From assembly GCF_003002875.1 (NCBI RefSeq), contig NZ_PVTH01000005.1:62001-126000 (forward strand): a stretch of 64,000 nucleotides of DNA, read 5' to 3'. Position 1 is the stretch's first letter. The number at the start of each line of letters is the position of its first letter. This document shows, piece by piece, positions 1 to 64,000 of the stretch. The stretch comes from Arcticibacter pallidicorallinus (lineage in GTDB: Bacteria; Bacteroidota; Bacteroidia; Sphingobacteriales; Sphingobacteriaceae). The notes beneath the pieces were generated by a model. It did no database searches. It saw nothing but the letters and a program-made list of their open reading frames with translations, and was not told the DNA's origin. A program made the translations under genes and the position numbers.

Positions 1-981
1 AAGCGACGCGATATTATACTTAACACCCAACCCAACATACCAGTAATTGAGGTTCTTATTCAATGGGGGCACCTCTATTGTAATCGGACCATCCAGACGA
101 TCAGCTGCAAAAGCAAACAGTTCGGGCTTGCTATCTGCCTGAGCCAGTTTTTCTGAAAGCCTAGCCTTTTCGACCTGCAAACGCATCTTGCTCAACACAG
201 GAGCATTCTCCTGTGAAAGGGCCCTCCAATCCGTCTTTAATTGAGCAGCTTCAACAACAGGGGGAGTATCCATACTGACAAGGAGTTTGGTACCTTCGGG
301 TAACGACAACGTTTTGACCAGCTCGTTATTAATTATCCTTTCAGAACTTTCCAGGCGGATTAAGCCTAACTCATGGGATTGTTTTTGCAGTTCATACCGC
401 GTTACGGCACTTCTCAGCGAGACACCCTGACTAAACTTATTTCGCAGCTGCTGCAACAACTTTTCGGTCTGCAGCATATTGTGCTGTAATATTTTCTTCT
501 GGTTCTGTAACCTCTGCAACTCCAGATAGTATCCGGAAATCATGAATCTGATATCTTGCTTATTGTCATCCTTTTCCAATCTTGAAATCATCAAATTCAA
601 CTCGCCGGCTTTGATAGAGGTTTTGACAGCTCCTCCTCCGTAGATCAACTGCGTGGCTTGCAAAGCAAAGTTATTGCCAAAGTCAGGTATAGGTGCATTC
701 ATGCCACCCGTAAAATCCCGGTCACATAGCCAACCGTCGCCATTGTAACTAAAGTTAAATGATACATCAACGGAGGGTAAAAGCTTGTTTTTTTGTTGCT
801 GAATCTCCTGTTCCGCAAGCTCCTCATTGTAGCAAGCAATCTTGAGCACGCGGTTGTTCTTATCTGCCATTTCAAACAGATCGAGAAGCTCAACCCGAAG
901 AGTATCGGACCTCTGGGCAAATAAATTTGGAGTGTTGATGACCGAGAAAACTATAAGGAAGAGATGAACAGTTTTATTCAT
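1..981 (-). CDS. TolC-family outer-membrane efflux protein, 3' end cut by the window edge
   Basis: An open frame runs from an ATG at 979-981 to the window edge with no stop. The N-terminus is a signal peptide (MNKTVHLFLIVFSVI..., cleavage probably after LFAQ). The body has long amphipathic helices with repeated Gln/Leu/Lys heptads, a short TolC-like strand region (VSFNFSYNG) and the second helical pair, as expected for the outer-membrane channel of a tripartite RND or ABC efflux system. About 327 residues are visible; the family is usually 420-480, so the C-terminal third is missing. HlyD and RND partners probably lie beyond the left edge. The gene is divergent from an AraC-type regulator, a common arrangement for regulated efflux operons in Bacteroidota. 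The substrate cannot be read from the sequence. Confidence 0.85.
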   Translation of the reverse strand, partial: MNKTVHLFLIVFSVINTPNLFAQRSDTLRVELLDLFEMADKNNRVLKIACYNEELAEQEIQQQKNKLLPSVDVSFNFSYNGDGWLCDRDFTGGMNAPIPDFGNNFALQATQLIYGGGAVKTSIKAGELNLMISRLEKDDNKQDIRFMISGYYLELQRLQNQKKILQHNMLQTEKLLQQLRNKFSQGVSLRSAVTRYELQKQSHELGLIRLESSERIINNELVKTLSLPEGTKLLVSMDTPPVVEAAQLKTDWRALSQENAPVLSKMRLQVEKARLSEKLAQADSKPELFAFAADRLDGPITIEVPPLNKNLNYWYVGLGVKYNIASL

Positions 982-1115
982 AAGAGTGGAATTATTTATC
1001 GGCTGCAAAAATCCGCTTTTTAACCTTGATGGCGCTCTTCCGAAAAAGGATAAAATTGGTTTGTTTTGAAACAAAGAATCCCAGTAGTTCGTATAACTAA
1101 TAGAATTAACAACAG
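982..1115. promoter_or_regulatory. Divergent promoter region between tolC-like gene and araC-type regulator
   Basis: This 134-bp gap separates two divergent genes and must hold both promoters. It contains a small inverted repeat at 1060-1075 (TTTGTTT, 2-nt spacer, AAACAAA), a candidate operator for the neighbouring regulator. No strong -33/-7 pair could be fixed on either strand. Confidence 0.35.
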
Positions 1116-2030
1116 TTGAAAGCACCCGAACTCATTAAGACAGACGACGAATTATTTCGAGCCCCCGGGGAAAGTTTAGCAAACTCTGCCAATATTAACA
1201 TTATGGAGCTGAGCTCCTTGCACTTGAAGAAGCAATTGAACACCACGGTCTATCTAAGGTCTTCTATGTTTATATTGGTTCTAAGTGGAACCTGCGCAAT
1301 AGAGATCAACTTCCGTAGGTATGAAGTTTCTACCGACGAAATTATCCTTCTCTCATTCGGTCATTTCTTTAAAATCTCCCATTTGAGCGAAGATTTAAGA
1401 TGCATAGTCTTGTATGTAAGCAAAGGCTACATTGACGATATGTTCTCCACGGATATGGTGTACAAGCGAATTAAATACGGCGTGAGGATGCATAGAAAGC
1501 CGCATTTAACGTTAAATAATGAAGAGGCACATTTATTACATCAAAGACTGCAATTTATACAGGGCGTGGTTCTGAATGAGCAGCACCGGTATCATAAAGA
1601 AATGATTTTGGCGTCACTCCTATTTTTCTTCCTAGATCTTAGTAATATTATAGAGAAAGATGAACGGGATTTATTGGCTTCTCAGCCGAGTCGCGACGAA
1701 ATTTACTTTCAACAGTTTCTTGAGCAGCTGGTTCTTCACTATAAGTCGCAGCACCATGTCGATTTCTATGCAGAGAAGCTGCATATAACCACCCACTACC
1801 TCACGTTGATAGTCAAACGCGTTAGTGGGCAAACGGTTACCGACCTGATTTTTCAGTTGCTGTTCAGCGAAGCGAAGCTATTGTTGCAGCAGCCGAGATT
1901 TTCAGTACAGCAAGTGGCCGAAGAACTCCACTTCTCAGACCAGTCAGCTTTTGGTAAATTCTTTAAACGCAAAAGCGGCACCTCTCCTAAAGAATTTGCA
2001 CTTAAAGCAAAAAATCAGAACTCTATCTGA
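1116..2030 (+). CDS. AraC-family transcriptional regulator
   Basis: The protein has up to 304 residues with a C-terminal double helix-turn-helix AraC DNA-binding domain (about residues 200-300). It shows the typical second-HTH signature VAEELHFSDQSAFGKFFKR followed by SGTSPKEF. The N-terminal part is a sensor region with beta-rich cupin-like character. The frame opens at a TTG at 1116; an internal ATG at 1203 would give 275 residues, and I cannot decide between them because Bacteroidota lack strong Shine-Dalgarno sites. The 3' end overlaps the converging VOC gene by 8 bp. Divergence from the TolC-like gene suggests that it controls that efflux operon; this is inference. Confidence 0.85.
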   Translation: MKAPELIKTDDELFRAPGESLANSANINIMELSSLHLKKQLNTTVYLRSSMFILVLSGTCAIEINFRRYEVSTDEIILLSFGHFFKISHLSEDLRCIVLYVSKGYIDDMFSTDMVYKRIKYGVRMHRKPHLTLNNEEAHLLHQRLQFIQGVVLNEQHRYHKEMILASLLFFFLDLSNIIEKDERDLLASQPSRDEIYFQQFLEQLVLHYKSQHHVDFYAEKLHITTHYLTLIVKRVSGQTVTDLIFQLLFSEAKLLLQQPRFSVQQVAEELHFSDQSAFGKFFKRKSGTSPKEFALKAKNQNSI

Positions 2031-2409
2031 GCATTGCAGTTGCGCGCTTACAAAGTTGAATAGCTAAGCCCCAGGGATCGCGCATCATCACCAGATGTGA
2101 TCCGTCATCTAAAATGTCGTTAGACACGGTGATAGCACCAGCCTCTTCGAGTCTTGTTCTATCCCGATCCGGAGTTTCAGACACAAACGCCAGGTGAACA
2201 ATTAAGGGATGCATGTCACGATACTTAGGTACCTGATCAATGGGATTCTTGTATATTTCAATCATTATCTGTCCACTATCATCTGCCAAAAACGTCATAA
2301 AAGGAGCCTGTTGCTGCTGTTTTATGATAGAGAGGCCAAGATGTTGCACATACCATTTGGCCATATTGATGGGGTCTTCTACGTTGATAGCGAAGTGTTC
2401 AAGTTTCAT
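2023..2409 (-). CDS. VOC-superfamily protein (glyoxalase/dioxygenase-like)
   Basis: This 128-residue protein is a single vicinal-oxygen-chelate unit with two beta-alpha-beta-beta-beta modules. It opens with KLEHFAINVEDP, has DDSGQIMIEIYKNP in the middle, and ends with the VMMRDPWGLAIQLCKR motif typical of VOC proteins. Likely metal ligands are His5 and the Glu in the IEIY strand, with a second His in the HLAF strand. These proteins bind or transform small electrophiles or aromatic compounds; the substrate is unknown. It lies 37 bp downstream of the dienelactone hydrolase gene on the same strand and is probably co-transcribed with it. Confidence 0.85.
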   Translation of the reverse strand: MKLEHFAINVEDPINMAKWYVQHLGLSIIKQQQQAPFMTFLADDSGQIMIEIYKNPIDQVPKYRDMHPLIVHLAFVSETPDRDRTRLEEAGAITVSNDILDDGSHLVMMRDPWGLAIQLCKRATAMLR

Positions 2410-2446
2410 AACGTCTTTTAGTTGCTCAATAATAGTAATAATCGTG

Positions 2447-3334
2447 TTAACCGAGCTTCTTTTTGAAGAACTCTATCGTACGACTCCAGGCAAGCTCGGC
2501 CGCTGCCTTATCATACCGCGGCGTTGTGTCGTTATGGAAACCATGATTAACTTGAGGATAGATAAAAGCCTCGTAGGATTTCTTGTGCTCTTTTAAAGCA
2601 GCTTCATACGCAGGCCAGCCTTCATTTACACGCGTATCCAGTTCGGCGTAGTGAATAAGTAAAGGCGCTTTTATCTTCGGAACGTCAGTCACAGGAGGTT
2701 GTCCGCCATAGAACGGGACAGACGCAGCGAGGTCCGGTATCCGCACAGCCATCATATTGGATATCCAGCCACCGAAGCAAAAGCCTATCACTCCAACTTT
2801 GCCATTACAATCTTTATGGTGTTTGAGATACTCATACGCAGCAATGAAATCCTCGAGCATTTCGTCTCTGTTTCGCTTGCTTTGCATCGTTCTGCCATCA
2901 TCATCATTGCCCGGATATCCGCCAAGGGGTGTTAGCGCATCAGGTGCCAAACTGATGAAACCGGCTAATGCAGCCCTTCTCGAAACATCCTCTATGTGTG
3001 GGTTCAGGCCTCTGTTTTCATGTACCACGATAATACCTCCAAGCTTGCCTTTCGCACTGACAGGTCGCGATAAAAGTCCTTTGATCTGGCCTCCTCCCTT
3101 TGGAGAGTTATAGGAAATAGAATCTGACTGCAATCGCGAGTCGTCTTTCTTAATCTGAATAGCGTCAATATAGTCGGGACTGAGAAAGCTCATGAGCGAG
3201 GTTACCGTCAGTCCGCCAACCGCAAACAATGACAACCTTTGCAAAAAATCCCGTCTGTTTACACGATTGTGGGCGTAGTCGTCGTACAGATCAAATACCT
3301 CCTGCTTGATGTCTTCCTTTTTTATTTCTTTCAT
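2447..3334 (-). CDS. Exported dienelactone hydrolase family protein
   Basis: A 295-residue alpha/beta hydrolase. The N-terminus carries a twin-arginine-like signal ([11 protein letters not shown] followed by a hydrophobic stretch, about residues 25-50), so the enzyme is probably exported through Tat. The catalytic triad is visible: Cys186 in GFCFGGW, Asp233 in ELDTR and His264 in NHGFHND. A Cys nucleophile is diagnostic for the dienelactone hydrolase family (carboxymethylenebutenolidase-like). The family hydrolyses lactone or ester bonds; the physiological substrate here is unknown. The gene sits directly upstream of the VOC gene, and the pair looks like a small detoxification operon. Confidence 0.9.
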
Positions 3335-3521
3335 GGGGTGTGTAGGTTTGAAGTTAATTTATGGTCTATTAAAAATACAGAATTATTAAGAACATTAGCA
3401 GCAAAACGAAATCAGATTAGTGTTTATAGCTGCAGCCATATACGTTAACTTAGCAGCTTCATTTAAATGCAATGACAACTCTGAACTTTACCGGCAAGGT
3501 CATTATTCCTCCCGAAAAAAT

Positions 3522-4724
3522 ATGAAACGTCTCTGGCAACTATATTTAGGGTCCTACGAAGGCCTTTCTAAGCCGGTTTGGATGCTTTCGCTTATCATGC
3601 TGATCAACCGTAGCGGAGCGATGGTCATACCGTTTCTTGGAGTCTACATGACGCAGTCACTAAATTTCACATTAACAGAGACTGGCACCGTACTAAGCTG
3701 CTTTGGTATTGGCGCTATTTGCGGTTCCTGGATCGGAGGATGGCTCAGCGACCGGATCGATCATTTCAATATCCAGCTATTTTGTTTGCTGCTTTGCATA
3801 CCCATATTCTGTTTTCTCCCGCTTCTCACTGAACCACTAACGCTTTCATCCGGTGTATTCGTTCTCAGCCTGGTTTCGGAGACTTTCAGGCCGGCAAATT
3901 CGGTAGCTATCGCTTCGTACACTAAGAAGGAGAATATTACCAAGGCATTCTCCCTGAACCGTATGGCGGTGAATTTGGGATTTTCTATCGGACCGGCTCT
4001 AGGCGGCTTTCTTGCGGCCTTTTCGTATCGTCTTTTATTTTACGGTAACGCATTAAGTTGTGCAATAGCGGCAATTGTTTTCTATTTATATTTCAGAAAC
4101 AGGTCCGGTGAAAAACGTGAAAAACACGGGACCAAACCAATTGGAAATGCGGGGAGGTCTCCATGGAAAGACACACAATTTGTATTATTCAGCTTACTGT
4201 GTTGCCTTTATACGATCTGTTTCTTCCAACTTCTAAACACATTGCCTCTGTTTTACAGAGAGGTGCATTTGCTTGATGAGTGGGATATTGGTCTGATCCT
4301 TGGATTTAGTGGACTCGTGGTGTTCCTTCTGGAAATGCTTTTGGTCCATATTGCAGAGAAGCGGCTAAACGCATCAACCATCATCATATTGGGGACTGTA
4401 CTTTGTGGAGCGTCTTATCTGATGTTACTATATCCAGGAAAGCTTCCGATCCTCTACGCCTCAATCTTTGTTCTCTGTATCTCGGAAATCCTTGCGATGC
4501 CGTTCATGTCGACAGTGGCTATGCAGCGGGCAACCACCGAAACAAGGGGAGCCTACATGGGAATGAATTCTCTTGCTTTTTCAGTAGCATATGTCCTCTC
4601 CCCTTACCTCGGAACACGGATTGCACATAACTTTGGCTTCGACACGCTTTGGTTATTAACGGGACTTGTGACGGGGGTAGCCGCGCTTGGCTTTTGGATC
4701 AACATGAAGCAAATGAAACTCTAA
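3522..4724 (+). CDS. MFS transporter
   Basis: About 400 residues with roughly 12 hydrophobic segments. A motif A-like loop (GGWLSDRIDH) between TM2 and TM3 identifies the major facilitator superfamily, probably the drug/multidrug exporter group. I start at the ATG at 3522 (MKRLWQLYLGSYEGL). An in-frame GTG at 3420 would add 34 residues of non-membrane sequence that do not look native. The stop lies 4 bp from the end of the converging aldo/keto reductase gene. The substrate cannot be predicted. Confidence 0.88.
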   Translation: MKRLWQLYLGSYEGLSKPVWMLSLIMLINRSGAMVIPFLGVYMTQSLNFTLTETGTVLSCFGIGAICGSWIGGWLSDRIDHFNIQLFCLLLCIPIFCFLPLLTEPLTLSSGVFVLSLVSETFRPANSVAIASYTKKENITKAFSLNRMAVNLGFSIGPALGGFLAAFSYRLLFYGNALSCAIAAIVFYLYFRNRSGEKREKHGTKPIGNAGRSPWKDTQFVLFSLLCCLYTICFFQLLNTLPLFYREVHLLDEWDIGLILGFSGLVVFLLEMLLVHIAEKRLNASTIIILGTVLCGASYLMLLYPGKLPILYASIFVLCISEILAMPFMSTVAMQRATTETRGAYMGMNSLAFSVAYVLSPYLGTRIAHNFGFDTLWLLTGLVTGVAALGFWINMKQMKL

Positions 4725-4728
4725 GCCC

Positions 4729-5856
4729 TTATCCTTGAGGAAGAGGGGCATTAGCATGAATCAACTTCTCGTTTTTAAGCTCAGCCCAGAAATCAGCTGG
4801 AATTGCCTTAGAGAAGGACGCTGCGTTTTCCACGACTTGTTGGACGGTGTGTGCTCCCGGAATAACCGCAGATACAACCTCTGGTGCCGCGCAGAATTGC
4901 AGAGCAGCCGTACGAAGATCTACGTTGTGACTGGCTGCAACGCTTTTGAAAGCAGCAAGCTTCTCTTTTACTCCTTCAGGAAAATCATCTTCATATAGAT
5001 AACGATTCTTCCCGGAGAGAAAACCTGCACACAGAGGAGCCCCTACCACTATGGAAATATCCCTTTCTGCAGCCTTCGGGAATACCTTGTTCAGATCATC
5101 CTCATGATGGATCAGGGAATATTGGCAGGCGGAAAGAAATATATCGGGGTCTGCTGCGTCGATCGTTTTTAAGATCGGCTCTACGGTGTTTACTCCCAAG
5201 CCCCAGGCCTTAATGATTCCCTCTTCCCTCATCCTGGTAAGTTCAGGCATAGCCCCTTTTCTCGCAATTTCAAAATACTTTAACCAATCTTTGCCCATAT
5301 CGCCGTTATCTGGAGAAAGGTCATGGATATATACAATGTCAAGTGAAGATACACCAAGTCGCTGCAAACTATCTTCTATCGACCGGCGTACCCCGTCAGC
5401 CGTAAAGTCGTACCGGTATCCGAAGTTTACTTTACCCTTCCATATCGCTTGAGTTACGTCAAAATTTTCTTTCGGCTCTAAAATCCTACCAACTTTGGAA
5501 GACAACACGTATTCCTCACGGACTTTATCTTTTAAGAACAAACCTAACCTTCGCTCGCTAATACCTAGTCCATACCATGGAGAGGTGTCAAAATAGCGAA
5601 CGCCTGCATTCCAGGCTGCTGATATGGATTGCAAGCATTCGACATCCGGATTGATGTTGAATCCGTTACCTATGGCAACGCCTCCAAAGCCGGATTTGTT
5701 AGCCGGTCTGAATCGCTTGTGCTGATTTGAATTTATAAACTTTGTCATATTCTGTACTGATGATACCGCCGAAACATTACTGGCCGACTCGGGAACAGAA
5801 CCACCTCCCACTGATGCGATAGATGCCTGGGAACTGATAAATTGCTTTCGGTCCAT
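4729..5856 (-). CDS. Aldo/keto reductase
   Basis: A 375-residue NAD(P)H-dependent aldo/keto reductase. The catalytic tetrad is readable: Asp90 and Tyr95 (YFDTSPWYG), Lys121 (SSKVGR) and His178 (YIHDLS). The N-terminal 50 residues are Ser/Asn/Gln-rich and not part of the TIM barrel; they may be a degraded export signal or a disordered leader. Similarity in the barrel is to the L-fucose/D-threo-aldose 1-dehydrogenase subgroup, suggesting sugar oxidation or reduction, but this is inference. It begins about 200 bp upstream of and divergent from the pectate lyase gene, which would fit a role in sugar use. Confidence 0.88.
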   Translation of the reverse strand: MDRKQFISSQASIASVGGGSVPESASNVSAVSSVQNMTKFINSNQHKRFRPANKSGFGGVAIGNGFNINPDVECLQSISAAWNAGVRYFDTSPWYGLGISERRLGLFLKDKVREEYVLSSKVGRILEPKENFDVTQAIWKGKVNFGYRYDFTADGVRRSIEDSLQRLGVSSLDIVYIHDLSPDNGDMGKDWLKYFEIARKGAMPELTRMREEGIIKAWGLGVNTVEPILKTIDAADPDIFLSACQYSLIHHEDDLNKVFPKAAERDISIVVGAPLCAGFLSGKNRYLYEDDFPEGVKEKLAAFKSVAASHNVDLRTAALQFCAAPEVVSAVIPGAHTVQQVVENAASFSKAIPADFWAELKNEKLIHANAPLPQG

Positions 5857-6055
5857 TGTTTCGCTTTGATATAACGTAATAGGATAACTTCCCGGTTACA
5901 GGTAAATATTTACATGCTTTAAGTCAACGTCTTTCAGCTTACTTTGTTTAACATATGTGGCAATAATGCGATAATATGCTACAATTCTTTGTAAAGAAAC
6001 TATAATATTTCTGGAAGCTTACAAGTTAGCTTTAGACTTTATAAACCGACAAATA

Positions 6056-7459
6056 ATGGCGCCCAATTTCGTACGAAGCATCTCTCTAAGCATTCTTCTC
6101 CTAACTCTTTCCCTACTATCCCAGGCACAACAAATCGCGTTTCCCGGAGCGGAAGGTTATGGCAAATTCACAACGGGCGGCAGAGGCGGCCGGGTGATAG
6201 AAGTGACAAACCTTAAGGGAGACGAGTCTCCAGGCAGCTTGAGGGCGGCTTTTAAAACACCCGGATCAGATCCGATCACCATTGTATTCCGTGTATCAGG
6301 AAACATTGGTTTAACTGACGGTCAGGTGAAGGTTGGCAGGTCAAACATGACAATTGCCGGCCAAACAGCTCCTGGCGAGGGAATCTGTATTAAAGACGGA
6401 TATCTAAAATTTAGCGGAAGCAATCTTATCATACGTTTCATGCGGTTCAGGCCTGGTGACGCGGCTGGACTTAGCGATCTTTCGTGTTTAGGCAATGAAA
6501 ATTCTCAAAATGTTATCATTGATCATTGTTCTCTAAGCTGGTCAAACGAAGAAAGCCATACTTGCTACGACAATAAGTACATTACGGTTCAGTGGTGTAT
6601 CCTCAGCGAAAGTCTATACAAATCATTTGACTCGAAAGGTGCGAGAAGTTACGCTGCACAATGGGGCGGACAATATGCGAGCTACCACCATAATCTGATT
6701 GCAAGCAATGTCAGCCGTTCTCCCCGCGTTAACGGTTCCAGGTCTCACGATACCGTAGCCTTATGTGATTATCGCAATAATGTGATCTACAACTGGGGAA
6801 AGTTGGGTGCTGTTTACGGAGGCGAGCTCGAAGTAAATGATCCGAAGGCAGGGTGCTATATCAACTGGGTAAATAACTATTATAAACCTGGACCAGCTAC
6901 TGCATCTGATCACTTTTTTGCTCAGCCATCTTATGAATCCAGAAAAGACGCGGCGAAAGGATATGCGAAATGGTACTTCAGCGGAAACTTTATGGAAGGC
7001 GGAATTGGCTCGCTGAACGGCGACAACTGGAAGGGAGTTGATATGAGTAAAGTTGGTTCAGCCGAGAACATCCGCTCTCTAAGTGAATTCGAGGTAGAAA
7101 GACCTCACACAGAAACCGCAAAAGAGGCTTACCAGTCTGTGCTACTCAAATCGGGGGCTATCTTTCCAACCAGGGATGCTATCGACACGAGAGTGGTAAA
7201 TGAGGCTTCCGGTAAAATAAAGCATTCCGGAAGCGGTACATACGGTCGTAATAAAGGAATCATCGACACACAGAAAAGTGTCGGCGGCTGGCCGGAGCTT
7301 AAATCAAGCAAGCCGCCCGTTGATTCGGACCACGACGGTATGCCTGATGAATGGGAAATTAAAAATAAACTTAACCCCAAATATGCAGACGACCGAAATC
7401 TTGTAGCTCAAGATGGATACACGATGCTGGAAAAATATATTAATAGTCTGGCAGTATAA
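6056..7459 (+). CDS. Secreted pectate lyase, polysaccharide lyase family 1
   Basis: A 467-residue secreted protein. An N-terminal signal peptide (residues 1-24, ending LLSQAQQ) is followed by FPGAEGYGKFTTGGRGG, the typical start of PL1 parallel beta-helix lyases. Asn/Ser ladder motifs such as NVIIDHCSLSWSNEES and the catalytic-arginine region SRSPRVNGSRSHD follow. The C-terminus has a calcium-binding segment DSDHDGMPDEWE, often seen at the end of Bacteroidota lyases. The enzyme cleaves de-esterified homogalacturonan by beta-elimination, with calcium. Other pectin enzymes lie nearby (12992-15508, 19255-20409). No SusC/SusD pair is in the window, so this is not a complete utilization locus. Confidence 0.92.
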   Translation: MAPNFVRSISLSILLLTLSLLSQAQQIAFPGAEGYGKFTTGGRGGRVIEVTNLKGDESPGSLRAAFKTPGSDPITIVFRVSGNIGLTDGQVKVGRSNMTIAGQTAPGEGICIKDGYLKFSGSNLIIRFMRFRPGDAAGLSDLSCLGNENSQNVIIDHCSLSWSNEESHTCYDNKYITVQWCILSESLYKSFDSKGARSYAAQWGGQYASYHHNLIASNVSRSPRVNGSRSHDTVALCDYRNNVIYNWGKLGAVYGGELEVNDPKAGCYINWVNNYYKPGPATASDHFFAQPSYESRKDAAKGYAKWYFSGNFMEGGIGSLNGDNWKGVDMSKVGSAENIRSLSEFEVERPHTETAKEAYQSVLLKSGAIFPTRDAIDTRVVNEASGKIKHSGSGTYGRNKGIIDTQKSVGGWPELKSSKPPVDSDHDGMPDEWEIKNKLNPKYADDRNLVAQDGYTMLEKYINSLAV

Positions 7460-7485
7460 GCTTACGGAGTAATGTCTTAGTAACA

Positions 7486-7530
7486 CTTTCGGTAAGCCTT
7501 CTTTCTAAGCTAAATCAGACCTACCGAAAG
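7486..7530. terminator. Possible bidirectional terminator between convergent genes
   Basis: The 75-bp gap between two convergent stops has a perfect 9-bp inverted repeat, CTTTCGGTA at 7486-7494 and TACCGAAAG at 7522-7530, with a 27-nt loop. There is a run of T after it on the plus strand. The long loop makes it only a moderate terminator candidate. Confidence 0.4.
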
Positions 7531-7533
7531 CGG

Positions 7534-8895
7534 CTATATTTTTTTTTCTCTCATTTTCACGAGTGCTGCTTTATATCTTTCAGAGCTTCTGCCAGCGCCT
7601 TTAGCCAGTGCGATCGCTTTTAGCTGAGTGCGCTCTGCTTCAAGATAAAACTCAAGGCGATAGAGAAGATGAGCAAGGGTGTCATAGAATTCTGCTATCG
7701 GATCTAGCTTGATCGAAGTCTGGCTCCATAATAATGCTTTCATCAACATTCTGCGATCTTTTGAATACTCAAATACAGTCCATGCAGCACTATTAAGCTC
7801 AACTGGTGCACTAAGGACCTGCCTGGCTTCAAGTTGCCTTAACACTACTTTCCAGTTTTCAGGATCATATAACGCTGGCCGCGTCGTCATATTCTTCTCC
7901 CCCTCTACGAGGAGCATGGGATACAATTTCTTGTATTTCTGCAACGTGTCGATAGTCACATTTAAATAATATCTTTCGATGTAATATGGTAACAAGTCTA
8001 ATAACCGTGACGTATCTTTAATGGCACGATTGAACCTTATTAGTTCCGAGTCATATCGAAACTGTGCAAATCGATAATTTTTATCAGACCATATAGTCCG
8101 CTGATAATCAGCCGACTTTGCGCCTAGATTTCGATCTTTTGTCTTTACAGCCTGCTCAAATGTATTAAGCGTGATGCGGTCGTTTATTTCTGCTCTCTCC
8201 TTAAGCGGAAAACTCGCCCATGCACTGTCTCTAAGCTTTATGTCTGATACCACCAGGTTATAGAGCGTACTTCCGTAAATCATCCCACGGTGCAAAAGGT
8301 AAGCGGTGATTGGAACCGTCCTTATTTCTTTTAACGTAAGCTGGTCAGCATAGTCCTGAACTAACCGATAATTGAAATAGATGCCGAGGCTTTCCCTTTC
8401 AGCTATATATGCTTTCAAGAACATCGTATCTCTGTTGCCTTTAAAATACTCCGATTCATACCAGCCAATCGAAGTGGCGCTCTTGGCTTTGTTGAGAGCA
8501 TTTTTCAAATCTCCCAATAAACCATCAGCATCTTTAAAGTTCGGAAATATTCTATAGAGCAACTGACGATTTCCATCCAGAAACAGCAAAACGGGAGTTT
8601 GCTGGACATGATATTTCTTTTTTAAAGATCCATATTCCCTGTCATCTACTGAAGGTATGTAGTTAATAAAATGATCATTTAGGAAAGGAGTTATACGGCT
8701 GTCTTTTCTAACGTTGAGCAGCCCCGGTGGTACAGGCACATTTTCAGGAGGAATTATCAATAAGCATATCGGCTTGTTTTCGCTTTTAGCTTTGGAAGAA
8801 GCTAATGTTAAGCTCCCTTTTTCAGATCTTAATTGTTGTGCAATAGTGGTATTACACAACACGGTAGCCAAGATCAGGTGTACAAGATATTTCAT
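7534..8895 (-). CDS. Exported thioredoxin-fold protein without a redox motif
   Basis: About 453 residues from the ATG at 8893-8895; the frame also opens at a TTG at 8919. An N-terminal signal peptide (MKYLVHLILATVLCNTTIAQQ) is followed by a thioredoxin-like domain (about residues 35-150) with the strand VQQTPVLLFLDGNRQLLYRI, which contains the cis-Pro-like TP. There is no CxxC motif, so a disulfide oxidoreductase role is unlikely. The C-terminal 300 residues are helical with repeat-like spacing, possibly TPR-like (WTVFEYSKDRRMLMKALLW... and ALAHLLYRLEFYLEAERTQ-type helices). Similar proteins occur in Bacteroidota as periplasmic proteins of unknown function. Confidence 0.75.
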   Translation of the reverse strand: MKYLVHLILATVLCNTTIAQQLRSEKGSLTLASSKAKSENKPICLLIIPPENVPVPPGLLNVRKDSRITPFLNDHFINYIPSVDDREYGSLKKKYHVQQTPVLLFLDGNRQLLYRIFPNFKDADGLLGDLKNALNKAKSATSIGWYESEYFKGNRDTMFLKAYIAERESLGIYFNYRLVQDYADQLTLKEIRTVPITAYLLHRGMIYGSTLYNLVVSDIKLRDSAWASFPLKERAEINDRITLNTFEQAVKTKDRNLGAKSADYQRTIWSDKNYRFAQFRYDSELIRFNRAIKDTSRLLDLLPYYIERYYLNVTIDTLQKYKKLYPMLLVEGEKNMTTRPALYDPENWKVVLRQLEARQVLSAPVELNSAAWTVFEYSKDRRMLMKALLWSQTSIKLDPIAEFYDTLAHLLYRLEFYLEAERTQLKAIALAKGAGRSSERYKAALVKMREKKI

Positions 8896-9015
8896 TAATA
8901 TGTTTAGGTTAAACAACAAACTTATAGTTCTTTGGTCGTTTTAGACTCATTAGCCTTATATCAAAAGATCAGTTAGTTTCGTTTTTGCGCTCTGAAATTA
9001 TTTTATCGGTCTGCA

Positions 9016-10401
9016 TCACTTTCTTTTTCTCCCTTTGTGAATAGAAACCTGAGGAGGATGAAGATATTGGTTAAAAAAGCTATACATCTTAACTAACGAA
9101 TCCTCGGTTTTCGGAACAGAGTGACCCTCTCCATAGTCAATAAGTGTAGTGGTTGGGACCTGTAGTGAGTCCAGCTTCGACTTGAAGTTTGCCACCTGAC
9201 CCTGATAGTAGCGTTCATCAGTGGTGTTGTAGAAAAATAGTACGGGTGCTGTAGCGGCAGATTTGACCAGATAACTGGCACCCATAGTTTCCCAATGACC
9301 TATGTTCTTTTCGAGGGATCCCCAGGCCCATGGACATCTGGATTCCAGGTTAGAGTCGCCGTCATCAGGCGTTTTATAGATTATGGTGTAGTCAAAAACC
9401 CCGGGACCAAGAGCTGCTGCCTGTACGTCATCATTGACATCTCTGTGAAAACCGGCATTCTCGAAATCCGGTACACTTCTATCGCCTGCAGCCAGCGAGC
9501 CAGCAGTCGATCCGCGTGAAAAGCCATAAATACCGATATTTCCAGAGAGGCCCAATTGTGAGCCAAAAAATCGCAATGTACGCACAGCAGATTTCACCTT
9601 TTGTACTGCGTCCGGATTTGTCTGATATGATTTGTAGGTATCATTTTTGCCATTAATCGGCCTCCCTTTTCCCCAAGGGCAATACTTAGGATGGTCGGCA
9701 ATAGCCCATGCTATGCCATTAGCCGGTGCTCCTTCCAGAAATGAGTCATCGAAACCTGCGAGGGTATAGCCCAGATTCAACCGCTGATTCTTATTGGCGT
9801 CTGTCAAAGTTTCTTTATCAGGATCGTATGTGGCGTAGCTGTTACTGTAAGAAAAAGATAGGATAACTGGAACCTTAACAGCTGTATTAGCTGGATAAAT
9901 GATATCCATGTGTAGCATATCACCCGATTCGTACTCGGCTGGTGTGTTATAAACGCTCGGATCATCCTTAAAATAAGGAACATTCCGTGAGATGCGATAA
10001 CCTTCGAAAAGTACATAAGACTGGTATCTGGAAGAACCTTTAATACCACAGAAAGAGCCTGCAGCGAGTGAATCATTGATAGCAATAATATCTGCGTTAA
10101 TCGATATAGCGGTAGAATTTACATTTTTCTTGTAGTCCAGTTCAATAACACGGTAGCCCTCCAATAATAGCCAGGCAACATCATCAAAATTCTTGTTCCT
10201 GCCTATCTTCTTTATATTAAGGTTCTCAAGGTAAACAACTGTTGGATAGCCTCCTTTGAAATCGGGAACGGTCAGATTCGGTTCATTAAGAGTGTATACA
10301 ATATCGCCTCCCGTTACCCGACTCTTCCATTTTCCTGAAGAACCTTCGGAAACAGTGCTTGCGGTAATGAAGACGATAAGAAGTGTAAGAATTTTATGCA
10401 T
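9016..10401 (-). CDS. Secreted alpha/beta hydrolase, putative carbohydrate esterase
   Basis: About 461 residues from the ATG at 10399-10401; an upstream TTG at 10425 is a weaker start. A signal peptide (MHKILTLLIVFITASTVSEG) is followed by about 150 residues of beta-rich sequence and an alpha/beta hydrolase domain. The nucleophile elbow is GFSRGS. The C-terminal His is probably that in YGEGHSVPK. The layout resembles secreted acyl esterases and tannase/feruloyl esterase-like proteins rather than peptidases. Its position between a pectate lyase and a pectinesterase-like gene suggests deacylation of plant polysaccharide, which is inference. Confidence 0.75.
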   Translation of the reverse strand: MHKILTLLIVFITASTVSEGSSGKWKSRVTGGDIVYTLNEPNLTVPDFKGGYPTVVYLENLNIKKIGRNKNFDDVAWLLLEGYRVIELDYKKNVNSTAISINADIIAINDSLAAGSFCGIKGSSRYQSYVLFEGYRISRNVPYFKDDPSVYNTPAEYESGDMLHMDIIYPANTAVKVPVILSFSYSNSYATYDPDKETLTDANKNQRLNLGYTLAGFDDSFLEGAPANGIAWAIADHPKYCPWGKGRPINGKNDTYKSYQTNPDAVQKVKSAVRTLRFFGSQLGLSGNIGIYGFSRGSTAGSLAAGDRSVPDFENAGFHRDVNDDVQAAALGPGVFDYTIIYKTPDDGDSNLESRCPWAWGSLEKNIGHWETMGASYLVKSAATAPVLFFYNTTDERYYQGQVANFKSKLDSLQVPTTTLIDYGEGHSVPKTEDSLVKMYSFFNQYLHPPQVSIHKGRKRK

Positions 10402-10595
10402 AAGTCGCTCGGATAGTCGCGACAAAGTAAAGAAACTATCCTCGTCTCACCAAATCCTTCTATCAGAGCAGCCGGGCTAATTTTCTGTGCCTTGTCTTGG
10501 TGTGGCAAGTTATTTGCAAGTGTAGATCAGCATGATAATTTCGGAAATTAGGATGGGCTTAAATGCGCAGGAGCAACAGCAACAGGGCGAATCTT

Positions 10596-11120
10596 TCAAC
10601 CCCGCTGTTTCTGTTCCCTTACTATCGCCGCTGTTACCATAAGCTGGCCGAGATGCCGCATGGTATGCTCCGCAGCATGAAAAAGCAGCCCAATGACTGT
10701 CGACGGTAAACCGGCTCTCCCGACTTTCCTAAAGTCTGGCAGTGTCGCTTCATCGGTTTCCTTAATTTGCTGAAGTGCAAGATCAACCTGCTGATTAAAC
10801 CGTTCCACCAGATCTTTAACCGAATATCCCCCTTCCGATGTATCGTTTCCTTCTTCAGCAAGTTCTTGAAACTGGACCTGAGTTAAGCTTTCAGCCCTCG
10901 CGTAAGTAAAAACACGGTCGAGCACCCCCCTTAAGTGCTGAAGATGAAATCCCACAGAAGCCATTCCTGCAGGACGGAGCCAAAGCAAATCAGCTGGAAA
11001 GCCCTCCATATACTCATTAAGCTCTTCTCTTGCTTGCAGCAAGGCGTGAGCTACAGGCTGTAGCAATGAACCTATTTCCGGAACTGGTCCTCTTTGCCAG
11101 ACTTCTAATTTCTGCGACAT
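10596..11120 (-). CDS. DinB-family metal-dependent protein
   Basis: A 174-residue four-helix bundle of the DinB/YfiT superfamily. The three expected metal-binding histidines are visible: one in the second helix (GFHLQHLRGVLDRV) and a pair in the last helix (FHAAEHTMRHLGQL). Family members are thiol transferases or damage-inducible proteins; the reaction is usually unknown. The gene lies alone between a hydrolase gene and an AraC regulator on the same strand, 53 bp after the regulator, so the two may be co-transcribed. Confidence 0.85.
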   Translation of the reverse strand: MSQKLEVWQRGPVPEIGSLLQPVAHALLQAREELNEYMEGFPADLLWLRPAGMASVGFHLQHLRGVLDRVFTYARAESLTQVQFQELAEEGNDTSEGGYSVKDLVERFNQQVDLALQQIKETDEATLPDFRKVGRAGLPSTVIGLLFHAAEHTMRHLGQLMVTAAIVREQKQRG

Positions 11121-11173
11121 AATATTTAAGTAATACCGGGAATTCGGTTTGGGCCTATTGCTCTGAGGTGCGT

Positions 11174-12022
11174 TTATCTTGACACCCAGCTATATCTTGA
11201 TGGAGCAATCCCCAAATACTGTTTAAAGTCTTTTTGAAAATGGTTGTAATCATAGTAGCCAGATACCATTGCAGCATCTGATAAACCGGAAGACTTATCG
11301 ATGTTATAAAGGCCATATGTACAAATAAACCGTTGAAGGGAAATGTATTTTTTAGGAGCCATCCCAACATACTTAATAAAATTACGCTGCAACCATCTTT
11401 GATTTACTTTGCCCCCAATTGCTGATAATAACTCAGAAACCGTTGTATTTCCCTTGCGTTGATCAATATGAGCAATCGCAATCTTTACCAGGTAGGGTAG
11501 ATAACTGCTTTTCTCAGACATTGACAAGGCATTCTTCATCATCGCGATCTTATCTTCAAAATTATCCGTCTGATATATTTCGTTTATAATCCCCAGCCAC
11601 CTTTCATCAACCAGATCCTCGAAGCTGCATACAGGATTAGAAAGAAACATGGACGGACTGACATTGAAAGCGGAATAAAAAACGGAAAGGTTAAACCGTA
11701 GAACGAAGATGTGTTCGAGCTGTTCGGGCATTAACCATTGGATATTTTTGATTACGCCGCAACAAACCCAGACCGACTTTAACTTGATTAGCTGTCCATC
11801 TTTAACCAAAGAAACCTCATCTGCCGAATTCGGCATGAAAATAACAGTAGGGATGCCATCGTTAAAGAGCGGTTGACTCATTTCCAAATGCTTACAAGAA
11901 AAAACATATGCCTCAATAATATGTCCGCCGCCATTTGTTCCAAGATGACCGTCAATCTCGTCAGTAAAGTCGAGAAGAGGTTGGCCGGAAAGCCTCATGT
12001 CCGTTAATAGCGATATTGGCAT
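11174..12022 (-). CDS. AraC-family transcriptional regulator
   Basis: About 282 residues from the ATG at 12020-12022; a TTG at 12031 also opens the frame. The C-terminal third is an AraC HTH domain with the second-helix signature GLSDAAMVSGYYDYNHFQKDF and the tail LGIAPSRY. The N-terminal part matches the beta-rich sensor of the DUF6597 type found in many Bacteroidota AraC proteins. It is probably in one transcript with the downstream DinB gene. Its ligand and targets are unknown. Confidence 0.87.
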   Translation of the reverse strand: MPISLLTDMRLSGQPLLDFTDEIDGHLGTNGGGHIIEAYVFSCKHLEMSQPLFNDGIPTVIFMPNSADEVSLVKDGQLIKLKSVWVCCGVIKNIQWLMPEQLEHIFVLRFNLSVFYSAFNVSPSMFLSNPVCSFEDLVDERWLGIINEIYQTDNFEDKIAMMKNALSMSEKSSYLPYLVKIAIAHIDQRKGNTTVSELLSAIGGKVNQRWLQRNFIKYVGMAPKKYISLQRFICTYGLYNIDKSSGLSDAAMVSGYYDYNHFQKDFKQYLGIAPSRYSWVSR

Positions 12023-12129
12023 ACTTCGCAAAGATAAGCATAACTACCTCCCAGCGAAGTGTCCATTTTTTACTTTTCGGAAGATAGAGGTTAGACGACC
12101 TTTGCAAACATCAGATAGATCTAATTAAA

Positions 12130-12942
12130 ATGCTCACAAAGACAGAAAAAGAAATATCATTAATAGCCGAAAGTGCATTGCTTGTAAGCAAGACCCTAGC
12201 CCAGCTGGCCTCCATCATCAAACCAGGCATTACAACGCTCACTCTCGACAAGTACGCCAACGAGTATATTCGGGATAACGGCGCCACCCCCTCTTTCTAC
12301 CAGTTCGAAGGCTTTCCATTTCATATCTGTACTTCCGTTAATAATGCAGTGGTCCACGGCTTTCCAAATAACGAGCCTTTGCGAGAGGGAGACTTAGTGT
12401 CAGTAGATGTGGGGGCATATAAAAACGGATACCATGGAGACCAGGCCTATACCTTTGTCATTGGAGAGGTTTCCAACGAGATCTTGAACCTTGTTCGTGT
12501 AACGAAAGAATCTCTTGCCCATGGCATCGAGAATGCGAAACATGGCAACAGAACCGGCGATATTGGTTATGCAATTCAGTCCCACGTCAATAAGTTTGGC
12601 TTTGGTATCGTTCAAGACCTTGTCGGACATGGCCTCGGCAAAGAACTTCATGAAAAGCCAGACGTACCTAACTTCGGTCGCAGGGGTGATGGCAAATTAT
12701 TGCAGGAGAACATGGTACTTGCTATTGAACCGATGATCAACCTAGGTTCCGCAAAGGTTTATCTTGCAAAAGATAACTGGACTATTCTAACGATGGATGG
12801 CGAACCATCCGTCCATTTCGAACAGGATATTTGTGTTAGAAAAGGCAGCCCTATCATCCTTACAGATTTTGGTATAATCGAAAATGCCGAGATGGCTAAC
12901 GATAACCTTAACTCATCGTATTACAATCAAAAGAGTAACTAA
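12130..12942 (+). CDS. map: Type I methionine aminopeptidase
   Basis: A 270-residue pita-bread-fold aminopeptidase that removes the initiator methionine from nascent proteins. The five metal ligands are all present: Asp93 (VSVDVGA), Asp104 (GDQAY), His167 (GHGLGKELHE), Glu200 (LAIEPM) and Glu231 (HFEQD). His76 (AVVHGFPN) matches the conserved substrate-contacting histidine. The length is near the usual 250-265. It is not in a ribosomal-protein operon, where the housekeeping copy normally sits, so it may be a second paralogue; checking the rest of the genome would settle this. Confidence 0.92.
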   Translation: MLTKTEKEISLIAESALLVSKTLAQLASIIKPGITTLTLDKYANEYIRDNGATPSFYQFEGFPFHICTSVNNAVVHGFPNNEPLREGDLVSVDVGAYKNGYHGDQAYTFVIGEVSNEILNLVRVTKESLAHGIENAKHGNRTGDIGYAIQSHVNKFGFGIVQDLVGHGLGKELHEKPDVPNFGRRGDGKLLQENMVLAIEPMINLGSAKVYLAKDNWTILTMDGEPSVHFEQDICVRKGSPIILTDFGIIENAEMANDNLNSSYYNQKSN

Positions 12943-12991
12943 CGATATCATCCAGTGCGGCTGGCTAAAAGATCGTCTGCCACAGATGGAT

Positions 12992-15508
12992 TTATTCCCA
13001 TTCCACCTTAATATTTTTAATCAGTACAGTGGCCCCTCCCGCATATTCTATTCCGAAACCTCCAAAGTTGCCGGGCGTAACTTCTTGATCAATATTCACT
13101 TCAGCCACCACATCTCCTTCGGCTGAAGCAGCCCGCTCTTCCCGGGACCTGGCAGATGCAATCAACCTGTCCCCTTTTACCTCAACGGTGATATCGCATA
13201 CCGGCCTAAAAGCCGATGTGGAAACAGGTTCGCTGATTCTGTTCACCGTGCCGCTTTCATATCTGATAAAATAACAATCCACGGCATCATGGTATTTGGT
13301 GGTTCTGATAAATCGTAGCCCGTATCCCGTCAGGGTTCTCGCATCAAACTTAATCAGAAAATCCATATACAATGGGGCTACGCTGAAACCCTGTCCTGCA
13401 GTCTTAAAAGGCACAACGGTTAGGGTCATTTTCATGCCAGTAAAGGCATCGCCGACAGGTGTATAATAAAGTCGGGCAAATTGATTCTGCAGAAGACCGG
13501 TATGACCTGCTGATCCCCCGCTGCCCTCGCCATAATACCAGGCATCCTTATCGCTTCTGGATTTGTCTGTATTATCCGACTGGAACTTGGTTAACGTCCA
13601 GAACCCTGGCTTAACCAATGGCTGGTCTTTAGTGGACATATCCCTAAAGTCGGTAGCCAGCAGTTTAGCACCCTTTTTCACTTCCGTGGCAAGGATCTCC
13701 TTTCTCGTGATCACCCTGACAGCATCGCCTGCATCAGACCGCTGGTGCTTAGGGGCAATAGAAGCCATAATATAGTAACCTACATCACCCGGTGTAAGTA
13801 TGTAGTTCTTCAAAGGAATACTAAACCGAGATACCGCAACTTCAATAGGATTACGGCCTTCTGCATCCGCACACCGGTACCATGTTACAAGAGACTGATC
13901 TGTATATCTGGTATCCGTTTTGTACTCCACTGTAAGAACGCCCGTTTCATCTGACTTCAGTTTTGGGGACGAAACAAATTTCGGAGGTTCCAGTTTTGAA
14001 GGTGCTACCTGAATAATGCTGGCAGCTTCCAGACCAGAGGCGGTTTTTGCGGTTACAATAACCCTTCTGCTATCATCAGTATGATTAGTCGGAACTAAAG
14101 TGCAAATGGAACCATCATGATTCGGTTTCAATTTCAACACCGATCCGTTATCTCCCGACACCTTCCACGTTACCGCTTCTCCGCTAACCGGGAAGTTCCC
14201 GAACCTGTTTACCTTTGCCGTTAACCTCAGTGTATCCTTGCCCGTTTCAGCGTTGGTTTTTGCAGGTGAAATTAATAGCTTAACGGGAACACCGGTAAAT
14301 TTTCCTCTTTGCCCCTTCTCGGCTTTCAGCGTCAGCTCCTTCATATTCATCGGGTCCCAGTCATCGTCGCCCCTTAATAGATTATAGATATTGTAGAACA
14401 CCTTTCTTTCATACTCAAAACGATACGCATTCAGCAGAGGCTTATTTGTCAGGTCGACTGTAAAGGAAGGGGTCTTTTCGCTTACAAATACAGGACTTTT
14501 ATTCAACGAAACATTGTATTGGTAATTACGCATTTCGAGCGGAGAGACATCCTGCCAGCCGATATATGATAAAGTCTTCGAATGGAAACGCGTGTCGATA
14601 AGTGCCAGCTGACCATCATCAGCCTTGGTAAAATACTGGTCTCCGACGGTAAAGGATGTGATATCGGAATTAAGGAACACAGCACCTGTTCCTGTCGTCC
14701 TATAGAATGGCATAGAGCTGTAAAACTCAAGCGTGCAATTCAGGTAAACTGCTGTTCCGCTTAATGCATCGTCCGTAGATTCAAAATGACACCTGTCGAA
14801 AAGAATCCTCTTTCCACCGACGAAGGGACACAAGTTAAGTCTGCTGACAAAGCGCGTATTGCGCGCGACAATTTTATCGCCATTGCAGTGTATTAGCTGC
14901 GCCTGAACAATAGCAGATGCTCTTTTTTTCCTGTTAAGTACTGGTTTCAAAGGAAATTCAAGATCAATATTACAGTAATTACCAAACGTGACATTTTCAG
15001 AACTCGTTCCCTGACCTATGAACTTAAACGAAGTAAAATTTCCCTTTGCGCCTATGGTTTGCCCCCTATTCGCTGCCAGCACAACATTTTCAGCCTTCTG
15101 CGAAAGACCATAAAATCTCAGCCACTCACATTTGATAATCATTCCATACGGCGGTTCCCCGCCCTGACCGACACGCTCAGAGGGGTCGTCCGGGTTGTCG
15201 ATCCAATAAACATATGGTGCTATATATAGTGTCATCGGTGATTTTTCCGACCCGTCGGTTATATACTTAGCCGCCTCATTGATAGAGTTATATACAAACG
15301 GATACTTGGCCGCTTGCGCGGACGTCAGCTGACCATCGATAAAGAAAGCATGAGGTCCAAGCAAGATCTTCTGTCCCTTGTAGACGATATATTCTCCTTC
15401 AAACCTTATCGGATCAGCGGCATTTAGCGGTTTGTAGATCTCTTGTCCTTTTGACGTAGAAGCGAATATTGATACTAAGAGCACACAAATTAAGAGAAGC
15501 TTTTTCAT
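12992..15508 (-). CDS. Large secreted pectinesterase-like beta-helix protein with Ig-like and LamG-like modules
   Basis: An 838-residue exported protein with a clear signal peptide (MKKLLLICVLLVSIFASTSKG). Residues 60-330 form a right-handed beta-helix resembling CE8 pectin methylesterases: QAQLIHCNGDKIVARNTRF and STDDALSGTAVYLNC line up with the CE8 core. The canonical GQDTL loop is replaced by LNLCPFV, so catalysis is doubtful. Next come a linker (about 330-405), a bacterial Ig-like domain (410-500), a second Ig-like domain (505-610) and a C-terminal concanavalin/LamG-like domain (620-838). It probably binds or de-esterifies pectin. The combination of modules is not one I recognise as a named enzyme. 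Confidence 0.75.
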   Translation of the reverse strand: MKKLLLICVLLVSIFASTSKGQEIYKPLNAADPIRFEGEYIVYKGQKILLGPHAFFIDGQLTSAQAAKYPFVYNSINEAAKYITDGSEKSPMTLYIAPYVYWIDNPDDPSERVGQGGEPPYGMIIKCEWLRFYGLSQKAENVVLAANRGQTIGAKGNFTSFKFIGQGTSSENVTFGNYCNIDLEFPLKPVLNRKKRASAIVQAQLIHCNGDKIVARNTRFVSRLNLCPFVGGKRILFDRCHFESTDDALSGTAVYLNCTLEFYSSMPFYRTTGTGAVFLNSDITSFTVGDQYFTKADDGQLALIDTRFHSKTLSYIGWQDVSPLEMRNYQYNVSLNKSPVFVSEKTPSFTVDLTNKPLLNAYRFEYERKVFYNIYNLLRGDDDWDPMNMKELTLKAEKGQRGKFTGVPVKLLISPAKTNAETGKDTLRLTAKVNRFGNFPVSGEAVTWKVSGDNGSVLKLKPNHDGSICTLVPTNHTDDSRRVIVTAKTASGLEAASIIQVAPSKLEPPKFVSSPKLKSDETGVLTVEYKTDTRYTDQSLVTWYRCADAEGRNPIEVAVSRFSIPLKNYILTPGDVGYYIMASIAPKHQRSDAGDAVRVITRKEILATEVKKGAKLLATDFRDMSTKDQPLVKPGFWTLTKFQSDNTDKSRSDKDAWYYGEGSGGSAGHTGLLQNQFARLYYTPVGDAFTGMKMTLTVVPFKTAGQGFSVAPLYMDFLIKFDARTLTGYGLRFIRTTKYHDAVDCYFIRYESGTVNRISEPVSTSAFRPVCDITVEVKGDRLIASARSREERAASAEGDVVAEVNIDQEVTPGNFGGFGIEYAGGATVLIKNIKVEWE

Positions 15509-15601
15509 TTACGGTTGGTTAGTGCGCGTGCAATTGTCAGTTAGGCACGAAGGTTCGTCACTAAAATACATATTCTTTATCTTTTTACCTTTATCTTCAA
15601 C

Positions 15602-15934
15602 CTACCACATACAGTCCTGCCAGTCAGTAAACATGTGAAAAAGTAGTCCGACAGCAACTATTCTTGTCTTAGGAAAAAATACCAGCAAAAAATATACGCC
15701 TACAGCATAATACGAATGCAAAGGATGAAACCCGATGCTACACCTGCCCGGATCAAAAACAGGGGTAGCCAACAGATGATCGAGATCAACCAGCATGGTT
15801 AGAATCATCATTCCCCAGGCTCGTATCCATTGAGAATTAAAAAACACAAATGCGATTCCGGCAGGAACAAGAAAATGGAGGCTATAATGGACGATAGTTT
15901 GCCATGGAAGGCTAGATGCAGTAATCATATACAT
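15602..15934 (-). CDS. DUF6122 family membrane protein
   Basis: A 110-residue small membrane protein with three to four hydrophobic segments. Its conserved core is VDLDHLLATPVFDPGRCSIGFHPLHSYYA, with a further FHMFTDWQDC near the end. The Asp and His residues are reminiscent of the metal-dependent membrane hydrolase YdjM/LexA-regulated group, but I cannot assign an activity. The family is widespread in Bacteroidota. It lies 23 bp downstream of the MTHFR-like gene and is likely co-transcribed with it. Confidence 0.8.
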   Translation of the reverse strand: MYMITASSLPWQTIVHYSLHFLVPAGIAFVFFNSQWIRAWGMMILTMLVDLDHLLATPVFDPGRCSIGFHPLHSYYAVGVYFLLVFFPKTRIVAVGLLFHMFTDWQDCMW

Positions 15935-15957
15935 GAACGCTTATATGTCTTTGTGTC

Positions 15958-16917
15958 CTAGAGCGAAGCGAGAAATGGTCTGGGAGCATTTCTCAAACCT
16001 TTCTCTGACAACATTTTGCCTATCTGATTAACCATGTATATCGATGCCTCAATCTCGTCTTTTTTGATTGCTACACTTTCGACGTTAAATCCGAAAGGTA
16101 CACATCGATCTGCGCAGAAAGCTGTTAATTCAGCAGCAATAGCCAGACAGACTTCAACTGATCTTTCTAGCATATTTTCTGTCTGCCTCAGTTCCTCCTT
16201 CAGTGCTTCCGGAATATGAATACCCAACCACTCCATGAACTGGAGGGTTTTGAAGGACCCGCATGCTGTTAGTGTAAACAGAATTGACGGCGGTGATATC
16301 TGCTGCTCTCTGCAAGCCTGACAAAGATCTTCCACAAGCTTCTTGGCGAAGTCGACATTGAAAACGCATTGGGAAACAAAATAGGATACTCCGCTTGCGG
16401 CCTTGTCCAATATCCGCTGATCTTCATCCTTCAAAACGGAGTGTCTCTCGGGAATTGTTACGGCACCAATGACAGACGTGCTTACGCGCTTACTCCACAG
16501 CTGGTAGGCTTCGGGCAGTGTGGTTTTAACCGGAAACCCGGGTGACGGCACACCGACAAACACCGGGTAGCAGTTATGTCTTCCCAGCTGATCCAGCCAC
16601 GCTGTCAATTCTGCTTTTGAAAACTTTCCGGCAGGACGGTATATTACCTTCGGAACATTCAGCCCCCCAAGGTATTCACTAGCAAACGTAAACGGATCCA
16701 AAGCATTTAGAAAAGGGAAAGGTCTCTCCTCCGATGTGCGGGCAGATTCGTCCTGAACATCGTACACAATCAATGCGTCGATATCCAGGCCAACCAACCT
16801 GGCCATTGTTCTTTCCGCAATCTCAGCGATACGTGCAGGAGGCGTTCCTGCTTTTGGCGGTGTAATTCCGTAGGTCAAAATCCCGGGTTTTCCGTTTTTG
16901 ATCTGGTCTAGAAACAT
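15958..16917 (-). CDS. Methylenetetrahydrofolate reductase-like FAD enzyme
   Basis: About 319 residues from the ATG at 16915-16917; the frame extends further upstream to 17058, but that part has no family character. The TIM-barrel sequence includes ALIVYDVQDES and GAVTIPERHS, the FAD/folate-contacting motif of the MTHFR family. It differs from standard MetF (no clear NxTP signature), so it may be a specialised C1 enzyme rather than the methionine-cycle enzyme. The gene is divergent from an Lrp/AsnC regulator across a 270-bp gap, suggesting amino-acid-responsive control. Confidence 0.72.
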   Translation of the reverse strand: MFLDQIKNGKPGILTYGITPPKAGTPPARIAEIAERTMARLVGLDIDALIVYDVQDESARTSEERPFPFLNALDPFTFASEYLGGLNVPKVIYRPAGKFSKAELTAWLDQLGRHNCYPVFVGVPSPGFPVKTTLPEAYQLWSKRVSTSVIGAVTIPERHSVLKDEDQRILDKAASGVSYFVSQCVFNVDFAKKLVEDLCQACREQQISPPSILFTLTACGSFKTLQFMEWLGIHIPEALKEELRQTENMLERSVEVCLAIAAELTAFCADRCVPFGFNVESVAIKKDEIEASIYMVNQIGKMLSEKGLRNAPRPFLASL

Positions 16918-17067
16918 AGTGTATATAGTTACTGTTTTATTGTACGTTCGACATCCACTGACAAAGATATTATTTGTTAACAACCCGACACCGGAGTCCT
17001 CTAGATACCCAAGAGACCCAATCCGGTTATTTCTAGGGTGGAACAATATTCTAAGCAAATCTAACCA

Positions 17068-17122
17068 TAAGGACTAATTAACTTCGTTATTGGAATTAAC
17101 TAAGGACAATTATCTACATTTG
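17068..17122 (+). promoter_or_regulatory. Promoter of the Lrp-family gene with direct repeats
   Basis: A Bacteroidota-type promoter is visible: TTGG at 17090-17093, 21 nt, then TACATTTG at 17115-17122 (consensus TAnnTTTG), about 65 bp before the Lrp start. Two near-identical repeats flank the -33 element, TAAGGACTAATTA at 17068-17080 and TAAGGACAATTA at 17101-17112, spaced 33 bp or about three helical turns. They are candidate Lrp operators for autoregulation. Confidence 0.5.
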
Positions 17123-17187
17123 TCGTAAATGACAGTATTAATCACTAACACACAGGTTAAAAACGGTCATTTTAAGAAGATTATTCT

Positions 17188-17649
17188 ATGAACGAATTGG
17201 ACGAAACGGATATTCAACTATTGAAGTCTTTGGGAGAGAACTCAAATTTGACTACGAAAGAACTGGCTGCCAAGGTTAACCTCTCCTCCTCTCCGGTATT
17301 TGAAAGAGTAAAACGCCTTGAAGGTAACGGCTATATCCAAAAATATATTGCACTTATTGACGCCGAAAAGCTGAACTACGGGCTTATCGTTTTCTGTAAT
17401 ATTAAGCTTAAGCAACATGACAAGACGGTAGGACGCCAGTTTGTGAATGACATTTTGCAATTAAAAGAGGTGGTTGAATGTTACAATATTTCGGGCGATT
17501 ACGATTTTCTTTTAAAAGTATATGCCAAAGACATGAAACACTATCAGGATTTCGTCTTCAACAAGCTGGGGTCAGTAAGAAGTATCGGCAGCACGCATAG
17601 TACATTTGTGATGTGCGAAAACAAGAATACCCATAACATCAATCTGTAA
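17188..17649 (+). CDS. Lrp/AsnC-family transcriptional regulator
   Basis: A 153-residue protein of standard Lrp length. The N-terminal winged HTH (residues 1-60) has the motif TTKELAAKVNLSSSPVFERVKRLE. The C-terminal RAM ligand-binding domain includes VVECYNISGDYDFLLKVYAKD. Family members sense amino acids as octamers. It is divergent from the MTHFR-like gene, with which it shares a long regulatory gap carrying repeats. Confidence 0.93.
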   Translation: MNELDETDIQLLKSLGENSNLTTKELAAKVNLSSSPVFERVKRLEGNGYIQKYIALIDAEKLNYGLIVFCNIKLKQHDKTVGRQFVNDILQLKEVVECYNISGDYDFLLKVYAKDMKHYQDFVFNKLGSVRSIGSTHSTFVMCENKNTHNINL

Positions 17650-17737
17650 TACTCATCATGGCCTTTATAAACCCTGGAGATTGAGCTAAATGGTCATTCG
17701 CCAAACCGATCGAATTTATCTTGTGTTATAATAGGTG

Positions 17738-18403
17738 ATGATTCAAAAAACACGATTATACAACAAGATCTTCTACGGCTTTGTAATTTTTCTACTTGCC
17801 TCCTGTAGCCAACAACCAGATAGCAATACCTCTGAGCATAAACACATGCACACTAAAGACACGCTTAGCGATTCGGTTGATACCGCAGTGAAGGCCAACC
17901 AAACGCTGAGTGCAGTGGCCGACATACAGGAACGCTACGCTTCTGTGATGAAACAACTTGAGGGGGCAGCAATGGACTCCACATCTTTCAAGTACTCGTG
18001 CCAAGGGGAAAAAAATGGAGCGGTAACCTATTTCTCTCATGAAGGCCGGCTCCGACTAATTGTTCACCGATACAATGAATACGACCATTATTCTGCTGTA
18101 GACAGTTACTTTGTGGAGGATGACAGGCTATACTTCGCATACTTAAACGGTGTATCATGGTCTTTTGAAGACGGAGGTGGTACGAGAGACAACGTTAGAG
18201 AACTGCGTATTTATGTTGTTAATCAACTTCCGATCCGATGCCTGGAGAAGAATTACGTAATACGGTCTAAAGCAAGCAATAATCCCCGATCAGAAACCGC
18301 CACTAATAAAGAAGTAGACTGCAAATCACCGGCGTCTGTCATTGGTCCTTACCAGATTTTACTGAAGTACAAAACCGGAGGCACCTCGGGCTGTCTCGAT
18401 TAA
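17738..18403 (+). CDS. Lipoprotein of unknown function
   Basis: About 221 residues from the ATG at 17738, with a GTG one codon upstream. The N-terminus is a lipoprotein signal with the lipobox LLASC. Downstream is a Ser/Thr/His-rich linker (NTSEHKHMHTKDT) and a compact beta-rich domain with Tyr/Asp-rich strands. I do not recognise a family. It is in the same direction as the Lrp gene, with about 90 bp between them. Confidence 0.7.
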   Translation: MIQKTRLYNKIFYGFVIFLLASCSQQPDSNTSEHKHMHTKDTLSDSVDTAVKANQTLSAVADIQERYASVMKQLEGAAMDSTSFKYSCQGEKNGAVTYFSHEGRLRLIVHRYNEYDHYSAVDSYFVEDDRLYFAYLNGVSWSFEDGGGTRDNVRELRIYVVNQLPIRCLEKNYVIRSKASNNPRSETATNKEVDCKSPASVIGPYQILLKYKTGGTSGCLD

Positions 18404-18528
18404 TGACCGACTACTGCTTGCTTCGATTTAGCGTATCTCCTTTATAGTTCCATTCATGAAGCACACATCTTAAGTATTAGTTAAAACAATAGCGATATCT
18501 CAATCCTTTTATTAAAAAATATAAACTT

Positions 18529-18741
18529 ATGAATAGGACAATTGGATTAATCCTAATAGTAATTGGAGCAGTAATGTTAATCTGGACAGGGTTCAGTTAT
18601 ACTAAAAAAGAAAAGATTATTGACGCAGGTCCTATACAAGTGTCTGCCGACAAACAAGAAACGGTTAACTGGCCACCGTACCTCGGAGGGCTTCTAATCA
18701 TCGGGGGAATCGCAATAGTAGCAACAGCAAAGAAACGTTAA
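18529..18741 (+). CDS. Small two-TM membrane protein
   Basis: A 70-residue protein with two transmembrane helices (about 4-25 and 48-66) joined by a charged loop. The second ends in AKKR. It resembles the small DUF3185-type stress proteins of Bacteroidota in size and layout. A strong hairpin terminator follows the stop. Confidence 0.65.
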   Translation: MNRTIGLILIVIGAVMLIWTGFSYTKKEKIIDAGPIQVSADKQETVNWPPYLGGLLIIGGIAIVATAKKR

Positions 18742-18757
18742 TGGTTCTCGACTTAAA

Positions 18758-18785
18758 GATCATCCGGAAAACACTCCGGATGATC
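18758..18785 (+). terminator. Hairpin terminator
   Basis: Perfect 11-bp stem GATCATCCGGA at 18758-18768 and TCCGGATGATC at 18775-18785 with a 6-nt loop, 16 bp after the small membrane gene's stop. The T-tract is weak. Confidence 0.6.
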
Positions 18786-18823
18786 TAAATTCGCAGGAAC
18801 TCTCTAATTCCACCAAGCCGATC

Positions 18824-19249
18824 ATGAAAAGAAGATCATTTATCAAGCGCACGACGATCGCTGGCACTGCAGCAGCCATATTCGCTTCGTCGGTGCCAGA
18901 AGCACTTTCCCAGCCAAAACCAGAAAGCACCCAGACTCCGGGTACGATCATACATTCGGTCTATTTCTGGCTGAAAAAGGGTCTCACAACTTCAGAAAAA
19001 ATGGAATTCCTAAATTTTTTTCAAGTATTGAAAAATATACCCATTACGAACACTCTAACGTTCGGAAAGCCTGCTCCAACTACCACCCGAGAAGTTACCG
19101 ACAACACTTTCGACTATAATCTCATTATTACTTTCGCAACACTTGAAGACATTAATGTTTACGAAACGCATCCCGACCATATAAAAGCCGCTCAGGAATA
19201 TTCGAAATACTGGGAAAAAGTACAAGTAAGAGATACTGTAATCGGATAA
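18824..19249 (+). CDS. Exported Dabb-family (stress-responsive alpha/beta barrel) protein
   Basis: A 141-residue protein with a Tat-like leader (MKRRSFIKRTTIAGTAAAI, residues 1-30). A single ferredoxin-like alpha/beta barrel of the Dabb family follows: IIHSVYFWLKKG at the start, a middle strand with DYNLIITFATLEDINVYETH, and the C-terminal helix. The family groups with stress-responsive and polyketide-cyclase-like dimeric barrels; no substrate can be named. It ends 5 bp from the converging GH105 gene. Confidence 0.85.
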   Translation: MKRRSFIKRTTIAGTAAAIFASSVPEALSQPKPESTQTPGTIIHSVYFWLKKGLTTSEKMEFLNFFQVLKNIPITNTLTFGKPAPTTTREVTDNTFDYNLIITFATLEDINVYETHPDHIKAAQEYSKYWEKVQVRDTVIG

Positions 19250-19254
19250 GAGGC

Positions 19255-20409
19255 TTACTTACCCAGATAAAAGCAGCCCATAATGAACGGACCTGTGGCC
19301 TTTGAATCGTTGTCTCTTATGCGCTCGTTCACGTAATAGCCAACGCTTCCATCCCGATATGGGCGACCGCCGAGTCCAGACACCGCACAACATTTCGTCA
19401 AAGTAAGCGTACCGTCGGCGTTTTTTACGATTAGATCTTTCATGATCCCTTCATACGCCTTTTCCGCAATCCTCAGATACTTCTTATTCAAATAGCCCAT
19501 CTTGACTGCTTTGGCATATCCGTACATAAACATAGAAGAAACTGACGCCTCATGGTAATTTCCTTTATAGGTAGGCTTATCCATTACTTGATACCATAAG
19601 CCATTCGTATCCTGATACTTAGGAAGCGTATCTCCCAATCCTTGTATAATTTTAATAATCTCAGGCCTTTGCGGATGATTTTCCGGAACAAAATCCAGTA
19701 CGTCAACCAAAGCCATAAACCACCAGCCGATGCTCCTCCCCCAGAAATTGGGAGAATGCCCGGTCACTTTATCTGCCCATCTCTCCTTCCTACTTTCGTC
19801 AAAGGCATGATAATAAAGTCCTGTCTTGAAATCGTATGTTCGTTTTGCAGTAACCAAAAACTGATTTACCACATCGTTGATCAGTGCTGGTTGATCAAAA
19901 GTCACCGCATATTGAGCCATAAATGGATCTGCCATATATAATCCATCCAGCCAGATCTGATGAGGATAAATCAACTTATGCCAGTATACGCCTTCGAGTG
20001 TCCGGGGATGGTTGTTCAGCTGTTTCATGAGCAGGTCCATAGCCAGCTTATACTTGGCTTTTCCCGTTTCCTTATACAGGTCGAACAGGATTTTACCGGG
20101 ATTTATATAATCCAGGTTATAGGTTTCCTGCTTATAAAGATGGATCTCGCCCTTCTCATTGATTATAGTATCAGCCCATTGCTCCACATAATCGAGGTAT
20201 TTACGGTCGCCTGTTTCCTTCCAGGCAAGTAACATAGCAGTACAGCCCACCCCCTGCGCATAGCCGAAATACAGTCTTTTACCATGATCCAGTTGCCATG
20301 CTTCTGGGAAACGTTTCATTTCTGATTCAGCAAAAAGAACTCCGGTTTTTTGCGCCTGAACGACCTGAGAACATATAAAAGAGAAAAGGAATAGAAATAC
20401 TATCTTCAT
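19255..20409 (-). CDS. Secreted GH105 unsaturated rhamnogalacturonyl hydrolase
   Basis: About 384 residues from the ATG at 20407-20409, with a signal peptide (MKIVFLFLFSFICSQVVQAQ). The (alpha/alpha)6-barrel carries the family motifs WLDGLYMADPF and GRSIGWWFMALVD; the Asp in the first is the expected general acid. GH105 enzymes remove the unsaturated uronic acid from lyase-generated pectin or rhamnogalacturonan fragments, so the gene works downstream of the PL1 lyase at 6056-7459. The YteR/RhiN subgroup is likely. The gene is not in an operon with other pectin genes. Confidence 0.9.
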   Translation of the reverse strand: MKIVFLFLFSFICSQVVQAQKTGVLFAESEMKRFPEAWQLDHGKRLYFGYAQGVGCTAMLLAWKETGDRKYLDYVEQWADTIINEKGEIHLYKQETYNLDYINPGKILFDLYKETGKAKYKLAMDLLMKQLNNHPRTLEGVYWHKLIYPHQIWLDGLYMADPFMAQYAVTFDQPALINDVVNQFLVTAKRTYDFKTGLYYHAFDESRKERWADKVTGHSPNFWGRSIGWWFMALVDVLDFVPENHPQRPEIIKIIQGLGDTLPKYQDTNGLWYQVMDKPTYKGNYHEASVSSMFMYGYAKAVKMGYLNKKYLRIAEKAYEGIMKDLIVKNADGTLTLTKCCAVSGLGGRPYRDGSVGYYVNERIRDNDSKATGPFIMGCFYLGK

Positions 20410-20581
20410 TAGATTACTTATCTGAGAACAATAACTGGTTTCTTGGTCTGCAAACGTAATTATGAAAGGCATTCTTTCATTTCAAAAATTGACGGGAAAC
20501 TTTTAATAATTGATAAATCAGATAAAAATGAGAAAGTCCGTAAGGTAAAGAGCGCTTAACACCTTCAAAGAGTCAGCATAA

Positions 20582-21100
20582 TCATTCGTCCAGCACTTTT
20601 TCAAAAGCCTTTCGCGCACTGCCTCGAAAGGTAACTTCTCCGCAATACGTATATCCCATTTTCTCAAATATTCTGAGCATTCCAATATTGTCAAAATTAG
20701 TATCAGCCTTGACACTCCAGATGTTGCTCGTACGGGCAAAGTCCTCAACATGCCTTAGCATCCTCTGAGCCAAGCCCTGCCCCAGATACTTTTCGGAGAT
20801 AGCTACCCTATGGTAAAGCACAAAATCTCCGTCCGTCAGCCACTCACCCTTAATATTAGCATATTCCGGTTCATCATTTATAAATATGGCGCAATAACCA
20901 GCGATGGTTTCACCGTCCGTTAACACATAGCCTCCATCTTTCTCAACATCTTTTTGAATGACTTCCGCATTCGGATAGCCGTCTTGCCATTGATTGCTCC
21001 CTTCCTCTCTTCTTCGCTTGATTGCGTCCTGGAGGATATCCCAGACCTGATTCAGATCTTTCTCTGTGGCTTTTCTAAAAGAGTATTGCATATTATTCAT
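20582..21100 (-). CDS. GNAT-family N-acetyltransferase
   Basis: A 172-residue acetyltransferase with the acetyl-CoA motif A in ISEKYLGQGLAQRMLRHVEDFA (Q/R-x-x-G-x-G/A pattern). Upstream strands include AGYCAIFINDEPEY, and the motif-B segment includes DNIGMLRIFEKMGY. The acceptor substrate is unknown. It lies downstream of the BCCT gene on the same strand, separated by about 170 bp. Confidence 0.88.
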   Translation of the reverse strand: MNNMQYSFRKATEKDLNQVWDILQDAIKRRREEGSNQWQDGYPNAEVIQKDVEKDGGYVLTDGETIAGYCAIFINDEPEYANIKGEWLTDGDFVLYHRVAISEKYLGQGLAQRMLRHVEDFARTSNIWSVKADTNFDNIGMLRIFEKMGYTYCGEVTFRGSARKAFEKVLDE

Positions 21101-21268
21101 CTGTCTATAACTGCAAACATAGCAGATCTTGAAGACTTCTTAAATGGTCTAATGGCTAGCGGAAGTGGCAGAACACTTCAGGACCTGGAGAACATTCCCA
21201 AGGTGCTCTCCCAATATTCCAAGCATCTCAGCATACGAGTCCAGATGATTCGCGTAACCGAGCATCTT

Positions 21269-23314
21269 TTAAAGTTGAGTCGAGCCATTGCCTTCGTTTC
21301 TAATCCTACGAGACGCTGTATCAGTAAATATCTCGTTCCTTACTTCAGATGACAATTCTAAAAACCGCTCATACTGTTTTAACACGTCAGCCAGAATTTC
21401 GTTTTTGGTGAAGTATTCGATATTATAACCAGGACGGCTGTCTCCAAAAAATGTCTTAGGCACAAACGTTTTATTCTCGTCAGCGCCAGGCATATTATCT
21501 TCATTCACAAGAAAATCAGAGATCATTTTTGATTGATTGCGAACACCGTAGGTGAAGTCTTCGATGAGATCATGTTTAATGGTAAGCGACAGCTCCATCG
21601 GCTTATCTTTCGTATGTACCGTAGCCGTTATCCCAGACCTGTTGAATTCAGCGGCAAGTTCATCCAAAGCCGGTTTGACCGTTCCTAGCATAAAGTTGGA
21701 TACTAACTCTCTGTTCTTGAAAGAAAGGATGCCTTCCAGACGTTCTTTCCATCGCTCTCCAGACCAATAGTTAGTAGCAGGCGAAAGCATCCTTGTATAG
21801 TAGCTGTAATCAACCGCCAGTCCTTTCAACAGGCTATAGCAGAACATAATCATAATGACTGAAAAAGGCAGAGCAGTGATAAGCGTCATTGTTTGTAACG
21901 ATTGTAATCCGCCGGCGTTTAGCAGTACCAGCGCTAATAACGCCAGCAATACTCCCCAGAACACCAACTGCCATTTCGGTGATTTGGCTGCGTTATTCGT
22001 CGCTATGTTGTTCATAACGAAAATTCCTGAGTCTGCAGATGTCACAAAAAACACAAAAATAATAAAGATGGCAAGTGCGCTACTTAGCTCCGGAACAGGA
22101 AAATACTCCAGGAATCTGAACAACAACTCATCTGATTTATGAGCCATGCTACTTAACAGTCCGCCGGCATCATTTCTGTCAAGCCAGATTGCACTATTGC
22201 CAAAAATTGTCATCCACAGGAAATTGAACGCTGTAGGTATTATTAATACGGCACCTACGAACTCCCTGATTGTTCGTCCCCGGGATATCTTGGCAATGAA
22301 CAACCCAACATACGGTGCCCAGGAAATCCACCATGCCCAGTACAGGATCGTCCATTGAAAAAACCAGGGTTGAATATCAGGCTCATAGGCGTGCGTATTG
22401 AAGGTGAGATCAAAAAATTGATTGATGTAATATCCTATGCCTTCAGAGAACGAGCCAAGTAGAAAAACAGTTGGTCCAATAAAAAGTATGAACAACATAA
22501 ATACCATCGCCGCTACAATATTGAGTTGGCTCAAAAACTTGACACCCTTATCCAGTCCTGAGGTAGCTGATAAGATGGATATGGTCATGATTACCAGAAC
22601 GATGATAACCTGGTAGCCAAATCCAGTTCCATCGATAAGTCCCAGTTGAACAAGCCCGGCATTTAGTTGCACTACACCAAATCCCAAGGTGGTCGTGATG
22701 CCGAAAAATGTACTGCACAAAGCAAACGTATCAATAATATCGCCCGCTATTCCGTTAACCTTACCCTTTAATATCGGATAAAAGCAGCTTCGGAGTGAAA
22801 GAGGTAATTTAAAACGGTAGGTAAAGTATGCAAGTGAGAGTCCAACTACTCCATAAATGGCCCATGCGTGAATTCCCCAATGAAAAAAGGTGTATAGTTG
22901 CGCATCCTTGGCCCGACGAATTTCGCTACCGCCGTTAAAGGCTTGGTCTGAGAAGTGAGATATCGGCTCTGCTACACTAAAGTACATCAGACCAATACCC
23001 ATACCAGCCGCAAACAGCATTGACACCCAGGAAAAAAACGAATATTCTGGTTCAGAATCGTTATCTCCTAATGTGATAGATCCATATTTACTAAAAACAA
23101 GGAACAACAGAAATAACACAAAGAACGTCACAGACCATACATAAACCCAGTTCAAATTGGTGAATATCCACTCCTGTACGACGCCCAGCAATGCAGTAGT
23201 CCCGGATGGGAAAAATGACGAAATAAATGTAACGAATAATATGAAAATCAAACTGGGTACCACTATCCCTTTCTTAAAGGTGTTGCGGTGGAACAGATGT
23301 TTAAGTTTGTTCAT
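21269..23314 (-). CDS. BCCT-family betaine/choline/carnitine transporter
   Basis: A 681-residue transporter with about 12 membrane segments. Family signatures are plain: GMGIGLMYFSVAEPISHF in the first third and SWAPYVGLFIAKISRGRTIREF near TM8. The aromatic residues FFQWTILYWAWW between them belong to the trimethylammonium-binding region. A cytoplasmic C-terminal extension of about 150 residues resembles those of osmotically regulated members such as BetT. It imports trimethylammonium compounds with Na+ or H+, probably as osmoprotectants. Confidence 0.92.
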   Translation of the reverse strand: MNKLKHLFHRNTFKKGIVVPSLIFILFVTFISSFFPSGTTALLGVVQEWIFTNLNWVYVWSVTFFVLFLLFLVFSKYGSITLGDNDSEPEYSFFSWVSMLFAAGMGIGLMYFSVAEPISHFSDQAFNGGSEIRRAKDAQLYTFFHWGIHAWAIYGVVGLSLAYFTYRFKLPLSLRSCFYPILKGKVNGIAGDIIDTFALCSTFFGITTTLGFGVVQLNAGLVQLGLIDGTGFGYQVIIVLVIMTISILSATSGLDKGVKFLSQLNIVAAMVFMLFILFIGPTVFLLGSFSEGIGYYINQFFDLTFNTHAYEPDIQPWFFQWTILYWAWWISWAPYVGLFIAKISRGRTIREFVGAVLIIPTAFNFLWMTIFGNSAIWLDRNDAGGLLSSMAHKSDELLFRFLEYFPVPELSSALAIFIIFVFFVTSADSGIFVMNNIATNNAAKSPKWQLVFWGVLLALLALVLLNAGGLQSLQTMTLITALPFSVIMIMFCYSLLKGLAVDYSYYTRMLSPATNYWSGERWKERLEGILSFKNRELVSNFMLGTVKPALDELAAEFNRSGITATVHTKDKPMELSLTIKHDLIEDFTYGVRNQSKMISDFLVNEDNMPGADENKTFVPKTFFGDSRPGYNIEYFTKNEILADVLKQYERFLELSSEVRNEIFTDTASRRIRNEGNGSTQL

Positions 23315-23355
23315 TATGTAAATTCAACTACCTTCTGACAAGATGGTTTTGCTTT

Positions 23356-25254
23356 TTATGAGTAAGTTTTGAGAAGTTGTCTGTATCTGGTCAAGATCGT
23401 TGACTTTGATATAAATCCGACAAATTTACCGTCACTATCTGAAACCGGAAGATTCCAAGCACCCGACTGATCAAAAAGTCGGATGATACTCACAACATCC
23501 TTTCCAAGTTCGATAACTACAGATGGTGGCCTCATTAAGTCCCTGATCGTCAACCTGCTGAAAGATTCAGCATTAAACATGTGCGGCCTCAAATCATCCA
23601 GCGAAATCGTGCCTGCTAATTGACCATTTCCGTCAACTACACCAATCAGATTCCTTTTCCCACTCTTAATCAGATCAAGAAGGTCTGCAAAGGCAGACTC
23701 TACATAAACAGTCTGAAAGTCCTTCTCTATCAGATCGTCCATTTGAATTCGCGAAAGTAGATTCTTGTCATGTTCCCTCGTAAATATTTTACCCTGCCCG
23801 GCCAGCTCTTTAAGATCCGGGGATATTGGTGAAAACCATCTACCTATCACATAAGATATAACAGATACGATCATTAGGGGTATAAACAAGTCGTAGCCCT
23901 CACTCGATTCAGCAATCAGGAAGACTGCAGTAAGTGGCGCATACATGACACCGCTCATCACCCCTGCCATGCCTACTAGTATCAGATTCGTTTCGGGAAC
24001 ATTCTCAATACCCATGAACGTAAGGAGGCTGGCGATAAAACATCCGAGAATTCCACCCGCAAAAAGCGAAGGGGCGAAATTCCCTCCGTTTCCACCCGAA
24101 TGAATGGTCGTTGCAGTAGCAAAGACTTTCAGCAGGCAGATTAGTCCAAGAAAAACAATTGGTATCCAGTCGTTAGAACCAGAAAAATCGAAGAAGCTGT
24201 TTTTTATAACCTCTGCAATGTGACCATTCGTGATGTCTTTAATCGTCTGGTAACCTTCTCCGAAAAGCGGAGGCAAAAGAACACATAAAATAGACAGTAT
24301 CGCCCCCCCCAGTAATGCCTTATTAAATTTAGACAATTTAACAGACTTAAAGAAGTGCTCAATACGTGCAGAGACAACTACAAAATATCTTGCATACAAG
24401 CCACATCCAATTCCTAAAACCAGGTAGAAAGGAAGGTTGGTGTAGTTGAATTCTTCGCGGGCGTTAAAATGAAAAAGCACATCCTCATTCAGTATGATCT
24501 TAGAAAGTAAGCTCCCACAAACAGCCGCTACTACCAGTGGAATAAAATCGGTAAAAACCACTCCTGTGAGCAGAATCTCGAATGCGAACATCACCCCGGC
24601 AATTGGTGCATTGAAGGCAGAAGCAATACCGGCGGTCGCTCCCGCGGCTAGTAAGAGGGTCCTGTATCTATAATCGAGATGGTACCTCTTAGCATAATTA
24701 GAACCGATGGCAGCACCTGTTACAGCAATGGGACTCTCAAGGCCTGCTGAACCGCCGAGGCCTACGGTAATAGCACTCTGAATAATCTGCGAATACATTT
24801 TAACAGAGGATACCAGGCTGGAATTCTGTGCAATTTCATAAAGTATAGCCGGAATTCCTTTTCTGTCTTGACCTTTAAAAAAAACGATCACGACCCCGGT
24901 GGTCAGCACAATCCCTAAAAACGGAAATATGAGATAGAAAAGCACCTGATCTGTAAAATGCACTTTTCCGGTAATAAAGTAATGAATATAACCGACAAGG
25001 GTTTTTAATAGAACGCCAGCCAGGCCAGAAGTGAGACCAACAAGAATACCCGACAAAAGCAAAAATTGGTTTTTGGAAAGCTTACTTTTTAACCAATGAA
25101 TAAAGATCTCGAAACTAAAAACCTTTTTGACACTATACTTCGTGAAATCCTTTTTAAACCTCAGAAAGCTGTGAAACTTTTTAATAGTGTTAAACCTTTT
25201 CAATAGCCGATAGATATAGATGGAAGACTGTTGCAAAAGTAAGGTAACAAGCAT
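23356..25254 (-). CDS. ClC-family chloride channel or Cl-/H+ antiporter with CBS domains
   Basis: About 632 residues from the ATG at 25252-25254; a GTG at 25266 also opens the frame. The ClC core (residues 60-480) includes GGSAGLESPIAVTG, whose Glu corresponds to the gating glutamate in GREGP of E. coli ClC, and NGGNFAPSLFAGG, matching the anion-selectivity region. The C-terminal 150 residues form two CBS domains that usually bind adenine nucleotides. The substrate is probably chloride or fluoride-like anions. It follows the BCCT gene on the same strand. Confidence 0.9.
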   Translation of the reverse strand: MLVTLLLQQSSIYIYRLLKRFNTIKKFHSFLRFKKDFTKYSVKKVFSFEIFIHWLKSKLSKNQFLLLSGILVGLTSGLAGVLLKTLVGYIHYFITGKVHFTDQVLFYLIFPFLGIVLTTGVVIVFFKGQDRKGIPAILYEIAQNSSLVSSVKMYSQIIQSAITVGLGGSAGLESPIAVTGAAIGSNYAKRYHLDYRYRTLLLAAGATAGIASAFNAPIAGVMFAFEILLTGVVFTDFIPLVVAAVCGSLLSKIILNEDVLFHFNAREEFNYTNLPFYLVLGIGCGLYARYFVVVSARIEHFFKSVKLSKFNKALLGGAILSILCVLLPPLFGEGYQTIKDITNGHIAEVIKNSFFDFSGSNDWIPIVFLGLICLLKVFATATTIHSGGNGGNFAPSLFAGGILGCFIASLLTFMGIENVPETNLILVGMAGVMSGVMYAPLTAVFLIAESSEGYDLFIPLMIVSVISYVIGRWFSPISPDLKELAGQGKIFTREHDKNLLSRIQMDDLIEKDFQTVYVESAFADLLDLIKSGKRNLIGVVDGNGQLAGTISLDDLRPHMFNAESFSRLTIRDLMRPPSVVIELGKDVVSIIRLFDQSGAWNLPVSDSDGKFVGFISKSTILTRYRQLLKTYS

Positions 25255-25356
25255 GATTATCACCACTTAATTTTATATTCTTTTATAGGTAGGAAGCGAT
25301 AATGAACTTTTTTAATGATTTCTAAGTAGAAATATTTTTTTATTATTGGACCTGCC

Positions 25357-26691
25357 ATGCAAAAAAAGCAAAATCGGATTTTAAGAATTACGAAGGTTTT
25401 CATATCCAGGAGATTCAATTTACATGTTGACAAAGCAGACGAAGATGACGTAATCCTATCCATCAGAAAGAATACAGACTTCGTAGGCCCTAACCTTTGG
25501 ACACTCATATTCGCCATCTTCATTGCCTCAATTGGCTTGAACGTAAATTCAACAGCGGTGATCATCGGAGCGATGCTCATATCGCCTCTGATGGGCCCAA
25601 TAATGGGTATAGGTTTGGGATTGGGCACCAACGATTTCGAGTTAATCAAAAAGGGAGCAAGAAACCTGCTGATTGCAACGCTCATCAGTATCGCGACATC
25701 AACCATCTACTTTTGGCTTACTCCGCTGCATGACGCTCAGAGCGAGCTGTTAGCTCGTACCACTCCTTCTCTTTGGGATGTTTTTATTGCCTTTTTTGGT
25801 GGCCTTGCCGGAATTGTAGCGGGGACACGAAAAGAAAAGAGCAACGTAATTCCGGGAGTGGCAATTGCCACTGCTTTGATGCCACCATTATGCACAGCAG
25901 GATTTGGGATAGCTTCTGGAAATCTCTATTATTTTCTGGGAGCCATGTATCTCTATTCAATCAACACCGTTTTTATAGGAATAAGTACTTTTCTGATCGT
26001 GCGCTTTCTTAAGTTTAAAGTGAAACACTTTGAAAATAAAAAATACGAAAAAAAGGTCTCTCGCTATATCATTGCGATCATCACTATCACCATATTACCT
26101 AGCATCTATCTGGCGTATAGGATTGTAGACAAAAGCATCTTTGAAAATAATGCGCGAAACTTTGTAAGTGAGCAGTTCCGCTTCAAAAATACACAAGTTG
26201 TCAACCGTACATTCAAATACACCTCGGATGGTAAGGAAATAGATCTACTATTGATTGGATATGAATTGCCAGACCAAGAAATAGACAGCATCCGAAAAAA
26301 ACTCTCTGATTACAAGCTATTGAACACCAACCTTGTTGTCAGACAGGGGTTGAATGCCCGTCAAGAAGTAGATTTCACTCAGATTAAGGCCAGTATACTG
26401 GAGGATGTATTCCGGAAAGATTCGGCGAATAATGCCGTAGACAACAAAAGAGATAAACTCGCCACCCCCATTCCGGATATCCAGGCAGAGCTTAGAGCTC
26501 TATATCCGACACTCAAATCTTATTCTGCCTATAATGTTGTTGAACAGAGAATGGATACGGTTGCTACAGATACTCTGACACAGGTGGTTGTAAACTTTAA
26601 CACCGCTGTCAGTACTGCCGAACGGGTAAGAATGCAGGAGTGGTTGAAGAGCAGGTTCGCTGTGGATTCTTTGAAGCTGGTTATTCAGTAA
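25357..26691 (+). CDS. DUF389 family membrane protein
   Basis: A 444-residue protein with the conserved DUF389 block: GLNVNSTAVIIGAMLISPLMGP followed by GIGLGLGTNDF and a second GIVAGTRKEKSNVIPGVAIATALMPPLCTAGF. Six to seven membrane segments are predicted in residues 40-260. A soluble C-terminal domain of about 180 residues follows, carrying a TIGR00341-like extension. The function is unknown. It starts 100 bp from the divergent ClC gene. Confidence 0.9.
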   Translation: MQKKQNRILRITKVFISRRFNLHVDKADEDDVILSIRKNTDFVGPNLWTLIFAIFIASIGLNVNSTAVIIGAMLISPLMGPIMGIGLGLGTNDFELIKKGARNLLIATLISIATSTIYFWLTPLHDAQSELLARTTPSLWDVFIAFFGGLAGIVAGTRKEKSNVIPGVAIATALMPPLCTAGFGIASGNLYYFLGAMYLYSINTVFIGISTFLIVRFLKFKVKHFENKKYEKKVSRYIIAIITITILPSIYLAYRIVDKSIFENNARNFVSEQFRFKNTQVVNRTFKYTSDGKEIDLLLIGYELPDQEIDSIRKKLSDYKLLNTNLVVRQGLNARQEVDFTQIKASILEDVFRKDSANNAVDNKRDKLATPIPDIQAELRALYPTLKSYSAYNVVEQRMDTVATDTLTQVVVNFNTAVSTAERVRMQEWLKSRFAVDSLKLVIQ

Positions 26692-26761
26692 TTGTAGGAT
26701 TCCGCCGTTAAGTCGTTTTAGGTTATCAGCCCCGATCACATTTTAGATCAATGATGTCTTG

Positions 26762-26953
26762 ATGGCTATTTGCTTTCTATTAGTTGGTCTTGGTATGAAA
26801 CGCGAGATTACAGAGGGGATGCTTTCCTCCTTAGAAAAAACAAATCCAGTGCTCGTTCAGGAAGCAATGCTCTCGATGCTTGTAAGATCGATAATTTCCG
26901 GTTATCAGAATACCTTATTTAAATTACCGCCGTTAGATGACTTAAAGAATTAA
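26762..26953 (+). CDS. Possible small open reading frame of unknown nature
   Basis: A 63-residue frame from an ATG at 26762, with a TTG at 26759. It has one hydrophobic start (MAICFLLVGLGM) and a helical middle (EGMLSSLEKTNPVLVQEAMLSMLVRSI). It resembles a real coding sequence in composition and lies directly upstream of the DUF202 gene, but I recognise no family. It could be a gene remnant. Confidence 0.3.
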   Translation: MAICFLLVGLGMKREITEGMLSSLEKTNPVLVQEAMLSMLVRSIISGYQNTLFKLPPLDDLKN

Positions 26954-26967
26954 TAAGATATAACTTA

Positions 26968-27363
26968 ATGAAAGAACAAAAGGCTACTGAGACACCTGCA
27001 AAGATAATTCCAAATGATCATTTGGCTAACGAGCGTACTTTCCTCGCATGGATCAGAACAGGTATCGCAATTATGGGTTTTGGCTTCGTGGTAGTAAAGT
27101 TCTCCTTATTCATCAGGCAGCTATCGATTGCCCTGAACGAAGAAGTCATCCTTCCTGAGAAAGGATACTCTTCAGTGATCGGAATATTACTAGTTGCCCT
27201 CGGAGCTGTATCTGTATTGCTGGCCTATTTGAGGTACAGAAATATAGAGCGAAAACTATTAAGCCAAACCTACTATCCGTCTTTCAAGCTTTCCATGATC
27301 TTGACCATAGCGATGCTGATAATTGCAGTTTTACTGATTATCTATCTATTGCCAAGTATTTAA
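26968..27363 (+). CDS. DUF202 / YidH-family membrane protein
   Basis: A 131-residue protein beginning with a short polar tail, then the DUF202 signature LANERTFLAWIRTGIAIMGFG. Three transmembrane helices follow (about 28-47, 70-90 and 108-128). Family members are small inner-membrane proteins of unknown role, sometimes fused to or near polyphosphate/SPX proteins. It ends 9 bp from the converging TerC gene. Confidence 0.9.
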   Translation: MKEQKATETPAKIIPNDHLANERTFLAWIRTGIAIMGFGFVVVKFSLFIRQLSIALNEEVILPEKGYSSVIGILLVALGAVSVLLAYLRYRNIERKLLSQTYYPSFKLSMILTIAMLIIAVLLIIYLLPSI

Positions 27364-27372
27364 GCACAAGTC

Positions 27373-28311
27373 TTACACTACATCGGAATCCAGCCCTTTT
27401 TCATTCTTCGTTTTCATTAACGAAAAGACGATACTCGCTGTAATGATGAGTGCTATTACAATCAGCGATATGTGAGTTGGAATCTTGATCACGTCTACCA
27501 GTACCATCTTCAAGCCCACAAAAACCAGGATTACGGCTAAACCAGTAGAAAGGTACACAAACCGGTGGATTACATGAGCAAGCGCGAAATAAAGAGAACG
27601 GAGGCCCAGGATGGCAAAGACATTCGAGGTATATACAATAAACCTATCCTGAGTGACGGCCAATATCGCCGGAATACTATCGACAGCAAAAATCAAGTCA
27701 GTTGTTTCGATGAGTATCAAAACCAGAAATAGCGGAGTTGCATGCCTTCTGCCATTCTCGGCAACAAAAAACTTGTCGCCTCTGAGTTCGTGGGTCACAG
27801 GCATGACCCGCCGGAAAAACTTGATGACAGGATTTTTCTCAGGCTCAATTTGCTTATCCTGTTCGGTAAACATTTTGTATCCCGTATAAATCAGGAACAG
27901 CCCGAAGAGGTATATAGTCCAATGGAACTTTTCTATTAAAGCAACTCCCGCAAAAATAAAAATAACCCGCATGACTAATGCACCCAGAATACCCCAGAAC
28001 AAGATCTTATGCTGGTAGATGGAAGGGATTTGGAAGTACTTAAACACCAGCACGAAAACAAATATATTATCTACGCTCAAGGACTTTTCTATTACGTAGC
28101 CGGTAAAAAACTCTATTGCTTTAGCTTCCCCAAACCAGTGATAGATGAGACCGTTGAACACTAATGAAAGGCAGATCCAAACCCCTGACCATGTTAATGC
28201 TTCTTTTACAGAAACCACATGAGCCTTCCTATTGAATACCCCTAAATCCAATGCCAGCATTAAGAGTACAAAAAGATTAAAGCCTATCCAAAAGGTGCTC
28301 GTGACTTCCAT
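27373..28311 (-). CDS. TerC-family integral membrane protein
   Basis: A 312-residue TerC/Alx-family protein with about seven to eight membrane helices. The conserved motifs SLSVDNIFVFVLVF and ETTDLIFAVDSIPA contain the acidic residues thought to coordinate Mn2+ or Ca2+. Family members export manganese to support metallated exported enzymes, and older work linked them to tellurite resistance. It lies 14 bp downstream of the carbonic anhydrase gene on the same strand, so the two form an operon. Confidence 0.92.
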   Translation of the reverse strand: MEVTSTFWIGFNLFVLLMLALDLGVFNRKAHVVSVKEALTWSGVWICLSLVFNGLIYHWFGEAKAIEFFTGYVIEKSLSVDNIFVFVLVFKYFQIPSIYQHKILFWGILGALVMRVIFIFAGVALIEKFHWTIYLFGLFLIYTGYKMFTEQDKQIEPEKNPVIKFFRRVMPVTHELRGDKFFVAENGRRHATPLFLVLILIETTDLIFAVDSIPAILAVTQDRFIVYTSNVFAILGLRSLYFALAHVIHRFVYLSTGLAVILVFVGLKMVLVDVIKIPTHISLIVIALIITASIVFSLMKTKNEKGLDSDVV

Positions 28312-28325
28312 ATGATTTTTATTTT

Positions 28326-29006
28326 TTAAGAGGCAACAATGTGAGCCTCAGTATTGTTCATGTTAAAACTCAACGCCCGGTCCTTTTCAAAGAATTCGAC
28401 TTCCCCCGATTCGACATTATATAACCCACCAACCACAGCTATTTCATTGTCGTCGACCATCGCCTTTAACACAGGGCTTTCGTTCAGCACCCTTTCCATA
28501 GTGAGATGCACATTCAGCTCTGCCACCCTTTCTACGAACTCAGAATTCGACGCATTACGGTTCACAGTAACCAATGTCTCAGCGTTAATAGCAGGTTGAA
28601 TTTTTTCGAGCAGTGTACTCAGGTTTCCCAGTTTCACACCATCACAAGCCCCCTTTATCGCGCCGCATCTGGTATGACCCAAAACCACAACAACTTTAGA
28701 ACCAGCAACTTTACAAGCAAACTCCATACTACCAAGGATATCCTCATTCAGCACATTTCCAGCAATGCGAGCGCTAAATATATCCCCCAGGCCCTGATCA
28801 AATATCAGTTCTGCTGAAGTGCGCGAATCAATGCAACTCAAAACAATCGCAAAAGGATGCTGCCCGTCAGAAGTCTCGTTGACCTGTTGTAATAGATTAC
28901 GGTTAACCTTCAGATTATTTATAAACCTCTTGTTGCCCTCTTTCAAAAGTTCAACAGCCATGGAAGGTGTAAGGGCTGCCTGCATTTCCTTTGTTAGTGT
29001 TTTCAT
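28326..29006 (-). CDS. Beta-class carbonic anhydrase
   Basis: A 226-residue enzyme with the beta-carbonic anhydrase zinc ligands Cys58, His111 and Cys114 (VLSCIDSR, LGHTRCGAIK) and the catalytic dyad Asp60/Arg62. It interconverts CO2 and bicarbonate in the cytoplasm. It is the first gene of a two-gene operon with the TerC-type transporter, and is divergent from a TetR regulator across a 154-bp gap. Confidence 0.93.
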   Translation of the reverse strand: MKTLTKEMQAALTPSMAVELLKEGNKRFINNLKVNRNLLQQVNETSDGQHPFAIVLSCIDSRTSAELIFDQGLGDIFSARIAGNVLNEDILGSMEFACKVAGSKVVVVLGHTRCGAIKGACDGVKLGNLSTLLEKIQPAINAETLVTVNRNASNSEFVERVAELNVHLTMERVLNESPVLKAMVDDNEIAVVGGLYNVESGEVEFFEKDRALSFNMNNTEAHIVAS

Positions 29007-29160
29007 TCTTGTTTTGCTTGATTGTTGATATTCAGTTCCTAAAATCGCAGTTTACTTATATTGCCGCCGTTAATAGAGGCCTGCGCTCCGACAAAGATAG
29101 TAACATCACAGTTTATAATAGTAATACTATCAACATAAATACTGTTACATTTGTCTTACA

Positions 29161-29838
29161 ATGATTCATTCTTTGAAATTTAACATCAACGAAAAGCTAT
29201 ACTTGCGGGATCCGGAAGAGACCGAATTAGGAAGAAAAATCTTGCAGCATGGAATACTATCGATTCATGCGATGGGTTTCGAATCGTTTACCTTTAAAAA
29301 GTTGGCGAAGGAAATTGGGACGACGGAAGCGTCGATTTACCGATACTTTGAAAATAAACACCGACTGCTGTTATATCTGGTAGACTGGTACTGGAGCTGG
29401 CAGGAATACCGGATTGTTTTTCAGACAAACAACTTAGAAAATCCCGCAGACAAGTTAAAAATCACGATTAGATTGCTTGCCGATCAAGTTGTCGATGACG
29501 TATCTACCAACCATATAAACGAAAAACTCCTGTACGAGATCGTCATGGCCGAGGGTGCGAAATCGTATCTGACGAAGCATGTAACGGAAGATAACAAGGC
29601 GAAATTCTTCAAGCCATATAAAGACCTCTGTGCTCGCATAGCCGGCTTTATTAAGGAAGCCAATCCTGAATATCAGTATTCTTTTTCGCTGTCTAGCACA
29701 ATCATCGAAATGGCACAGGCCCAGAAGTTTTTTATGCGAAATCTACCTTCATTGACTGATTTTGGCAGTTCTAAAAACGAGATGGAGATAGTAGCATTTT
29801 TGGAAAGCGTGGTGTTCTCCAGTATTCGCAAATCTTAG
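29161..29838 (+). CDS. TetR/AcrR-family transcriptional regulator
   Basis: A 225-residue regulator. The N-terminal HTH region (residues 18-68) has the typical pattern FESFTFKKLAKEIGTTEASIYRYFENKHRLLLYL. The C-terminal helical ligand domain is variable. It is divergent from the carbonic anhydrase-TerC operon and converges with the FUSC gene, so either could be its target. The gap before it has short partial repeats (GATAGTAAC, AATAGTAATACTAT) that may be its operator. Confidence 0.92.
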   Translation: MIHSLKFNINEKLYLRDPEETELGRKILQHGILSIHAMGFESFTFKKLAKEIGTTEASIYRYFENKHRLLLYLVDWYWSWQEYRIVFQTNNLENPADKLKITIRLLADQVVDDVSTNHINEKLLYEIVMAEGAKSYLTKHVTEDNKAKFFKPYKDLCARIAGFIKEANPEYQYSFSLSSTIIEMAQAQKFFMRNLPSLTDFGSSKNEMEIVAFLESVVFSSIRKS

Positions 29839-29855
29839 AATAAAGCAGGTAGATC

Positions 29856-30956
29856 CTATCTTCTTTTCTGCATGGCCACCTTCGCAATCCTTATTTTCCT
29901 GACTGCCTGGTATCGCAGTTTTTCGTGATGCATGAACCAACCCCCTACTGCACCAATGGCACTTCCGATCAACACATCAATCATTCGGGTCGCTATAAGT
30001 TCCGTAGGATTTTGTGCAACTGGACTAGCTGCCTCGAATAGTAAAATTGTAAGAGGAGTGATGAAAAATACTGCAAGAGCATAGTTTCTGGTCACAGTCG
30101 CTTCTATGATGAATTGAAGACCGGCTATGGCCAGGCAGATGAACAAGGGTTCTTTGATTGATGATAAAATAATCCAGCATAAGCCCATTCCCAGTACAGT
30201 TCCGAGAATTCTGTAAAATCCCCTTCTCCAGATATGAAACGCCGTTGCTCCCTGCATAACAGCAATACAAGAAATGGGAATCCAATAGGGGTTTTTCAAT
30301 TCCAGAAGATGGCCGATCAGGATCGAACAAAACATAAAAAAACCCACGATGAATGCTTCAACGTAGTCAGTGTATTTCTTTACGCTTACCACTCGAAGAA
30401 TGTCTGTTGTCTCCTTAATTAGGTCGGGCGTCTTTTTGATCAAGCTATAAACCAATGCAAGAAAACAGGCGAAGATGGTTCCTATCGCTATCAAGCCAAT
30501 TTTTTCTGGAATCAGGTCGATATTGAAAGCCTGATTGCCCGAAGTCGAGGCGATCATGATAAAAAAGAAATTTGCTGGAGGGTTAAGTTTAAAGTACAGC
30601 GACATCCAATGGACGATAGCACTGAAGATCCCGAAGGCAATACAAAGGACTATGGGATTGAAACTGGAGACGGCACCTACGCCATTAGAAACCATAAATC
30701 CGAAGGAACAGATCAACATTTTCGCCATCCTCGCAACAAAGCTTGAATGAATTGGCATATAGAGGATGACCAGACCAGCAGTGCTGATGGTTAATGCCGA
30801 ATGGAAACGTCCTGTCAGCAGTCCAATTAGCAGCGGGATGCTTACACACAAGGTCGCTAAAAGTGGCACAGACCAGGGTCTGTTAGTAGGATTCAAACTA
30901 AAAATCCCTTTCAATTCCTGCTTTGCAAACTGCTTTCCATCCAGGGGCTGATCCAT
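29856..30956 (-). CDS. FUSC-family inner-membrane protein
   Basis: About 366 residues from the ATG at 30954-30956; the frame opens further upstream but without family character. It has two blocks of membrane helices and the FUSC motif PIHSSFVARMAKML. The second block includes AVMQGATAFHIWRRGFYRILGT, the conserved YccS/aromatic-acid exporter segment. Family members resemble AaeB and the plant ALMT proteins and are thought to export organic anions. The converging TetR gene may control it. Confidence 0.85.
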   Translation of the reverse strand: MDQPLDGKQFAKQELKGIFSLNPTNRPWSVPLLATLCVSIPLLIGLLTGRFHSALTISTAGLVILYMPIHSSFVARMAKMLICSFGFMVSNGVGAVSSFNPIVLCIAFGIFSAIVHWMSLYFKLNPPANFFFIMIASTSGNQAFNIDLIPEKIGLIAIGTIFACFLALVYSLIKKTPDLIKETTDILRVVSVKKYTDYVEAFIVGFFMFCSILIGHLLELKNPYWIPISCIAVMQGATAFHIWRRGFYRILGTVLGMGLCWIILSSIKEPLFICLAIAGLQFIIEATVTRNYALAVFFITPLTILLFEAASPVAQNPTELIATRMIDVLIGSAIGAVGGWFMHHEKLRYQAVRKIRIAKVAMQKRR

Positions 30957-31069
30957 CTTTATTTGTGCGTCTTGCAAATTTCGGTAATTCCAACTACATG
31001 CGGAACGTAAATTGCTTATGTATCGAATCTGAATAAAGTAAAACTTCTTAATATTGGTAATAACATAAT

Positions 31070-31936
31070 ATGGCATCTGGATTTTTTGCAATTTTCGATG
31101 ATATCGCTGCTCTCATGGACGACGTTGCTGTAGCAACCAAAGTAGCGACACATAAAACAGCGGGCATTTTGGGCGACGATTTAGCTGTAAATGCCGAGAA
31201 AGCGACGGGATTTCTGTCATCCAGAGAAATTCCGGTACTGTGGGCGATTACAAAGGGCTCCCTTTTTAACAAACTGATCATCGTTCCAATAGCATTGTTG
31301 CTAAACGCCTTTTTCCCAGCGGCTATTAAGTTTGTCTTGATTTTAGGAGGACTCTATCTGGCTTACGAAGGAGTTGAAAAAATAATTGAGTACTTTTTTC
31401 ATCGTCAGAAGAAGGGTCACCAGGTCGTTGAACAGGTAAAACAGGATGACCGCGCTGCGGAGGTTACTAAAATTAAATCTGCGGTAGCTACTGACTTTAT
31501 CTTGTCCGTTGAGATCGTCATTATCGCTTTAGGAAGCGTTTTGGAAGAGACCCTCTCCACTCAAATAATAACGGTCGCTGTAGTTGCCGTACTGGCTACT
31601 ATCGGAGTCTATGGGATAGTCGCGCTTATCGTCAGAATGGACGATGCGGGATATAAGCTCATGAAATATTCAAAAGACAAGGGCTTATTGGCTAAGCTGG
31701 GTGCTTTACTTGTAAAATCGCTTCCTGTCATTATACGCGTGTTAGGAGTCGTCGGAACTATTGCATTACTGCTTGTTTCCGGGGGCATTTTTGTCCATAA
31801 CATTGAGTACTTCCATCATGTATTCCCTAAGATACAAGGCACGTTTAAAGAGCTGGCGTTCGGTATGATAGCCGGTCTGGGGGTTGTGCTTATTATGACA
31901 GGAGTTAAAAAGGCAGTGTCTTTGTATAAGGCTTAA
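31070..31936 (+). CDS. DUF808 / YedI family membrane protein
   Basis: A 288-residue protein whose first 45 residues, ASGFFAIFDDIAALMDDVA and following, are the DUF808 signature. About six membrane helices follow, with ATDFILSVEIVIIALGSV and GVYGIVALIVRMDDAGYKL in conserved positions. The function is unknown; the E. coli relative is YedI. It is the last chromosomal gene before the mobile element. Its stop is inside the stem of its own terminator. Confidence 0.9.
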   Translation: MASGFFAIFDDIAALMDDVAVATKVATHKTAGILGDDLAVNAEKATGFLSSREIPVLWAITKGSLFNKLIIVPIALLLNAFFPAAIKFVLILGGLYLAYEGVEKIIEYFFHRQKKGHQVVEQVKQDDRAAEVTKIKSAVATDFILSVEIVIIALGSVLEETLSTQIITVAVVAVLATIGVYGIVALIVRMDDAGYKLMKYSKDKGLLAKLGALLVKSLPVIIRVLGVVGTIALLLVSGGIFVHNIEYFHHVFPKIQGTFKELAFGMIAGLGVVLIMTGVKKAVSLYKA

Positions 31937-31956
31937 GGAGCTGTAGTGGGCTCCTT
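31935..31956 (+). terminator. Terminator of the DUF808 gene
   Basis: A perfect 7-bp stem AAGGAGC at 31935-31941 and GCTCCTT at 31950-31956 with an 8-nt loop overlaps the stop codon. It is a short hairpin with a weak T-tract. It helps set the left limit of the mobile element, since the element must start after it. Confidence 0.5.
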
Positions 31957-32010
31957 ACTTTCCAATACAGGAAGTAATCCATACTCATTTACAGATAGTT
32001 ACTAAAAAAA

Positions 32011-32031
32011 ACGTACAAACGGGTAACATAT
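32011..32031. repeat. Candidate left-end integrase arm site
   Basis: ACGTACAAA (32011-32019) followed by TAACATAT (32024-32031). The same two words, in the same order and orientation, occur at 50174-50182 and 50191-50198 near the integrase gene. This places the left end of the element just before this point. Confidence 0.4.
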
Positions 32032-32068
32032 CCTTATCTGAACGTTGTCAATTTCCTGCAAAAACAAT

Positions 32069-33295
32069 TCAAAACTTAAGCTCATTCATCACTAGTTCAT
32101 ATACAAAAGATGCACTGGTGTATGCAGCATAATCTTGAAAGGAATCGGCTTTTTCCTCATTAGCGAAATCGCAGGCGGATTTTATCGAAATTGCAATAGG
32201 TTTTGGTCTTGGCGAATGTGCAGCACTATAAAATACACCATATGCTTCCATTTCAAGCCCGATAAGTTTTCTGCTTTGTGCTCTTATTTTAGTAATTTCT
32301 GCATCCGATTGTATTACCGCAGGAACCGATGTCATTGGACCAACGTGCATATCCAAAATAGTTGATGGAGCATCGGCTTGATACTGCGAACGTATCTCAT
32401 CAAGATATTTTCGGTTTCTTTTAATCCTAAGTAAGAGTTCCTTGATATCTTCATTAAGAGTTTTGTGCTTTGGATCCGGCAGGAACAGAGTGCCTTTGTC
32501 TTTATCACCTTTTATTTTTCCGCTTGAGGCGTCCCATATTTCATCAGCGATCATTATGTCACCAAGATTGACTTCTCCCTTTATCCCTGCGGCAATCCCT
32601 GACATAATCAAATATTTTGGCTTGAAATGATGAATAAGTTTCATTGAAAGAGTGGACGAGGCACACATTCCCATTTGTGGAGTACATGCTGCTACAATTC
32701 TGATAGTCTCCTTTCCTTTCTCAAATTGCCCAATGTAATAACTTGTTTGATCATTCGTCAGAAGCTTTTCTTTCCATTTCCAATCTAACGCTAGAATCTT
32801 TTTTAACTCTTTATCCAATGCAGTAATAATAGCTACATCAAAGTCGTGTTCTAAAAGATTTAAGAATTGTATATCTTTTTTGGAATCTAAAAGATATTCA
32901 ATTTTATTTCTTAAAAGCTCTTTCCAAGATTCGACACCAGCCTGGTATTCTATCAAAAACCATAGATTTTTACTAAAATCTGAAGAATATTTCAAAATAT
33001 GTTCTGGTTTCCCAGTAACGCCTAAAATATGATAAGGGCATTTCTTGTTCGGGTCAAGTTTGATTTCGTTCAGAAAATCGACTCCATTATCTGGACTTGG
33101 TTCATCGCCAAAATCATTCGGAAGAACCAAGTCAAGTATTAAAAGGTCATACTTATATTCTTCTAATAGCCGTCTAGCATTATTTGTATCCGCAACGACA
33201 CTAATTTTATTATTTATCTCTGGGAATTCGTAAAGTACTTGTTTAATATCAGCAACTTTTGAGCTATCATCGTCAACTATTAAAATTGAAATCAT
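32069..33295 (-). CDS. dtcC: Detocs effector DtcC: receiver domain fused to nucleoside-phosphorylase-type ATP-cleaving domain
   Basis: A 408-residue fusion. Residues 1-145 are a response-regulator receiver with acidic residues Asp8/Asp9, phospho-acceptor Asp55 (LLILDLVLP) and Thr94 (GVTGK). Residues 150-408 are a PNP/UDP-phosphorylase domain: FDVAIITALDKELKKIL, the GIAAGI loop, the Glu348-Met349-Glu350 ribose-binding motif (LEMEAYG) and the catalytic Asp376 (SACDFAN). The combination is that of the Detocs effector, described in 2023 as an enzyme that cleaves ATP to adenine and ribose triphosphate once the system is activated by phage, causing abortive infection. The gene starts directly after dtcB stops. 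That this copy is active is inference. Confidence 0.85.
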   Translation of the reverse strand: MISILIVDDDSSKVADIKQVLYEFPEINNKISVVADTNNARRLLEEYKYDLLILDLVLPNDFGDEPSPDNGVDFLNEIKLDPNKKCPYHILGVTGKPEHILKYSSDFSKNLWFLIEYQAGVESWKELLRNKIEYLLDSKKDIQFLNLLEHDFDVAIITALDKELKKILALDWKWKEKLLTNDQTSYYIGQFEKGKETIRIVAACTPQMGMCASSTLSMKLIHHFKPKYLIMSGIAAGIKGEVNLGDIMIADEIWDASSGKIKGDKDKGTLFLPDPKHKTLNEDIKELLLRIKRNRKYLDEIRSQYQADAPSTILDMHVGPMTSVPAVIQSDAEITKIRAQSRKLIGLEMEAYGVFYSAAHSPRPKPIAISIKSACDFANEEKADSFQDYAAYTSASFVYELVMNELKF

Positions 33296-33736
33296 TTAAA
33301 GGTTATTAATTTTGAGTTTTAATTCTTTCTCCCAGCTAGTTTGAGAAGTATTATAATAAATACAACCAAGATAAATGCCTGGAAATTCAGTGAACAGAGC
33401 TTCATCAATCTTCGAAAGTGAAACACCGCCAAAATCTTCATATTGTGTTAGGATTATCGATGGAATTTCAATTTTCTCTCTTTCCATTTCTTGAAGTATA
33501 ATCTCACCACCACGATCTAATGTCTCGCCGCCATCATCAAAATCTGTAATATCAAACGTTGGTAGACTCATGTCCAAAAGTAATAAGTCATACTCATTTT
33601 GTATAATAGCCTCTAACCCACTTTGGAAAGACCTCCTTATTTCAACTTCTTCAGGCGAAATATCCAGTTCTGTAAGTAAAAACAATTCTACAACAGAAGA
33701 TTTATTTGGGTCATTTTCTACAATTAAAATTTTCAT
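33296..33736 (-). CDS. dtcB: Detocs stand-alone receiver DtcB
   Basis: A 146-residue single-domain response regulator with no output domain. It has an acidic pocket (Glu7, Asp9 in VENDP), phospho-acceptor Asp55 (LLLLDMSLP) and a conserved Thr (ILTQYED). The usual conserved Lys after the fifth strand is not apparent; IYYNTSQ lies there. In Detocs, DtcB is reported to drain phosphoryl groups from the kinase so that basal signal does not trigger the toxic effector. Its position between kinase and effector genes matches. It overlaps dtcA by 4 bp, which suggests translational coupling and tight stoichiometry. Confidence 0.85.
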   Translation of the reverse strand: MKILIVENDPNKSSVVELFLLTELDISPEEVEIRRSFQSGLEAIIQNEYDLLLLDMSLPTFDITDFDDGGETLDRGGEIILQEMEREKIEIPSIILTQYEDFGGVSLSKIDEALFTEFPGIYLGCIYYNTSQTSWEKELKLKINNL

Positions 33737-36700
33737 ACTAACAAGTTATTGACAGAAATTTTAATTTTTACTTTGAACGTATTTGCATGTAGATCAACAG
33801 TGATCTCATTAGACTTATCTCGGAAAACATTTTTTACAATGTTGTTTGCCTTATAGAAGCCAGATTTAACTTCTCCACGGGTTGCTGAGTAATTGTTCGA
33901 CAGTAGAGCGGTTTTAATTTCATCAATTTTCAACAGTAACGCTTCTTGTGAATCTAATTCTGCTAAGGAGTTTTTAAAGTCTATTGTTAGAATTTCTCCC
34001 TCTAAATGAAACCGTACTTTGGCAGCAACATTCAATAATTCATTAGCCTTAGAATAGTTGAATATGTTGGTTATAAAAATTTTTAATAGGTCTACAAAAT
34101 GAGTAAAATAAGCACCTTTGAAGAATGTTTGTGTTTCGAGGTTCTCATCAAAGTGGATTAGAAATGGGCTATTTATATTGTTTACGATTGTCAAGCTCGT
34201 GTTAAACGCATCTGCAAGAGTGAAATCAATTTCATCGTTTTTACTTCTATTAAACCAACGTATAACTGTATCCACGTCTGACTGTACGTTAGTTCGACAA
34301 TCTGCAATACTTTTCATTATCTTTCCTGGCTGAGAATCCTTTAGGATAATCATTAAATCAGACTCCAATTCGTCAAGATGGCTAATCAGTATTGCTTTTA
34401 CCTGTTGGTCTATAGCTGTCCTTATCCGTTGTAGATTTTGTGCAGTCATATCCCATAGTATATCAAAGATACTAGTAGTAAACTCATTAAAATCTGTAAT
34501 TAATTGAATTTTTGAAATAAATAAAGAATACAAATGATCTTTATGCCAATTAGGTATGTACATGTAATTGAACCAACCAGATTGCTGCGTCTTAGGATCC
34601 TCAGTTTTGATCTGGATATATCTATCTTTCAATTCCGTTATAACGGCATCAATATCTTGCGAGAACTGGGACATACGTAACTCAAACTTCTCCTTCACTT
34701 CCTTATCTAGCCCAAGTTGGGTGCTGGACCAGTATAAATTTGGCAAATAGTCGCCATCTTCGGAACTTCGTGATGTGACTAGATTCAGTTCTTGAAATTG
34801 TCTCCTTAATTGCCCGATGATAGTGCCATGTCGAATTCGTTGGCTTAAATAATAATCAAGACCGTAATAATTGCTGAATAAAAATTTGTCCCTAATTTGA
34901 ATAAATAATTGTATGAAGTGCTCAAAATGAATATCTGCCTTTCTAATGGATTTTTTGTATGTATCCCTATCAATATTACCAATTAATAGCTCCAAGAGAG
35001 CATCATAGCTCATACCAGTCGCATCTATCTTGTTTAGGTTCAATAATTCAGCAATACTTCTGAATCGATTAAATCCTTTATTTGTTTCGCCAAGCTCATG
35101 TCCAACTATTCCATTTTCATCCACATAAATCATACTCTGATCTATTTCCTTGATCCTTAGCTGTACGGTCAAGCGCTTTGTAAGTTCGGAAATCTCATTA
35201 TTATATTCTTCAATATTTGTAGTATCAATTTTAGATAAGCCTTGACATATTTCAATTCTCTCTTCAATTACCTGTAAGGAGTTCTTAAAAACTAAAGCTT
35301 TTCTCGATATAATCTTGGAGGTTGCGACAAACCTCAAAAAAAACATTTCTGCAGCTTCAGTTTTTTCAAGAATACTAAAAAGCTCTGTAGGTCTATTTGC
35401 TTTTACCGCTCTCATGAAAAGATCATAAGCAATAAATTTCGCATGAGTTTCACTTGCTGTGTTGTAAATGAAGACTGGAAGATTAATATTATCATGCCTT
35501 ACATTTCTAAAACGCTGACTTGTTATCACTTCGATCGCTTTACTACTATCAATTCTAGAAACTAGTGTTTCATTGGTAAGATAGGTATGAACATACAAGT
35601 CAATTGCGCAATCTATCTCAAAAAGAGCAACATAGCATTTAAATAAGCAGTCAACAACTAATTCGAAGAAAAATCCAGCATGGTTACTTTCTTTCAAGAT
35701 TTGTTCGAGACCATTTTTAGCTATTTCGAATTCACCTCGTACAAAATGTGTTATGGCTGTATAGTAATTAATCCTATACTCCGGAATTATACCTTTAAAT
35801 TTCTCCTTATCAATGGAACCATTAAGCATTCTAAAAAAATTGAAAGTTAATGACGTCTCGGTGTCAAGACAACCAAGAAAACTAGCTCGTTTTGCTTCGT
35901 TTTTAAATACGGTGTAGTGTAATGGATTTAAGCTCCTAGAATAGAAGTAACTCAGACTATTTTCCTTGAAATAGTCTATTTTCATATTTCTTTCAAGAAA
36001 AGAAACAATTTCTTTAGAAAAATCAAAATTTGAAATTGCATTTGCCTGAGTAAGCAGATCAACTAACGATTCATTTGGATCTCCTATTTTGCTTAAATAA
36101 GTGTAGGTCAACTTGGATATGATGTCCAAAAAACATGGGTTAATAGAAATACACTCAAGCTCGATATTTAAGTGAATATGAGATTTGACATATAATTCTA
36201 GTAGGCTAAAATCATTTGGCATTTCTAACAAGTAATTTTTAGAAAGTTCAATAGTCTCAATGTATCGTCCTTGAGTGTAGTGGTCGATGATCTTACATTT
36301 TTTGATTTCAATCAGTTGGGTAAAATCTTGTTCATCTCCTAGAAGCGCTATTATCTTTAATAATACTGGATCATTTATAAACTTACTGAGGAAGCGGCTG
36401 CGCTCAAGACAGAGAAGCTTCTCTTCCTCACTCCTCTCGTCAGTACAAAGCTGAACCAACACATCACGTACTAGAATATATCTGTCTAGTATGGAATAAT
36501 TCGAGTAGACTGTAAATAAATCCTCTAAATTTCCAAACGAATAATTCATTGGATTCAGACGATAATTAAAAAAATTGACGTATTGCTTCGGAACTGAGCT
36601 GAACGAGCTATTTAATGATGTTTCATAATTGAAATAAGATATGTCCTCCTCAACTTTGACACTGAAAAAGTGTAAAAGAAAATAGAATGATCTATCCTTA

Positions 36701-37176
36701 ACATTTATTGCTTGCGACGCATTTAAGAGCTTGAAGTTATGCTCTAAGCCCTTTTCAAACTGGACTTGTAAAAATTCGTTCTCTATTGACCAAAGGGAAT
36801 GACTTATCGAATTGCTTACTTTCAATAGAGTCTTGTTAGACTCGGAGTATTTACCTAAAAGAAACTGTTGTTCATAATCCTCTCGTAGACGTAGGAATTC
36901 ATTGACTTCTATCTGATTAAGCTTAATCTGTTGGCAATACCAATTTAGAGAGATTTTAAAACTGTAATCTGAATTTCTAACTGCCAAGCCGAGAGCCGCT
37001 TTGTCTTTCATTAAACTATTTCCTGTGACAAACGGAGTAAAAATTTTAGGCAATTGCTTTAAGACAGACTCTTGTTCTTCGAAGCTATATTTAACTTTGA
37101 GTTCTTCAAATAGCTGTTTCTTATTGATTTTAGGGTGAAATAATAGTTTTTTAAAATCTTGGTAGTTTTTTGGCAT
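33733..37176 (-). CDS. dtcA: Detocs sensor histidine kinase DtcA with large TPR-like N-terminus
   Basis: A 1147-residue protein. Residues 1-850 are almost all-helical with paired helices of TPR-like spacing, no membrane segment, and probably form the phage-sensing part. The C-terminus is a divergent histidine kinase: a dimerisation helix with His933 (ISHLDELESDL), an N-box-like helix at about 1019-1045 (FITNIFNYSK) and a G2-like segment KSGFYKANNIVKN near 1105-1115. Canonical DxGxG is not obvious, so the ATP-lid is divergent. It matches the Detocs sensor kinase in size, order and fold. It is the first gene of the three-gene operon; a 13-bp palindrome lies just upstream. Confidence 0.82.
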   Translation of the reverse strand: MPKNYQDFKKLLFHPKINKKQLFEELKVKYSFEEQESVLKQLPKIFTPFVTGNSLMKDKAALGLAVRNSDYSFKISLNWYCQQIKLNQIEVNEFLRLREDYEQQFLLGKYSESNKTLLKVSNSISHSLWSIENEFLQVQFEKGLEHNFKLLNASQAINVKDRSFYFLLHFFSVKVEEDISYFNYETSLNSSFSSVPKQYVNFFNYRLNPMNYSFGNLEDLFTVYSNYSILDRYILVRDVLVQLCTDERSEEEKLLCLERSRFLSKFINDPVLLKIIALLGDEQDFTQLIEIKKCKIIDHYTQGRYIETIELSKNYLLEMPNDFSLLELYVKSHIHLNIELECISINPCFLDIISKLTYTYLSKIGDPNESLVDLLTQANAISNFDFSKEIVSFLERNMKIDYFKENSLSYFYSRSLNPLHYTVFKNEAKRASFLGCLDTETSLTFNFFRMLNGSIDKEKFKGIIPEYRINYYTAITHFVRGEFEIAKNGLEQILKESNHAGFFFELVVDCLFKCYVALFEIDCAIDLYVHTYLTNETLVSRIDSSKAIEVITSQRFRNVRHDNINLPVFIYNTASETHAKFIAYDLFMRAVKANRPTELFSILEKTEAAEMFFLRFVATSKIISRKALVFKNSLQVIEERIEICQGLSKIDTTNIEEYNNEISELTKRLTVQLRIKEIDQSMIYVDENGIVGHELGETNKGFNRFRSIAELLNLNKIDATGMSYDALLELLIGNIDRDTYKKSIRKADIHFEHFIQLFIQIRDKFLFSNYYGLDYYLSQRIRHGTIIGQLRRQFQELNLVTSRSSEDGDYLPNLYWSSTQLGLDKEVKEKFELRMSQFSQDIDAVITELKDRYIQIKTEDPKTQQSGWFNYMYIPNWHKDHLYSLFISKIQLITDFNEFTTSIFDILWDMTAQNLQRIRTAIDQQVKAILISHLDELESDLMIILKDSQPGKIMKSIADCRTNVQSDVDTVIRWFNRSKNDEIDFTLADAFNTSLTIVNNINSPFLIHFDENLETQTFFKGAYFTHFVDLLKIFITNIFNYSKANELLNVAAKVRFHLEGEILTIDFKNSLAELDSQEALLLKIDEIKTALLSNNYSATRGEVKSGFYKANNIVKNVFRDKSNEITVDLHANTFKVKIKISVNNLLV

Positions 37177-37449
37177 CGAGGGTGAACGTAATTTACGTGA
37201 AAATCAACACTAAGTTATATAATTTGCTATTAAAAAGAGATATGGTCACCGTGCTATTTTAGTTATCATTGAAAACAAGATGAAAGGCCGCCTTGGTTTT
37301 GGTTTGAAGTAACTAAACCATAAACCAATTACAGTCATCTTTAATATGGTAGAATATGGCGTGACAACAATGATGAAATCATATCTCAGTTTAAGTAGCT
37401 ACCTCCGTAGCTATATGCGCTTACCGTTACGAATTATTGCAAATGGTGT
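37177..37449. other. Gap between restriction enzyme and Detocs operon
   Basis: This 273-bp stretch holds the dtcA promoter region and the 3' end of the RM transcript. Contents seen: a palindrome ACGTAA-T-TTACGT at 37186-37198, an imperfect hairpin of 13-14-bp arms (37293-37305 with 37315-37328), and a small perfect hairpin TAGCTAC/GTAGCTA at 37396-37413. No gene is visible. The hairpins may end the RM transcript; neither has a clear T-tract. Confidence 0.5.
37186..37198 (-). promoter_or_regulatory. Palindrome in the dtcA leader
   Basis: ACGTAA, one base, TTACGT, ending 10 bp before the dtcA start codon. In that position it would lie in the 5' leader or over the transcription start and could act as an operator. 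Confidence 0.3.
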
Positions 37450-40400
37450 TTATCTCCCTTTAATTAATTCAACTTCATCTTCTGTCAACTCGTAGAGTCG
37501 GATAACTAATTCGTCTATTTGGCATTCAAGATCGATGATGTCAGACTTCGGAGTTTCTTCTTTTTTTGCCAGAATACTATCAACTAAATTTTCTATTTCA
37601 TCAGTTATTTGGTTTCTGACATTTGGAAGCGCGAATTGCTGTATATCTCGAATCATAATTTGGGGAAACGTATCTGAGTCCGCAATCTGAAACTTCTTCC
37701 TAAAATACCAACCAATAAACTTTGAGTTTAAAATACCAAGTAATGCTTTGTAGCTTATTTTCGCCGAACCTGGTTTTAGCTTCAAGACAAATAACAATGT
37801 ATTGCAATAAGATGTATATGGTATGTAATTGGCAATTAAAGTTTTACCTGTTATTTTTCTTATCAGAATTTTTTCCCCATCAAAATTTTCTGGAATTCGT
37901 GGAGCAGCTAACCATGCACCATAGTGAATCCAATTATTGTTTTTCCAAAATAAAGAGTAGTGTCCGATATCTTTTCCGTCAAAAAATGGCAACCAATCTG
38001 GCGTTTTCCTTTCTTTTGATGTAAAAGGTTTGGTGTCCCGTGTTTCAGCTGTTTGTGCGGGTTTACCTTTTCCAACTTCATACGCTTTTATGCCTGAAAA
38101 CATTTCGGTAAAGCTCTCTACATGCGAAAATTCCTTATCAATCCTTGAAATGATTTTTAACTCATTTGAGTTACTTTGGACATTGAAACTATTTGTGTCA
38201 TACCAAATTTTACTGCTAATTTCAAAGCTACGAATTGGATTATTTAAATTTTGCAGTTTATTTTTCTTATGAAAAATATTTACCAGAACGTCCTGCTTAT
38301 TGTAATCTCCATTTGAAATATTTTTTTGAAAGAATAGTAAAATTGTATCAACGGCAGCATCGTCAAACACATACGAAGGCAACAAATCCACTTCACAAAT
38401 TTTTGTATTTTTCAACACATATTTTCTTATTGTTTCTGTAAATCCAAGATTTAACATCGTATCAGGAATTATAAAACTAAAATGCCCCGATATATTTAAG
38501 ATTTTAATCGCCCTTTCAACAAACAAAACATAGCTTTCTCCTCGAAGGTTGAAAGTGTCAAATTCATTTTCAAAAAACATTCCGTTCTCTTTATTGAAAT
38601 TCACACCATACGGTGGATTCCCTATCACCACATCAAATCCTACAAACTCACCCTCACCATTCAATACCTCCGGAAACTCAAAGCGCCATTCAAAAGCGTT
38701 TTCGAAAATCTTATTAGTTTTGATCTCCTCAATTTCGGTTTCCAGTTTTTTTGTATCAACAGTGAGTAGGTCTACTTTTTTATTCCACTCAGCAGCTTCC
38801 TTTTTGTTCTTTTCAAAAAGCTGAACTTGATTAGTCATCTGAAACAACTCGCCCGATAGCTTTCTTAGCTTCTTTACTTTTGGATCAATTAGAGAAATCT
38901 CACTCCGGAAATCGGATTTGATATCGGCTATCAAGCGTTCCATTTCTTTTTTCTGATCCTTGCTTTTCGCATTCCTGTAGGTGTCTACGGCGATTCGGTA
39001 ACTGTCAATCGTCCATTTACTTTTTTTCAGTGCCTGTCTGAGATCAGAATCGAGAGCAAATCGGCTCACTAATGAATTACCACATTTGATATTGATATCG
39101 ATATTAGGAAGTGTTTCCAATTCAGCCGCGTTTTTATAGTAAGCGTTCTTCAATAATTCTATCCACAAACGTAAACGACATATCTTGACTGAATTCTGGT
39201 TAATATCTACGCCAAAGAGGCAATTTTCGATAATGTTTTGCTTTTCATGGAATAGCGTTTCCTGTATGCGCTGGCTTTCCTTGTTCGTAGGATTGTATTC
39301 AAAAAGATCTCCTTCTTCATCAGTTACGATTAGTTCGTCGTTCACTACTGTAACCTGGTATTCTTTCAAACGTTTGCCACTTCGGTCCTGCAAGATTTTC
39401 AAATCGTTCTTTACAGAAATCATTTCATTAAGTGCGGACACTAAGAAGTGACCAGAACCCACGGCGGGGTCACAAATCTTAATGCTATTTACAATAATGT
39501 TTGCTTCGTTCCGATCTTCTATTTTATTGTATAGCTCATTGAAGTTGACGCAGTTCCAATTCTTAGTCTCATTGAATTTTTGAACAATCGCCTTACGGAT
39601 GGTTTCACGGCACATATACATTGTGACGAATCCAGGGGTAAAGAAAGAGCCATCTTTATAACCGTTTATTTTTTCAAAAATAAGTCCTAGGACCGAGGCA
39701 TTGACAAGAGTTTTGTTATCCTCTTGTATTTCTTCGGAACCATCGCTGCTAAAATCATAGGCATTTAGAAACTCAAACAAATACTCTAAAGTAGACAAAC
39801 TGCCTGTCTGTTTTTTGCCCTGCTTGTCTTTCAATACGGTAGTGGAAATTATTGGGATGGTTTTATCATCTTTCAGGTTACTGATGAAAAGAGTAACCTG
39901 CTCCATTTCCGTAGGTTCGAAAAGCGAGCTATTTAAATAAGGTACTTTTTCATACAGCTGCTTTATATCGTTATTTCTTTCTTCAAATCGCCGCGCGAGT
40001 ACCTGGAAAAACAAAATATTTAGATCATCATATTCCTTTATACGGTCCTGATTTAGAAACGAGTACGACTTATCGCCTTTGTGATAAGAAATGAGCTGCG
40101 CTTCTAACAGTTTGAGAAATAAAACTCGGTTTATCCAGGTGATTGAAAGTTCAAGTGCAACGTTGAAAAGTCGCTCCTGATGGGTACTTCCATATTGGCT
40201 TGGTCTGTCTAATCGACTAATTTTATCCAGACTGTCCAGCTGAATGATTGCATCCTCCAGGAGACTGCCAGAATTTCGTTGTCCTTCTTTGTTCCGTCCT
40301 ATAATCTTTTTGCCGCCTTCTTTCGATTCTGATAACCCAATAATATGCAACAATTCACTGTAAAAGCGTTTGTCTAAGGTATTGCTATCGTTGGTAAAGG

Positions 40401-41115
40401 GAAGTTTTAAAAGATGTTCAGGGGATAGGAGTTTGAATAAAGAGATGAGCTTGTTATCATCTTTTTGGTCGGCATTCCTGAGCGGTTTTTCATAGTCGCG
40501 GATGTCGAAGTAAGTAAACTCAATTTCTTGACTGATACAGCCAATAAACGGGTCGGCAATTTCTTTATAGAAAAAGTCGGTAGTCTTCCCCGCTAATCTT
40601 CCACTTTCAAAATCATCAAATTGCTTTACCAAGCCTTTGTTTTGGGCAAAAAGCTTTTCGAATATGTTGGCATCAAAAACAAACCATTCATTAATATTAG
40701 TAACAACCAGGTGCTTTACTTCCAGATTTTTATGGGTGATTCGCTCGCGTAGATAATAAAGTATCAGTTCGTGAAATGCTTTGGTATTTATGTTGTCTAC
40801 CCTCAGCATTTCTGATTTGTTAATGGGGCTTTTCGCCTCAATAATAACACCTACAGCACTCTTTGCTGTCTTATCGTTATGGATCACCAGATCGTTTCTA
40901 TGCTTTGTGTTTATATAGAAGCGGGTGTTATAATACGTATCGTGAAGAAATTTGGATATGATGTTTTTATGAAATTCTTCCGATTCCTTGATATCGATCT
41001 GATTTATCAGGCTGATCAGATTTAATTTAAAGGTTTCAATTTGCTCTCGTTGAGGTTTTACTTTTCGGAATGCTAAATTTAATGCTTTACTAGGTTTCAG
41101 TTTGGTTAATCTCAT
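37450..41115 (-). CDS. Eco57I-like single-chain (type IIG) restriction-modification enzyme
   Basis: A 1221-residue enzyme combining cleavage and N6-adenine methylation. The N-terminus has a PD-(D/E)xK nuclease pattern with Asp75 and Glu93-x-Lys95 (IIEAKSP). The methyltransferase core contains the SAM-binding motif DPAVGSGHFLVSA near residue 550 and the catalytic NPPYG near 832. The C-terminal 300 residues are a target-recognition region (TAETRDTKPF and SYKALLGILNSKF-type segments). No separate methylase or specificity subunit is next to it, as expected for type IIG. The recognition sequence is unknown. It is flanked by the AbiE pair and Detocs. Confidence 0.88.
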   Translation of the reverse strand: MRLTKLKPSKALNLAFRKVKPQREQIETFKLNLISLINQIDIKESEEFHKNIISKFLHDTYYNTRFYINTKHRNDLVIHNDKTAKSAVGVIIEAKSPINKSEMLRVDNINTKAFHELILYYLRERITHKNLEVKHLVVTNINEWFVFDANIFEKLFAQNKGLVKQFDDFESGRLAGKTTDFFYKEIADPFIGCISQEIEFTYFDIRDYEKPLRNADQKDDNKLISLFKLLSPEHLLKLPFTNDSNTLDKRFYSELLHIIGLSESKEGGKKIIGRNKEGQRNSGSLLEDAIIQLDSLDKISRLDRPSQYGSTHQERLFNVALELSITWINRVLFLKLLEAQLISYHKGDKSYSFLNQDRIKEYDDLNILFFQVLARRFEERNNDIKQLYEKVPYLNSSLFEPTEMEQVTLFISNLKDDKTIPIISTTVLKDKQGKKQTGSLSTLEYLFEFLNAYDFSSDGSEEIQEDNKTLVNASVLGLIFEKINGYKDGSFFTPGFVTMYMCRETIRKAIVQKFNETKNWNCVNFNELYNKIEDRNEANIIVNSIKICDPAVGSGHFLVSALNEMISVKNDLKILQDRSGKRLKEYQVTVVNDELIVTDEEGDLFEYNPTNKESQRIQETLFHEKQNIIENCLFGVDINQNSVKICRLRLWIELLKNAYYKNAAELETLPNIDINIKCGNSLVSRFALDSDLRQALKKSKWTIDSYRIAVDTYRNAKSKDQKKEMERLIADIKSDFRSEISLIDPKVKKLRKLSGELFQMTNQVQLFEKNKKEAAEWNKKVDLLTVDTKKLETEIEEIKTNKIFENAFEWRFEFPEVLNGEGEFVGFDVVIGNPPYGVNFNKENGMFFENEFDTFNLRGESYVLFVERAIKILNISGHFSFIIPDTMLNLGFTETIRKYVLKNTKICEVDLLPSYVFDDAAVDTILLFFQKNISNGDYNKQDVLVNIFHKKNKLQNLNNPIRSFEISSKIWYDTNSFNVQSNSNELKIISRIDKEFSHVESFTEMFSGIKAYEVGKGKPAQTAETRDTKPFTSKERKTPDWLPFFDGKDIGHYSLFWKNNNWIHYGAWLAAPRIPENFDGEKILIRKITGKTLIANYIPYTSYCNTLLFVLKLKPGSAKISYKALLGILNSKFIGWYFRKKFQIADSDTFPQIMIRDIQQFALPNVRNQITDEIENLVDSILAKKEETPKSDIIDLECQIDELVIRLYELTEDEVELIKGR

Positions 41116-41172
41116 TAAGATATCGTTTATTTTTAAAGATAGTAGTTTTCATTAGGTTTCTTTTTAGTTACC

Positions 41173-42162
41173 TCAAAGTTCGATCTTCCATTCGATTCTT
41201 TCTATTCGGTTTTTTAAGAAAAGCATACTACCTTTTATCGATTCGATTTTTGGTAATTGGCCATACACCAATGGCCGAAATTCTTCAATATAAACGGAAG
41301 ACAACTCGTTGAAGACCTCATCAATTTCGCTGAAGAAATAGGCCTCATTCGGGTGATGAATAAGCCATTGGTTATTATTCCTGAAGCTTCTAACATCATC
41401 CTGGGCTACTTTTAGCAGCATATCGTCAAAAGCTGAAGAATTGACAAAAGAACAAAACTCTTCCAATTGAAGCAACTGATGAAGATCGTAAGTATGTCTT
41501 ACCTTTTTCTTGAGTGCTACAAGAGGCTCTCGTTCATATGAAAAACGAACTAAGCTCATTACCTTTTCACAAATTGTACGAATAGGTTCCAGTACACGAA
41601 CTTGGAATTCCTTCATATCGTACTCTTCAATTAAATCGAATTGCTGCGCACTTTCCATCATCGCCCCAATAAAGGAATTGATATTACTCGTGGTGTATGG
41701 CTCATAATAGCCTAACCATGACGATTCTAAAATGATTGAATCACGTACTTGCCCGTAATCACCCAGAAATTGTTTGCTATAAGTATGAGCAGTCTTTCTG
41801 TTCATACCCATTTTTCTCGTGACATTGTCAATTGCCACTTCTGGCAATGTGCCAGCAACGAGTAAGCTAATATCTTTTAATTTCCTTTTTAGTTTGTTGT
41901 CCGTCTCACCTTTGCGCCTTAGTACAACTAGATCAATGTCCTCAGAAAACCGTTCTATTTCGCCGTAACACTTCGATAAAGCAGTCCCGCCTTTAAAAAC
42001 AACGTCCTCTCCTATTTCATGGGAAAAGATTTGAAACAGGGCGTAGGTAACCCAGTAGTCTTTTTCAACATAAATATCAAGAATGGACAATCGTTGAGAC
42101 GTAAATCTGACTGCTTGTTCAAACAATCTTTTATTTTCATGCAATCTCATAGTAGGTTCCAT
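41173..42162 (-). CDS. AbiEii/AbiGii-type nucleotidyltransferase toxin
   Basis: A 329-residue protein with the nucleotidyltransferase signature VFKGGTALSKCYGEIERFSEDIDLVVL (Gly58-Gly59-Thr60, with Asp75 and Asp77 as metal-binding acids). This is the AbiEii type IV toxin family, which can add nucleotides to tRNA acceptor ends and stop growth. An EKDYW motif at 34-38 precedes it, as is typical. It overlaps its cognate antitoxin gene by 16 bp, so the two are translated together. The role is abortive infection or element maintenance. Confidence 0.9.
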   Translation of the reverse strand: MEPTMRLHENKRLFEQAVRFTSQRLSILDIYVEKDYWVTYALFQIFSHEIGEDVVFKGGTALSKCYGEIERFSEDIDLVVLRRKGETDNKLKRKLKDISLLVAGTLPEVAIDNVTRKMGMNRKTAHTYSKQFLGDYGQVRDSIILESSWLGYYEPYTTSNINSFIGAMMESAQQFDLIEEYDMKEFQVRVLEPIRTICEKVMSLVRFSYEREPLVALKKKVRHTYDLHQLLQLEEFCSFVNSSAFDDMLLKVAQDDVRSFRNNNQWLIHHPNEAYFFSEIDEVFNELSSVYIEEFRPLVYGQLPKIESIKGSMLFLKNRIERIEWKIEL

Positions 42163-42872
42163 TTATAAGGATCACCAGTCTCTCTTTTTAACTCTTTAAA
42201 ATTATACTTAGTAATAGGATTCAATGTCCGTAAGAGTGTGTTAGCTTCGTCATCAAATCCCAAATCGTCAATTATTGATCCTAATAAGGCTCTTGTCGAG
42301 GGTGGATACTTCATCGACAGTCGAACTGTTTTATGGATCTCTTCATCCATAAAATCCTTAAAAATTGACCGAATTCGCGTATAGCTGAACGCAATGGATG
42401 CACCTGGTATCTTACGGATGTTTCTGATCGCATCTAAGATTTGTAACAGTGGAATATTGTCTCTGGTTATGGTGTTTTTTTGTCTGATGAATGAAATGGT
42501 ATATTGATCTCTTTTGAATGTATGTCGAACGGAATTTGCTCCGATTTGAATTATATTAGCAACTTGGGTCGTCAATTTAAGCTCGTTATAATTACTATAA
42601 CCCGTCAAATAACCAGTAATCTTTCCGTTTTCTTCTAATAAGTCCTTCACAATTTCTTTTTGCGAAGGCTTCAGCTGTCCAAAAGGCGTTTCTTCCGGCT
42701 TAAAATATTTCCCTTTGGTTAGTTTTTTAATATTGCCCGAAGCAACCATTCTGTTTAAGGCTTTGATAACTGCTTCTTTCTTATTCACCTCCGTAGTAAA
42801 GTCCTTATAGGTGAAAACGAAGCCTCGAGGAAGCCTATCTATCTTAAACGATATATAATCAGTTACTTTCAT
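42147..42872 (-). CDS. AbiEi-like antitoxin (DUF6088 family)
   Basis: A 241-residue protein. The N-terminal 70 residues are a winged helix-turn-helix domain (LPRGFVFTYKDFTTEVNKKEAVIKAL...), followed by the DUF6088 core, including KGKYFKPEETPFGQ and GYLTGYSNYNELKL. DUF6088 proteins are paired with AbiEii toxins and repress their own promoter. A 56-bp perfect palindrome starts 16 bp upstream of the start codon. The gene ends inside the toxin gene. Confidence 0.88.
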   Translation of the reverse strand: MKVTDYISFKIDRLPRGFVFTYKDFTTEVNKKEAVIKALNRMVASGNIKKLTKGKYFKPEETPFGQLKPSQKEIVKDLLEENGKITGYLTGYSNYNELKLTTQVANIIQIGANSVRHTFKRDQYTISFIRQKNTITRDNIPLLQILDAIRNIRKIPGASIAFSYTRIRSIFKDFMDEEIHKTVRLSMKYPPSTRALLGSIIDDLGFDDEANTLLRTLNPITKYNFKELKRETGDPYKWNLL

Positions 42873-42888
42873 GTGAAATTAAAAATCA

Positions 42889-42944
42889 AATATAACAATA
42901 ATGTCCAGTTTTTTAGCTAAAAAACTGGACATTATTGTTATATT
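42889..42944 (-). promoter_or_regulatory. 56-bp perfect palindrome in the AbiE promoter (candidate operator)
   Basis: Perfect inverted repeat with 28-bp arms and no loop, centred between 42916 and 42917 (core TTTTTTAGCTAAAAAA, flanked by ACTGGACAT). Reading on the minus strand, the outer arm contains TATATTTG, a match to the Bacteroidota -7 element TAnnTTTG, about 20 bp before the antitoxin start. The palindrome therefore covers the promoter and fits an autorepressor site. It can also form a hairpin that could end the upstream transcript. Confidence 0.65.
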
Positions 42945-42959
42945 ATTCCCATACAGGCT

Positions 42960-43181
42960 TTAGTGCTCCAAGTCTATTAAAGAAATTATTCCATTTCTTT
43001 GAATAGTCTCTAAAATCAATTCCAAATCTTCCACAATTTCCTCGCTATTTTCATAACCAGAAATTTGATAAGAACGTTCCGTCCAACCATTGATTTTTCC
43101 AGTGTTCATGTCAAAATATATTTCGTGCAACTTCAGATCAGGCTGATCGTCGGTTCCATAGTTATAAGCTGATATCGCCAC
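42960..43181 (-). CDS. Small hypothetical protein in the element
   Basis: A 73-residue acidic protein from a GTG at 43181, ending IQRNGIISLIDLEH. It has an amphipathic C-terminal half (SEEIVEDLELILETIQ) and a central FDMNTGKINGWTERSYQ strand pattern. Upstream in-frame sequence reads a few more codons before a stop, but has no ATG; an ATG at 43210 is in another frame and ends quickly. It has no family I recognise. The palindrome follows directly after its stop. Confidence 0.55.
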   Translation of the reverse strand: MAISAYNYGTDDQPDLKLHEIYFDMNTGKINGWTERSYQISGYENSEEIVEDLELILETIQRNGIISLIDLEH

Positions 43182-43230
43182 TTTATATTTCCATCGTCTA
43201 CTGAATCCATATGTTTATAGTTAATGTTAC

Positions 43231-43602
43231 TCACTCCAAATCCTTCACAATTACTTCTATTTCTGTAGCAAGGTGATCAAAATCAAAAAGCTTTACTGGT
43301 TTGATTGAAATATCGGTTTTTTCATTTATTTCCGCTAAAGACAAAATTACTTGCCACGTGTTAAAGAGTTCATACAACTCGCCTTGTGCCAGTCGGAATT
43401 CCGTAATGTTTTTCGATTTTTTGTACTCAAGCAATGCGTACATAAAAACACTCCATTGCTTAATTGTAGAAGGATCATTAGGATCTGAATCACCTTCTAT
43501 CATCCAAAATTCCCTTAAATATCCCGGAACCACATCAAAGGTGGCATCTAAATTTGACTTTATAAAGGTTAAGCTTTCTTCAAATAAGGTTTCTTCATTC
43601 AT
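43231..43602 (-). CDS. Hypothetical protein in the element
   Basis: About 123 residues from the ATG at 43600-43602; the frame extends upstream to 43695 with no coding character. It is helical and acidic (ETLFEESLTFIKSNLDATFD, then KQWSVFMYALLEYKKSK). No family is recognised. It is 50 bp from the next small gene on the same strand, so the two probably share a transcript. An inverted repeat lies between it and the relaxase gene. Confidence 0.6.
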   Translation of the reverse strand: MNEETLFEESLTFIKSNLDATFDVVPGYLREFWMIEGDSDPNDPSTIKQWSVFMYALLEYKKSKNITEFRLAQGELYELFNTWQVILSLAEINEKTDISIKPVKLFDFDHLATEIEVIVKDLE

Positions 43603-43645
43603 AATACTATCTTGTTTTATTATTTTTGTGTACTTATATACTTGC

Positions 43646-43685
43646 GCAAATACGTTAATGCATAGACTTAACCAAACGTATTTGC
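43646..43685. repeat. Inverted repeat between relaxase and hypothetical genes
   Basis: GCAAATACGTT at 43646-43656 and AACGTATTTGC at 43675-43685: perfect 11-bp arms with an 18-nt spacer. The relaxase stop lies 16 bp to the right and the next gene's start 44 bp to the left. It could be a regulatory site or a weak terminator. Confidence 0.4.
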
Positions 43686-43700
43686 ATAAATGCATGAGAA

Positions 43701-44876
43701 CTAGCGTTTACGTCGTCTTTTTCTCTTTAGTTCGTCATCGTCTATGTCGTAAGCAGATGCACCACCAACAAAGCCGCTAATATTGCTAATAGCGGCACCA
43801 GCAACGTCAAGAAACTGATCACGATTAGCCTTTTCATCTTCAGATATTCTCTCTTCGTTTCCAAAAGTTCCTGAAGTATTGCCGCTTGGCTCTGGTTCGT
43901 CTCCATTCCTTTCAATTCGCTGATCGCCTCGTGAATAATCTGTTGATTCTGCATGATGGTCTTTTGTCCGTTCCCAAGAACCATCATCCCTTTTTTGATG
44001 TCGTTCGTCTCCTTTAGAAAGCAAGTCCGCAAATCGTACTCGTGTTCGACTGTTTGCTTCGTAAATTGCCTTGCTGTCTGTGCTTTGTTCATATTGAATT
44101 CTATTTGATATGTTATTCCATTTATACATATTGCCGAGCTTTTGGCCTTTTGCCATAAAACCGTTGTCCATAACGTAGGTTATCCCAGAAATTCTGTCTG
44201 TGGTTGTTGATTGGTTAAAAAGCAAGTAAACTCCTAGTTCCTGACATTTTCGAATAAAACTTGCTACAGAGTCGGACTGATTCAAGGCTAACTTTACTTT
44301 TTCTTGCATCAGCATTCTATCCGAAGGCTTTCCGGTTCGTTGTACCATCTCCAATTCATCCTTGTTTGGCGCACGATCCTGGGCTTCATCAGACGAGCGT
44401 ACAACGGCTAAGCCGTATTTTTGCTCTATACGCCGACAAAGTGCCTCACTGTGTTTGTAGTTATTGGAATCAGAAACTACAATGGCTTTGCCTTCATTAA
44501 ATCCGATTCGTGTCAATAGTAAATGAACGTGTACATGTTCGTGATCCTCACCATCATTGTGTCTCCAAAGAGCGAAGTAGTTTGCGTCGGGATCGAAGCC
44601 CATTCCCTGCATATAATCTTTAGCAATCGAAACAATACGTTTATTATCTAAAACATCCTCCTTGGCAAAACTCAAAGCCACGTGATACCCATCATTCTTT
44701 ACATTCGGTTTAAGCTGCCTGAGCAACTCCACATCCGCCATGATATCACTTCGATCATATTTAAGGAAATTGTGGGCAAGCACTTCTGCTTGTTCTTTAG
44801 GATCAAGTAGTTCGGTTTTCTTGTGGTTGTAATCAAATGCCGTTTTAAAGCTGTGTACTTTTTGAATAGCGATCAT
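43701..44876 (-). CDS. Relaxase / mobilization nuclease
   Basis: A 391-residue relaxase. The N-terminal 250 residues are the nuclease domain, with the metal-binding histidines His112/114/116/118 (DHEHVHVHLLLTR) and an N-terminal Tyr near 16 as the probable nicking residue. It cleaves one strand at oriT and stays attached to the transferred end. The C-terminal 130 residues are low-complexity and polar (Asp/Glu/Ser-rich, then KRKRRRKR). The overlapping frame of that tail encodes a second protein (43742-44092). The gene overlaps mobC by 4 bp. Confidence 0.9.
   Translation of the reverse strand: MIAIQKVHSFKTAFDYNHKKTELLDPKEQAEVLAHNFLKYDRSDIMADVELLRQLKPNVKNDGYHVALSFAKEDVLDNKRIVSIAKDYMQGMGFDPDANYFALWRHNDGEDHEHVHVHLLLTRIGFNEGKAIVVSDSNNYKHSEALCRRIEQKYGLAVVRSSDEAQDRAPNKDELEMVQRTGKPSDRMLMQEKVKLALNQSDSVASFIRKCQELGVYLLFNQSTTTDRISGITYVMDNGFMAKGQKLGNMYKWNNISNRIQYEQSTDSKAIYEANSRTRVRFADLLSKGDERHQKRDDGSWERTKDHHAESTDYSRGDQRIERNGDEPEPSGNTSGTFGNEERISEDEKANRDQFLDVAGAAISNISGFVGGASAYDIDDDELKRKRRRKR
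43742..44092 (-). CDS. Overlapping gene inside the relaxase tail: coiled-coil/TM protein
   Basis: A 116-residue frame starting at an ATG (44090-44092), wholly inside the relaxase gene but in another reading frame. It encodes a polar, coiled-coil-prone stretch (residues 30-85, KTIMQNQQIIHEAISELKG) and a C-terminal membrane helix (about 89-113, LIVISFLTLLVPLLAIL). A random alternate frame rarely gives this kind of ordered protein. ColE1 mbeB/mbeD and RSF1010 mobB are established examples of mobilization genes nested in relaxase genes, and MobB is membrane-associated. I propose the same role here: anchoring the relaxosome at the membrane. Confidence 0.6.
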   Translation of the reverse strand: MNKAQTARQFTKQTVEHEYDLRTCFLKETNDIKKGMMVLGNGQKTIMQNQQIIHEAISELKGMETNQSQAAILQELLETKREYLKMKRLIVISFLTLLVPLLAILAALLVVHLLTT

Positions 44877-45211
44877 ATTGAGATAATTTTAGACCTCAAT
44901 ATTTTCAGCATGGAGCTCAACTCATTGATAACGGCAGTGTCGATGGCAGTAAGCCTACCTTGATGTACAGCTTTGACATACTGATCCATGTTGACACCAA
45001 TTTTTCTTAGCTCATAGTATGTATTGATATCAAGCAAGGGAGATTGTGCCTTGGGAAAACTATTTTTCATCAATAGCCGTCTAAATACATCTGGCGCATG
45101 CGTTCGGCAATCAGTCAATACCTGGTCCAGCCTCTCCTTTTCTTTCGTATTTAGGCGAATCTTAATTTCATAGATTCGCTTATCTTCAATGGGTAGTTTT
45201 TTATCTTTCAT
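44873..45211 (-). CDS. MobC-like relaxosome accessory protein
   Basis: About 112 residues from the ATG at 45209-45211; a GTG at 45292 overlapping the primase stop would add 27 residues. The N-terminal stretch RIYEIKIRLNTKEKERLDQVLTDC resembles a ribbon-helix-helix DNA-binding motif, and the rest is helical. These MobC-type proteins bind oriT and help the relaxase to nick. A strong hairpin sits immediately upstream of the ATG. It is in one operon with the relaxase. Confidence 0.75.
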   Translation of the reverse strand: MKDKKLPIEDKRIYEIKIRLNTKEKERLDQVLTDCRTHAPDVFRRLLMKNSFPKAQSPLLDINTYYELRKIGVNMDQYVKAVHQGRLTAIDTAVINELSSMLKILRSKIISI

Positions 45212-45240
45212 AACTGAATGAAGTGAGGTTATTGTATGTT

Positions 45241-45280
45241 GGAGCAAGCGTGCAGAGTCCCTCTGCACATGGCTTGCTCC
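45241..45280 (-). other. Candidate oriT hairpin upstream of the mob genes
   Basis: A 17-bp arm GGAGCAAGCGTGCAGAG at 45241-45257, a 3-nt loop, and the complementary arm CTCTGCAC...GCTTGCTCC at 45261-45280, interrupted by a 3-nt bulge (45269-45271). There is no T-tract on either strand, so it is not a simple terminator. Position just before mobC and relaxase fits an oriT or relaxosome binding site. Confidence 0.5.
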
Positions 45281-45288
45281 ACTACGAT

Positions 45289-46149
45289 TCACATAGGTTT
45301 CCCTAGCAAATAATCATTTAGATCCTTGTAGCCTTTATATTTTCTTCGGTAATCAAAAAAGGAAATTTCATTGGCTTTTGAATAATTCTCTATCAGTGAA
45401 GTGGCTCTATCGCCTGCAAGGTCATTGTCGAGAAAGCAAATGATCCGGTTATTATTTTTTAGGAGATGATAAATACCAGCAAGATTGTGAACAGAATTAA
45501 GAACGCAAAGGTCATGTAGTCCGACCTGCTTGGGATAAAGCATAATAAAGCTTAAAAGATCCATTATTCCTTCTGTCACTATAATACTCATTCCGATATT
45601 GTGGGAATAAAAAGTCACACCCTGTTTTGTGGCACATTTAAAGTTTTGAGAACTGATATTATATCCATCATTAATGTTTTTGGTTGCTATGCCGCGGTAA
45701 ACTATACCGTTCATTTCGTAAGATATGCCAGATACATAATCACATGCCTTGCTAAATTCAATACCTCGGCTTTCTAGGTAGGTACAAGCTCCTGGACAAT
45801 TTCTCAATGGTTCAGTTTTAATAATTTTAATTTTGCTTGCAATCGGCAGCTTGTTATTTCCTTCAAGCTGGTGAAAAGAAAAAATACCTTTGTTAAAATC
45901 AGCAACAATTTTAGATACGGTATAATCTGGATTTAATTTCAAAATTAAATCTATCAGTGTACCACCCTCATTGATCCCAAAATCAACCCACAGATTTGAG
46001 CCTATTGAAACTTTAAAACTAGGCGTCTTTTCTGCAGGTCTTATTGGGGAATAATACATGTAGTAGCCATTCATTTTTCGTTCTGGTTTGATGGACATAG
46101 TGTATAGGTAATCCACTATGCTGCTTTTATTTATTTCTCGGGATGTCAT
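45289..46149 (-). CDS. Toprim-domain primase of the mobile element
   Basis: A 286-residue protein with an N-terminal domain of the CHC2 primase type (MYYSPIRPAEKTPSFKVSI). The zinc-binding Cys/His residues are not in their usual positions, so the finger looks degenerate. A central segment contains CPGACTYLESRGI. The Toprim domain has Glu193 (VTEGIMD) and Asp241/Asp243 (FLDNDLAGDRA). Bacteroidota mobilizable elements often carry such a primase for priming transferred DNA or replicating the circular form. The gene follows VapE after a repeat-rich gap. Confidence 0.85.
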   Translation of the reverse strand: MTSREINKSSIVDYLYTMSIKPERKMNGYYMYYSPIRPAEKTPSFKVSIGSNLWVDFGINEGGTLIDLILKLNPDYTVSKIVADFNKGIFSFHQLEGNNKLPIASKIKIIKTEPLRNCPGACTYLESRGIEFSKACDYVSGISYEMNGIVYRGIATKNINDGYNISSQNFKCATKQGVTFYSHNIGMSIIVTEGIMDLLSFIMLYPKQVGLHDLCVLNSVHNLAGIYHLLKNNNRIICFLDNDLAGDRATSLIENYSKANEISFFDYRRKYKGYKDLNDYLLGKPM

Positions 46150-46201
46150 AGCGTATGTTTACTTGTTATCTATTTTGATTCTTGTGAAAAGTCAAAAAAC
46201 C

Positions 46202-46325
46202 ACCTACTACACCTACTACTTACTACATATTTGTAGTGACTTATAGTAAGTAAAAATTCATAGGCTTACTACATTATAACAACTTGTTATACAAGTATTT
46301 ACAGTTAGCTGTAGTAAGTAGTAAG
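46202..46325. repeat. Iteron-like repeats between the VapE and primase genes
   Basis: ACCTACTAC is repeated in tandem at 46202-46210 and 46211-46219, followed by TTACTAC, with inverted copies (GTAGTGA, GTAGTAAG) and a final GTAGTAAGTAGTAAG at 46311-46325. A near-perfect palindrome TATAACAA-C-TTGTTATA is at 46275-46291. The gap is very AT-rich. It could be an origin or a regulatory region for the primase. Confidence 0.5.
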
Positions 46326-47507
46326 AGGATTGTATTTAATTAGGTAACCTTTTACAGGATATTTCTGATTTTCATGACCTCTTCTTTGCACTTGTTCGAA
46401 ACCAAGGATCTTTAGGGCCTTTCCAACTTCAACCGGATTGATTTTTAACTTCCCTTCAATGTTGGTTGTTAAATGCTCAACCAAATCAGTAGCAGTATAA
46501 AATTGTTGGTAATCATCACTTGATCCAGGCGAATAATATTTTTGTATCAATTCCATCTCTACAGTAAAGGTGGTATGCTGGTTATTTGAAATCTCATTTT
46601 CCTTAATTTCAGCTGGTGTCATTTCATATTTAAAACCAGTACGGTATAGGTAATAAGCCTGAGCCCAAACAGCATTGATGTCGACTTCTGTTTTATAATT
46701 CCAATTGATTTTTTTTATATTAAAACATAGCCACCTGACACTGCCTGATTCATCATTTAGAAATTCAGTTCTGTTGGTTGATCCAATGATTGAGGCTCTT
46801 CGCGGCTCCATTTTAGGCTTCCTATCATATGGGTGCCTAACCTTGATATATGATTTACTCATCAAAGTTTTTTGTGCATTGATTTCTGTTTTAGAGAGGG
46901 TAGAGAGTTCATCTTGAATGATTATAAAGTTTTGGCAAAGAGCGATGAGGCTGTCTTTATCAACCGCTATATTTTCTGCCTGATAATTATAAAGTTCATC
47001 TGGTATTAGAAAACGAGTTAACGTCGATTTCCCGCTATTTTGTTCTTCTTGTACAAGTGTCAGTGCTTGCTTATTGAAATAATCATCAATCAATGCGCAA
47101 ACTACACACCTAACAAGCCATTTCTTAAATTGAATAGAGAACCTTTCCTGATTCTCTACTTCTATATACTGCGAAAATTTTTGTATATGATCTTCTTTGA
47201 ATTCCTTAAATCTCCTTTCTAAGCTTTTGAAATACTCTTCGAATGGGTTTACTTTAACGATGTAATCCGAGCTTAGGAATGTATTTATTTCGCTGACAGT
47301 TGTTCTTTTGCCAGCCTGCCTTACTTCTATGTATAGAGTATTAGGATTTACAGGCAGATAAGTATTCTGATTTTTTAGACTTATCATAACCTCGTTCAAA
47401 ATGATGTTATTTAAGAAATCATATTTTTCAAATAAAAACTTGATCATTTCAATGGTGCTACTTTTACTCTCTGATTCGCCTAAATTATAGCATGGTCGTG
47501 TATTCAT
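46305..47507 (-). CDS. VapE/VirE-family ATPase (SF3-helicase-like)
   Basis: A 400-residue protein of the VirE/VapE (virulence-associated E) family. The Walker A motif is EEQNSGKSTLTRFL with Gly159-Lys160-Ser161, and the sensor-like segment is GSTNRTEFLNDESGSVRWL. These proteins resemble SF3 helicases and accompany the primase in phage-inducible islands and mobilizable elements, where they probably act in replication initiation. It sits upstream of the primase on the same strand. Confidence 0.85.
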   Translation of the reverse strand: MNTRPCYNLGESESKSSTIEMIKFLFEKYDFLNNIILNEVMISLKNQNTYLPVNPNTLYIEVRQAGKRTTVSEINTFLSSDYIVKVNPFEEYFKSLERRFKEFKEDHIQKFSQYIEVENQERFSIQFKKWLVRCVVCALIDDYFNKQALTLVQEEQNSGKSTLTRFLIPDELYNYQAENIAVDKDSLIALCQNFIIIQDELSTLSKTEINAQKTLMSKSYIKVRHPYDRKPKMEPRRASIIGSTNRTEFLNDESGSVRWLCFNIKKINWNYKTEVDINAVWAQAYYLYRTGFKYEMTPAEIKENEISNNQHTTFTVEMELIQKYYSPGSSDDYQQFYTATDLVEHLTTNIEGKLKINPVEVGKALKILGFEQVQRRGHENQKYPVKGYLIKYNPLTTYYS

Positions 47508-47587
47508 TTTTAATCAATTAGTTGATAATCAATTACGAAATGGTTATATTTGACCTGTCTAAAGGAAACCATTCCGCATAGTTATTT

Positions 47588-47617
47588 AAAGCGAAAACAT
47601 TGGCGTGTTTTCGCTTT
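47588..47617. terminator. Hairpin terminator after the HTH gene
   Basis: Perfect 11-bp stem AAAGCGAAAAC at 47588-47598 and GTTTTCGCTTT at 47607-47617, followed on the plus strand by a T-rich run. On the minus strand it starts immediately after the stop of the HTH gene. Confidence 0.65.
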
Positions 47618-47950
47618 TTATTTTTTCAAGAGTTTTCGTTCCTCCATTTGTTTCTGAAGTTTAGGAGTAAGCTTCTTGTTATTGGCTAGCCATTCAAGAA
47701 TCTCTTCTCTTTTGTAAATCAATGGCGTTTCAGAAGAATATATAGGTATTGAACCTCTAGAGTTATAAGAATAAATAGTGGTAAGCTCCACACGAGCCAA
47801 TTCAGCCACTTCGGTGGTATCCATGAATTCAGATACTGTGGGATTGAAGTTTACAGCCTCCTTTACATGATGAAAGTTTTGCTGCATATTAAGTAATATC
47901 TGCTCGATATGACTCAATCTCTGGTCTAGGGTAATAAAGGGATTTTCCAT
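47618..47950 (-). CDS. Excisionase-like helix-turn-helix protein
   Basis: About 110 residues from the ATG at 47948-47950; the frame opens further upstream without a good start. A MerR/excisionase-type HTH (FMDTTEVAELARVELTTIYSYNSRG, about residues 40-65) is followed by PLIYKREEILEWL, as in the HTH_17 family. Such proteins act as recombination directionality factors or regulators of the integrase and replication genes. Two 15-bp direct repeats lie about 50 bp upstream. Confidence 0.8.
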   Translation of the reverse strand: MENPFITLDQRLSHIEQILLNMQQNFHHVKEAVNFNPTVSEFMDTTEVAELARVELTTIYSYNSRGSIPIYSSETPLIYKREEILEWLANNKKLTPKLQKQMEERKLLKK

Positions 47951-48001
47951 ATTGCAAAAAATTTGTTTCTGCAATACTATAGCCCTCACAGCTCGGAAAA
48001 G

Positions 48002-48036
48002 CCGTTTTAATAATATCTACCCCGTTTTAATAATAT
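48002..48036 (-). promoter_or_regulatory. Tandem 15-bp operator-like repeats upstream of the HTH gene
   Basis: CCGTTTTAATAATAT occurs at 48002-48016 and again at 48022-48036, identical, with a 20-bp period (two helical turns). They lie 52-86 bp before the HTH start, where a regulator would bind, and could also be Xis binding sites. Confidence 0.55.
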
Positions 48037-48073
48037 ACTTCTACAAATTGAAGCACTTATATAATAAGGGATA

Positions 48074-48976
48074 TTAATGCATCTTGGTAAAATCTCGGAT
48101 GGCTTTGCGAAAGGCCAAAGCTGGTTCAGTCAGCGCATCGCTAAAGTTGCTGTAATTTAATTTATCAAACTCACTGAATGAATAAAGATAGAGTTCAACA
48201 TAGCTAGGTTGAGTGTCGGTTTTAGCTTCGCCGTAAAGTGTAGTAGAAAGAACATAAAAATTATAGAAGAGGGCTTTGATGCTGCTTTTATTCCCTTTTA
48301 TATGAGCTATATCCAAGTGGATTTTTGAATTATCCACAAATCTTGCCTTAATAAATCGGATAAAATCTTTGTCAGATATTTGCACCTGTTTTAATTTTTC
48401 CGGGTGATCCGTATTTTCACGCATGATATCAAAGTATTGAATCACATTTTCCATCGGAACCGAATTAAAGGTATTGGTTTGGTTTTTCAAAATCAACAAC
48501 TCTTCGTCGAAATCAAGTTCGTTCTTTTTAAGCTCTACTTTGTCCCGTCGTACGTGTTGATCGAACTCTTCAGGATTGAACAATTCAGATTTGTTTAGCT
48601 TCAGGAACTCCATAAAGAGGTCTTTATCATCCCATAAATACGCATACTTCCTTTCCACCTTGACGGTTGCAGCTATAAAACCGTAAACCAGTAAAAAAAC
48701 AAAGCCTGCTGAAACGGCGGCAATCAAGGAACTGGAGAGTATGTAAGTCATTATTAAGAGGAAAAAAATCATAAAAACAGTAAAGAGTCTAATGTTCTTA
48801 TAAACGTTCTTTCTCCATTGATAGAATTCCCAAATTTCTTCATCCGTTTTTACAGTCGATAAAACCTTCAAACAGAGGGATAAGAGCTTATATCGGACAC
48901 CTTTACTGAGCGTTTCTTTTGAGCCGATCGTTTCTCCGAATAAAACCAGTGGATAAGAGTTCAATAATTTTTTCAC
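48074..48976 (-). CDS. Two-TM membrane protein of unknown function
   Basis: A 300-residue protein from a GTG. Two adjacent hydrophobic segments (about residues 63-105, LFTVFMIFFLLIMTYILSS and the next) are flanked by soluble regions; the C-terminal two-thirds is cytoplasmic, acidic and helical. I do not recognise a domain. It lies between integrase and HTH genes, 3 bp from the integrase stop, so it belongs to the element rather than to the chromosome. It could be an exclusion or mobilization accessory. Confidence 0.65.
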   Translation of the reverse strand: MKKLLNSYPLVLFGETIGSKETLSKGVRYKLLSLCLKVLSTVKTDEEIWEFYQWRKNVYKNIRLFTVFMIFFLLIMTYILSSSLIAAVSAGFVFLLVYGFIAATVKVERKYAYLWDDKDLFMEFLKLNKSELFNPEEFDQHVRRDKVELKKNELDFDEELLILKNQTNTFNSVPMENVIQYFDIMRENTDHPEKLKQVQISDKDFIRFIKARFVDNSKIHLDIAHIKGNKSSIKALFYNFYVLSTTLYGEAKTDTQPSYVELYLYSFSEFDKLNYSNFSDALTEPALAFRKAIRDFTKMH

Positions 48977-48979
48977 GAG

Positions 48980-50113
48980 CTAGAATTTAATTTTATTAGC
49001 AGCATCAACCTTCTTTGAATTAATCACCTTAGCATAAATTTCCGTTGTCTTAAGATGCTGATGTCCAAGCATTTTTGATACAGTATAAATATCCTCTCCA
49101 GAAGAAAGAAGCAATGTAGCATTAGTATGTCGAAAGCAATGAAACGTAATATCTTTATTTATTCCAGCCCTTAAAATCCAATTTCTGATTTTATTATTAT
49201 TATGTGCCGAATATTTTAACCCTTGAAAAACCTTTGCGTTTTGTTCTTTATTTGGTTCACCAAGTTCCAAAAATGCATCTTTACTAATTGGTAAAGTCTC
49301 ATAGGTTTTAACCTTTTTTTGAAAATACCTAATAAAATAACCCAATTCTTCCGTATGATGAATTTGCCCCCATTCTAATGCAACACAGCTCGACCACCGC
49401 AATCCCGTTCGGATGGAAAACATACCTGCTTTAAAAAGTAATTCATTGTCCAAAGGAGTGTTCTTTAGTCTTATTACCTCTTCAATAGTCAAAAACTCAC
49501 GGAAGGTTTCGGCTTGCGGAAACGACTTTATGTTCCGTAATGGGTTATCCTTAATAACCTTATCTTCAAATGCTTGGTTAATACTCGCTCTAAACTTATT
49601 AAAATAACTATATTTTGAATTGGCCGATAGTTTTGATCCTGCTGATTTGATAGTGGTAGTTGTGTCCAAATACTCCTTAAAATCTTTACAAAATCGTTCA
49701 TTCACCTGAGAGGCCAAGCAGCTTCCATTCGTGAAACGTACTACATAATTATAAGTCGAAAGCCAGTTATCATAATTTCCTTTTGATGTGTAACGCTTTT
49801 TTACGATACTTTTGAAATACTGCAGAAAATCTAAGTCTTTATTTGAGATGGAGGGCATACCGAGTCTTTCACTAAGAAACTCAAGCTGGTATTCATTTTC
49901 TATCTGCCTAGCTTTGATCATTGTAAATTTATTATGCTCTCGTTCCATCTTGTTTGCTGGTTTTTCGAAGACATATAAATCCATAAACTTCCGCCTAGTA
50001 TCCTTCTTTTTCTTTTCATCGTAAATAGCCGGATAAAAATCCAGGTATAAACTAGTCCTTCCCGACTTGTTCTTTTGTTCCCTTAAAGTAACGCGTATAG
50101 ATTTATCTGTCAT
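48980..50113 (-). CDS. Tyrosine recombinase integrase
   Basis: About 377 residues from the ATG at 50111-50113 (a TTG at 50122 also opens the frame). The N-terminal arm-binding part (residues 1-90) is followed by a core-binding SAM-like domain (about 95-190) and the catalytic domain. The catalytic residues are Arg239 (TGLRWSS), His325 and Arg328 (HCFRHT), His351 (LGHQHLKTTEIY) and Tyr360. It catalyses integration and excision of the element. It stands at the right end next to mnmE, transcribed away from it. Confidence 0.92.
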   Translation of the reverse strand: MTDKSIRVTLREQKNKSGRTSLYLDFYPAIYDEKKKKDTRRKFMDLYVFEKPANKMEREHNKFTMIKARQIENEYQLEFLSERLGMPSISNKDLDFLQYFKSIVKKRYTSKGNYDNWLSTYNYVVRFTNGSCLASQVNERFCKDFKEYLDTTTTIKSAGSKLSANSKYSYFNKFRASINQAFEDKVIKDNPLRNIKSFPQAETFREFLTIEEVIRLKNTPLDNELLFKAGMFSIRTGLRWSSCVALEWGQIHHTEELGYFIRYFQKKVKTYETLPISKDAFLELGEPNKEQNAKVFQGLKYSAHNNNKIRNWILRAGINKDITFHCFRHTNATLLLSSGEDIYTVSKMLGHQHLKTTEIYAKVINSKKVDAANKIKF

Positions 50114-50144
50114 AATAATCAACTCCTATTGTATTTGTATGTTT

Positions 50145-50198
50145 GTACGTCACACGTACACAAAATACTCTCCACGTACAAAACATCTATTAACATAT
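50145..50198. repeat. Candidate right-end integrase arm sites
   Basis: CACGTACA occurs at 50153-50160 and 50173-50180, 20 bp apart, next to GTACGT at 50145-50150. The second copy continues as ACGTACAAA and is followed by TAACATAT at 50191-50198; the same words recur at the left end (32011-32031). They are good candidates for integrase arm-binding sites. Confidence 0.5.
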
Positions 50199-50226
50199 AA
50201 AAACGAATATAGTGAAAGTCAAACAA

Positions 50227-50259
50227 AAAGCCTTGAAAATATTTCATTTTCAAGGCTTT
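50227..50259 (-). terminator. mnmE terminator
   Basis: Perfect 14-bp stem AAAGCCTTGAAAAT at 50227-50240 and ATTTTCAAGGCTTT at 50246-50259 with a 5-nt loop, followed on the minus strand by TTTTTGTTTG. It lies about 40 bp after the mnmE stop and probably marks the chromosomal side of the element junction. Confidence 0.75.
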
Positions 50260-50301
50260 ACACATATCTACAACGATCTAGTTTTATCTACTTACATGCA
50301 T

Positions 50302-51663
50302 TTATTTCCCAATACAAAACTTCGAAAAAATATTATCCAACAAATCATCAGTTGTCACCGCCCCTGTTATCTCCCCCAAATAATACAAAGCCTGTTTGAT
50401 ATCCATAGCCAAGAAATCCGAAGTTACAGGGTTATCCAACCCATACAGAACCCTTCCCAGCGCCTCCTCAGTCTTCTGCAGCGCCTCCACATGGCGAATA
50501 TTGCTTACAATAACATCATCATTGCTAATCTTATGCAGATTCACTTTCCTCAAAATCTCACCCTTTAACTCCTCGATCCCCTCCTTCTCCCTGGCGGAGA
50601 TAAAGTTCAACCCAAAGCCATCCAGTGAATCAATCAAAGACAGATCAAGAAGATCCTTTTTATTTACAATGCCAACAAACGGAATACCGAGTACTTTCAG
50701 TTCCTCCAACTGCTCGTTAATCTCCTCCTGCGCCTGCACCACCGGATCAAACAAGTACATAATAAGTTTCGCCTGCTTCATCTTCTCCCGGGTCCGCTCC
50801 ACCCCTTTTGCTTCAATGATATCAGCGGTCTCGCGGATCCCTGCGGTATCGATGAACCGGAATACCACGCCTTTGATCGACATCTCGTCCTCAATAGTGT
50901 CGCGCGTAGTGCCCGCGATTTCCGATACGATGGCGCGCTCCTCATTCAACAGTGCGTTCAGCAGAGTTGATTTGCCAACATTGGGCTTACCCGCAATGAC
51001 CACCGGTACACCATTCTTCATCACATTTCCCTGCTCAAAGGAACTGATCAGACGATATAGCACCCTGTGAATCTTGTTAATCAGATCGCGCAACTGATCT
51101 CTGTTAGCAAATTCAACATCTTCTTCTCCAAAGTCCAGCTCAAGCTCGATCATGGAAGCGAAATGAATAAGTTGTTCCCTTAAAACCTGCAGTTCATTGG
51201 AAAAACCTCCTCTCATCTGCTGCATAGCCACCTGGTGTGAAGAAGCAGAGTTGGAAGCGATCAGATCGGCCACGGCTTCTGCCTGCGAGAGATCCATCCC
51301 TCCATTCAGAAAAGCCCGCAGAGTAAACTCTCCTGGCTTAGCGGCGCGCGCACCGGTTCTAATGAGCAGTTTAATAATGCTCTCAATGATGTACTGCGAT
51401 CCATGCGTTGAGATCTCTACAACATGCTCCTTGGTGTAGGAGTGCGGACCTATGAAGAGAGATACGAGTACCTCATCCAATATTGCCTCTCCGTCACGGA
51501 TGGTACCGAAATGAATCGTATGCGAAGCCTGTTTTGCGAGGCTCTTCCCTTTGAATACTTTATCTGTTATCGTAATAGCTTCTGGTCCCGAAAGGCGGAT
51601 AACCCCTATTGCTCCACTTCCGGAGGGGGTGGCCAATGCTACAATAGTATCGTTGTTTGTCAT
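50302..51663 (-). CDS. mnmE: tRNA uridine-5-carboxymethylaminomethyl modification GTPase MnmE
   Basis: About 453 residues from the ATG at 51661-51663 (MTNNDTIVALATPSGSGAIG); the frame extends a few codons further upstream. It has the N-terminal folate-binding domain, helical domain and G domain, with G1 GKPNVGKSTLLNAL, G3 DTAG and the C-terminal FCIGK, whose Cys is essential for tRNA modification. With MnmG it installs the cmnm5 group on U34. The 3' end is intact, but the integrase element sits directly downstream, as with SGI1-type islands that use the 3' end of this gene (trmE/thdF) in Proteobacteria. Confidence 0.95.
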   Translation of the reverse strand: MTNNDTIVALATPSGSGAIGVIRLSGPEAITITDKVFKGKSLAKQASHTIHFGTIRDGEAILDEVLVSLFIGPHSYTKEHVVEISTHGSQYIIESIIKLLIRTGARAAKPGEFTLRAFLNGGMDLSQAEAVADLIASNSASSHQVAMQQMRGGFSNELQVLREQLIHFASMIELELDFGEEDVEFANRDQLRDLINKIHRVLYRLISSFEQGNVMKNGVPVVIAGKPNVGKSTLLNALLNEERAIVSEIAGTTRDTIEDEMSIKGVVFRFIDTAGIRETADIIEAKGVERTREKMKQAKLIMYLFDPVVQAQEEINEQLEELKVLGIPFVGIVNKKDLLDLSLIDSLDGFGLNFISAREKEGIEELKGEILRKVNLHKISNDDVIVSNIRHVEALQKTEEALGRVLYGLDNPVTSDFLAMDIKQALYYLGEITGAVTTDDLLDNIFSKFCIGK

Positions 51664-51673
51664 GATGGTGCTA

Positions 51674-52534
51674 TTAGAACTTTTCTTCAATGCCCAACCC
51701 GAAAAGGGCAAAGTCGTACCGTACAGGATCCATCGGATCGAACTCCAGCAGATGCTCTGTCAATTCAACTGCTGTCTGCCAATCGGTTTGTTTCCTGGTG
51801 ATTAAACCCAGCTTTCTGGCTACACGATCGACGTGCAGGTCGCATGGGCAAATAAGTTGCGAGGGACTGATCCTGTCCCAGAGTCCAAAGTCTACTCCTT
51901 TGTCGTCTTTCCTGACCATCCAGCGCAGGAACATATTTAAACGTTTACAGGTCGACTTCTGCGATGGGGAGCTAACATGCTTGATGGTACGCCCTGGAAA
52001 ATCGGGAAGGCTGAAGAAGTACCTTCTGAAGTGATTGAGTATGACTTCGACCCGGTGCTCCGTCGTATTCAGTGCCATCATGGCGCGGACTGCCTGCTGA
52101 TCTTCATTCTGCTCTACAGGATGCTCGCTGAACTCAAAAAACCGACTGGTGCGCGATGGTAAAAAAGCGTCTTCCAGAGAGTCGAAGCGGGCATAATGCT
52201 GTCTGAAGAAACTCACGAAGTATAAGAGATCTGTATCGTTGAACGTGCGGTGCTTAAAGCCGAGTAATGACTTCAGGTCTTCATCCTGATGACCGGTGAT
52301 AAACGCATAGGGAGTGCCCGACATACGCTCTATCAGCTCGTTGCACTTATTGATGATCGTCTTACGCTGCCCCCAGGCGAGTATCGCCGCGAAGAAGCCC
52401 ATGATCTCGATGTCCTGCCTGACGCTGAACTGATGAGGTATCACAATGGGGTCGTTTTCAATGAATGAAGGCTGATTATACTGATCAGCCTTCATATCCA
52501 GAAACGACTTTAAGTCTTGTCTGTTCAATTCCAC
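51674..52534 (-). CDS. TIGR02757 family protein
   Basis: A 286-residue protein from a GTG start. Family signatures include DPIVIPHQFSVRQDIEIMGFFAAILAWGQRKTIINKC and, near the end, a VDFGLWDRISPSQLICPCDLHVDRVARKLGL segment. The C-terminal region resembles HhH/DNA-glycosylase-like folds, but no activity is established. It is 10 bp from the mnmE start on the same strand, so they are probably co-transcribed. The gene is common in Bacteroidota. Confidence 0.88.
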   Translation of the reverse strand: MELNRQDLKSFLDMKADQYNQPSFIENDPIVIPHQFSVRQDIEIMGFFAAILAWGQRKTIINKCNELIERMSGTPYAFITGHQDEDLKSLLGFKHRTFNDTDLLYFVSFFRQHYARFDSLEDAFLPSRTSRFFEFSEHPVEQNEDQQAVRAMMALNTTEHRVEVILNHFRRYFFSLPDFPGRTIKHVSSPSQKSTCKRLNMFLRWMVRKDDKGVDFGLWDRISPSQLICPCDLHVDRVARKLGLITRKQTDWQTAVELTEHLLEFDPMDPVRYDFALFGLGIEEKF

Positions 52535-52536
52535 TA

Positions 52537-53679
52537 TTAAGCTCCTATCGCTTGTTTAATATCTTCAAGCAGGTCTTCAATATCTTCCACTCCAACGCTT
52601 AGCCTCAATAAGCTATCGGTGACTCCTGCCGCCTCACGTATTTCCTTCGGAATAGATGCATGAGTCATGGAAGCCGGATGATTAATCAGCGATTCTACCC
52701 CACCCAGCGACTCTGCCAGTGAAAATACTTTGAATGAGGAGGCTAACTGGAATGTTGCCGCAAGATCTGCCCCTTTCAAACTGAAGGAAATCATTCCGCC
52801 AAAATCACGCATCTGCTTTTTTGCCACCTCATGGTTCGGGTGATCTTCAAATCCTGGCCAGTAGATTTTATCAACTTTAGGATTGGACTTCAAAAACTCA
52901 GCTATGGCGCGTCCGTTTTCACAATGCGCCTTCATCCGCAGGTGCAGGGTCTTAAGCCCTCTTAAAACGAGGAAGCTGTCCTGAGGTCCCGGGGTAGCTC
53001 CACAGGAGTTGTAAATAAACCACAGCCTTTGATAAAGCTCCTCGTCGTTCAGCATGAGCGCTCCCATCACCACATCAGAATGCCCGCCAAGGTACTTCGT
53101 GGCAGAATGCATGACGATGTCTGCTCCCAGATCGATGGGCGTTTGCAGGTATGGTGATGCAAAAGTATTGTCTACTGCCAGCAAAACGTTATTTGCCTTA
53201 GCAATAGCCGCAACAGCCTCGATATCTACAATTTTCATCGTAGGATTGGTCGGTGTTTCAATCCAGATGAGTTTGGTATTGTCGTTAAGGTGTTCCCTGA
53301 TGACCTCAGGATCAGAGAGGTCTATGAAGTGGAATTTGATGCCGTAGTTCGCGAAGATCTTGGTGAACATCCGGTAGGATCCTCCGTAAAGATCATTGCC
53401 TGTTATGACTTCATCCCCAGCCTTGAACAGCTTCATGACTGCATCCGTAGCTGCCATTCCGCTTGAAAAAGCTAAGCCAAAACGGGCATTCTCAAGTGCT
53501 GCAAAACAGTCTTCCAAAGCTTTACGGGTAGGATTTGTTCCCCTCGAATACTCATAACCTTTATGGTCGCCGGGCGACTTCTGCCAGTAGGTAGAGGTCT
53601 GATAGATCGGCGTCATCACTGCTCCTGTTGTTGGGTCAGGTTCTTGTCCTGCGTGTATAGCTTTTGTTCCGAATTTCAT
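52537..53679 (-). CDS. Cystathionine gamma-synthase / trans-sulfuration PLP enzyme
   Basis: A 380-residue PLP-dependent Cys/Met metabolism enzyme. The PLP-binding lysine is in HSATKYLGGHSD. Other motifs are KAIHAGQEPDPTTGAV at the start, YEYSRGTNPTRKALE and the GSYRMFTKIF region. It may be cystathionine gamma-synthase (methionine synthesis) or gamma-lyase; these cannot be separated by reading the sequence. It is 2 bp from the TIGR02757 gene and divergent from the ergothioneine genes by about 70 bp, which could link sulfur amino acid supply to ergothioneine. Confidence 0.88.
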   Translation of the reverse strand: MKFGTKAIHAGQEPDPTTGAVMTPIYQTSTYWQKSPGDHKGYEYSRGTNPTRKALEDCFAALENARFGLAFSSGMAATDAVMKLFKAGDEVITGNDLYGGSYRMFTKIFANYGIKFHFIDLSDPEVIREHLNDNTKLIWIETPTNPTMKIVDIEAVAAIAKANNVLLAVDNTFASPYLQTPIDLGADIVMHSATKYLGGHSDVVMGALMLNDEELYQRLWFIYNSCGATPGPQDSFLVLRGLKTLHLRMKAHCENGRAIAEFLKSNPKVDKIYWPGFEDHPNHEVAKKQMRDFGGMISFSLKGADLAATFQLASSFKVFSLAESLGGVESLINHPASMTHASIPKEIREAAGVTDSLLRLSVGVEDIEDLLEDIKQAIGA

Positions 53680-53751
53680 ATTTCTGGTCTAAACAGCAAA
53701 AATAAAACAATTTCAGCTTTAAGCACTTAATAGATGAATTAATACATCAAT

Positions 53752-54906
53752 ATGTTAATCTCCCGATTTATTGCTGTCAGGAAGCGCACGGAATGGATAG
53801 CTGCGCCCTTAAACATTGAAGATTATGTTGTTCAGCCTGTTGAGTATGTGAGTCCGCCCAAGTGGCACCTTGGCCATACAACATGGTTCTTCGAAACCTT
53901 TATTCTGAAGCCTAACTTGAATGGATACAGGGAGTTTGATCCCAACTACAATTATATTTTCAATAGTTACTACGAAACGGTAGGCGCACGTGTAATCCGA
54001 ACAGACAGGGGTAACTTAAGCCGCCCGTCGGTCGAAGATATTTACAGATACCGCAAACACGTCGATGAGGCAATGGCTGCACTGTTAAGCAGCCCATCGG
54101 GCTTGACTGAGGATCTCCGCGATACGGTTATACTGGGTCTCAATCATGAAGAGCAGCACCAGGAGCTACTTTTTTCTGATATGAAATACATTCTGGGCCA
54201 TAACCCCCTGTTTCCGCCTTACCGCCTCCAGATGAATAAGGTCAAGATCATCTATAACGAGAAGTGGGATTATCTGACCATGGACGAAGGCATTTATGAA
54301 ATAGGCCACAAGGGCAAGGGTTTCTGTTTTGACAATGAGCTTGGCCGACATAAGGTTTACCTTCAGGAGTATCAGCTGAGCCGCAACCTGGTTACCAATG
54401 CGGAGTATATGGAGTTTATTGATGCAGGAGGCTATACAGACTTTAGGTACTGGCACGCCGAAGGCTGGGAATGGGTGAACCGGGAGAAAATAAACGCTCC
54501 AATGTATTGGCACCTGGTCGACGGAGTCTGGCATACCTATTCCATGGACGGCCTGGTGCCGGTTGAACTTTCAACCCCTGTGGTACACGTCAGCTATTAC
54601 GAAGCACATGCCTATGCCGAATGGAAAAACGAACGTCTGCCTACTGAGTTCGAATGGGAAGCGGCATCTCCACAGCTGCTCTATGGCAAGCGCTGGGAAT
54701 GGACGGAGAATGCCTACCTGCCCTATCCGGGTTTTACGAGGGCGGCAGGAGCACTCGGTGAGTACAACGGAAAGTTCATGGTCAACCAAATGGTGTTACG
54801 GGGATGGTCCACTTTTACTTCTCCGGGGCATAGCCGGCATACTTACCGCAACTTTTTTCACCCGCACCTACGCTGGCAGTTCACCGGTATCCGCCTGGCC
54901 AGATAA
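53752..54906 (+). CDS. egtB: Ergothioneine biosynthesis sulfoxide synthase EgtB
   Basis: A 384-residue iron enzyme. The N-terminal DinB-like domain carries the iron ligands His42 (HLGHTTWFFE), His132 and His136 (LNHEEQHQEL, the HxxxHxE motif with Glu138). The C-terminal FGE-sulfatase domain includes PVVHVSYYEAHAYAEWKNERLPTEFEWE and the conserved GIRLAR end. EgtB joins the sulfur donor to hercynine with O2. EgtA and EgtC are absent nearby, so it may use cysteine directly, as in the short-pathway Egt1-like enzymes. It is 15 bp from egtD. Confidence 0.93.
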   Translation: MLISRFIAVRKRTEWIAAPLNIEDYVVQPVEYVSPPKWHLGHTTWFFETFILKPNLNGYREFDPNYNYIFNSYYETVGARVIRTDRGNLSRPSVEDIYRYRKHVDEAMAALLSSPSGLTEDLRDTVILGLNHEEQHQELLFSDMKYILGHNPLFPPYRLQMNKVKIIYNEKWDYLTMDEGIYEIGHKGKGFCFDNELGRHKVYLQEYQLSRNLVTNAEYMEFIDAGGYTDFRYWHAEGWEWVNREKINAPMYWHLVDGVWHTYSMDGLVPVELSTPVVHVSYYEAHAYAEWKNERLPTEFEWEAASPQLLYGKRWEWTENAYLPYPGFTRAAGALGEYNGKFMVNQMVLRGWSTFTSPGHSRHTYRNFFHPHLRWQFTGIRLAR

Positions 54907-54920
54907 TCGATACTAAACCT

Positions 54921-55901
54921 ATGAACGAAACATCTGACCCAATATCTTTATCTGCGAAGGCGCTCCGGGAATTCAGGGACGATGTGCTTGCAGGATTGAA
55001 GAAAGAGCCTAAAGAACTTCAGTCAAAATATCTCTACGACGCCGAAGGTGATGAACTCTTCCGACAAATCATGCGCGCTCCTGAGTACTACCTTACAGAC
55101 TGCGAGATGGAGATATTTAAAGAACAGTGCGCTGATATGGCGGCGCCCTTAAACGATTTCAGAGATGGCCTTGATGTTATTGAACTGGGCGCAGGAGATG
55201 CTGCCAAATCCTACTATCTGTTGCAATATTTAATATCGCAGGGCTTTAATTTCACCTACTACCCCATAGACATATCTGCTAATATTATCAATATTCTGAA
55301 GGATCAATTACCCGAACGCCTTCCTGGAATTAAGATTCAGGGTATTCAGGGTGATTATTTTCAAGCTCTAAAAAAAGCCGTAGCAACTTCATCCCGACCG
55401 AAGTTGGTCATGTTCCTTGGTGGAAATATCGGAAACATGCCGCCAGAAGAAGCCCTTGAGTTTTGCATTGAGCTACGTCGTAATCTGTCACCGGGCGACC
55501 GGGTATTGATGGGCTTTGATCTCAAAAAAGATCCCTGGCTCATTTTCAATGCTTATAATGATCATGGAGGAATTACAGAGAAGTTCAACCTGAACCTTCT
55601 GTCACGGATTAACCGCGAGCTAGGGGCCAACTTTGACACCAGCCTTTTTCATCATTACGAAAACTACGATCCCGAAACTGGAGCTTGCAAAAGTTACCTG
55701 ATCAGCAAGGCCAATCAAGTTGTAACCATCGGGGCACAGCAGATCTCCTTCCGTGAACATGAGCATATCTTCACCGAAACATCCCAGAAATACACCTCCG
55801 AACAGATTGGAGCATTTGCCTCCGGTTCCGGATTTGAGTCTTTGCTCAAACTAACAGATTCCAAAGACTGGTTTACGGATGTTATTTGGCGGGCTGTATA
55901 G
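54921..55901 (+). CDS. egtD: L-histidine N-alpha-methyltransferase EgtD
   Basis: A 326-residue SAM-dependent enzyme that trimethylates histidine to hercynine, the first step of ergothioneine synthesis. Typical residues are FRDDVLAGLKKEPKELQSKYLYDAEGDELF, the SAM motif VIELGAGDAAKSYYLLQYL and MFLGGNIGNMPPEEALEF. It is directly downstream of egtB. Its 3' end overlaps the converging AI-2E gene by 20 bp. Confidence 0.94.
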   Translation: MNETSDPISLSAKALREFRDDVLAGLKKEPKELQSKYLYDAEGDELFRQIMRAPEYYLTDCEMEIFKEQCADMAAPLNDFRDGLDVIELGAGDAAKSYYLLQYLISQGFNFTYYPIDISANIINILKDQLPERLPGIKIQGIQGDYFQALKKAVATSSRPKLVMFLGGNIGNMPPEEALEFCIELRRNLSPGDRVLMGFDLKKDPWLIFNAYNDHGGITEKFNLNLLSRINRELGANFDTSLFHHYENYDPETGACKSYLISKANQVVTIGAQQISFREHEHIFTETSQKYTSEQIGAFASGSGFESLLKLTDSKDWFTDVIWRAV

Positions 55902-56919
55902 CGTCCGCCTGATTTTTTACATACAACTCGTCTATGATTACAATGACAACGGCCAGTAACGGAGTTGCCAGTATAATACCTAAACCTCCTGTTAAAGTAC
56001 CGATCAGCACCTGACTGATAATGATCATTGCAGGCGGAATCTTGATGATTGCATTCTGAATCATCGGGGTAACTACATTACTCTCCATCGCTTGTATACC
56101 GACGTACATAAGAGCGATGATCAAGCCGGTGTTAGTATCAATCGTTAGCCCAAGTAAAACAGCCGGAATCATGGCAATGAGTGGCCCAAAGTTCGGGATG
56201 AAATTTAGAAATCCCGCCATGACTGCCAGGGCCAGAGCCATGGGCATCCCCACGATTTTCAGTCCTATAAAAGTAAATATCGCAATGATCAGCATGGCAA
56301 GCAAGGCTCCCTTGAGCCAGCCTTTAAGGGTTCCGCTGATACGGTTTAACACCCTTACTGCCCCGGGCTTCGCGGCGATGGGCATGAGTTTGACAAAGCC
56401 ATCTTTGTACATCGACGGTCTGACCGTGAAGAACAAACCAATAAAAAAAATGATGTACAGATCGCCCACAACACCAAAACTCGTACGGAAGATCTGCTGA
56501 AATGAGTTCATTAGTTTCTGGCTGTTATTACCGGATACGTAATAGAGGATCTTCCTGCCAATGGAAGATTCCTTCAGCTTGCTCTCGGCGGTATCAACGA
56601 GTCCCGGAATCTCCTTGCTCATCTCACTCGCCTGCTGTGAGATTTTAGCCCCCATAAGGTAGAACATAGAGCCGATGACCACGAACGTAAAGAGAACACC
56701 TACGGCCATACTCCAGGAGCGCTTCCAATTGGTGTTTCTTTCTACCAAATCGGCGAGTCCATGAAAAAATACAGAGATCAAGGAACCCGCGAAAATCATT
56801 AACAACACGTTGAAGGCTGCCTTTAAAATAAAGATCAGGATAACCAGCAAAGCGATAATTCCCGCAGTAATCCAAACTTTCTTAGCAAACAGATTTAAGT
56901 CTTTTTTTTCTTCAGTCAT
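55882..56919 (-). CDS. AI-2E family transporter (TqsA/PerM-like)
   Basis: A 345-residue membrane protein with seven to eight helices. The family pattern includes FHGLADLVERNTNWKRSWSM, a cytoplasmic domain with KLMPIAAKPGAVRVLNRISGTL and the motif ALAVMAGFLNFIPNFGPLIAMIPA. The family was named for AI-2 export, but many members move other solutes or ions; the substrate is open. It converges with the egt genes. Confidence 0.88.
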   Translation of the reverse strand: MTEEKKDLNLFAKKVWITAGIIALLVILIFILKAAFNVLLMIFAGSLISVFFHGLADLVERNTNWKRSWSMAVGVLFTFVVIGSMFYLMGAKISQQASEMSKEIPGLVDTAESKLKESSIGRKILYYVSGNNSQKLMNSFQQIFRTSFGVVGDLYIIFFIGLFFTVRPSMYKDGFVKLMPIAAKPGAVRVLNRISGTLKGWLKGALLAMLIIAIFTFIGLKIVGMPMALALAVMAGFLNFIPNFGPLIAMIPAVLLGLTIDTNTGLIIALMYVGIQAMESNVVTPMIQNAIIKIPPAMIIISQVLIGTLTGGLGIILATPLLAVVIVIIDELYVKNQADAIQPAK

Positions 56920-57176
56920 AACAGTACAAGCAAGAAAACTAAATAGGGAAGAAAAAGTTTTACACTCATTCCGCAGCTGTTCTGCATCTATCGGATTACC
57001 AAGAGAATATAATTTGCATAGCTGACAGTAACTGCGAGGGGCTGTATTATATGAAACATCACCTGCGTCTGTTGAAACTCGATGGTCTGAGCAGATTTAG
57101 CAACATCTGCCTCTTATCTATTGAGCAGCTGAGCTTAGAGACCGTTTATATCAAAGCGCCTTCGACCCCATAAAAA

Positions 57177-57224
57177 GCCGTGATAAGTCCGACTTTTCGC
57201 TGTTACAGTCGGACTTATCACGGC
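57177..57224. repeat. 18-bp perfect inverted repeat
   Basis: GCCGTGATAAGTCCGACT at 57177-57194 and its exact complement at 57207-57224, with a 12-nt loop. No T-tract on either strand and no gene stop next to it. It could be a REP/MITE-like element. Confidence 0.5.
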
Positions 57225-57294
57225 AGAATGTGTGGCTGTTATCGGCTGCATATAACCGCTTTCTCTATTAGATTCGGGAGACGTTCTAAAGCAA

Positions 57295-57329
57295 AAGGGG
57301 CTGTCTCTTAAAGAATGAGACAGCCCCTT
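57295..57329 (-). terminator. proS terminator
   Basis: Perfect 13-bp stem AAGGGGCTGTCTC at 57295-57307 and GAGACAGCCCCTT at 57317-57329, 9-nt loop, starting 23 bp after the proS stop. Confidence 0.7.
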
Positions 57330-57351
57330 GCTTATCGAAACAACAAAGCTA

Positions 57352-58824
57352 TTAGTAAGCCCTTGCAAATAAAACACGCTGAGTAGAAGCCTGTCCTGAA
57401 TAGATACAAACCCCTTCCTCTTGCTTGTTATCCAAAGGAATACAACGGATCGTCGCTTTAGTCTCTTCCTTAATTTTCTTTTCAGTTTCCGGAGTACCAT
57501 CCCAGTGTGCAGAAACAAAGCCAGCTTTGCCGTCAAGCACCTGCTTGAACTCCTCGTAAGAATTCACCTCAGTGATATTTTCTGAACGGAATTTAAGAGC
57601 CTTTTGATAGATGTTAGTCTGGATATCTTCGAGCAGCGCTTCAATACGGTTAGCTAAACCATCCTGAGCGATAGTCTGCTTTTCTTTAGTATCACGTCTC
57701 GCAATCTCCACGGTACCGTTCTCCATATCCCGGCCGCCAATCGCGATACGCACGGGAACACCTTTTAATTCGTATTCCGCGAACTTGAAACCCGGACGCT
57801 GTGTATCGCGGTCATCATATTTAACAGAAATTCCTTTTGCCTTTAGCTCAGCATGCAGATTATCAGCGAATTCAGTGATCTTAGCTAAATCTTCATCACT
57901 CTTGTAAATCGGCACGATCACCACCTGGATAGGCGCAAGCTTCGGAGGCAATACCAAACCTGAATCGTCAGAATGTGCCATGATCAACGCACCCATCAGA
58001 CGAGTAGATACTCCCCAGGAAGTTGCCCATACATGGTCCAGCTTACCTTCTTTGCTAGTAAACTTCACATCAAATGCTTTGGCGAAATTCTGCCCCAGGA
58101 AGTGTGAGGTGCCTGCCTGAAGCGCCTTGCCATCCTGCATCAGTGCTTCGATACAATAGGTCTCTACCGCACCCGCGAAACGCTCGTTTGCCGTTTTGAT
58201 GCCTTTCACTACCGGCATCGCCATCCAGTTCTCCGCAAAATCTGCGTAGACGTTCAGCATTCTTTCTGTCTCTTCGATAGCCTCAGCAGCCGTGGAGTGA
58301 GCGGTGTGCCCCTCTTGCCAAAGAAACTCGGTAGTACGTAGGAAAAGACGCGTACGCATCTCCCATCTGACCACGTTTGCCCACTGGTTTACCAGAATAG
58401 GAAGGTCCCGGTATGACTGGATCCAGCCTCTGTAAGTGTTCCAGATAATGGTTTCAGATGTTGGACGAACGATCAGTTCTTCCTCCAGTTTTGCATCCTC
58501 GTCCACAATAATATTTCCATTGCCATCGTTCTTCAATCTGTAATGAGTAACGACCGCACATTCAGTTGCAAAGCCTTCAACGTGAGCGGCTTCTTTTGAG
58601 AAAAATGATTTAGGAATAAAGAGCGGGAAGTAGGCGTTACTATGGCCGGTATCTTTAAACATCTTGTCGAGCGCAGCCTGCATTTTTTCCCAGATAGAGT
58701 ACCCGTAGGGCTTGATAACCATGCATCCCTTTACCGCGGAATGTTCTGCCAGATCTGCTTTTGTAACAAGTTCATTATACCATGCTGAATAATCGTCGTT
58801 TTTGCTCGTAATACCTTTACTCAT
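57352..58824 (-). CDS. proS: Prolyl-tRNA synthetase
   Basis: About 490 residues from the ATG at 58822-58824 ([17 protein letters not shown]); the frame extends upstream to 58920 without conserved sequence. It is the short eukaryote/archaea-like ProRS type found in Bacteroidota, lacking the bacterial editing insertion. Class II motifs include [20 protein letters not shown] and [21 protein letters not shown]. The C-terminal anticodon-binding domain contains [12 protein letters not shown]. It charges tRNA-Pro. Confidence 0.95.
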
Positions 58825-58983
58825 ACTTAATTTATGTTGTTTTTTTCGTAATTTTAACACAATGTCCGAGCTAACAAAGTTATAAAACAAAACGGGCAAT
58901 TTTACCATTAAGTGACGCAACCTTTTCCTATGTTTTGCGTCTATACAGATACAGTGATGATTGGAGACTTAACACACACCGCA

Positions 58984-59919
58984 ATGAGAAAATTAATTAT
59001 ACCAGCTATTGCAGCGTTCGCTGTTGTACTGGGCTCCTGCTCCACTTCTCAATTGGCGCAGCAGAGTACCGCACTAAACGATGATGTTTACAGCACACAG
59101 GCTAAAGCGAAGGAGGTTACCTATGCCCCGGTTGCTGAGCGTAACTACCGCACGGATGAGCAACTTTACGGAGGTAATGATTATTCAGACAGCGATTACG
59201 AGGAGAACATCGACTATGATTTCGATTACGGCTATGCTTCCCGCATTAACCGCTTCCAGTATGGTTCAGGTTACCGCCCGTATTATGACAACTTCTATTC
59301 CTTCGGGTACAGTCCCTGGTACGGATATGGTTACGACCCGTTTTTCATGGACCCATGGGCATTTCGTCCCGGATATTCCATGTGGTTTGGTTTAGGAACA
59401 TTCGGCGGAGCCTGGGGATATAACCCCTGGGGATACGGAGGTCGATTTGGCTATGGCAACTATTGGGGCCCGGTTTCCTACGGCGGCTTCGGATATCCAG
59501 GCTACGGGTATGGATACGGCGGAGGTTATTATGGCGGCGTAGCGGCTAGAAGAAACAACCCGCGTCCTTACCTGGGATCAGGCAATCCTGGTGCAATTAC
59601 CAGTGGCGATCGTGGATCTCGTCCTGCCGGAAGAGCAAATAATCCCATGTACGATACAGGCAGAGGTCGTTCAGCAAACGGCACCTACGCAAGACCTTCC
59701 AGACCAACTACAGGAACAAGCCGTCCTGCTTCGGGTACTGCTACACAAAATAGACCGACTCGTGTCGAAAGACCGGCGAGGGAGCCGTATGTTGATCGTA
59801 CACCTCGTACCGAGTCATCCCGCCCAAGCTCATGGGGAACTGGATCTAGCTCCAGCGGTGGTAGTTCAGGGGGCAGCTCTGGTGGCGGTGGTTCAAGACC
59901 AAGCAGAGGATCAAGGTAA
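58984..59919 (+). CDS. Gly/Tyr/Ser-rich lipoprotein
   Basis: About 311 residues from the ATG at 58984 (MRKLIIPAIAAFAVVLGSCS); the lipobox is LGSC. The middle (residues 80-200) is a low-complexity stretch rich in Tyr/Gly/Pro, with repeats like YGYGGGYYGG, and the C-terminus is Ser/Arg/Pro/Gly-rich. Such prion-like, flexible segments suggest a surface or structural role. It lies 17 bp upstream of a FadL-like porin and is probably co-transcribed. No family is recognised. Confidence 0.75.
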   Translation: MRKLIIPAIAAFAVVLGSCSTSQLAQQSTALNDDVYSTQAKAKEVTYAPVAERNYRTDEQLYGGNDYSDSDYEENIDYDFDYGYASRINRFQYGSGYRPYYDNFYSFGYSPWYGYGYDPFFMDPWAFRPGYSMWFGLGTFGGAWGYNPWGYGGRFGYGNYWGPVSYGGFGYPGYGYGYGGGYYGGVAARRNNPRPYLGSGNPGAITSGDRGSRPAGRANNPMYDTGRGRSANGTYARPSRPTTGTSRPASGTATQNRPTRVERPAREPYVDRTPRTESSRPSSWGTGSSSSGGSSGGSSGGGGSRPSRGSR

Positions 59920-59936
59920 TACTTAACTAAACCAAC

Positions 59937-61427
59937 ATGAAAATTCAGAATATATTAATGGTGATCGCAGCTACTGCGATCACCCAAGTATCATACGCTC
60001 AATTTAATCAGGACGCGCTCCGCTTCTCCAGGTTCAACGAGGGATCGACTTCCCGAATCAAGGCAATCGGAAATGCATCAACAGCGGTAGGCGGAGATTT
60101 AAGCTCTATAGGCGGTAATCCGGCCGGACTTGGCTTCTTCAACCGCTCTGAAATCAGCATCACTCCTGAGTTCAATTCTTCGAACGTCACTTCAAATTAT
60201 TTTAATCAAAGTGAAACTGACGGAAAAGAACAACTCAATTTTCACAATGCATCATTGCTTTTTCATTCTGCAAAGAAGGTTCCGGCAGGCTCAAACGCCA
60301 CAACCGGGTTTCTGAACTTTAACTTCGGACTTTCCTGGAACAGAACCAATAATTTTTACGACAATCTGTATCTGGCCGGGCGCAATCCAAACAATTCCAT
60401 TGCCGATTTCCTGGCAGATCAAGCGAACCTGGTAGGCGGTAGCGTTGATGACCTGAACCGTGCCGGCAATCCTTTGGGATGGTGGGGTTACGAAAGCTAT
60501 TTAATTGACTCTGTCGGCCAGGATTCATACGGTAATCTTTATGGTCCCAATACCTATACTGATGCTGATCAAACCCTGACCAGAAGAAGAACAGGCGGCC
60601 AAACGGAGTTTAATATCGCGATGGGTACCAATTACAGTAACAAGCTGTACCTCGGACTTAGCGTAGGTCTGACCAGCCTGAGATACAATTCCTACACAAC
60701 CGTTAGTGAAATTGGAAACGTGGGGGCTATAGGGACTATTGTATCCGAAGGCGCAGAGTACAGAACCTTTTATGATTTTAACCAGCAAACACGCGGTAGC
60801 GGTGTGAACTTCAAGTTGGGGGCGATCTATAAACCTGTTGAATCTGTTCGCATTGGTGCATCATTTACCAGTCCGACATGGTATTCTATCGAGGATGATA
60901 GCAGTCTTGCCCTTGAAACTTTCTATGATGGAGGAGATCAGTTCCCTGCCCTGCCGGAAACCTTCGCGGACAACTACAATCTGAGGACGCCAATGAAGGT
61001 AAATGGTGGTGTCGCCGTGTTTTTCCAGCAGTTCGGTTTCCTTTCAGCAGATATTGAGTATGTAGATTATGCCGGGATGAAGTTGAGTAACTACCCTACT
61101 TCAGGTGACGACAATCAACGCATTTCGAACTTATATAAATCCGTCGTAAACGCTAAACTGGGTGGTGAAGGACGTTTAAATGAGAACCTTTACCTGCGGG
61201 CAGGATATAGCTACCTTGCGAATCCTGAAGAGGGAATCGGTGGTGCAACAAATGTGGTTAGTGGCGGACTTGGCTACCGTGTGGGTAACTTCTATGTAGA
61301 TGCTACTTATCAGAATGTATCGAGAAAGCAAACGATCTACCCTTACGAATTGGCAACACAAAGCCCTGCGGCAGACTTAAAGTGGACTAACGATAATGTT
61401 TACTTGACTCTGGGACTTCGCTTCTAA
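59937..61427 (+). CDS. OmpP1/FadL-family outer-membrane transporter
   Basis: A 496-residue porin-like protein with a signal peptide (MKIQNILMVIAATAITQVSYAQ). It has the N-terminal plug region AIGNASTAVGGDLSSIGGNPAGLGFFNRSEIS and a C-terminal beta-barrel ending in YLTLGLRF. FadL-family members take up hydrophobic compounds. It follows the Gly/Tyr-rich lipoprotein. A terminator follows its stop. Confidence 0.9.
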   Translation: MKIQNILMVIAATAITQVSYAQFNQDALRFSRFNEGSTSRIKAIGNASTAVGGDLSSIGGNPAGLGFFNRSEISITPEFNSSNVTSNYFNQSETDGKEQLNFHNASLLFHSAKKVPAGSNATTGFLNFNFGLSWNRTNNFYDNLYLAGRNPNNSIADFLADQANLVGGSVDDLNRAGNPLGWWGYESYLIDSVGQDSYGNLYGPNTYTDADQTLTRRRTGGQTEFNIAMGTNYSNKLYLGLSVGLTSLRYNSYTTVSEIGNVGAIGTIVSEGAEYRTFYDFNQQTRGSGVNFKLGAIYKPVESVRIGASFTSPTWYSIEDDSSLALETFYDGGDQFPALPETFADNYNLRTPMKVNGGVAVFFQQFGFLSADIEYVDYAGMKLSNYPTSGDDNQRISNLYKSVVNAKLGGEGRLNENLYLRAGYSYLANPEEGIGGATNVVSGGLGYRVGNFYVDATYQNVSRKQTIYPYELATQSPAADLKWTNDNVYLTLGLRF

Positions 61428-61450
61428 TCAGTCAATAAACGATTAAAATA

Positions 61451-61488
61451 AAAAAGAGGGTGGTCATAAAAATGATCATCCTCTTTTT
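61451..61488 (+). terminator. Terminator after the FadL-like gene
   Basis: Stem of about 17 bp from 61451 to 61488 with two G-T pairs and a 4-nt loop (AAAA), followed by a T-run. Canonical intrinsic terminator. Confidence 0.75.
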
Positions 61489-61603
61489 TTGTTCCGGTCA
61501 AGCTTAAAACATCACCCGGGGTTCAGTTGTGACTTATCGGATAGTCTGGCTCTGGCTTGCATTAGGCCTTAATCACAAGCCAGGGTGCGCACATCTGAAA
61601 ATA

Positions 61604-63442
61604 TCAGATAATGCCAAAAAGTGAACCTCCTTTGGCTCCCATCTTATCAACCCGGCTTTCCACCTCCTGATCCTTTATGAGTTCAGGCGCATGATGAGGC
61701 TTCTTACGTGCATCGATAATTAGCGGTCCTCTGCAACCCCAGTGTTTATGCTCGGTAAAGCTGTTGATGCCGTGTACGTCATGCGAAGGATTACTCCGTG
61801 TGAATGTAACCCAAACCAAATTATTGATGTCTGCAGCAGTAAACTGAGCATCATCACATAAGATAATCAGCGCAAGGCCGTCAAGCTCAACTCCCTTCAG
61901 ATGTACGTTAAGTAAGGCGATCTCCTTTTGCGTGCCTTCGGCAGAAGAATAGGGCATGCCTTCAAGGGCGAGTACGCCAGGTATTGCCAGCTTAAATCCA
62001 CCGAAAAGGGACGGTACTTCAAAGTAACTTGGTATGTCTCTCCATAGTTCGCGCTTTTTATCGCCCGCTGCCGCAAACACGACCTTGGATCCAGAATTCA
62101 GTCCGTCACCGCTATAATCCAAAGTGTCGATAGTGGTATTGGTATGGAAGTGCAAATCTCTAGTAAAATCCATTCGCTCCAGCACATGCATCATGAATGT
62201 ATCGATGTTATGTGTGTGCAAAGCTGGATTGTCTTCTTTGGCCGCAATGAAAAGGTATTTTGCAAGACTGAGCTGATTTCTACCCAGAATCTGATTAGCG
62301 ATCGTCAGGATCTCCTGCGGACGGCGTTCGTTCAGATAGGGCGTGTAGCGCTCACTACCGATGGCGAACAACAGCGGATGTACCCCCGCAGCATCGACGG
62401 CATTTACTTCGTGCAGTCCGGCTATTTCCTTCGGCATAGCAGAACCTGTGATTTCATGTATGAGCGCACCGAAACTGGTATCCTCCTGAGGAGGTCGCCC
62501 TACTACGGTAAAAGACCAAATCGGGTTTTTCTTATGATACACCTTATGGACCTTCATCAACGGAAAGGGATGAACGAGGCTATAGTAGCCGAGGTGATCT
62601 CCGAAAGGTCCTTCAGGCTTGTTGTCCTGCGGGTAAACTGTTCCTGTGATGACAAAGTCTGCATCTGCAGAAATACAAAATCCTTCTTCATCGTAAAAAT
62701 AACGGAAGCGGCGATTGCCCAGCGCTCCGGCAAATATCATCTCGGAAAGTCCTTCTGGCAGGGGCATTACGGCGGACAAGGGGTGTGATGGCGGACCTCC
62801 TACAAAGATACTCACCTTCAATGGTTGTCCCAGAGCATTGGCTTTCGCCTGATGAACGCCTATACCTCTGTGCAGCTGGTAATGCAATCCGACTTCCTGA
62901 TCCTGTATATAGTCATTTCCCCCCAACTGGATGCGGTACATCCCCAGGTTGGCATTCATGACGCCTGGTTTATCATAATCCTCGGTATATACCTGAGGCA
63001 TGGTAACAAACGGCCCTCCGTCCATTGGCCAGTTTACTATTTGAGGAAGTTCTGAGATACTGGTTTTTCCGAACGCAATCGGGGCATTCTTTCCCACTTT
63101 CATCGGCAGGGCCGAAAGCGCAGTAAGGCTGACATTAGCATACTTGAAGGGATTTTTCATGGCCTTTACAGGGTCCATTTTGATATCTACAAGCGTTTTG
63201 ATCTTGTCGAGTGTATCCCTGAAAATAAAGCGAGAGCGCTCCAATGTGCCAAACAGGTTCGACACGGCGGGAAACTTGCTGCCTTTTACATTTTCAAAAT
63301 ATAAGGCAGGCCCCTGATGCTCGTACACGCGCAGGTGTATAGCTGCCATTTCGAGATAAGGGTCGACTTCTTCTTTTATTCTTATTAAATGGCCATGTTG
63401 CTCAAGGTCATTTACACATGCTTCTAAACTGTGATATCCCAT
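61604..63442 (-). CDS. UbiD-family decarboxylase
   Basis: A 612-residue prenylated-FMN-dependent decarboxylase. It begins GYHSLEACVNDLEQHGHLIRIKEEVDP and contains the UbiD motifs GPFGDHLGYYS and VVGRPPQEDTSFG. It is probably the menaquinone-pathway decarboxylase in this group, but other aryl substrates are possible. A UbiX flavin prenyltransferase is not in the window. It is a single gene on the minus strand. Confidence 0.88.
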   Translation of the reverse strand: MGYHSLEACVNDLEQHGHLIRIKEEVDPYLEMAAIHLRVYEHQGPALYFENVKGSKFPAVSNLFGTLERSRFIFRDTLDKIKTLVDIKMDPVKAMKNPFKYANVSLTALSALPMKVGKNAPIAFGKTSISELPQIVNWPMDGGPFVTMPQVYTEDYDKPGVMNANLGMYRIQLGGNDYIQDQEVGLHYQLHRGIGVHQAKANALGQPLKVSIFVGGPPSHPLSAVMPLPEGLSEMIFAGALGNRRFRYFYDEEGFCISADADFVITGTVYPQDNKPEGPFGDHLGYYSLVHPFPLMKVHKVYHKKNPIWSFTVVGRPPQEDTSFGALIHEITGSAMPKEIAGLHEVNAVDAAGVHPLLFAIGSERYTPYLNERRPQEILTIANQILGRNQLSLAKYLFIAAKEDNPALHTHNIDTFMMHVLERMDFTRDLHFHTNTTIDTLDYSGDGLNSGSKVVFAAAGDKKRELWRDIPSYFEVPSLFGGFKLAIPGVLALEGMPYSSAEGTQKEIALLNVHLKGVELDGLALIILCDDAQFTAADINNLVWVTFTRSNPSHDVHGINSFTEHKHWGCRGPLIIDARKKPHHAPELIKDQEVESRVDKMGAKGGSLFGII

Positions 63443-63468
63443 TTAAGCCAAACTTAGAGATTTTCGCC

Positions 63469-64000
63469 TTAAAAAGCGCTCACTGCATTCAATTCTTCGA
63501 GGTCTCCTTTGTCAAGATTCAGATACGCAGCCCTTGCAATGTCACGCAGCTGCTCTACGCTGGTAGCACTGGCAATTGGAGCGGTAACACCGGGTTGCGC
63601 AATGAGCCAGGCAAGTGACACCTGTGCGGGTGTAGCACCGTGCCTGGCAGCGATCTCGTCAAGTTTATTCAGGATGGAAGTTCCTTTTTTGTTTAGATAT
63701 TTTTTAACGCCAGCTCCCCGGGGACTTTTGGAGAGATCGGCTTCGGACCGGTATTTCCCTGTCAGAAATCCGGCGGCTAATGAGAAATAGGAAATGACGC
63801 CGATGCCATATTCCTGTACGATGGGCAAATACTGGCTTTCAAAGTCAGCACGCTCAACAAGATTATATTCTGGCTGGAAACATTCGTATCTGGGCAAACC
63901 CCTTTCGCTTGCATCCAATGCTTCACGCAGCCTTTTAGGCTCGAAGTTTGATGCACCGATGACCCTTACCTTGCCTTCACTGATGAGTTTCGCATAAGCC
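63469..64000 (-). CDS. Aldo/keto reductase, 5' part cut by the window edge
   Basis: The open frame runs off the right edge; the C-terminal 177 residues are visible. They show RVIGASNFEPKRLREAL, the substrate-loop segment, QPEYNLVERADFE and the C-terminal ALIAQPGVTAPIASATSVEQL region with the Ser/Arg cofactor residues of the Tas/YajO-like group. The catalytic Asp, Tyr, Lys and His lie mostly outside the window. It is 26 bp downstream of the UbiD gene's start region, divergent in order but on the same strand. Confidence 0.85.
   Translation of the reverse strand, partial: AYAKLISEGKVRVIGASNFEPKRLREALDASERGLPRYECFQPEYNLVERADFESQYLPIVQEYGIGVISYFSLAAGFLTGKYRSEADLSKSPRGAGVKKYLNKKGTSILNKLDEIAARHGATPAQVSLAWLIAQPGVTAPIASATSVEQLRDIARAAYLNLDKGDLEELNAVSAF

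Follow-up and report, generated by a model that had tools for sequence, protein, structure and literature searches.

The operon analysed here appears, from its sequence and predicted structures, to be a complete Detocs-type defence operon, an example of a known system rather than a new one. It consists of three minus-strand genes within 64,000 nt of Arcticibacter pallidicorallinus (contig NZ_PVTH01000005.1, positions 62,001–126,000), a stretch hereafter called the window, in whose coordinates all positions are given. We assign a probability of roughly 0.9 to the reading that this is a Detocs-type defensive two-component operon carried by an integrative mobilizable element and acting by the ATP-cleaving mechanism proposed below. 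As described in two papers (PMC11249213, PMC11728103), Detocs comprises three genes encoding a histidine-kinase protein, a receiver that serves as a buffer, and a response regulator with an ATP-cleaving PNP effector. The name was given to the operon on the basis of its architecture together with those descriptions.

Organization and identity of the operon

The three genes were as follows.

33733..37176, minus strand: DtcA-like sensor kinase, 1147 aa (ORF; PDC-M60A, 283 bits; AlphaFold2; VIA; conservation)
33296..33736, minus strand: DtcB-like stand-alone receiver, 146 aa (PDC-M60B, 121 bits; Asp55 invariant)
32069..33295, minus strand: DtcC-like effector, 408 aa, a receiver plus a PNP-superfamily nucleosidase (PDC-M60C, 393 bits; Pfam; AlphaFold2)

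All three ORFs started with ATG and were open on a single contig. The DtcA and DtcB ORFs shared 4 bp (ATGA, 33733–33736), and the TAA of DtcB was followed by the ATG of DtcC with zero gap, exactly the packing that the original prediction had claimed. The profile search suggested at that time gave matches for kinase, receiver and effector alike, since the A, B and C models of PDC-M60 in PADLOC 2.0.0 each hit the corresponding gene; no PADLOC 2.0.0 match to the operon bore the name Detocs. PDC-M60, whose models likewise matched two E. coli operons, is a candidate name only, to which the library attaches no function. By its architecture, PDC-M60 would be Detocs.

The operon shared with the PNP type of Detocs the adjacent kinase, receiver and receiver-effector genes in the same order, a solenoid plus histidine-kinase-type protein, a lone receiver, a receiver-PNP fusion, and invariant receiver Asp and PNP catalytic residues, so that the Detocs-type identity originally proposed was borne out by the matched models, gene order and domains. 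It differed in position 8 of DtcB (Asn) and in its carrier, a Bacteroidota integrative mobilizable element, and DtcC identity to the nine members compared from E. coli and plasmids was only 31–37%. Of three E. coli operons examined, one was located within topB, one close to ssrA and one close to hipAB, and none at the published yjcB-ssb site; the correspondence with the published, named Detocs therefore stops short of identity at the accession level. PNP effectors of the Cap17 type, reported from CBASS, pAgo, DRT8 and NLR-like systems in PMC10952713, belong to the same nucleosidase superfamily, whereas the N-terminal part of DtcC is a receiver. Among the matches listed in a literature search on PNP and two-component systems, none concerned such an operon.

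Promoter-like and terminator-like sites showed no clear excess (30 versus 23.3, SD 4.7, in the promoter scan; 3 versus 2.3, SD 1.5, in the terminator scan). The window contained no tRNA and no Rfam match at gathering score, and the phage records searched contained no match to the system.

Conservation and distribution of the operon

Homologous loci were collected in 100 rows: the window, three loci from family genomes (L021–L023), six of the 74 plasmid records with a match, three E. coli loci, the best 80 of 212 genome_contigs loci, and seven viral_contigs loci. Removal of L021, a duplicate of L028, left 99 loci from Bacteroidota, Pseudomonadota, Bacillota and other sources. Kept out before this count were the remaining family and phylum matches: G641, G680 (a 243-aa PNP-only frame with neither a receiver nor a kinase gene seen beside it), and G213, G466, G595, G616 and G631, which matched in the PNP part only.

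The A-B-C order was complete in 85 of the 99 loci (contig loci being the best 80 of 212), and clustering of these by DtcC identity, with the same restriction to the best 80 of 212, gave 81 groups at the 90% level and 73 at the 70% level. The other 14 lacked at least one complete gene (L034, L048, L050, L062, L063, L078, L093, L100, L101, L102, L104, L107, L112 and L114); at least L034, L048 and L112 were incomplete because the loci begin at a contig end. DtcC matches at E≤1e-30 occurred in 10 of 301 family genomes, its own included. Receiver and PNP parts were both present in only five of these 10, and the other five matches covered the PNP part alone. G641 encoded a full-length receiver-PNP protein beside a different partner and without DtcB. 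Given G641 and the PNP-only matches, the A-B-C order is not universal for PNP-effector genes.

In a DtcC tree (FastTree, local support only), the window grouped with Pedobacter frigidisoli (support 100), and one row from Flavobacteriaceae and one from Saprospiraceae joined next (support 99). The tree excluded L068 (identical to L066) and L111 (93% to L110); L036 and L051 were also excluded, unjustifiably, since identity to the closest row was only 64% for the one and 77% for the other, and the placement of the window was apparently unaffected. The operon of P. frigidisoli RP-3-11 (L028) was alike in order and spacing, with identities of 79% for DtcC, 84% for DtcB and 67% for DtcA, whereas none of the 27 other window genes tested matched its surrounding 15-kb stretch. 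Between the two genomes, pS was 0.79–0.88 (saturated) and pN 0.11–0.21 across all three genes, which suggests that the operon genes have been under long purifying selection. The low pN against saturated pS and the 85 complete loci of 99 (contig loci, best 80 of 212) argue that the layout would be more than chance.

All 85 complete loci, of which the contig loci are the best 80 of 212, had Asp231, Arg782, His783, Asn1037 and Gly1106 in DtcA; Lys12, Asp55, Gly77 and Trp135 in DtcB; and Asp55, Glu163, Gly233, Gly245, Lys260, Met349, Glu350, Lys372, Asp376 and Lys382 in DtcC. The DtcC list includes Asp55 and Asp376, both of which had been named at the outset as intact. Of 74 eligible sequences, 67 and 42, that of the window among them, went into the structure alignments. 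The 85-member table of invariant residues suggests targets for mutation (DtcA His783 and Asn1037; DtcB Asp55; DtcC Glu163, Lys260, Lys372 and Lys382) that bear on which His is the phospho-acceptor and on how the PNP domain distinguishes ATP from MTA or SAH.

The sensor kinase DtcA

In the AlphaFold2 model (mean pLDDT 84.5), DtcA residues ~1–650 formed a helical (TPR-like) solenoid, followed by a helical middle part that holds Arg782-His783 (His783 codon, 34828–34830), a DHp-like helical hairpin (896–974), and a GHKL-type ATPase domain (~984–1144) containing Asn1037 and Gly1106. Residues 984–1144 of the model aligned with the catalytic domain of the histidine kinase ThkA (VIA Z 15.1). Pfam gave neither a kinase nor a TPR match on the window DtcA, and a search with the DtcA family profile matched TPR proteins (E 1.1e-9). 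The original description of a TPR-like histidine kinase agrees with the modelled solenoid and ATPase domain and with this family match; DtcA can thus be taken, on the strength of the model, as a predicted histidine-kinase-containing protein of the kind that Detocs requires.

His783 was the sole conserved His of DtcA (85/85; contig loci, best 80 of 212). It lies in an S-x-R-x-R-H-G motif ~250 residues ahead of the ATP-site Asn and outside the DHp-like hairpin, and no hairpin column in the alignment of these 85 loci (contig loci, best 80 of 212) held a conserved His. This location suggests that phosphotransfer follows a route other than that of textbook histidine kinases. VIA alignment matches spanned mainly residues 895–1145 and scarcely covered the fold of the His783 region (~650–890). 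From the position of His783 and the lack of a conserved beta5 Lys in both receivers (see below), we offer only tentatively the idea that Detocs kinases depart from textbook histidine-kinase chemistry, either through a new acceptor site or with His783 as a switch or binding site in a non-canonical relay.

The stand-alone receiver DtcB

DtcB appears from its sequence to be a stand-alone receiver with the phospho-acceptor Asp that Detocs receivers carry (Asp55, codon 33572–33574). The Pfam Response_reg match was under the cut-off (E 2e-4). The usual conserved beta5 Lys was seen across the family in neither DtcB, where beta5 was placed by alignment only, nor the DtcC receiver. Position 8 was Asp in 83 of the 85 loci (contig loci, best 80 of 212) and Asn in the window and P. 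frigidisoli. Asn8 is one point that speaks against a fully intact operon; the catalytic residues are present.

A residue found in only two of 85 sequences (contig loci, best 80 of 212) could mean that this genome's operon is Detocs-type but inactive or impaired, for example through weakened phosphate uptake by DtcB. However, every frame is open on one contig, and P. frigidisoli has the same Asn8 despite protein identities of 67–84% and saturated synonymous sites. Because Asn8 is common to such diverged genes, it seems to have been tolerated through long purifying selection, and we consider an impaired operon very unlikely.

The effector DtcC

The DtcC receiver extends to residue ~147 (Asp55 codon, 33131–33133) and the PNP-superfamily nucleosidase part covers ~150–408; Pfam Response_reg and PNP_UDP_1 both scored above their cut-offs. 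The AlphaFold2 model (mean pLDDT 95.1) showed a receiver plus an MTAN-like nucleosidase fold, with residues 153–406 aligning with MTAN at VIA Z 29.7. Glu163, Glu350 and Asp376 aligned with MTAN catalytic positions, the second alignment segment being weak; Glu163 aligned with Glu12 in E. coli MTAN numbering. Of the Glu348/350 pair first proposed as catalytic, Glu350 stood; Glu348 is variable (Asp in L031), which leaves Glu350 alone as the catalytic equivalent, and Glu163 had been overlooked. DtcC accordingly joins a receiver to a PNP effector whose predicted active site is intact, as in Detocs.

Among solved structures and in sequence, the PNP part lay closest to MTA/SAH nucleosidases. For the folds this is normal in the superfamily; it would also fit an operon that regulates nucleoside or SAH metabolism as a two-component system, with a housekeeping MTAN-like enzyme under a phosphorelay and no role in defence. 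Against this, the NCBIfam MTAN model scored 65 bits on DtcC, far under its cut-off of 169, while PDC-M60C scored 393 bits, and Lys260, Lys372 and Lys382 did not occur together in any of three further PNP-family proteins that the genome encodes. The distribution of DtcC is also patchy (of 301 family genomes, its own included, 10 with a match at E≤1e-30 and only five with both parts; 74 plasmid records), and the operon lies among defence genes carried by a mobile element. We regard a metabolic regulator as extremely improbable.

A housekeeping MTAN identity of DtcC itself was rejected in view of the profile scores and the active-site pattern. In a residue table that omitted L009 and L014, that pattern was common to the E. 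coli and plasmid members shown, and none of the three further PNP-family proteins encoded in the genome had it as a set, so that the active site sides with Detocs-type effectors, the comparison on which the original prediction had been staked. The PADLOC PN-superfamily effector model scored 60 bits on DtcC.

Proposed mechanism

As a Detocs-type system, the operon probably stops phages by destroying the ATP of the infected cell; we infer the phosphotransfer path, the ATP substrate and the phage trigger. The helical solenoid of DtcA would sense infection, and its histidine-kinase ATPase domain would supply the phosphoryl group. DtcB, acting as the buffer that published work describes, would mop up stray phosphate and keep the system off. 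Once the signal exceeded this buffer, the DtcC receiver would be phosphorylated on Asp55 and switch on the PNP domain, which would convert ATP to adenine and ribose-5'-triphosphate, and the loss of ATP would leave the phage unable to multiply. The predicted intact catalytic residues and the signs of purifying selection speak for an operon that would be functional and phage-responsive, as first suggested.

The probable mobile element and its cargo

The operon is probably cargo of an 18.4-kb low-GC integrative mobilizable element inserted at the mnmE 3' end. The features of the region are as follows.

50302..51711, minus strand: mnmE (trmE), insertion target (Pfam)
50302..50316, minus strand: probable proximal att site, the final 15 bases of mnmE (repeat pattern)
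48980..50122, minus strand: tyrosine integrase (Arm-DNA-bind_5, Phage_int_SAM_5, Phage_integrase), adjoining mnmE
46305–47507, minus strand: VapE-like protein (element gene)
45289–46149, minus strand: Toprim-like protein (element gene)
43701..44876, minus strand: MobA/VirD2-type relaxase (Pfam PF03432, E 2e-26)
41173..42872, minus strand: AbiEii toxin and AbiEi/DUF6088 antitoxin pair, cargo
37450..41115, minus strand: type IIG restriction-modification enzyme (DUF7149, DUF7814, Eco57I, TaqI_C), cargo
31955..31969, minus strand: probable distal att site, 13/15 bases identical to the mnmE 3' end (repeat pattern)

The presence of both integrase and relaxase genes, the drop in GC and the imperfect att-like repeat at mnmE agree with the mobile element proposed from the start. 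Other elements target trmE/mnmE; a literature search on mnmE and integrative elements in Bacteroidetes found no paper. The repeat was spotted by eye and then checked with a degenerate pattern written after both ends had been seen, which makes the weight of the 13/15 match partly post hoc. Between 50100–50500 and 31000–32300 there were no exact shared words of at least 10 bases, nor any shared 20-base words when as many as 4 mismatches were allowed.

The left boundary is less certain. No empty mnmE site turned up among six genomes of the genus, and the boundary is accordingly drawn from the repeat and the GC step. A flanking gene of 288 aa (31070–31936) was matched in three of the six genomes, its own included, and mnmE in five; in the two other genomes with the flanking gene, it was not beside mnmE.

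The window contributes a PNP-type Detocs operon that is well formed and is carried by an integrative mobilizable element of Sphingobacteriaceae. Of two sibling genomes, one had Gabija and a type IIG enzyme at its mnmE 3' end and the other a PDC-M62A gene, which suggests a route by which such operons travel, as cargo at a site where siblings carry other defence genes.

Organization of the Detocs-type operon

The operon comprises three minus-strand genes.

33733-37176, minus: DtcA gene, ORF of 1147 aa
33296-33736, minus: DtcB gene, ORF of 146 aa
32069-33295, minus: DtcC gene, ORF of 408 aa

ORF calling reproduced exactly the coordinates and spacing of the original prediction: the DtcA and DtcB genes overlap by 4 bp (ATGA), and the DtcB and DtcC genes abut with a gap of 0. 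The host genome (4.12 Mb in 23 contigs, with the window at positions 62001-126000 of contig 5) gave a single full-length hit with the effector model. A profile search, the check proposed for the three assignments, matched the PADLOC candidate-system models PDC-M60 A, B and C to all three proteins, each on its own gene (283, 121 and 393 bits, respectively). In Pfam, DtcC matched Response_reg and PNP_UDP_1, both over the cut-offs, and the Response_reg match of DtcB fell under its cut-off. No kinase or TPR match was found in Pfam for the window DtcA. Among the related DtcA set, TPR_19 was detected in 4/42 and HATPase_c_5 in 4/42, and the window protein belonged to neither group; a profile built from the 42 sequences matched TPR proteins in the PDB at E 1.1e-9, while its match to histidine kinases there was weak (E 0.05). 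Assignment of DtcC as a housekeeping MTA/SAH nucleosidase (MTAN) was rejected, with the NCBIfam MTAN model scoring 65 bits, below its cut-off of 169.

Predicted structures and conserved residues

The AlphaFold2 model of DtcA (42 sequences; mean pLDDT 84.5) consisted, from N to C terminus, of a helical solenoid to about residue 650, a middle region that is also helical, a pair of long helices (896-944, 951-974) and an alpha/beta domain. Residues 984-1144 of the model resembled the catalytic domain of ThkA, a histidine kinase (136 residues, Z 15.1, 2.7 A); this domain also resembled dehydrogenase kinases. The DtcC model (67 aligned sequences) had a mean pLDDT of 95.1. The nearest 50 solved folds listed for it were those of MTA/SAH nucleosidases or of futalosine hydrolase, a related enzyme, and the best of the 50 matched residues 153-406 (Z 29.7, 2.4 A, 223 residues).

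Complete A, B and C genes in the window order were present in 85 of the 99 loci counted, with A ranging from 1004 to 1215 aa. The Detocs-type naming was right in kind, and 84 other operons among those counted have the same order.

Residues invariant in 85/85 complete operons
DtcA: Asp231, Arg782, His783, Asn1037, Gly1106, plus the start Met
DtcB: Lys12, Asp55, Gly77, Trp135
DtcC: Asp55, Glu163, Gly233, Gly245, Lys260, Met349, Glu350, Lys372, Asp376, Lys382

DtcC Glu163, Glu350 and Asp376 aligned on MTAN Glu12, Glu174 and Asp197, which we take to be the catalytic residues in that numbering, although the second alignment segment was weak. Mutant MTAN entries E12Q and D197N occur among the listed structural neighbours of DtcC. 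The assignment of the PNP active site to the Detocs effector group was supported: Lys260, Lys372 and Lys382 were matched singly at most by the three other PNP-family proteins of the genome, of which one has Lys372, a second has Lys382 and none has Lys260 (one of the three, L115, is poorly aligned at its end). A Detocs-like PNP active site was also seen in proteins of 521 aa (L104, a Nostoc bin) and 519 aa (L107, an Eremiobacterota bin); their N-terminal parts are longer, and no receiver gene was found directly upstream of either gene.

The acceptor His of a kinase normally sits in a helical hairpin before the ATPase domain. In DtcA the hairpin ahead of the ATPase domain spans 896-974, so that His783, the only conserved His in the 85 sequences and part of an S-x-R-x-R-H-G motif, lies outside it; from His783 to residue 1040, no column carried His in at least 20% of the 85 sequences. 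Neither the DtcB nor the DtcC receivers (85 sequences) had a conserved Lys near the beta5 end, which in DtcB was located by alignment only. Asn8 replaced Asp in DtcB in 2/85 sequences, those of the window and Pedobacter frigidisoli alone.

Published accounts describe Detocs as a kinase DtcA, a buffer DtcB and an effector DtcC, whose PNP domain splits ATP into adenine and ribose-5'-triphosphate (PMC11249213, PMC11728103, PMC10952713). Given its anatomy, the window operon most likely follows this mechanism: by analogy, DtcA would act as the kinase, DtcB would serve as the buffer, and the PNP domain of DtcC would cleave ATP to adenine and ribose-5'-triphosphate. Three points go beyond routine annotation: the residue table of 85 operons, the unusual place that the conserved His occupies, and the site at mnmE described below.

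Probable insertion at mnmE

The genes from mnmE towards the operon were as follows.

50302-51711: mnmE, putative insertion-site gene
48980-50122: tyrosine integrase, next to mnmE
47618-47989: HTH protein
46305-47507: VapE-like protein
45289-46149: Toprim-like protein
43701-44876: relaxase
37450-41115: type IIG enzyme, DUF7149 and DUF7814 at its N terminus, adjoining the operon

Beyond the relaxase lie, in order, AbiEi/AbiEii, the type IIG enzyme and the Detocs-type operon. Two ORFs of the element, 43231-43695 and 48074-48976, had no Pfam match at E<=0.001. Positions 31955-31969 repeat the final 15 bases of mnmE (50302-50316) with 2 mismatches, as checked with a search pattern written after both ends had been seen. 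The probable element between the repeats is about 18.4 kb, with a GC content of 35.3% versus 43.0% and 47.0% in the flanks. The integrase, relaxase, GC drop and imperfect repeat at the mnmE 3' end support the predicted mobile-element setting.

In four sibling genomes (G411, G441, G428 and G451), the genes upstream of mnmE were conserved and the downstream side varied. A related integrase followed mnmE in G411 (40% identity) and G441 (32%), and none was found within the stretch examined in G428 and G451. Near the mnmE 3' end, G428 carried Gabija GajA/GajB with a type IIG enzyme (L130), and G411 a PDC-M62A gene (L131). The siblings differ downstream and two of them carry other defence genes there, which suggests that defence cargo inserts at the 3' end of mnmE in the host's genus. 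No empty mnmE site was found among the siblings. The gene flanking the operon on its left did not adjoin mnmE in either of the two siblings possessing it; the left boundary is therefore less certain.

Distribution and relatives

At E<=1e-30, matches were found in 10/301 family genomes (own included), only 5 of which spanned both receiver and PNP parts, and in 2/395 phylum genomes (own included), the other one matching the PNP part only. By tblastn, 74 plasmid records matched, 60 of them with query coverage of 80% or more at a single place, and no phage record did. The genome_contigs scan contributed the best 80 of 212 relatives, and viral_contigs 7.

In the DtcC tree, the window protein paired with that of P. 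frigidisoli (79% identity, local support 100), and the pair stood beside a Flavobacteriaceae and a Saprospiraceae sequence (local support 99). Of 30 window genes tested, only the three of the operon matched in the 15-kb stretch around the P. frigidisoli operon. Between the two, pN was 0.213, 0.110 and 0.126 for A, B and C, and pS was 0.79-0.88, beyond correction; low pN with such pS indicates that each of the three has been under purifying selection for a long time.

Another arrangement occurs in one family genome (G641; L025, G641:C2 5769-11721), where the gene of a 1568-aa protein is followed, one base apart, by a receiver-PNP gene whose 414-aa product scores 130 bits with PDC-M60C, with no DtcB beside it. 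The 1568-aa protein had no match in Pfam (E<=0.01), PADLOC (E<=1e-10) or plasmid records (1e-5), and was found in 0/300 other family and 0/395 phylum genomes (overlapping samples; E<=1e-20). This pair is perhaps a two-gene relative of Detocs.

Detocs/PNP is given as absent from archaeal genomes in a review (PMC11249213). A contig labelled Candidatus Nanoarchaeia archaeon (L045) carried a complete operon whose DtcC clustered with that of an Arcobacter (local support 99), reflecting either a binning error or transfer. Parabacteroides gordonii MS-1 carried two different complete Detocs-type operons (L032 and L105) on two supercontigs.

Follow-up and report, generated by a model that had tools for sequence, protein, structure and literature searches.

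Our results indicate that the relaxase gene of a mobile element in Arcticibacter pallidicorallinus carries a second gene in its +1 reading frame. The window, i.e. the whole 64,000-nucleotide stretch of DNA that was analysed, contains at 43742-44092 on the minus strand an open reading frame of 116 residues that lies entirely within the relaxase ORF (43701-44876, minus strand), and comparison with related sequences indicates that it is a real, selected protein-coding gene. We consider it probable, at roughly 80%, that this is a genuine nested gene of an integrative mobilizable element (IME) and that its product is a helical, tail-anchored, MobB-like relaxosome accessory protein.

The nested frame, its host gene and its predicted product

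The nested ORF begins at nucleotide 784 of the relaxase gene with an ATG at 44092 and ends with a TAG at 43742-43744, which bears out, in exact coordinates, the claim of a preliminary description that an alternate frame of 116 residues lies in the relaxase tail. The host gene encodes a relaxase of 391 aa that matches PF03432 (2.2e-26; MOBP type, HxHxH motif). Its conserved domain (approximately residues 1-281) is followed by a tail under loose constraint, which covers the nested gene, and, past the nested stop, by a basic C-terminus, ELKRKRRRKR. The segment just past the nested stop (43701-43741, minus strand) reads as an acidic-then-basic tail, DIDDDELKRKRRRKR. A basic C-terminus, defined as at least 6 K/R in the last 20 residues, was found in 73 of 77 relatives, and this end of the protein resembles a C-terminal transport signal. 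The nested stop falls 11-34 codons ahead of the relaxase stop in nearly all relatives, which leaves room for this basic C-terminus.

Alignment of the nested proteins showed a start motif, MNKxETAxQLAKQTxEQ, followed by a variable polar middle and a C-terminal membrane helix; in the form MSKTETxRQ, the start motif in part mirrors the conserved relaxase motif YEQxRD of the other frame. The alignment and a structural model delimit a soluble, predicted helical N-terminal part (residues 1-88; 43829-44092, minus strand), and hydrophobicity, charge bias and the model place the predicted membrane helix at residues 89-114 (43751-43828, minus strand), after a basic KREYLKMKR. The clean C-terminal membrane helix of the preliminary description is evident here, with a 19-residue Kyte-Doolittle mean of 2.82 and a hydrophobic stretch that reaches almost to the C-terminus, and it is conserved among relatives. 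AlphaFold2, run with 38 homologues, predicted two helices (residues 3-66 and 68-115) with a mean pLDDT of 84.5 and a pTM of 0.32, so that the fold is settled for the helices only. In 61 of 76 nested proteins, the net charge was greater on the N-side of the membrane helix than on its C-side, which suggests a tail-anchored membrane protein with a cytoplasmic N-terminus. Searches of the nested Bacteroidota proteins against Pfam, NCBIfam and PHROG gave chance-level matches only, and in a PDB profile search the nested protein hit nothing but coiled-coil and membrane chains of a generic kind (best E 0.017).

Selection in the alternate frame and the internal start

An open frame of this kind could be a chance by-product of codon use in the low-complexity relaxase tail, and its length would fit such an origin: when the codons of this gene were shuffled synonymously, 983 of 5000 shuffles (20%) yielded a +1 ORF of equal or greater length. 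Length alone is therefore not significant, and the case for a gene rests on the comparison of relatives. This comparison used raw counts, uncorrected for multiple hits, from 30 non-overlapping, independent sequence pairs, with kinship handled by the choice of pairs only. Position 1 of the relaxase codon corresponds to position 3 of the nested codon. The differences at relaxase codon positions 1, 2 and 3 made up 23, 15 and 63% upstream of the nested gene vs 47, 28 and 26% within the overlap. In bins of 20 codons, the nested start was marked by a fall in position-3 change from ~0.2-0.4 to ~0.08-0.13 per codon; inside the nested gene, change at position 1 climbed to ~0.2 per codon. The positional switch coincided with the first bin inside the nested gene, and past the nested stop it reverted (142, 118 and 311 differences at the three positions). 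The depression at synonymous sites that had been proposed as a check was thus found, with synonymous change in the relaxase dropping approximately threefold exactly at the nested start. A similar shift was seen when the window was compared with Pedobacter jejuensis, its nearest relative (relaxase 76% identical), with 30, 12 and 16 differences inside the overlap vs 39, 32 and 109 outside it.

To estimate dN/dS, each change was classed in both frames (NN/NS and SN/SS), with a bootstrap interval. The nested frame gave a dN/dS of 0.28 (bootstrap 0.23-0.33) by NN/NS and 0.22 by SN/SS, vs 0.70 or 0.55 for the relaxase within the overlap under the two classings, so that, of the two, the hidden frame is the better conserved there. 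In the control region upstream of the nested gene, the +1 frame gave a dN/dS of 0.77 or 0.85 and the relaxase one of 0.12-0.13; the polar, loosely constrained relaxase tail that had been described from the sequence is in keeping with the increase of relaxase dN/dS from this value to 0.55-0.70 in the overlap. Purifying selection in the alternate frame exceeds what constraint on the host frame would impose, as is required of an overlapping gene. Altogether, the positional switch, the sliding profile, the nested dN/dS of 0.28 and the conservation of the start and membrane helix over 68 Bacteroidota sequences refute a chance by-product, and we regard its probability as negligible.

The start of the nested gene is built on a relaxase codon. 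The last two bases of the Tyr262 codon (TAT; 44091-44093, minus strand) and the G that follows form the nested ATG. The conservation of the ATG at 44092 had been singled out for checking, and the codon that supplies it was invariably TAT (81 of 81 aligned relaxases, with or without a called nested ORF). Three other near-invariant tyrosine columns were mixed (TAT:TAC of 32:46, 53:25 and 48:26), as were all other tyrosine codons (570:444). A +1-frame stop lies 1-5 codons ahead of the nested ATG in 46 of 76 homologues, and translation must therefore start at or near this ATG. Bacteroidota mostly do without Shine-Dalgarno runs, and in their sequences the leader before the nested ATG was AT-rich (0.76 A+T vs 0.57 background); a Shine-Dalgarno-like run preceded the ATG in 7 of 8 homologues from outside this phylum.

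These observations also bear on whether ribosomes might instead shift from the relaxase into the +1 frame, which would yield a relaxase with a membrane tail and would need no independent initiation. The window sequence itself would permit this, since 29 codons of open +1 frame precede the ATG, but the stops just upstream in the 46 homologues led us to reject a programmed frameshift fusion. The near invariance of the ATG and its TAT codon and the Shine-Dalgarno-like bases in the non-Bacteroidota sequences likewise speak against a frameshift, which we consider very improbable.

Conservation and relation to known nested mobilization genes

A first search of 200 related genomes yielded 11 other relaxases of the same close clade; in all 11, the +1 ORF was present, opened with an MNK/MSK motif and carried a membrane helix at its C-terminus. 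When the scan was widened to 85,000 species genomes, it yielded 76 loci, nearly all with the nested ORF, and removal of duplicates left 83 distinct relaxases of the clade. The +1 ORF was found at the same place in 79 of these 83, and a hydrophobic 19-residue stretch was present in 76 of the 79 nested ORFs, mostly 0-10 residues from the C-terminus. Stops or frameshifts in the alternate frame of relatives, which would have counted against a gene, were absent from almost all of them, and the ATG and membrane helix were conserved. By this comparison, the nested gene is near-universal in a large Bacteroidota group. The exceptions were of several kinds. One locus (L088) had a broken relaxase and an intact nested frame, three (L047, L076 and L095) were apparently frame-shifted, and L101 had a nested form of 101 residues without the membrane helix. 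Two others retained the relaxase, with the nested ORF lost (L092) or reduced to 64 aa without the membrane helix (L094); thus, the nested gene is not strictly indispensable.

In a relaxase tree of 86 sequences, the nested gene was distributed across two large Bacteroidota clades, which include Sphingobacteriaceae, Cyclobacteriaceae, Chitinophagaceae, Flavobacteriaceae and others, and across Bdellovibrionota and Pseudomonadota lineages; the deep order of this tree is unsure because of long branches. Further out, a gut-derived locus (L123) and two cyanobacterial loci (L125 and L128) had +1 ORFs with similar starts, that of L125 without a membrane helix, and five loci (L126, L127, L129, L130 and L117) were without such an ORF. 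The relaxase gene of the Leptolyngbya plasmid (L128, 1504-3321) contains two serial +1 ORFs, of 191 aa and then of 68 aa with a membrane helix, a pair suggestive of a split nested MobB.

The parallel that the preliminary description drew to RSF1010 mobB and ColE1 mbeB is apt, as both are in the +1 frame of their relaxase genes, at nt 748 and 688, respectively, vs 784 here. MobB stabilizes the relaxosome and is membrane-linked. In RSF1010, mobB occupies a different frame within mobA/repB, and mobilization requires each of MobA, MobB and MobC (PMC2200642). According to the title of Parker and Meyer (2007), cited in PMC3297438, the transport signals of the R1162 relaxase need MobB. The MobB proteins of IncQ1 plasmids (RSF1010/R1162; PF17511) resemble the window protein in nesting just past the relaxase domain (nt 748 in IncQ1, 742 in Plesiomonas and 784 here). 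In pCHE-A and others, MobB is a protein of ~136 aa and one of three mob proteins, and it shares with the window protein a helical character and a membrane helix near the C-terminus. Unlike the window relaxase, which belongs to PF03432 and has no primase fusion, the IncQ1 relaxase belongs to PF03389 (MOBQ) and is fused to the RepB primase. ColE1 MbeB (PF04837) is also nested, in mbeA, a PF03432-type relaxase gene, and has one hydrophobic helix; unlike in the window protein, this helix is central and a long C-terminal part follows it, and ColE1 has a second internal gene, mbeD.

Sequence searches did not place the nested protein in either family. PF17511 (Mobilization_B) gave no match above its gathering score to the window protein or to 12 homologues, and an hhalign comparison of 68 Bacteroidota proteins with IncQ MobB gave a probability of 12% over 13 columns, which is not significant. 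The Bacteroidota nested proteins had no match to MbeB_N (PF04837), against which ColE1 MbeB itself, as a positive control, scored 3.6e-22, and their profile-profile comparison with MbeB was not significant. The MobB reading therefore rests on position and architecture, and judged by its position, frame and size and by its membrane helix, the nested gene is most likely a positional counterpart of mobB, short of proven membership in the family.

A closer link is offered by a Plesiomonas shigelloides plasmid (NZ_CP027855), whose PF03432 relaxase is homologous to that of the window (31% identity over residues 1-281, E 4e-27) and whose IncQ-type MobB (WP_008168805.1) starts at nt 742 of that relaxase gene, likewise nested in the +1 frame and on the same tyrosine codon as in the window. 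This MobB starts with MSKTETLRQ and, unlike the window protein, matches PF17511 (3.7e-13). It also differs, as does the MobB of the Serratia plasmid NZ_OQ821182, in having a RepB-fused relaxase and approximately 30 residues past the membrane helix. These Plesiomonas and Serratia plasmids (L116 and L120), which combine a PF03432 relaxase, an IncQ-like nested MobB and a RepB primase, were classified as non-mobilizable by MOB-suite. Because the Plesiomonas and IncQ1 plasmids share MobB and primase under two kinds of relaxase, either the module has been rejoined to different relaxases or there was one common ancestor. We tentatively suggest, with the odds somewhat against it, that the nested gene arose long ago and has been inherited vertically throughout a whole branch of MOBP relaxases, with the same origin as RSF1010 MobB; such a branch would span Bacteroidota, Bdellovibrionota, Pseudomonadota and some cyanobacteria.

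A real and expressed nested gene might also serve another role, such as entry exclusion, control of the amount of relaxase or an unrelated membrane function. The lack of a sequence match to PF17511 or MbeB_N would allow for this, small helical membrane proteins vary widely in function, and the NCBI name for the second nested ColE1 gene product (MbeD) is 'mobilization/exclusion'. However, across Bacteroidota, Bdellovibrionota, Pseudomonadota and some cyanobacteria, the nested gene is always tied to a relaxase gene, at the same place and in the same frame, and its Plesiomonas representative is a MobB of the IncQ type. We therefore regard another role as unlikely and favor the MobB-like accessory.

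Another clade of Bacteroidota PF03432 relaxases, distinct from that of the window, is without the nested gene; in most of its members, a distinct gene of 180-240 aa lies directly downstream. Its product is helical-looking with one membrane helix, which in the examples set against the nested protein (L015, L017, L019, L025 and L030 among them; 180-220 aa) differs in lying mid-protein. Such a gene followed the relaxase at L013, L015, L016, L017, L019, L022, L023, L025, L026, L028 and L030, and it is possibly an un-nested functional counterpart.

Hidden mob genes were already known from the proteobacterial plasmids RSF1010 and ColE1; what is new is a Bacteroidota branch of such size without a matching family model. 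A search of Bacteroidota plasmids for close relatives with an annotated nested gene found none that were close. In agreement with the earlier statement that no described case was known for Bacteroidota elements, the open-access papers searched gave no previous report, although one may still exist.

The probable mobilizable element and the proposed role of the nested gene

The relaxase gene is the last of an operon, all on the minus strand, in the order VapE-like helicase domain protein (46305-47507, profile match), Toprim primase-like protein (45289-46149, profile match), MobC/NikA-like relaxosome protein (44873-45292, weak matches to MobC_2 and NikA-like) and relaxase. The primase, MobC/NikA-like and relaxase genes are joined by successive 4-base overlaps, the last of which sets the MobC/NikA-like stop over the relaxase start. 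An excisionase-like HTH_17 protein (47618-47989, minus strand, profile match) and a tyrosine integrase (48980-50122, minus strand) lie beyond; the integrase adjoins the 3' end of mnmE (trmE; 50302-51711, minus strand). The title of a report on Vibrio (PMC7449626) names mnmE (trmE) as a site that serves islands there as well. No att repeats of at least 13 bases were found around the mnmE end within the window. The proteins examined, a subset of the window ORFs, included none of a secretion system. We read the relaxase operon, the integrase beside mnmE and this lack of secretion genes as an IME, which would depend on the secretion system of a helper. In the same genome, the one coupling-protein family searched was absent, and the one Bacteroidota Tra family searched gave no match, nor did its controls. 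The cargo next to the mobilization genes (37450-42872) is likely a defence load: it encodes a restriction-modification protein of 1221 aa of the Eco57I/TaqI type, together with an AbiEii toxin and its DUF6088 partner.

We propose that the nested gene would be translated in the cell independently of the relaxase, from the internal ATG built on the invariant Tyr262 codon, and that its product would be a helical cytoplasmic protein inserted by its tail into the inner membrane. There, it would contact the relaxase, probably by binding the relaxase-MobC-oriT complex, and would contribute to mobilization by holding this complex at the membrane beside the coupling protein of the helper element's type IV secretion system. 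A comparable membrane role is thought to hold for RSF1010/R1162 MobB.

Mobilizable elements far outnumber those that have been studied, and nested genes are generally suppressed by gene-finding programs. Bacteroidota IMEs of a whole group probably possess a relaxosome membrane anchor that has gone unrecognized, and this is relevant to the way in which IMEs exploit the secretion systems of other elements. The pair is also an unusually clean natural case of long-lived overlapping genes in bacteria, with the hidden frame under the stronger selection, and a silent TAT to TAC change could separate the nested gene from the relaxase. If the tentative suggestion of an ancient origin were true, relaxase and nested anchor would form one evolutionary unit, and many relaxases annotated as 'stand-alone' would be missing a transfer gene.
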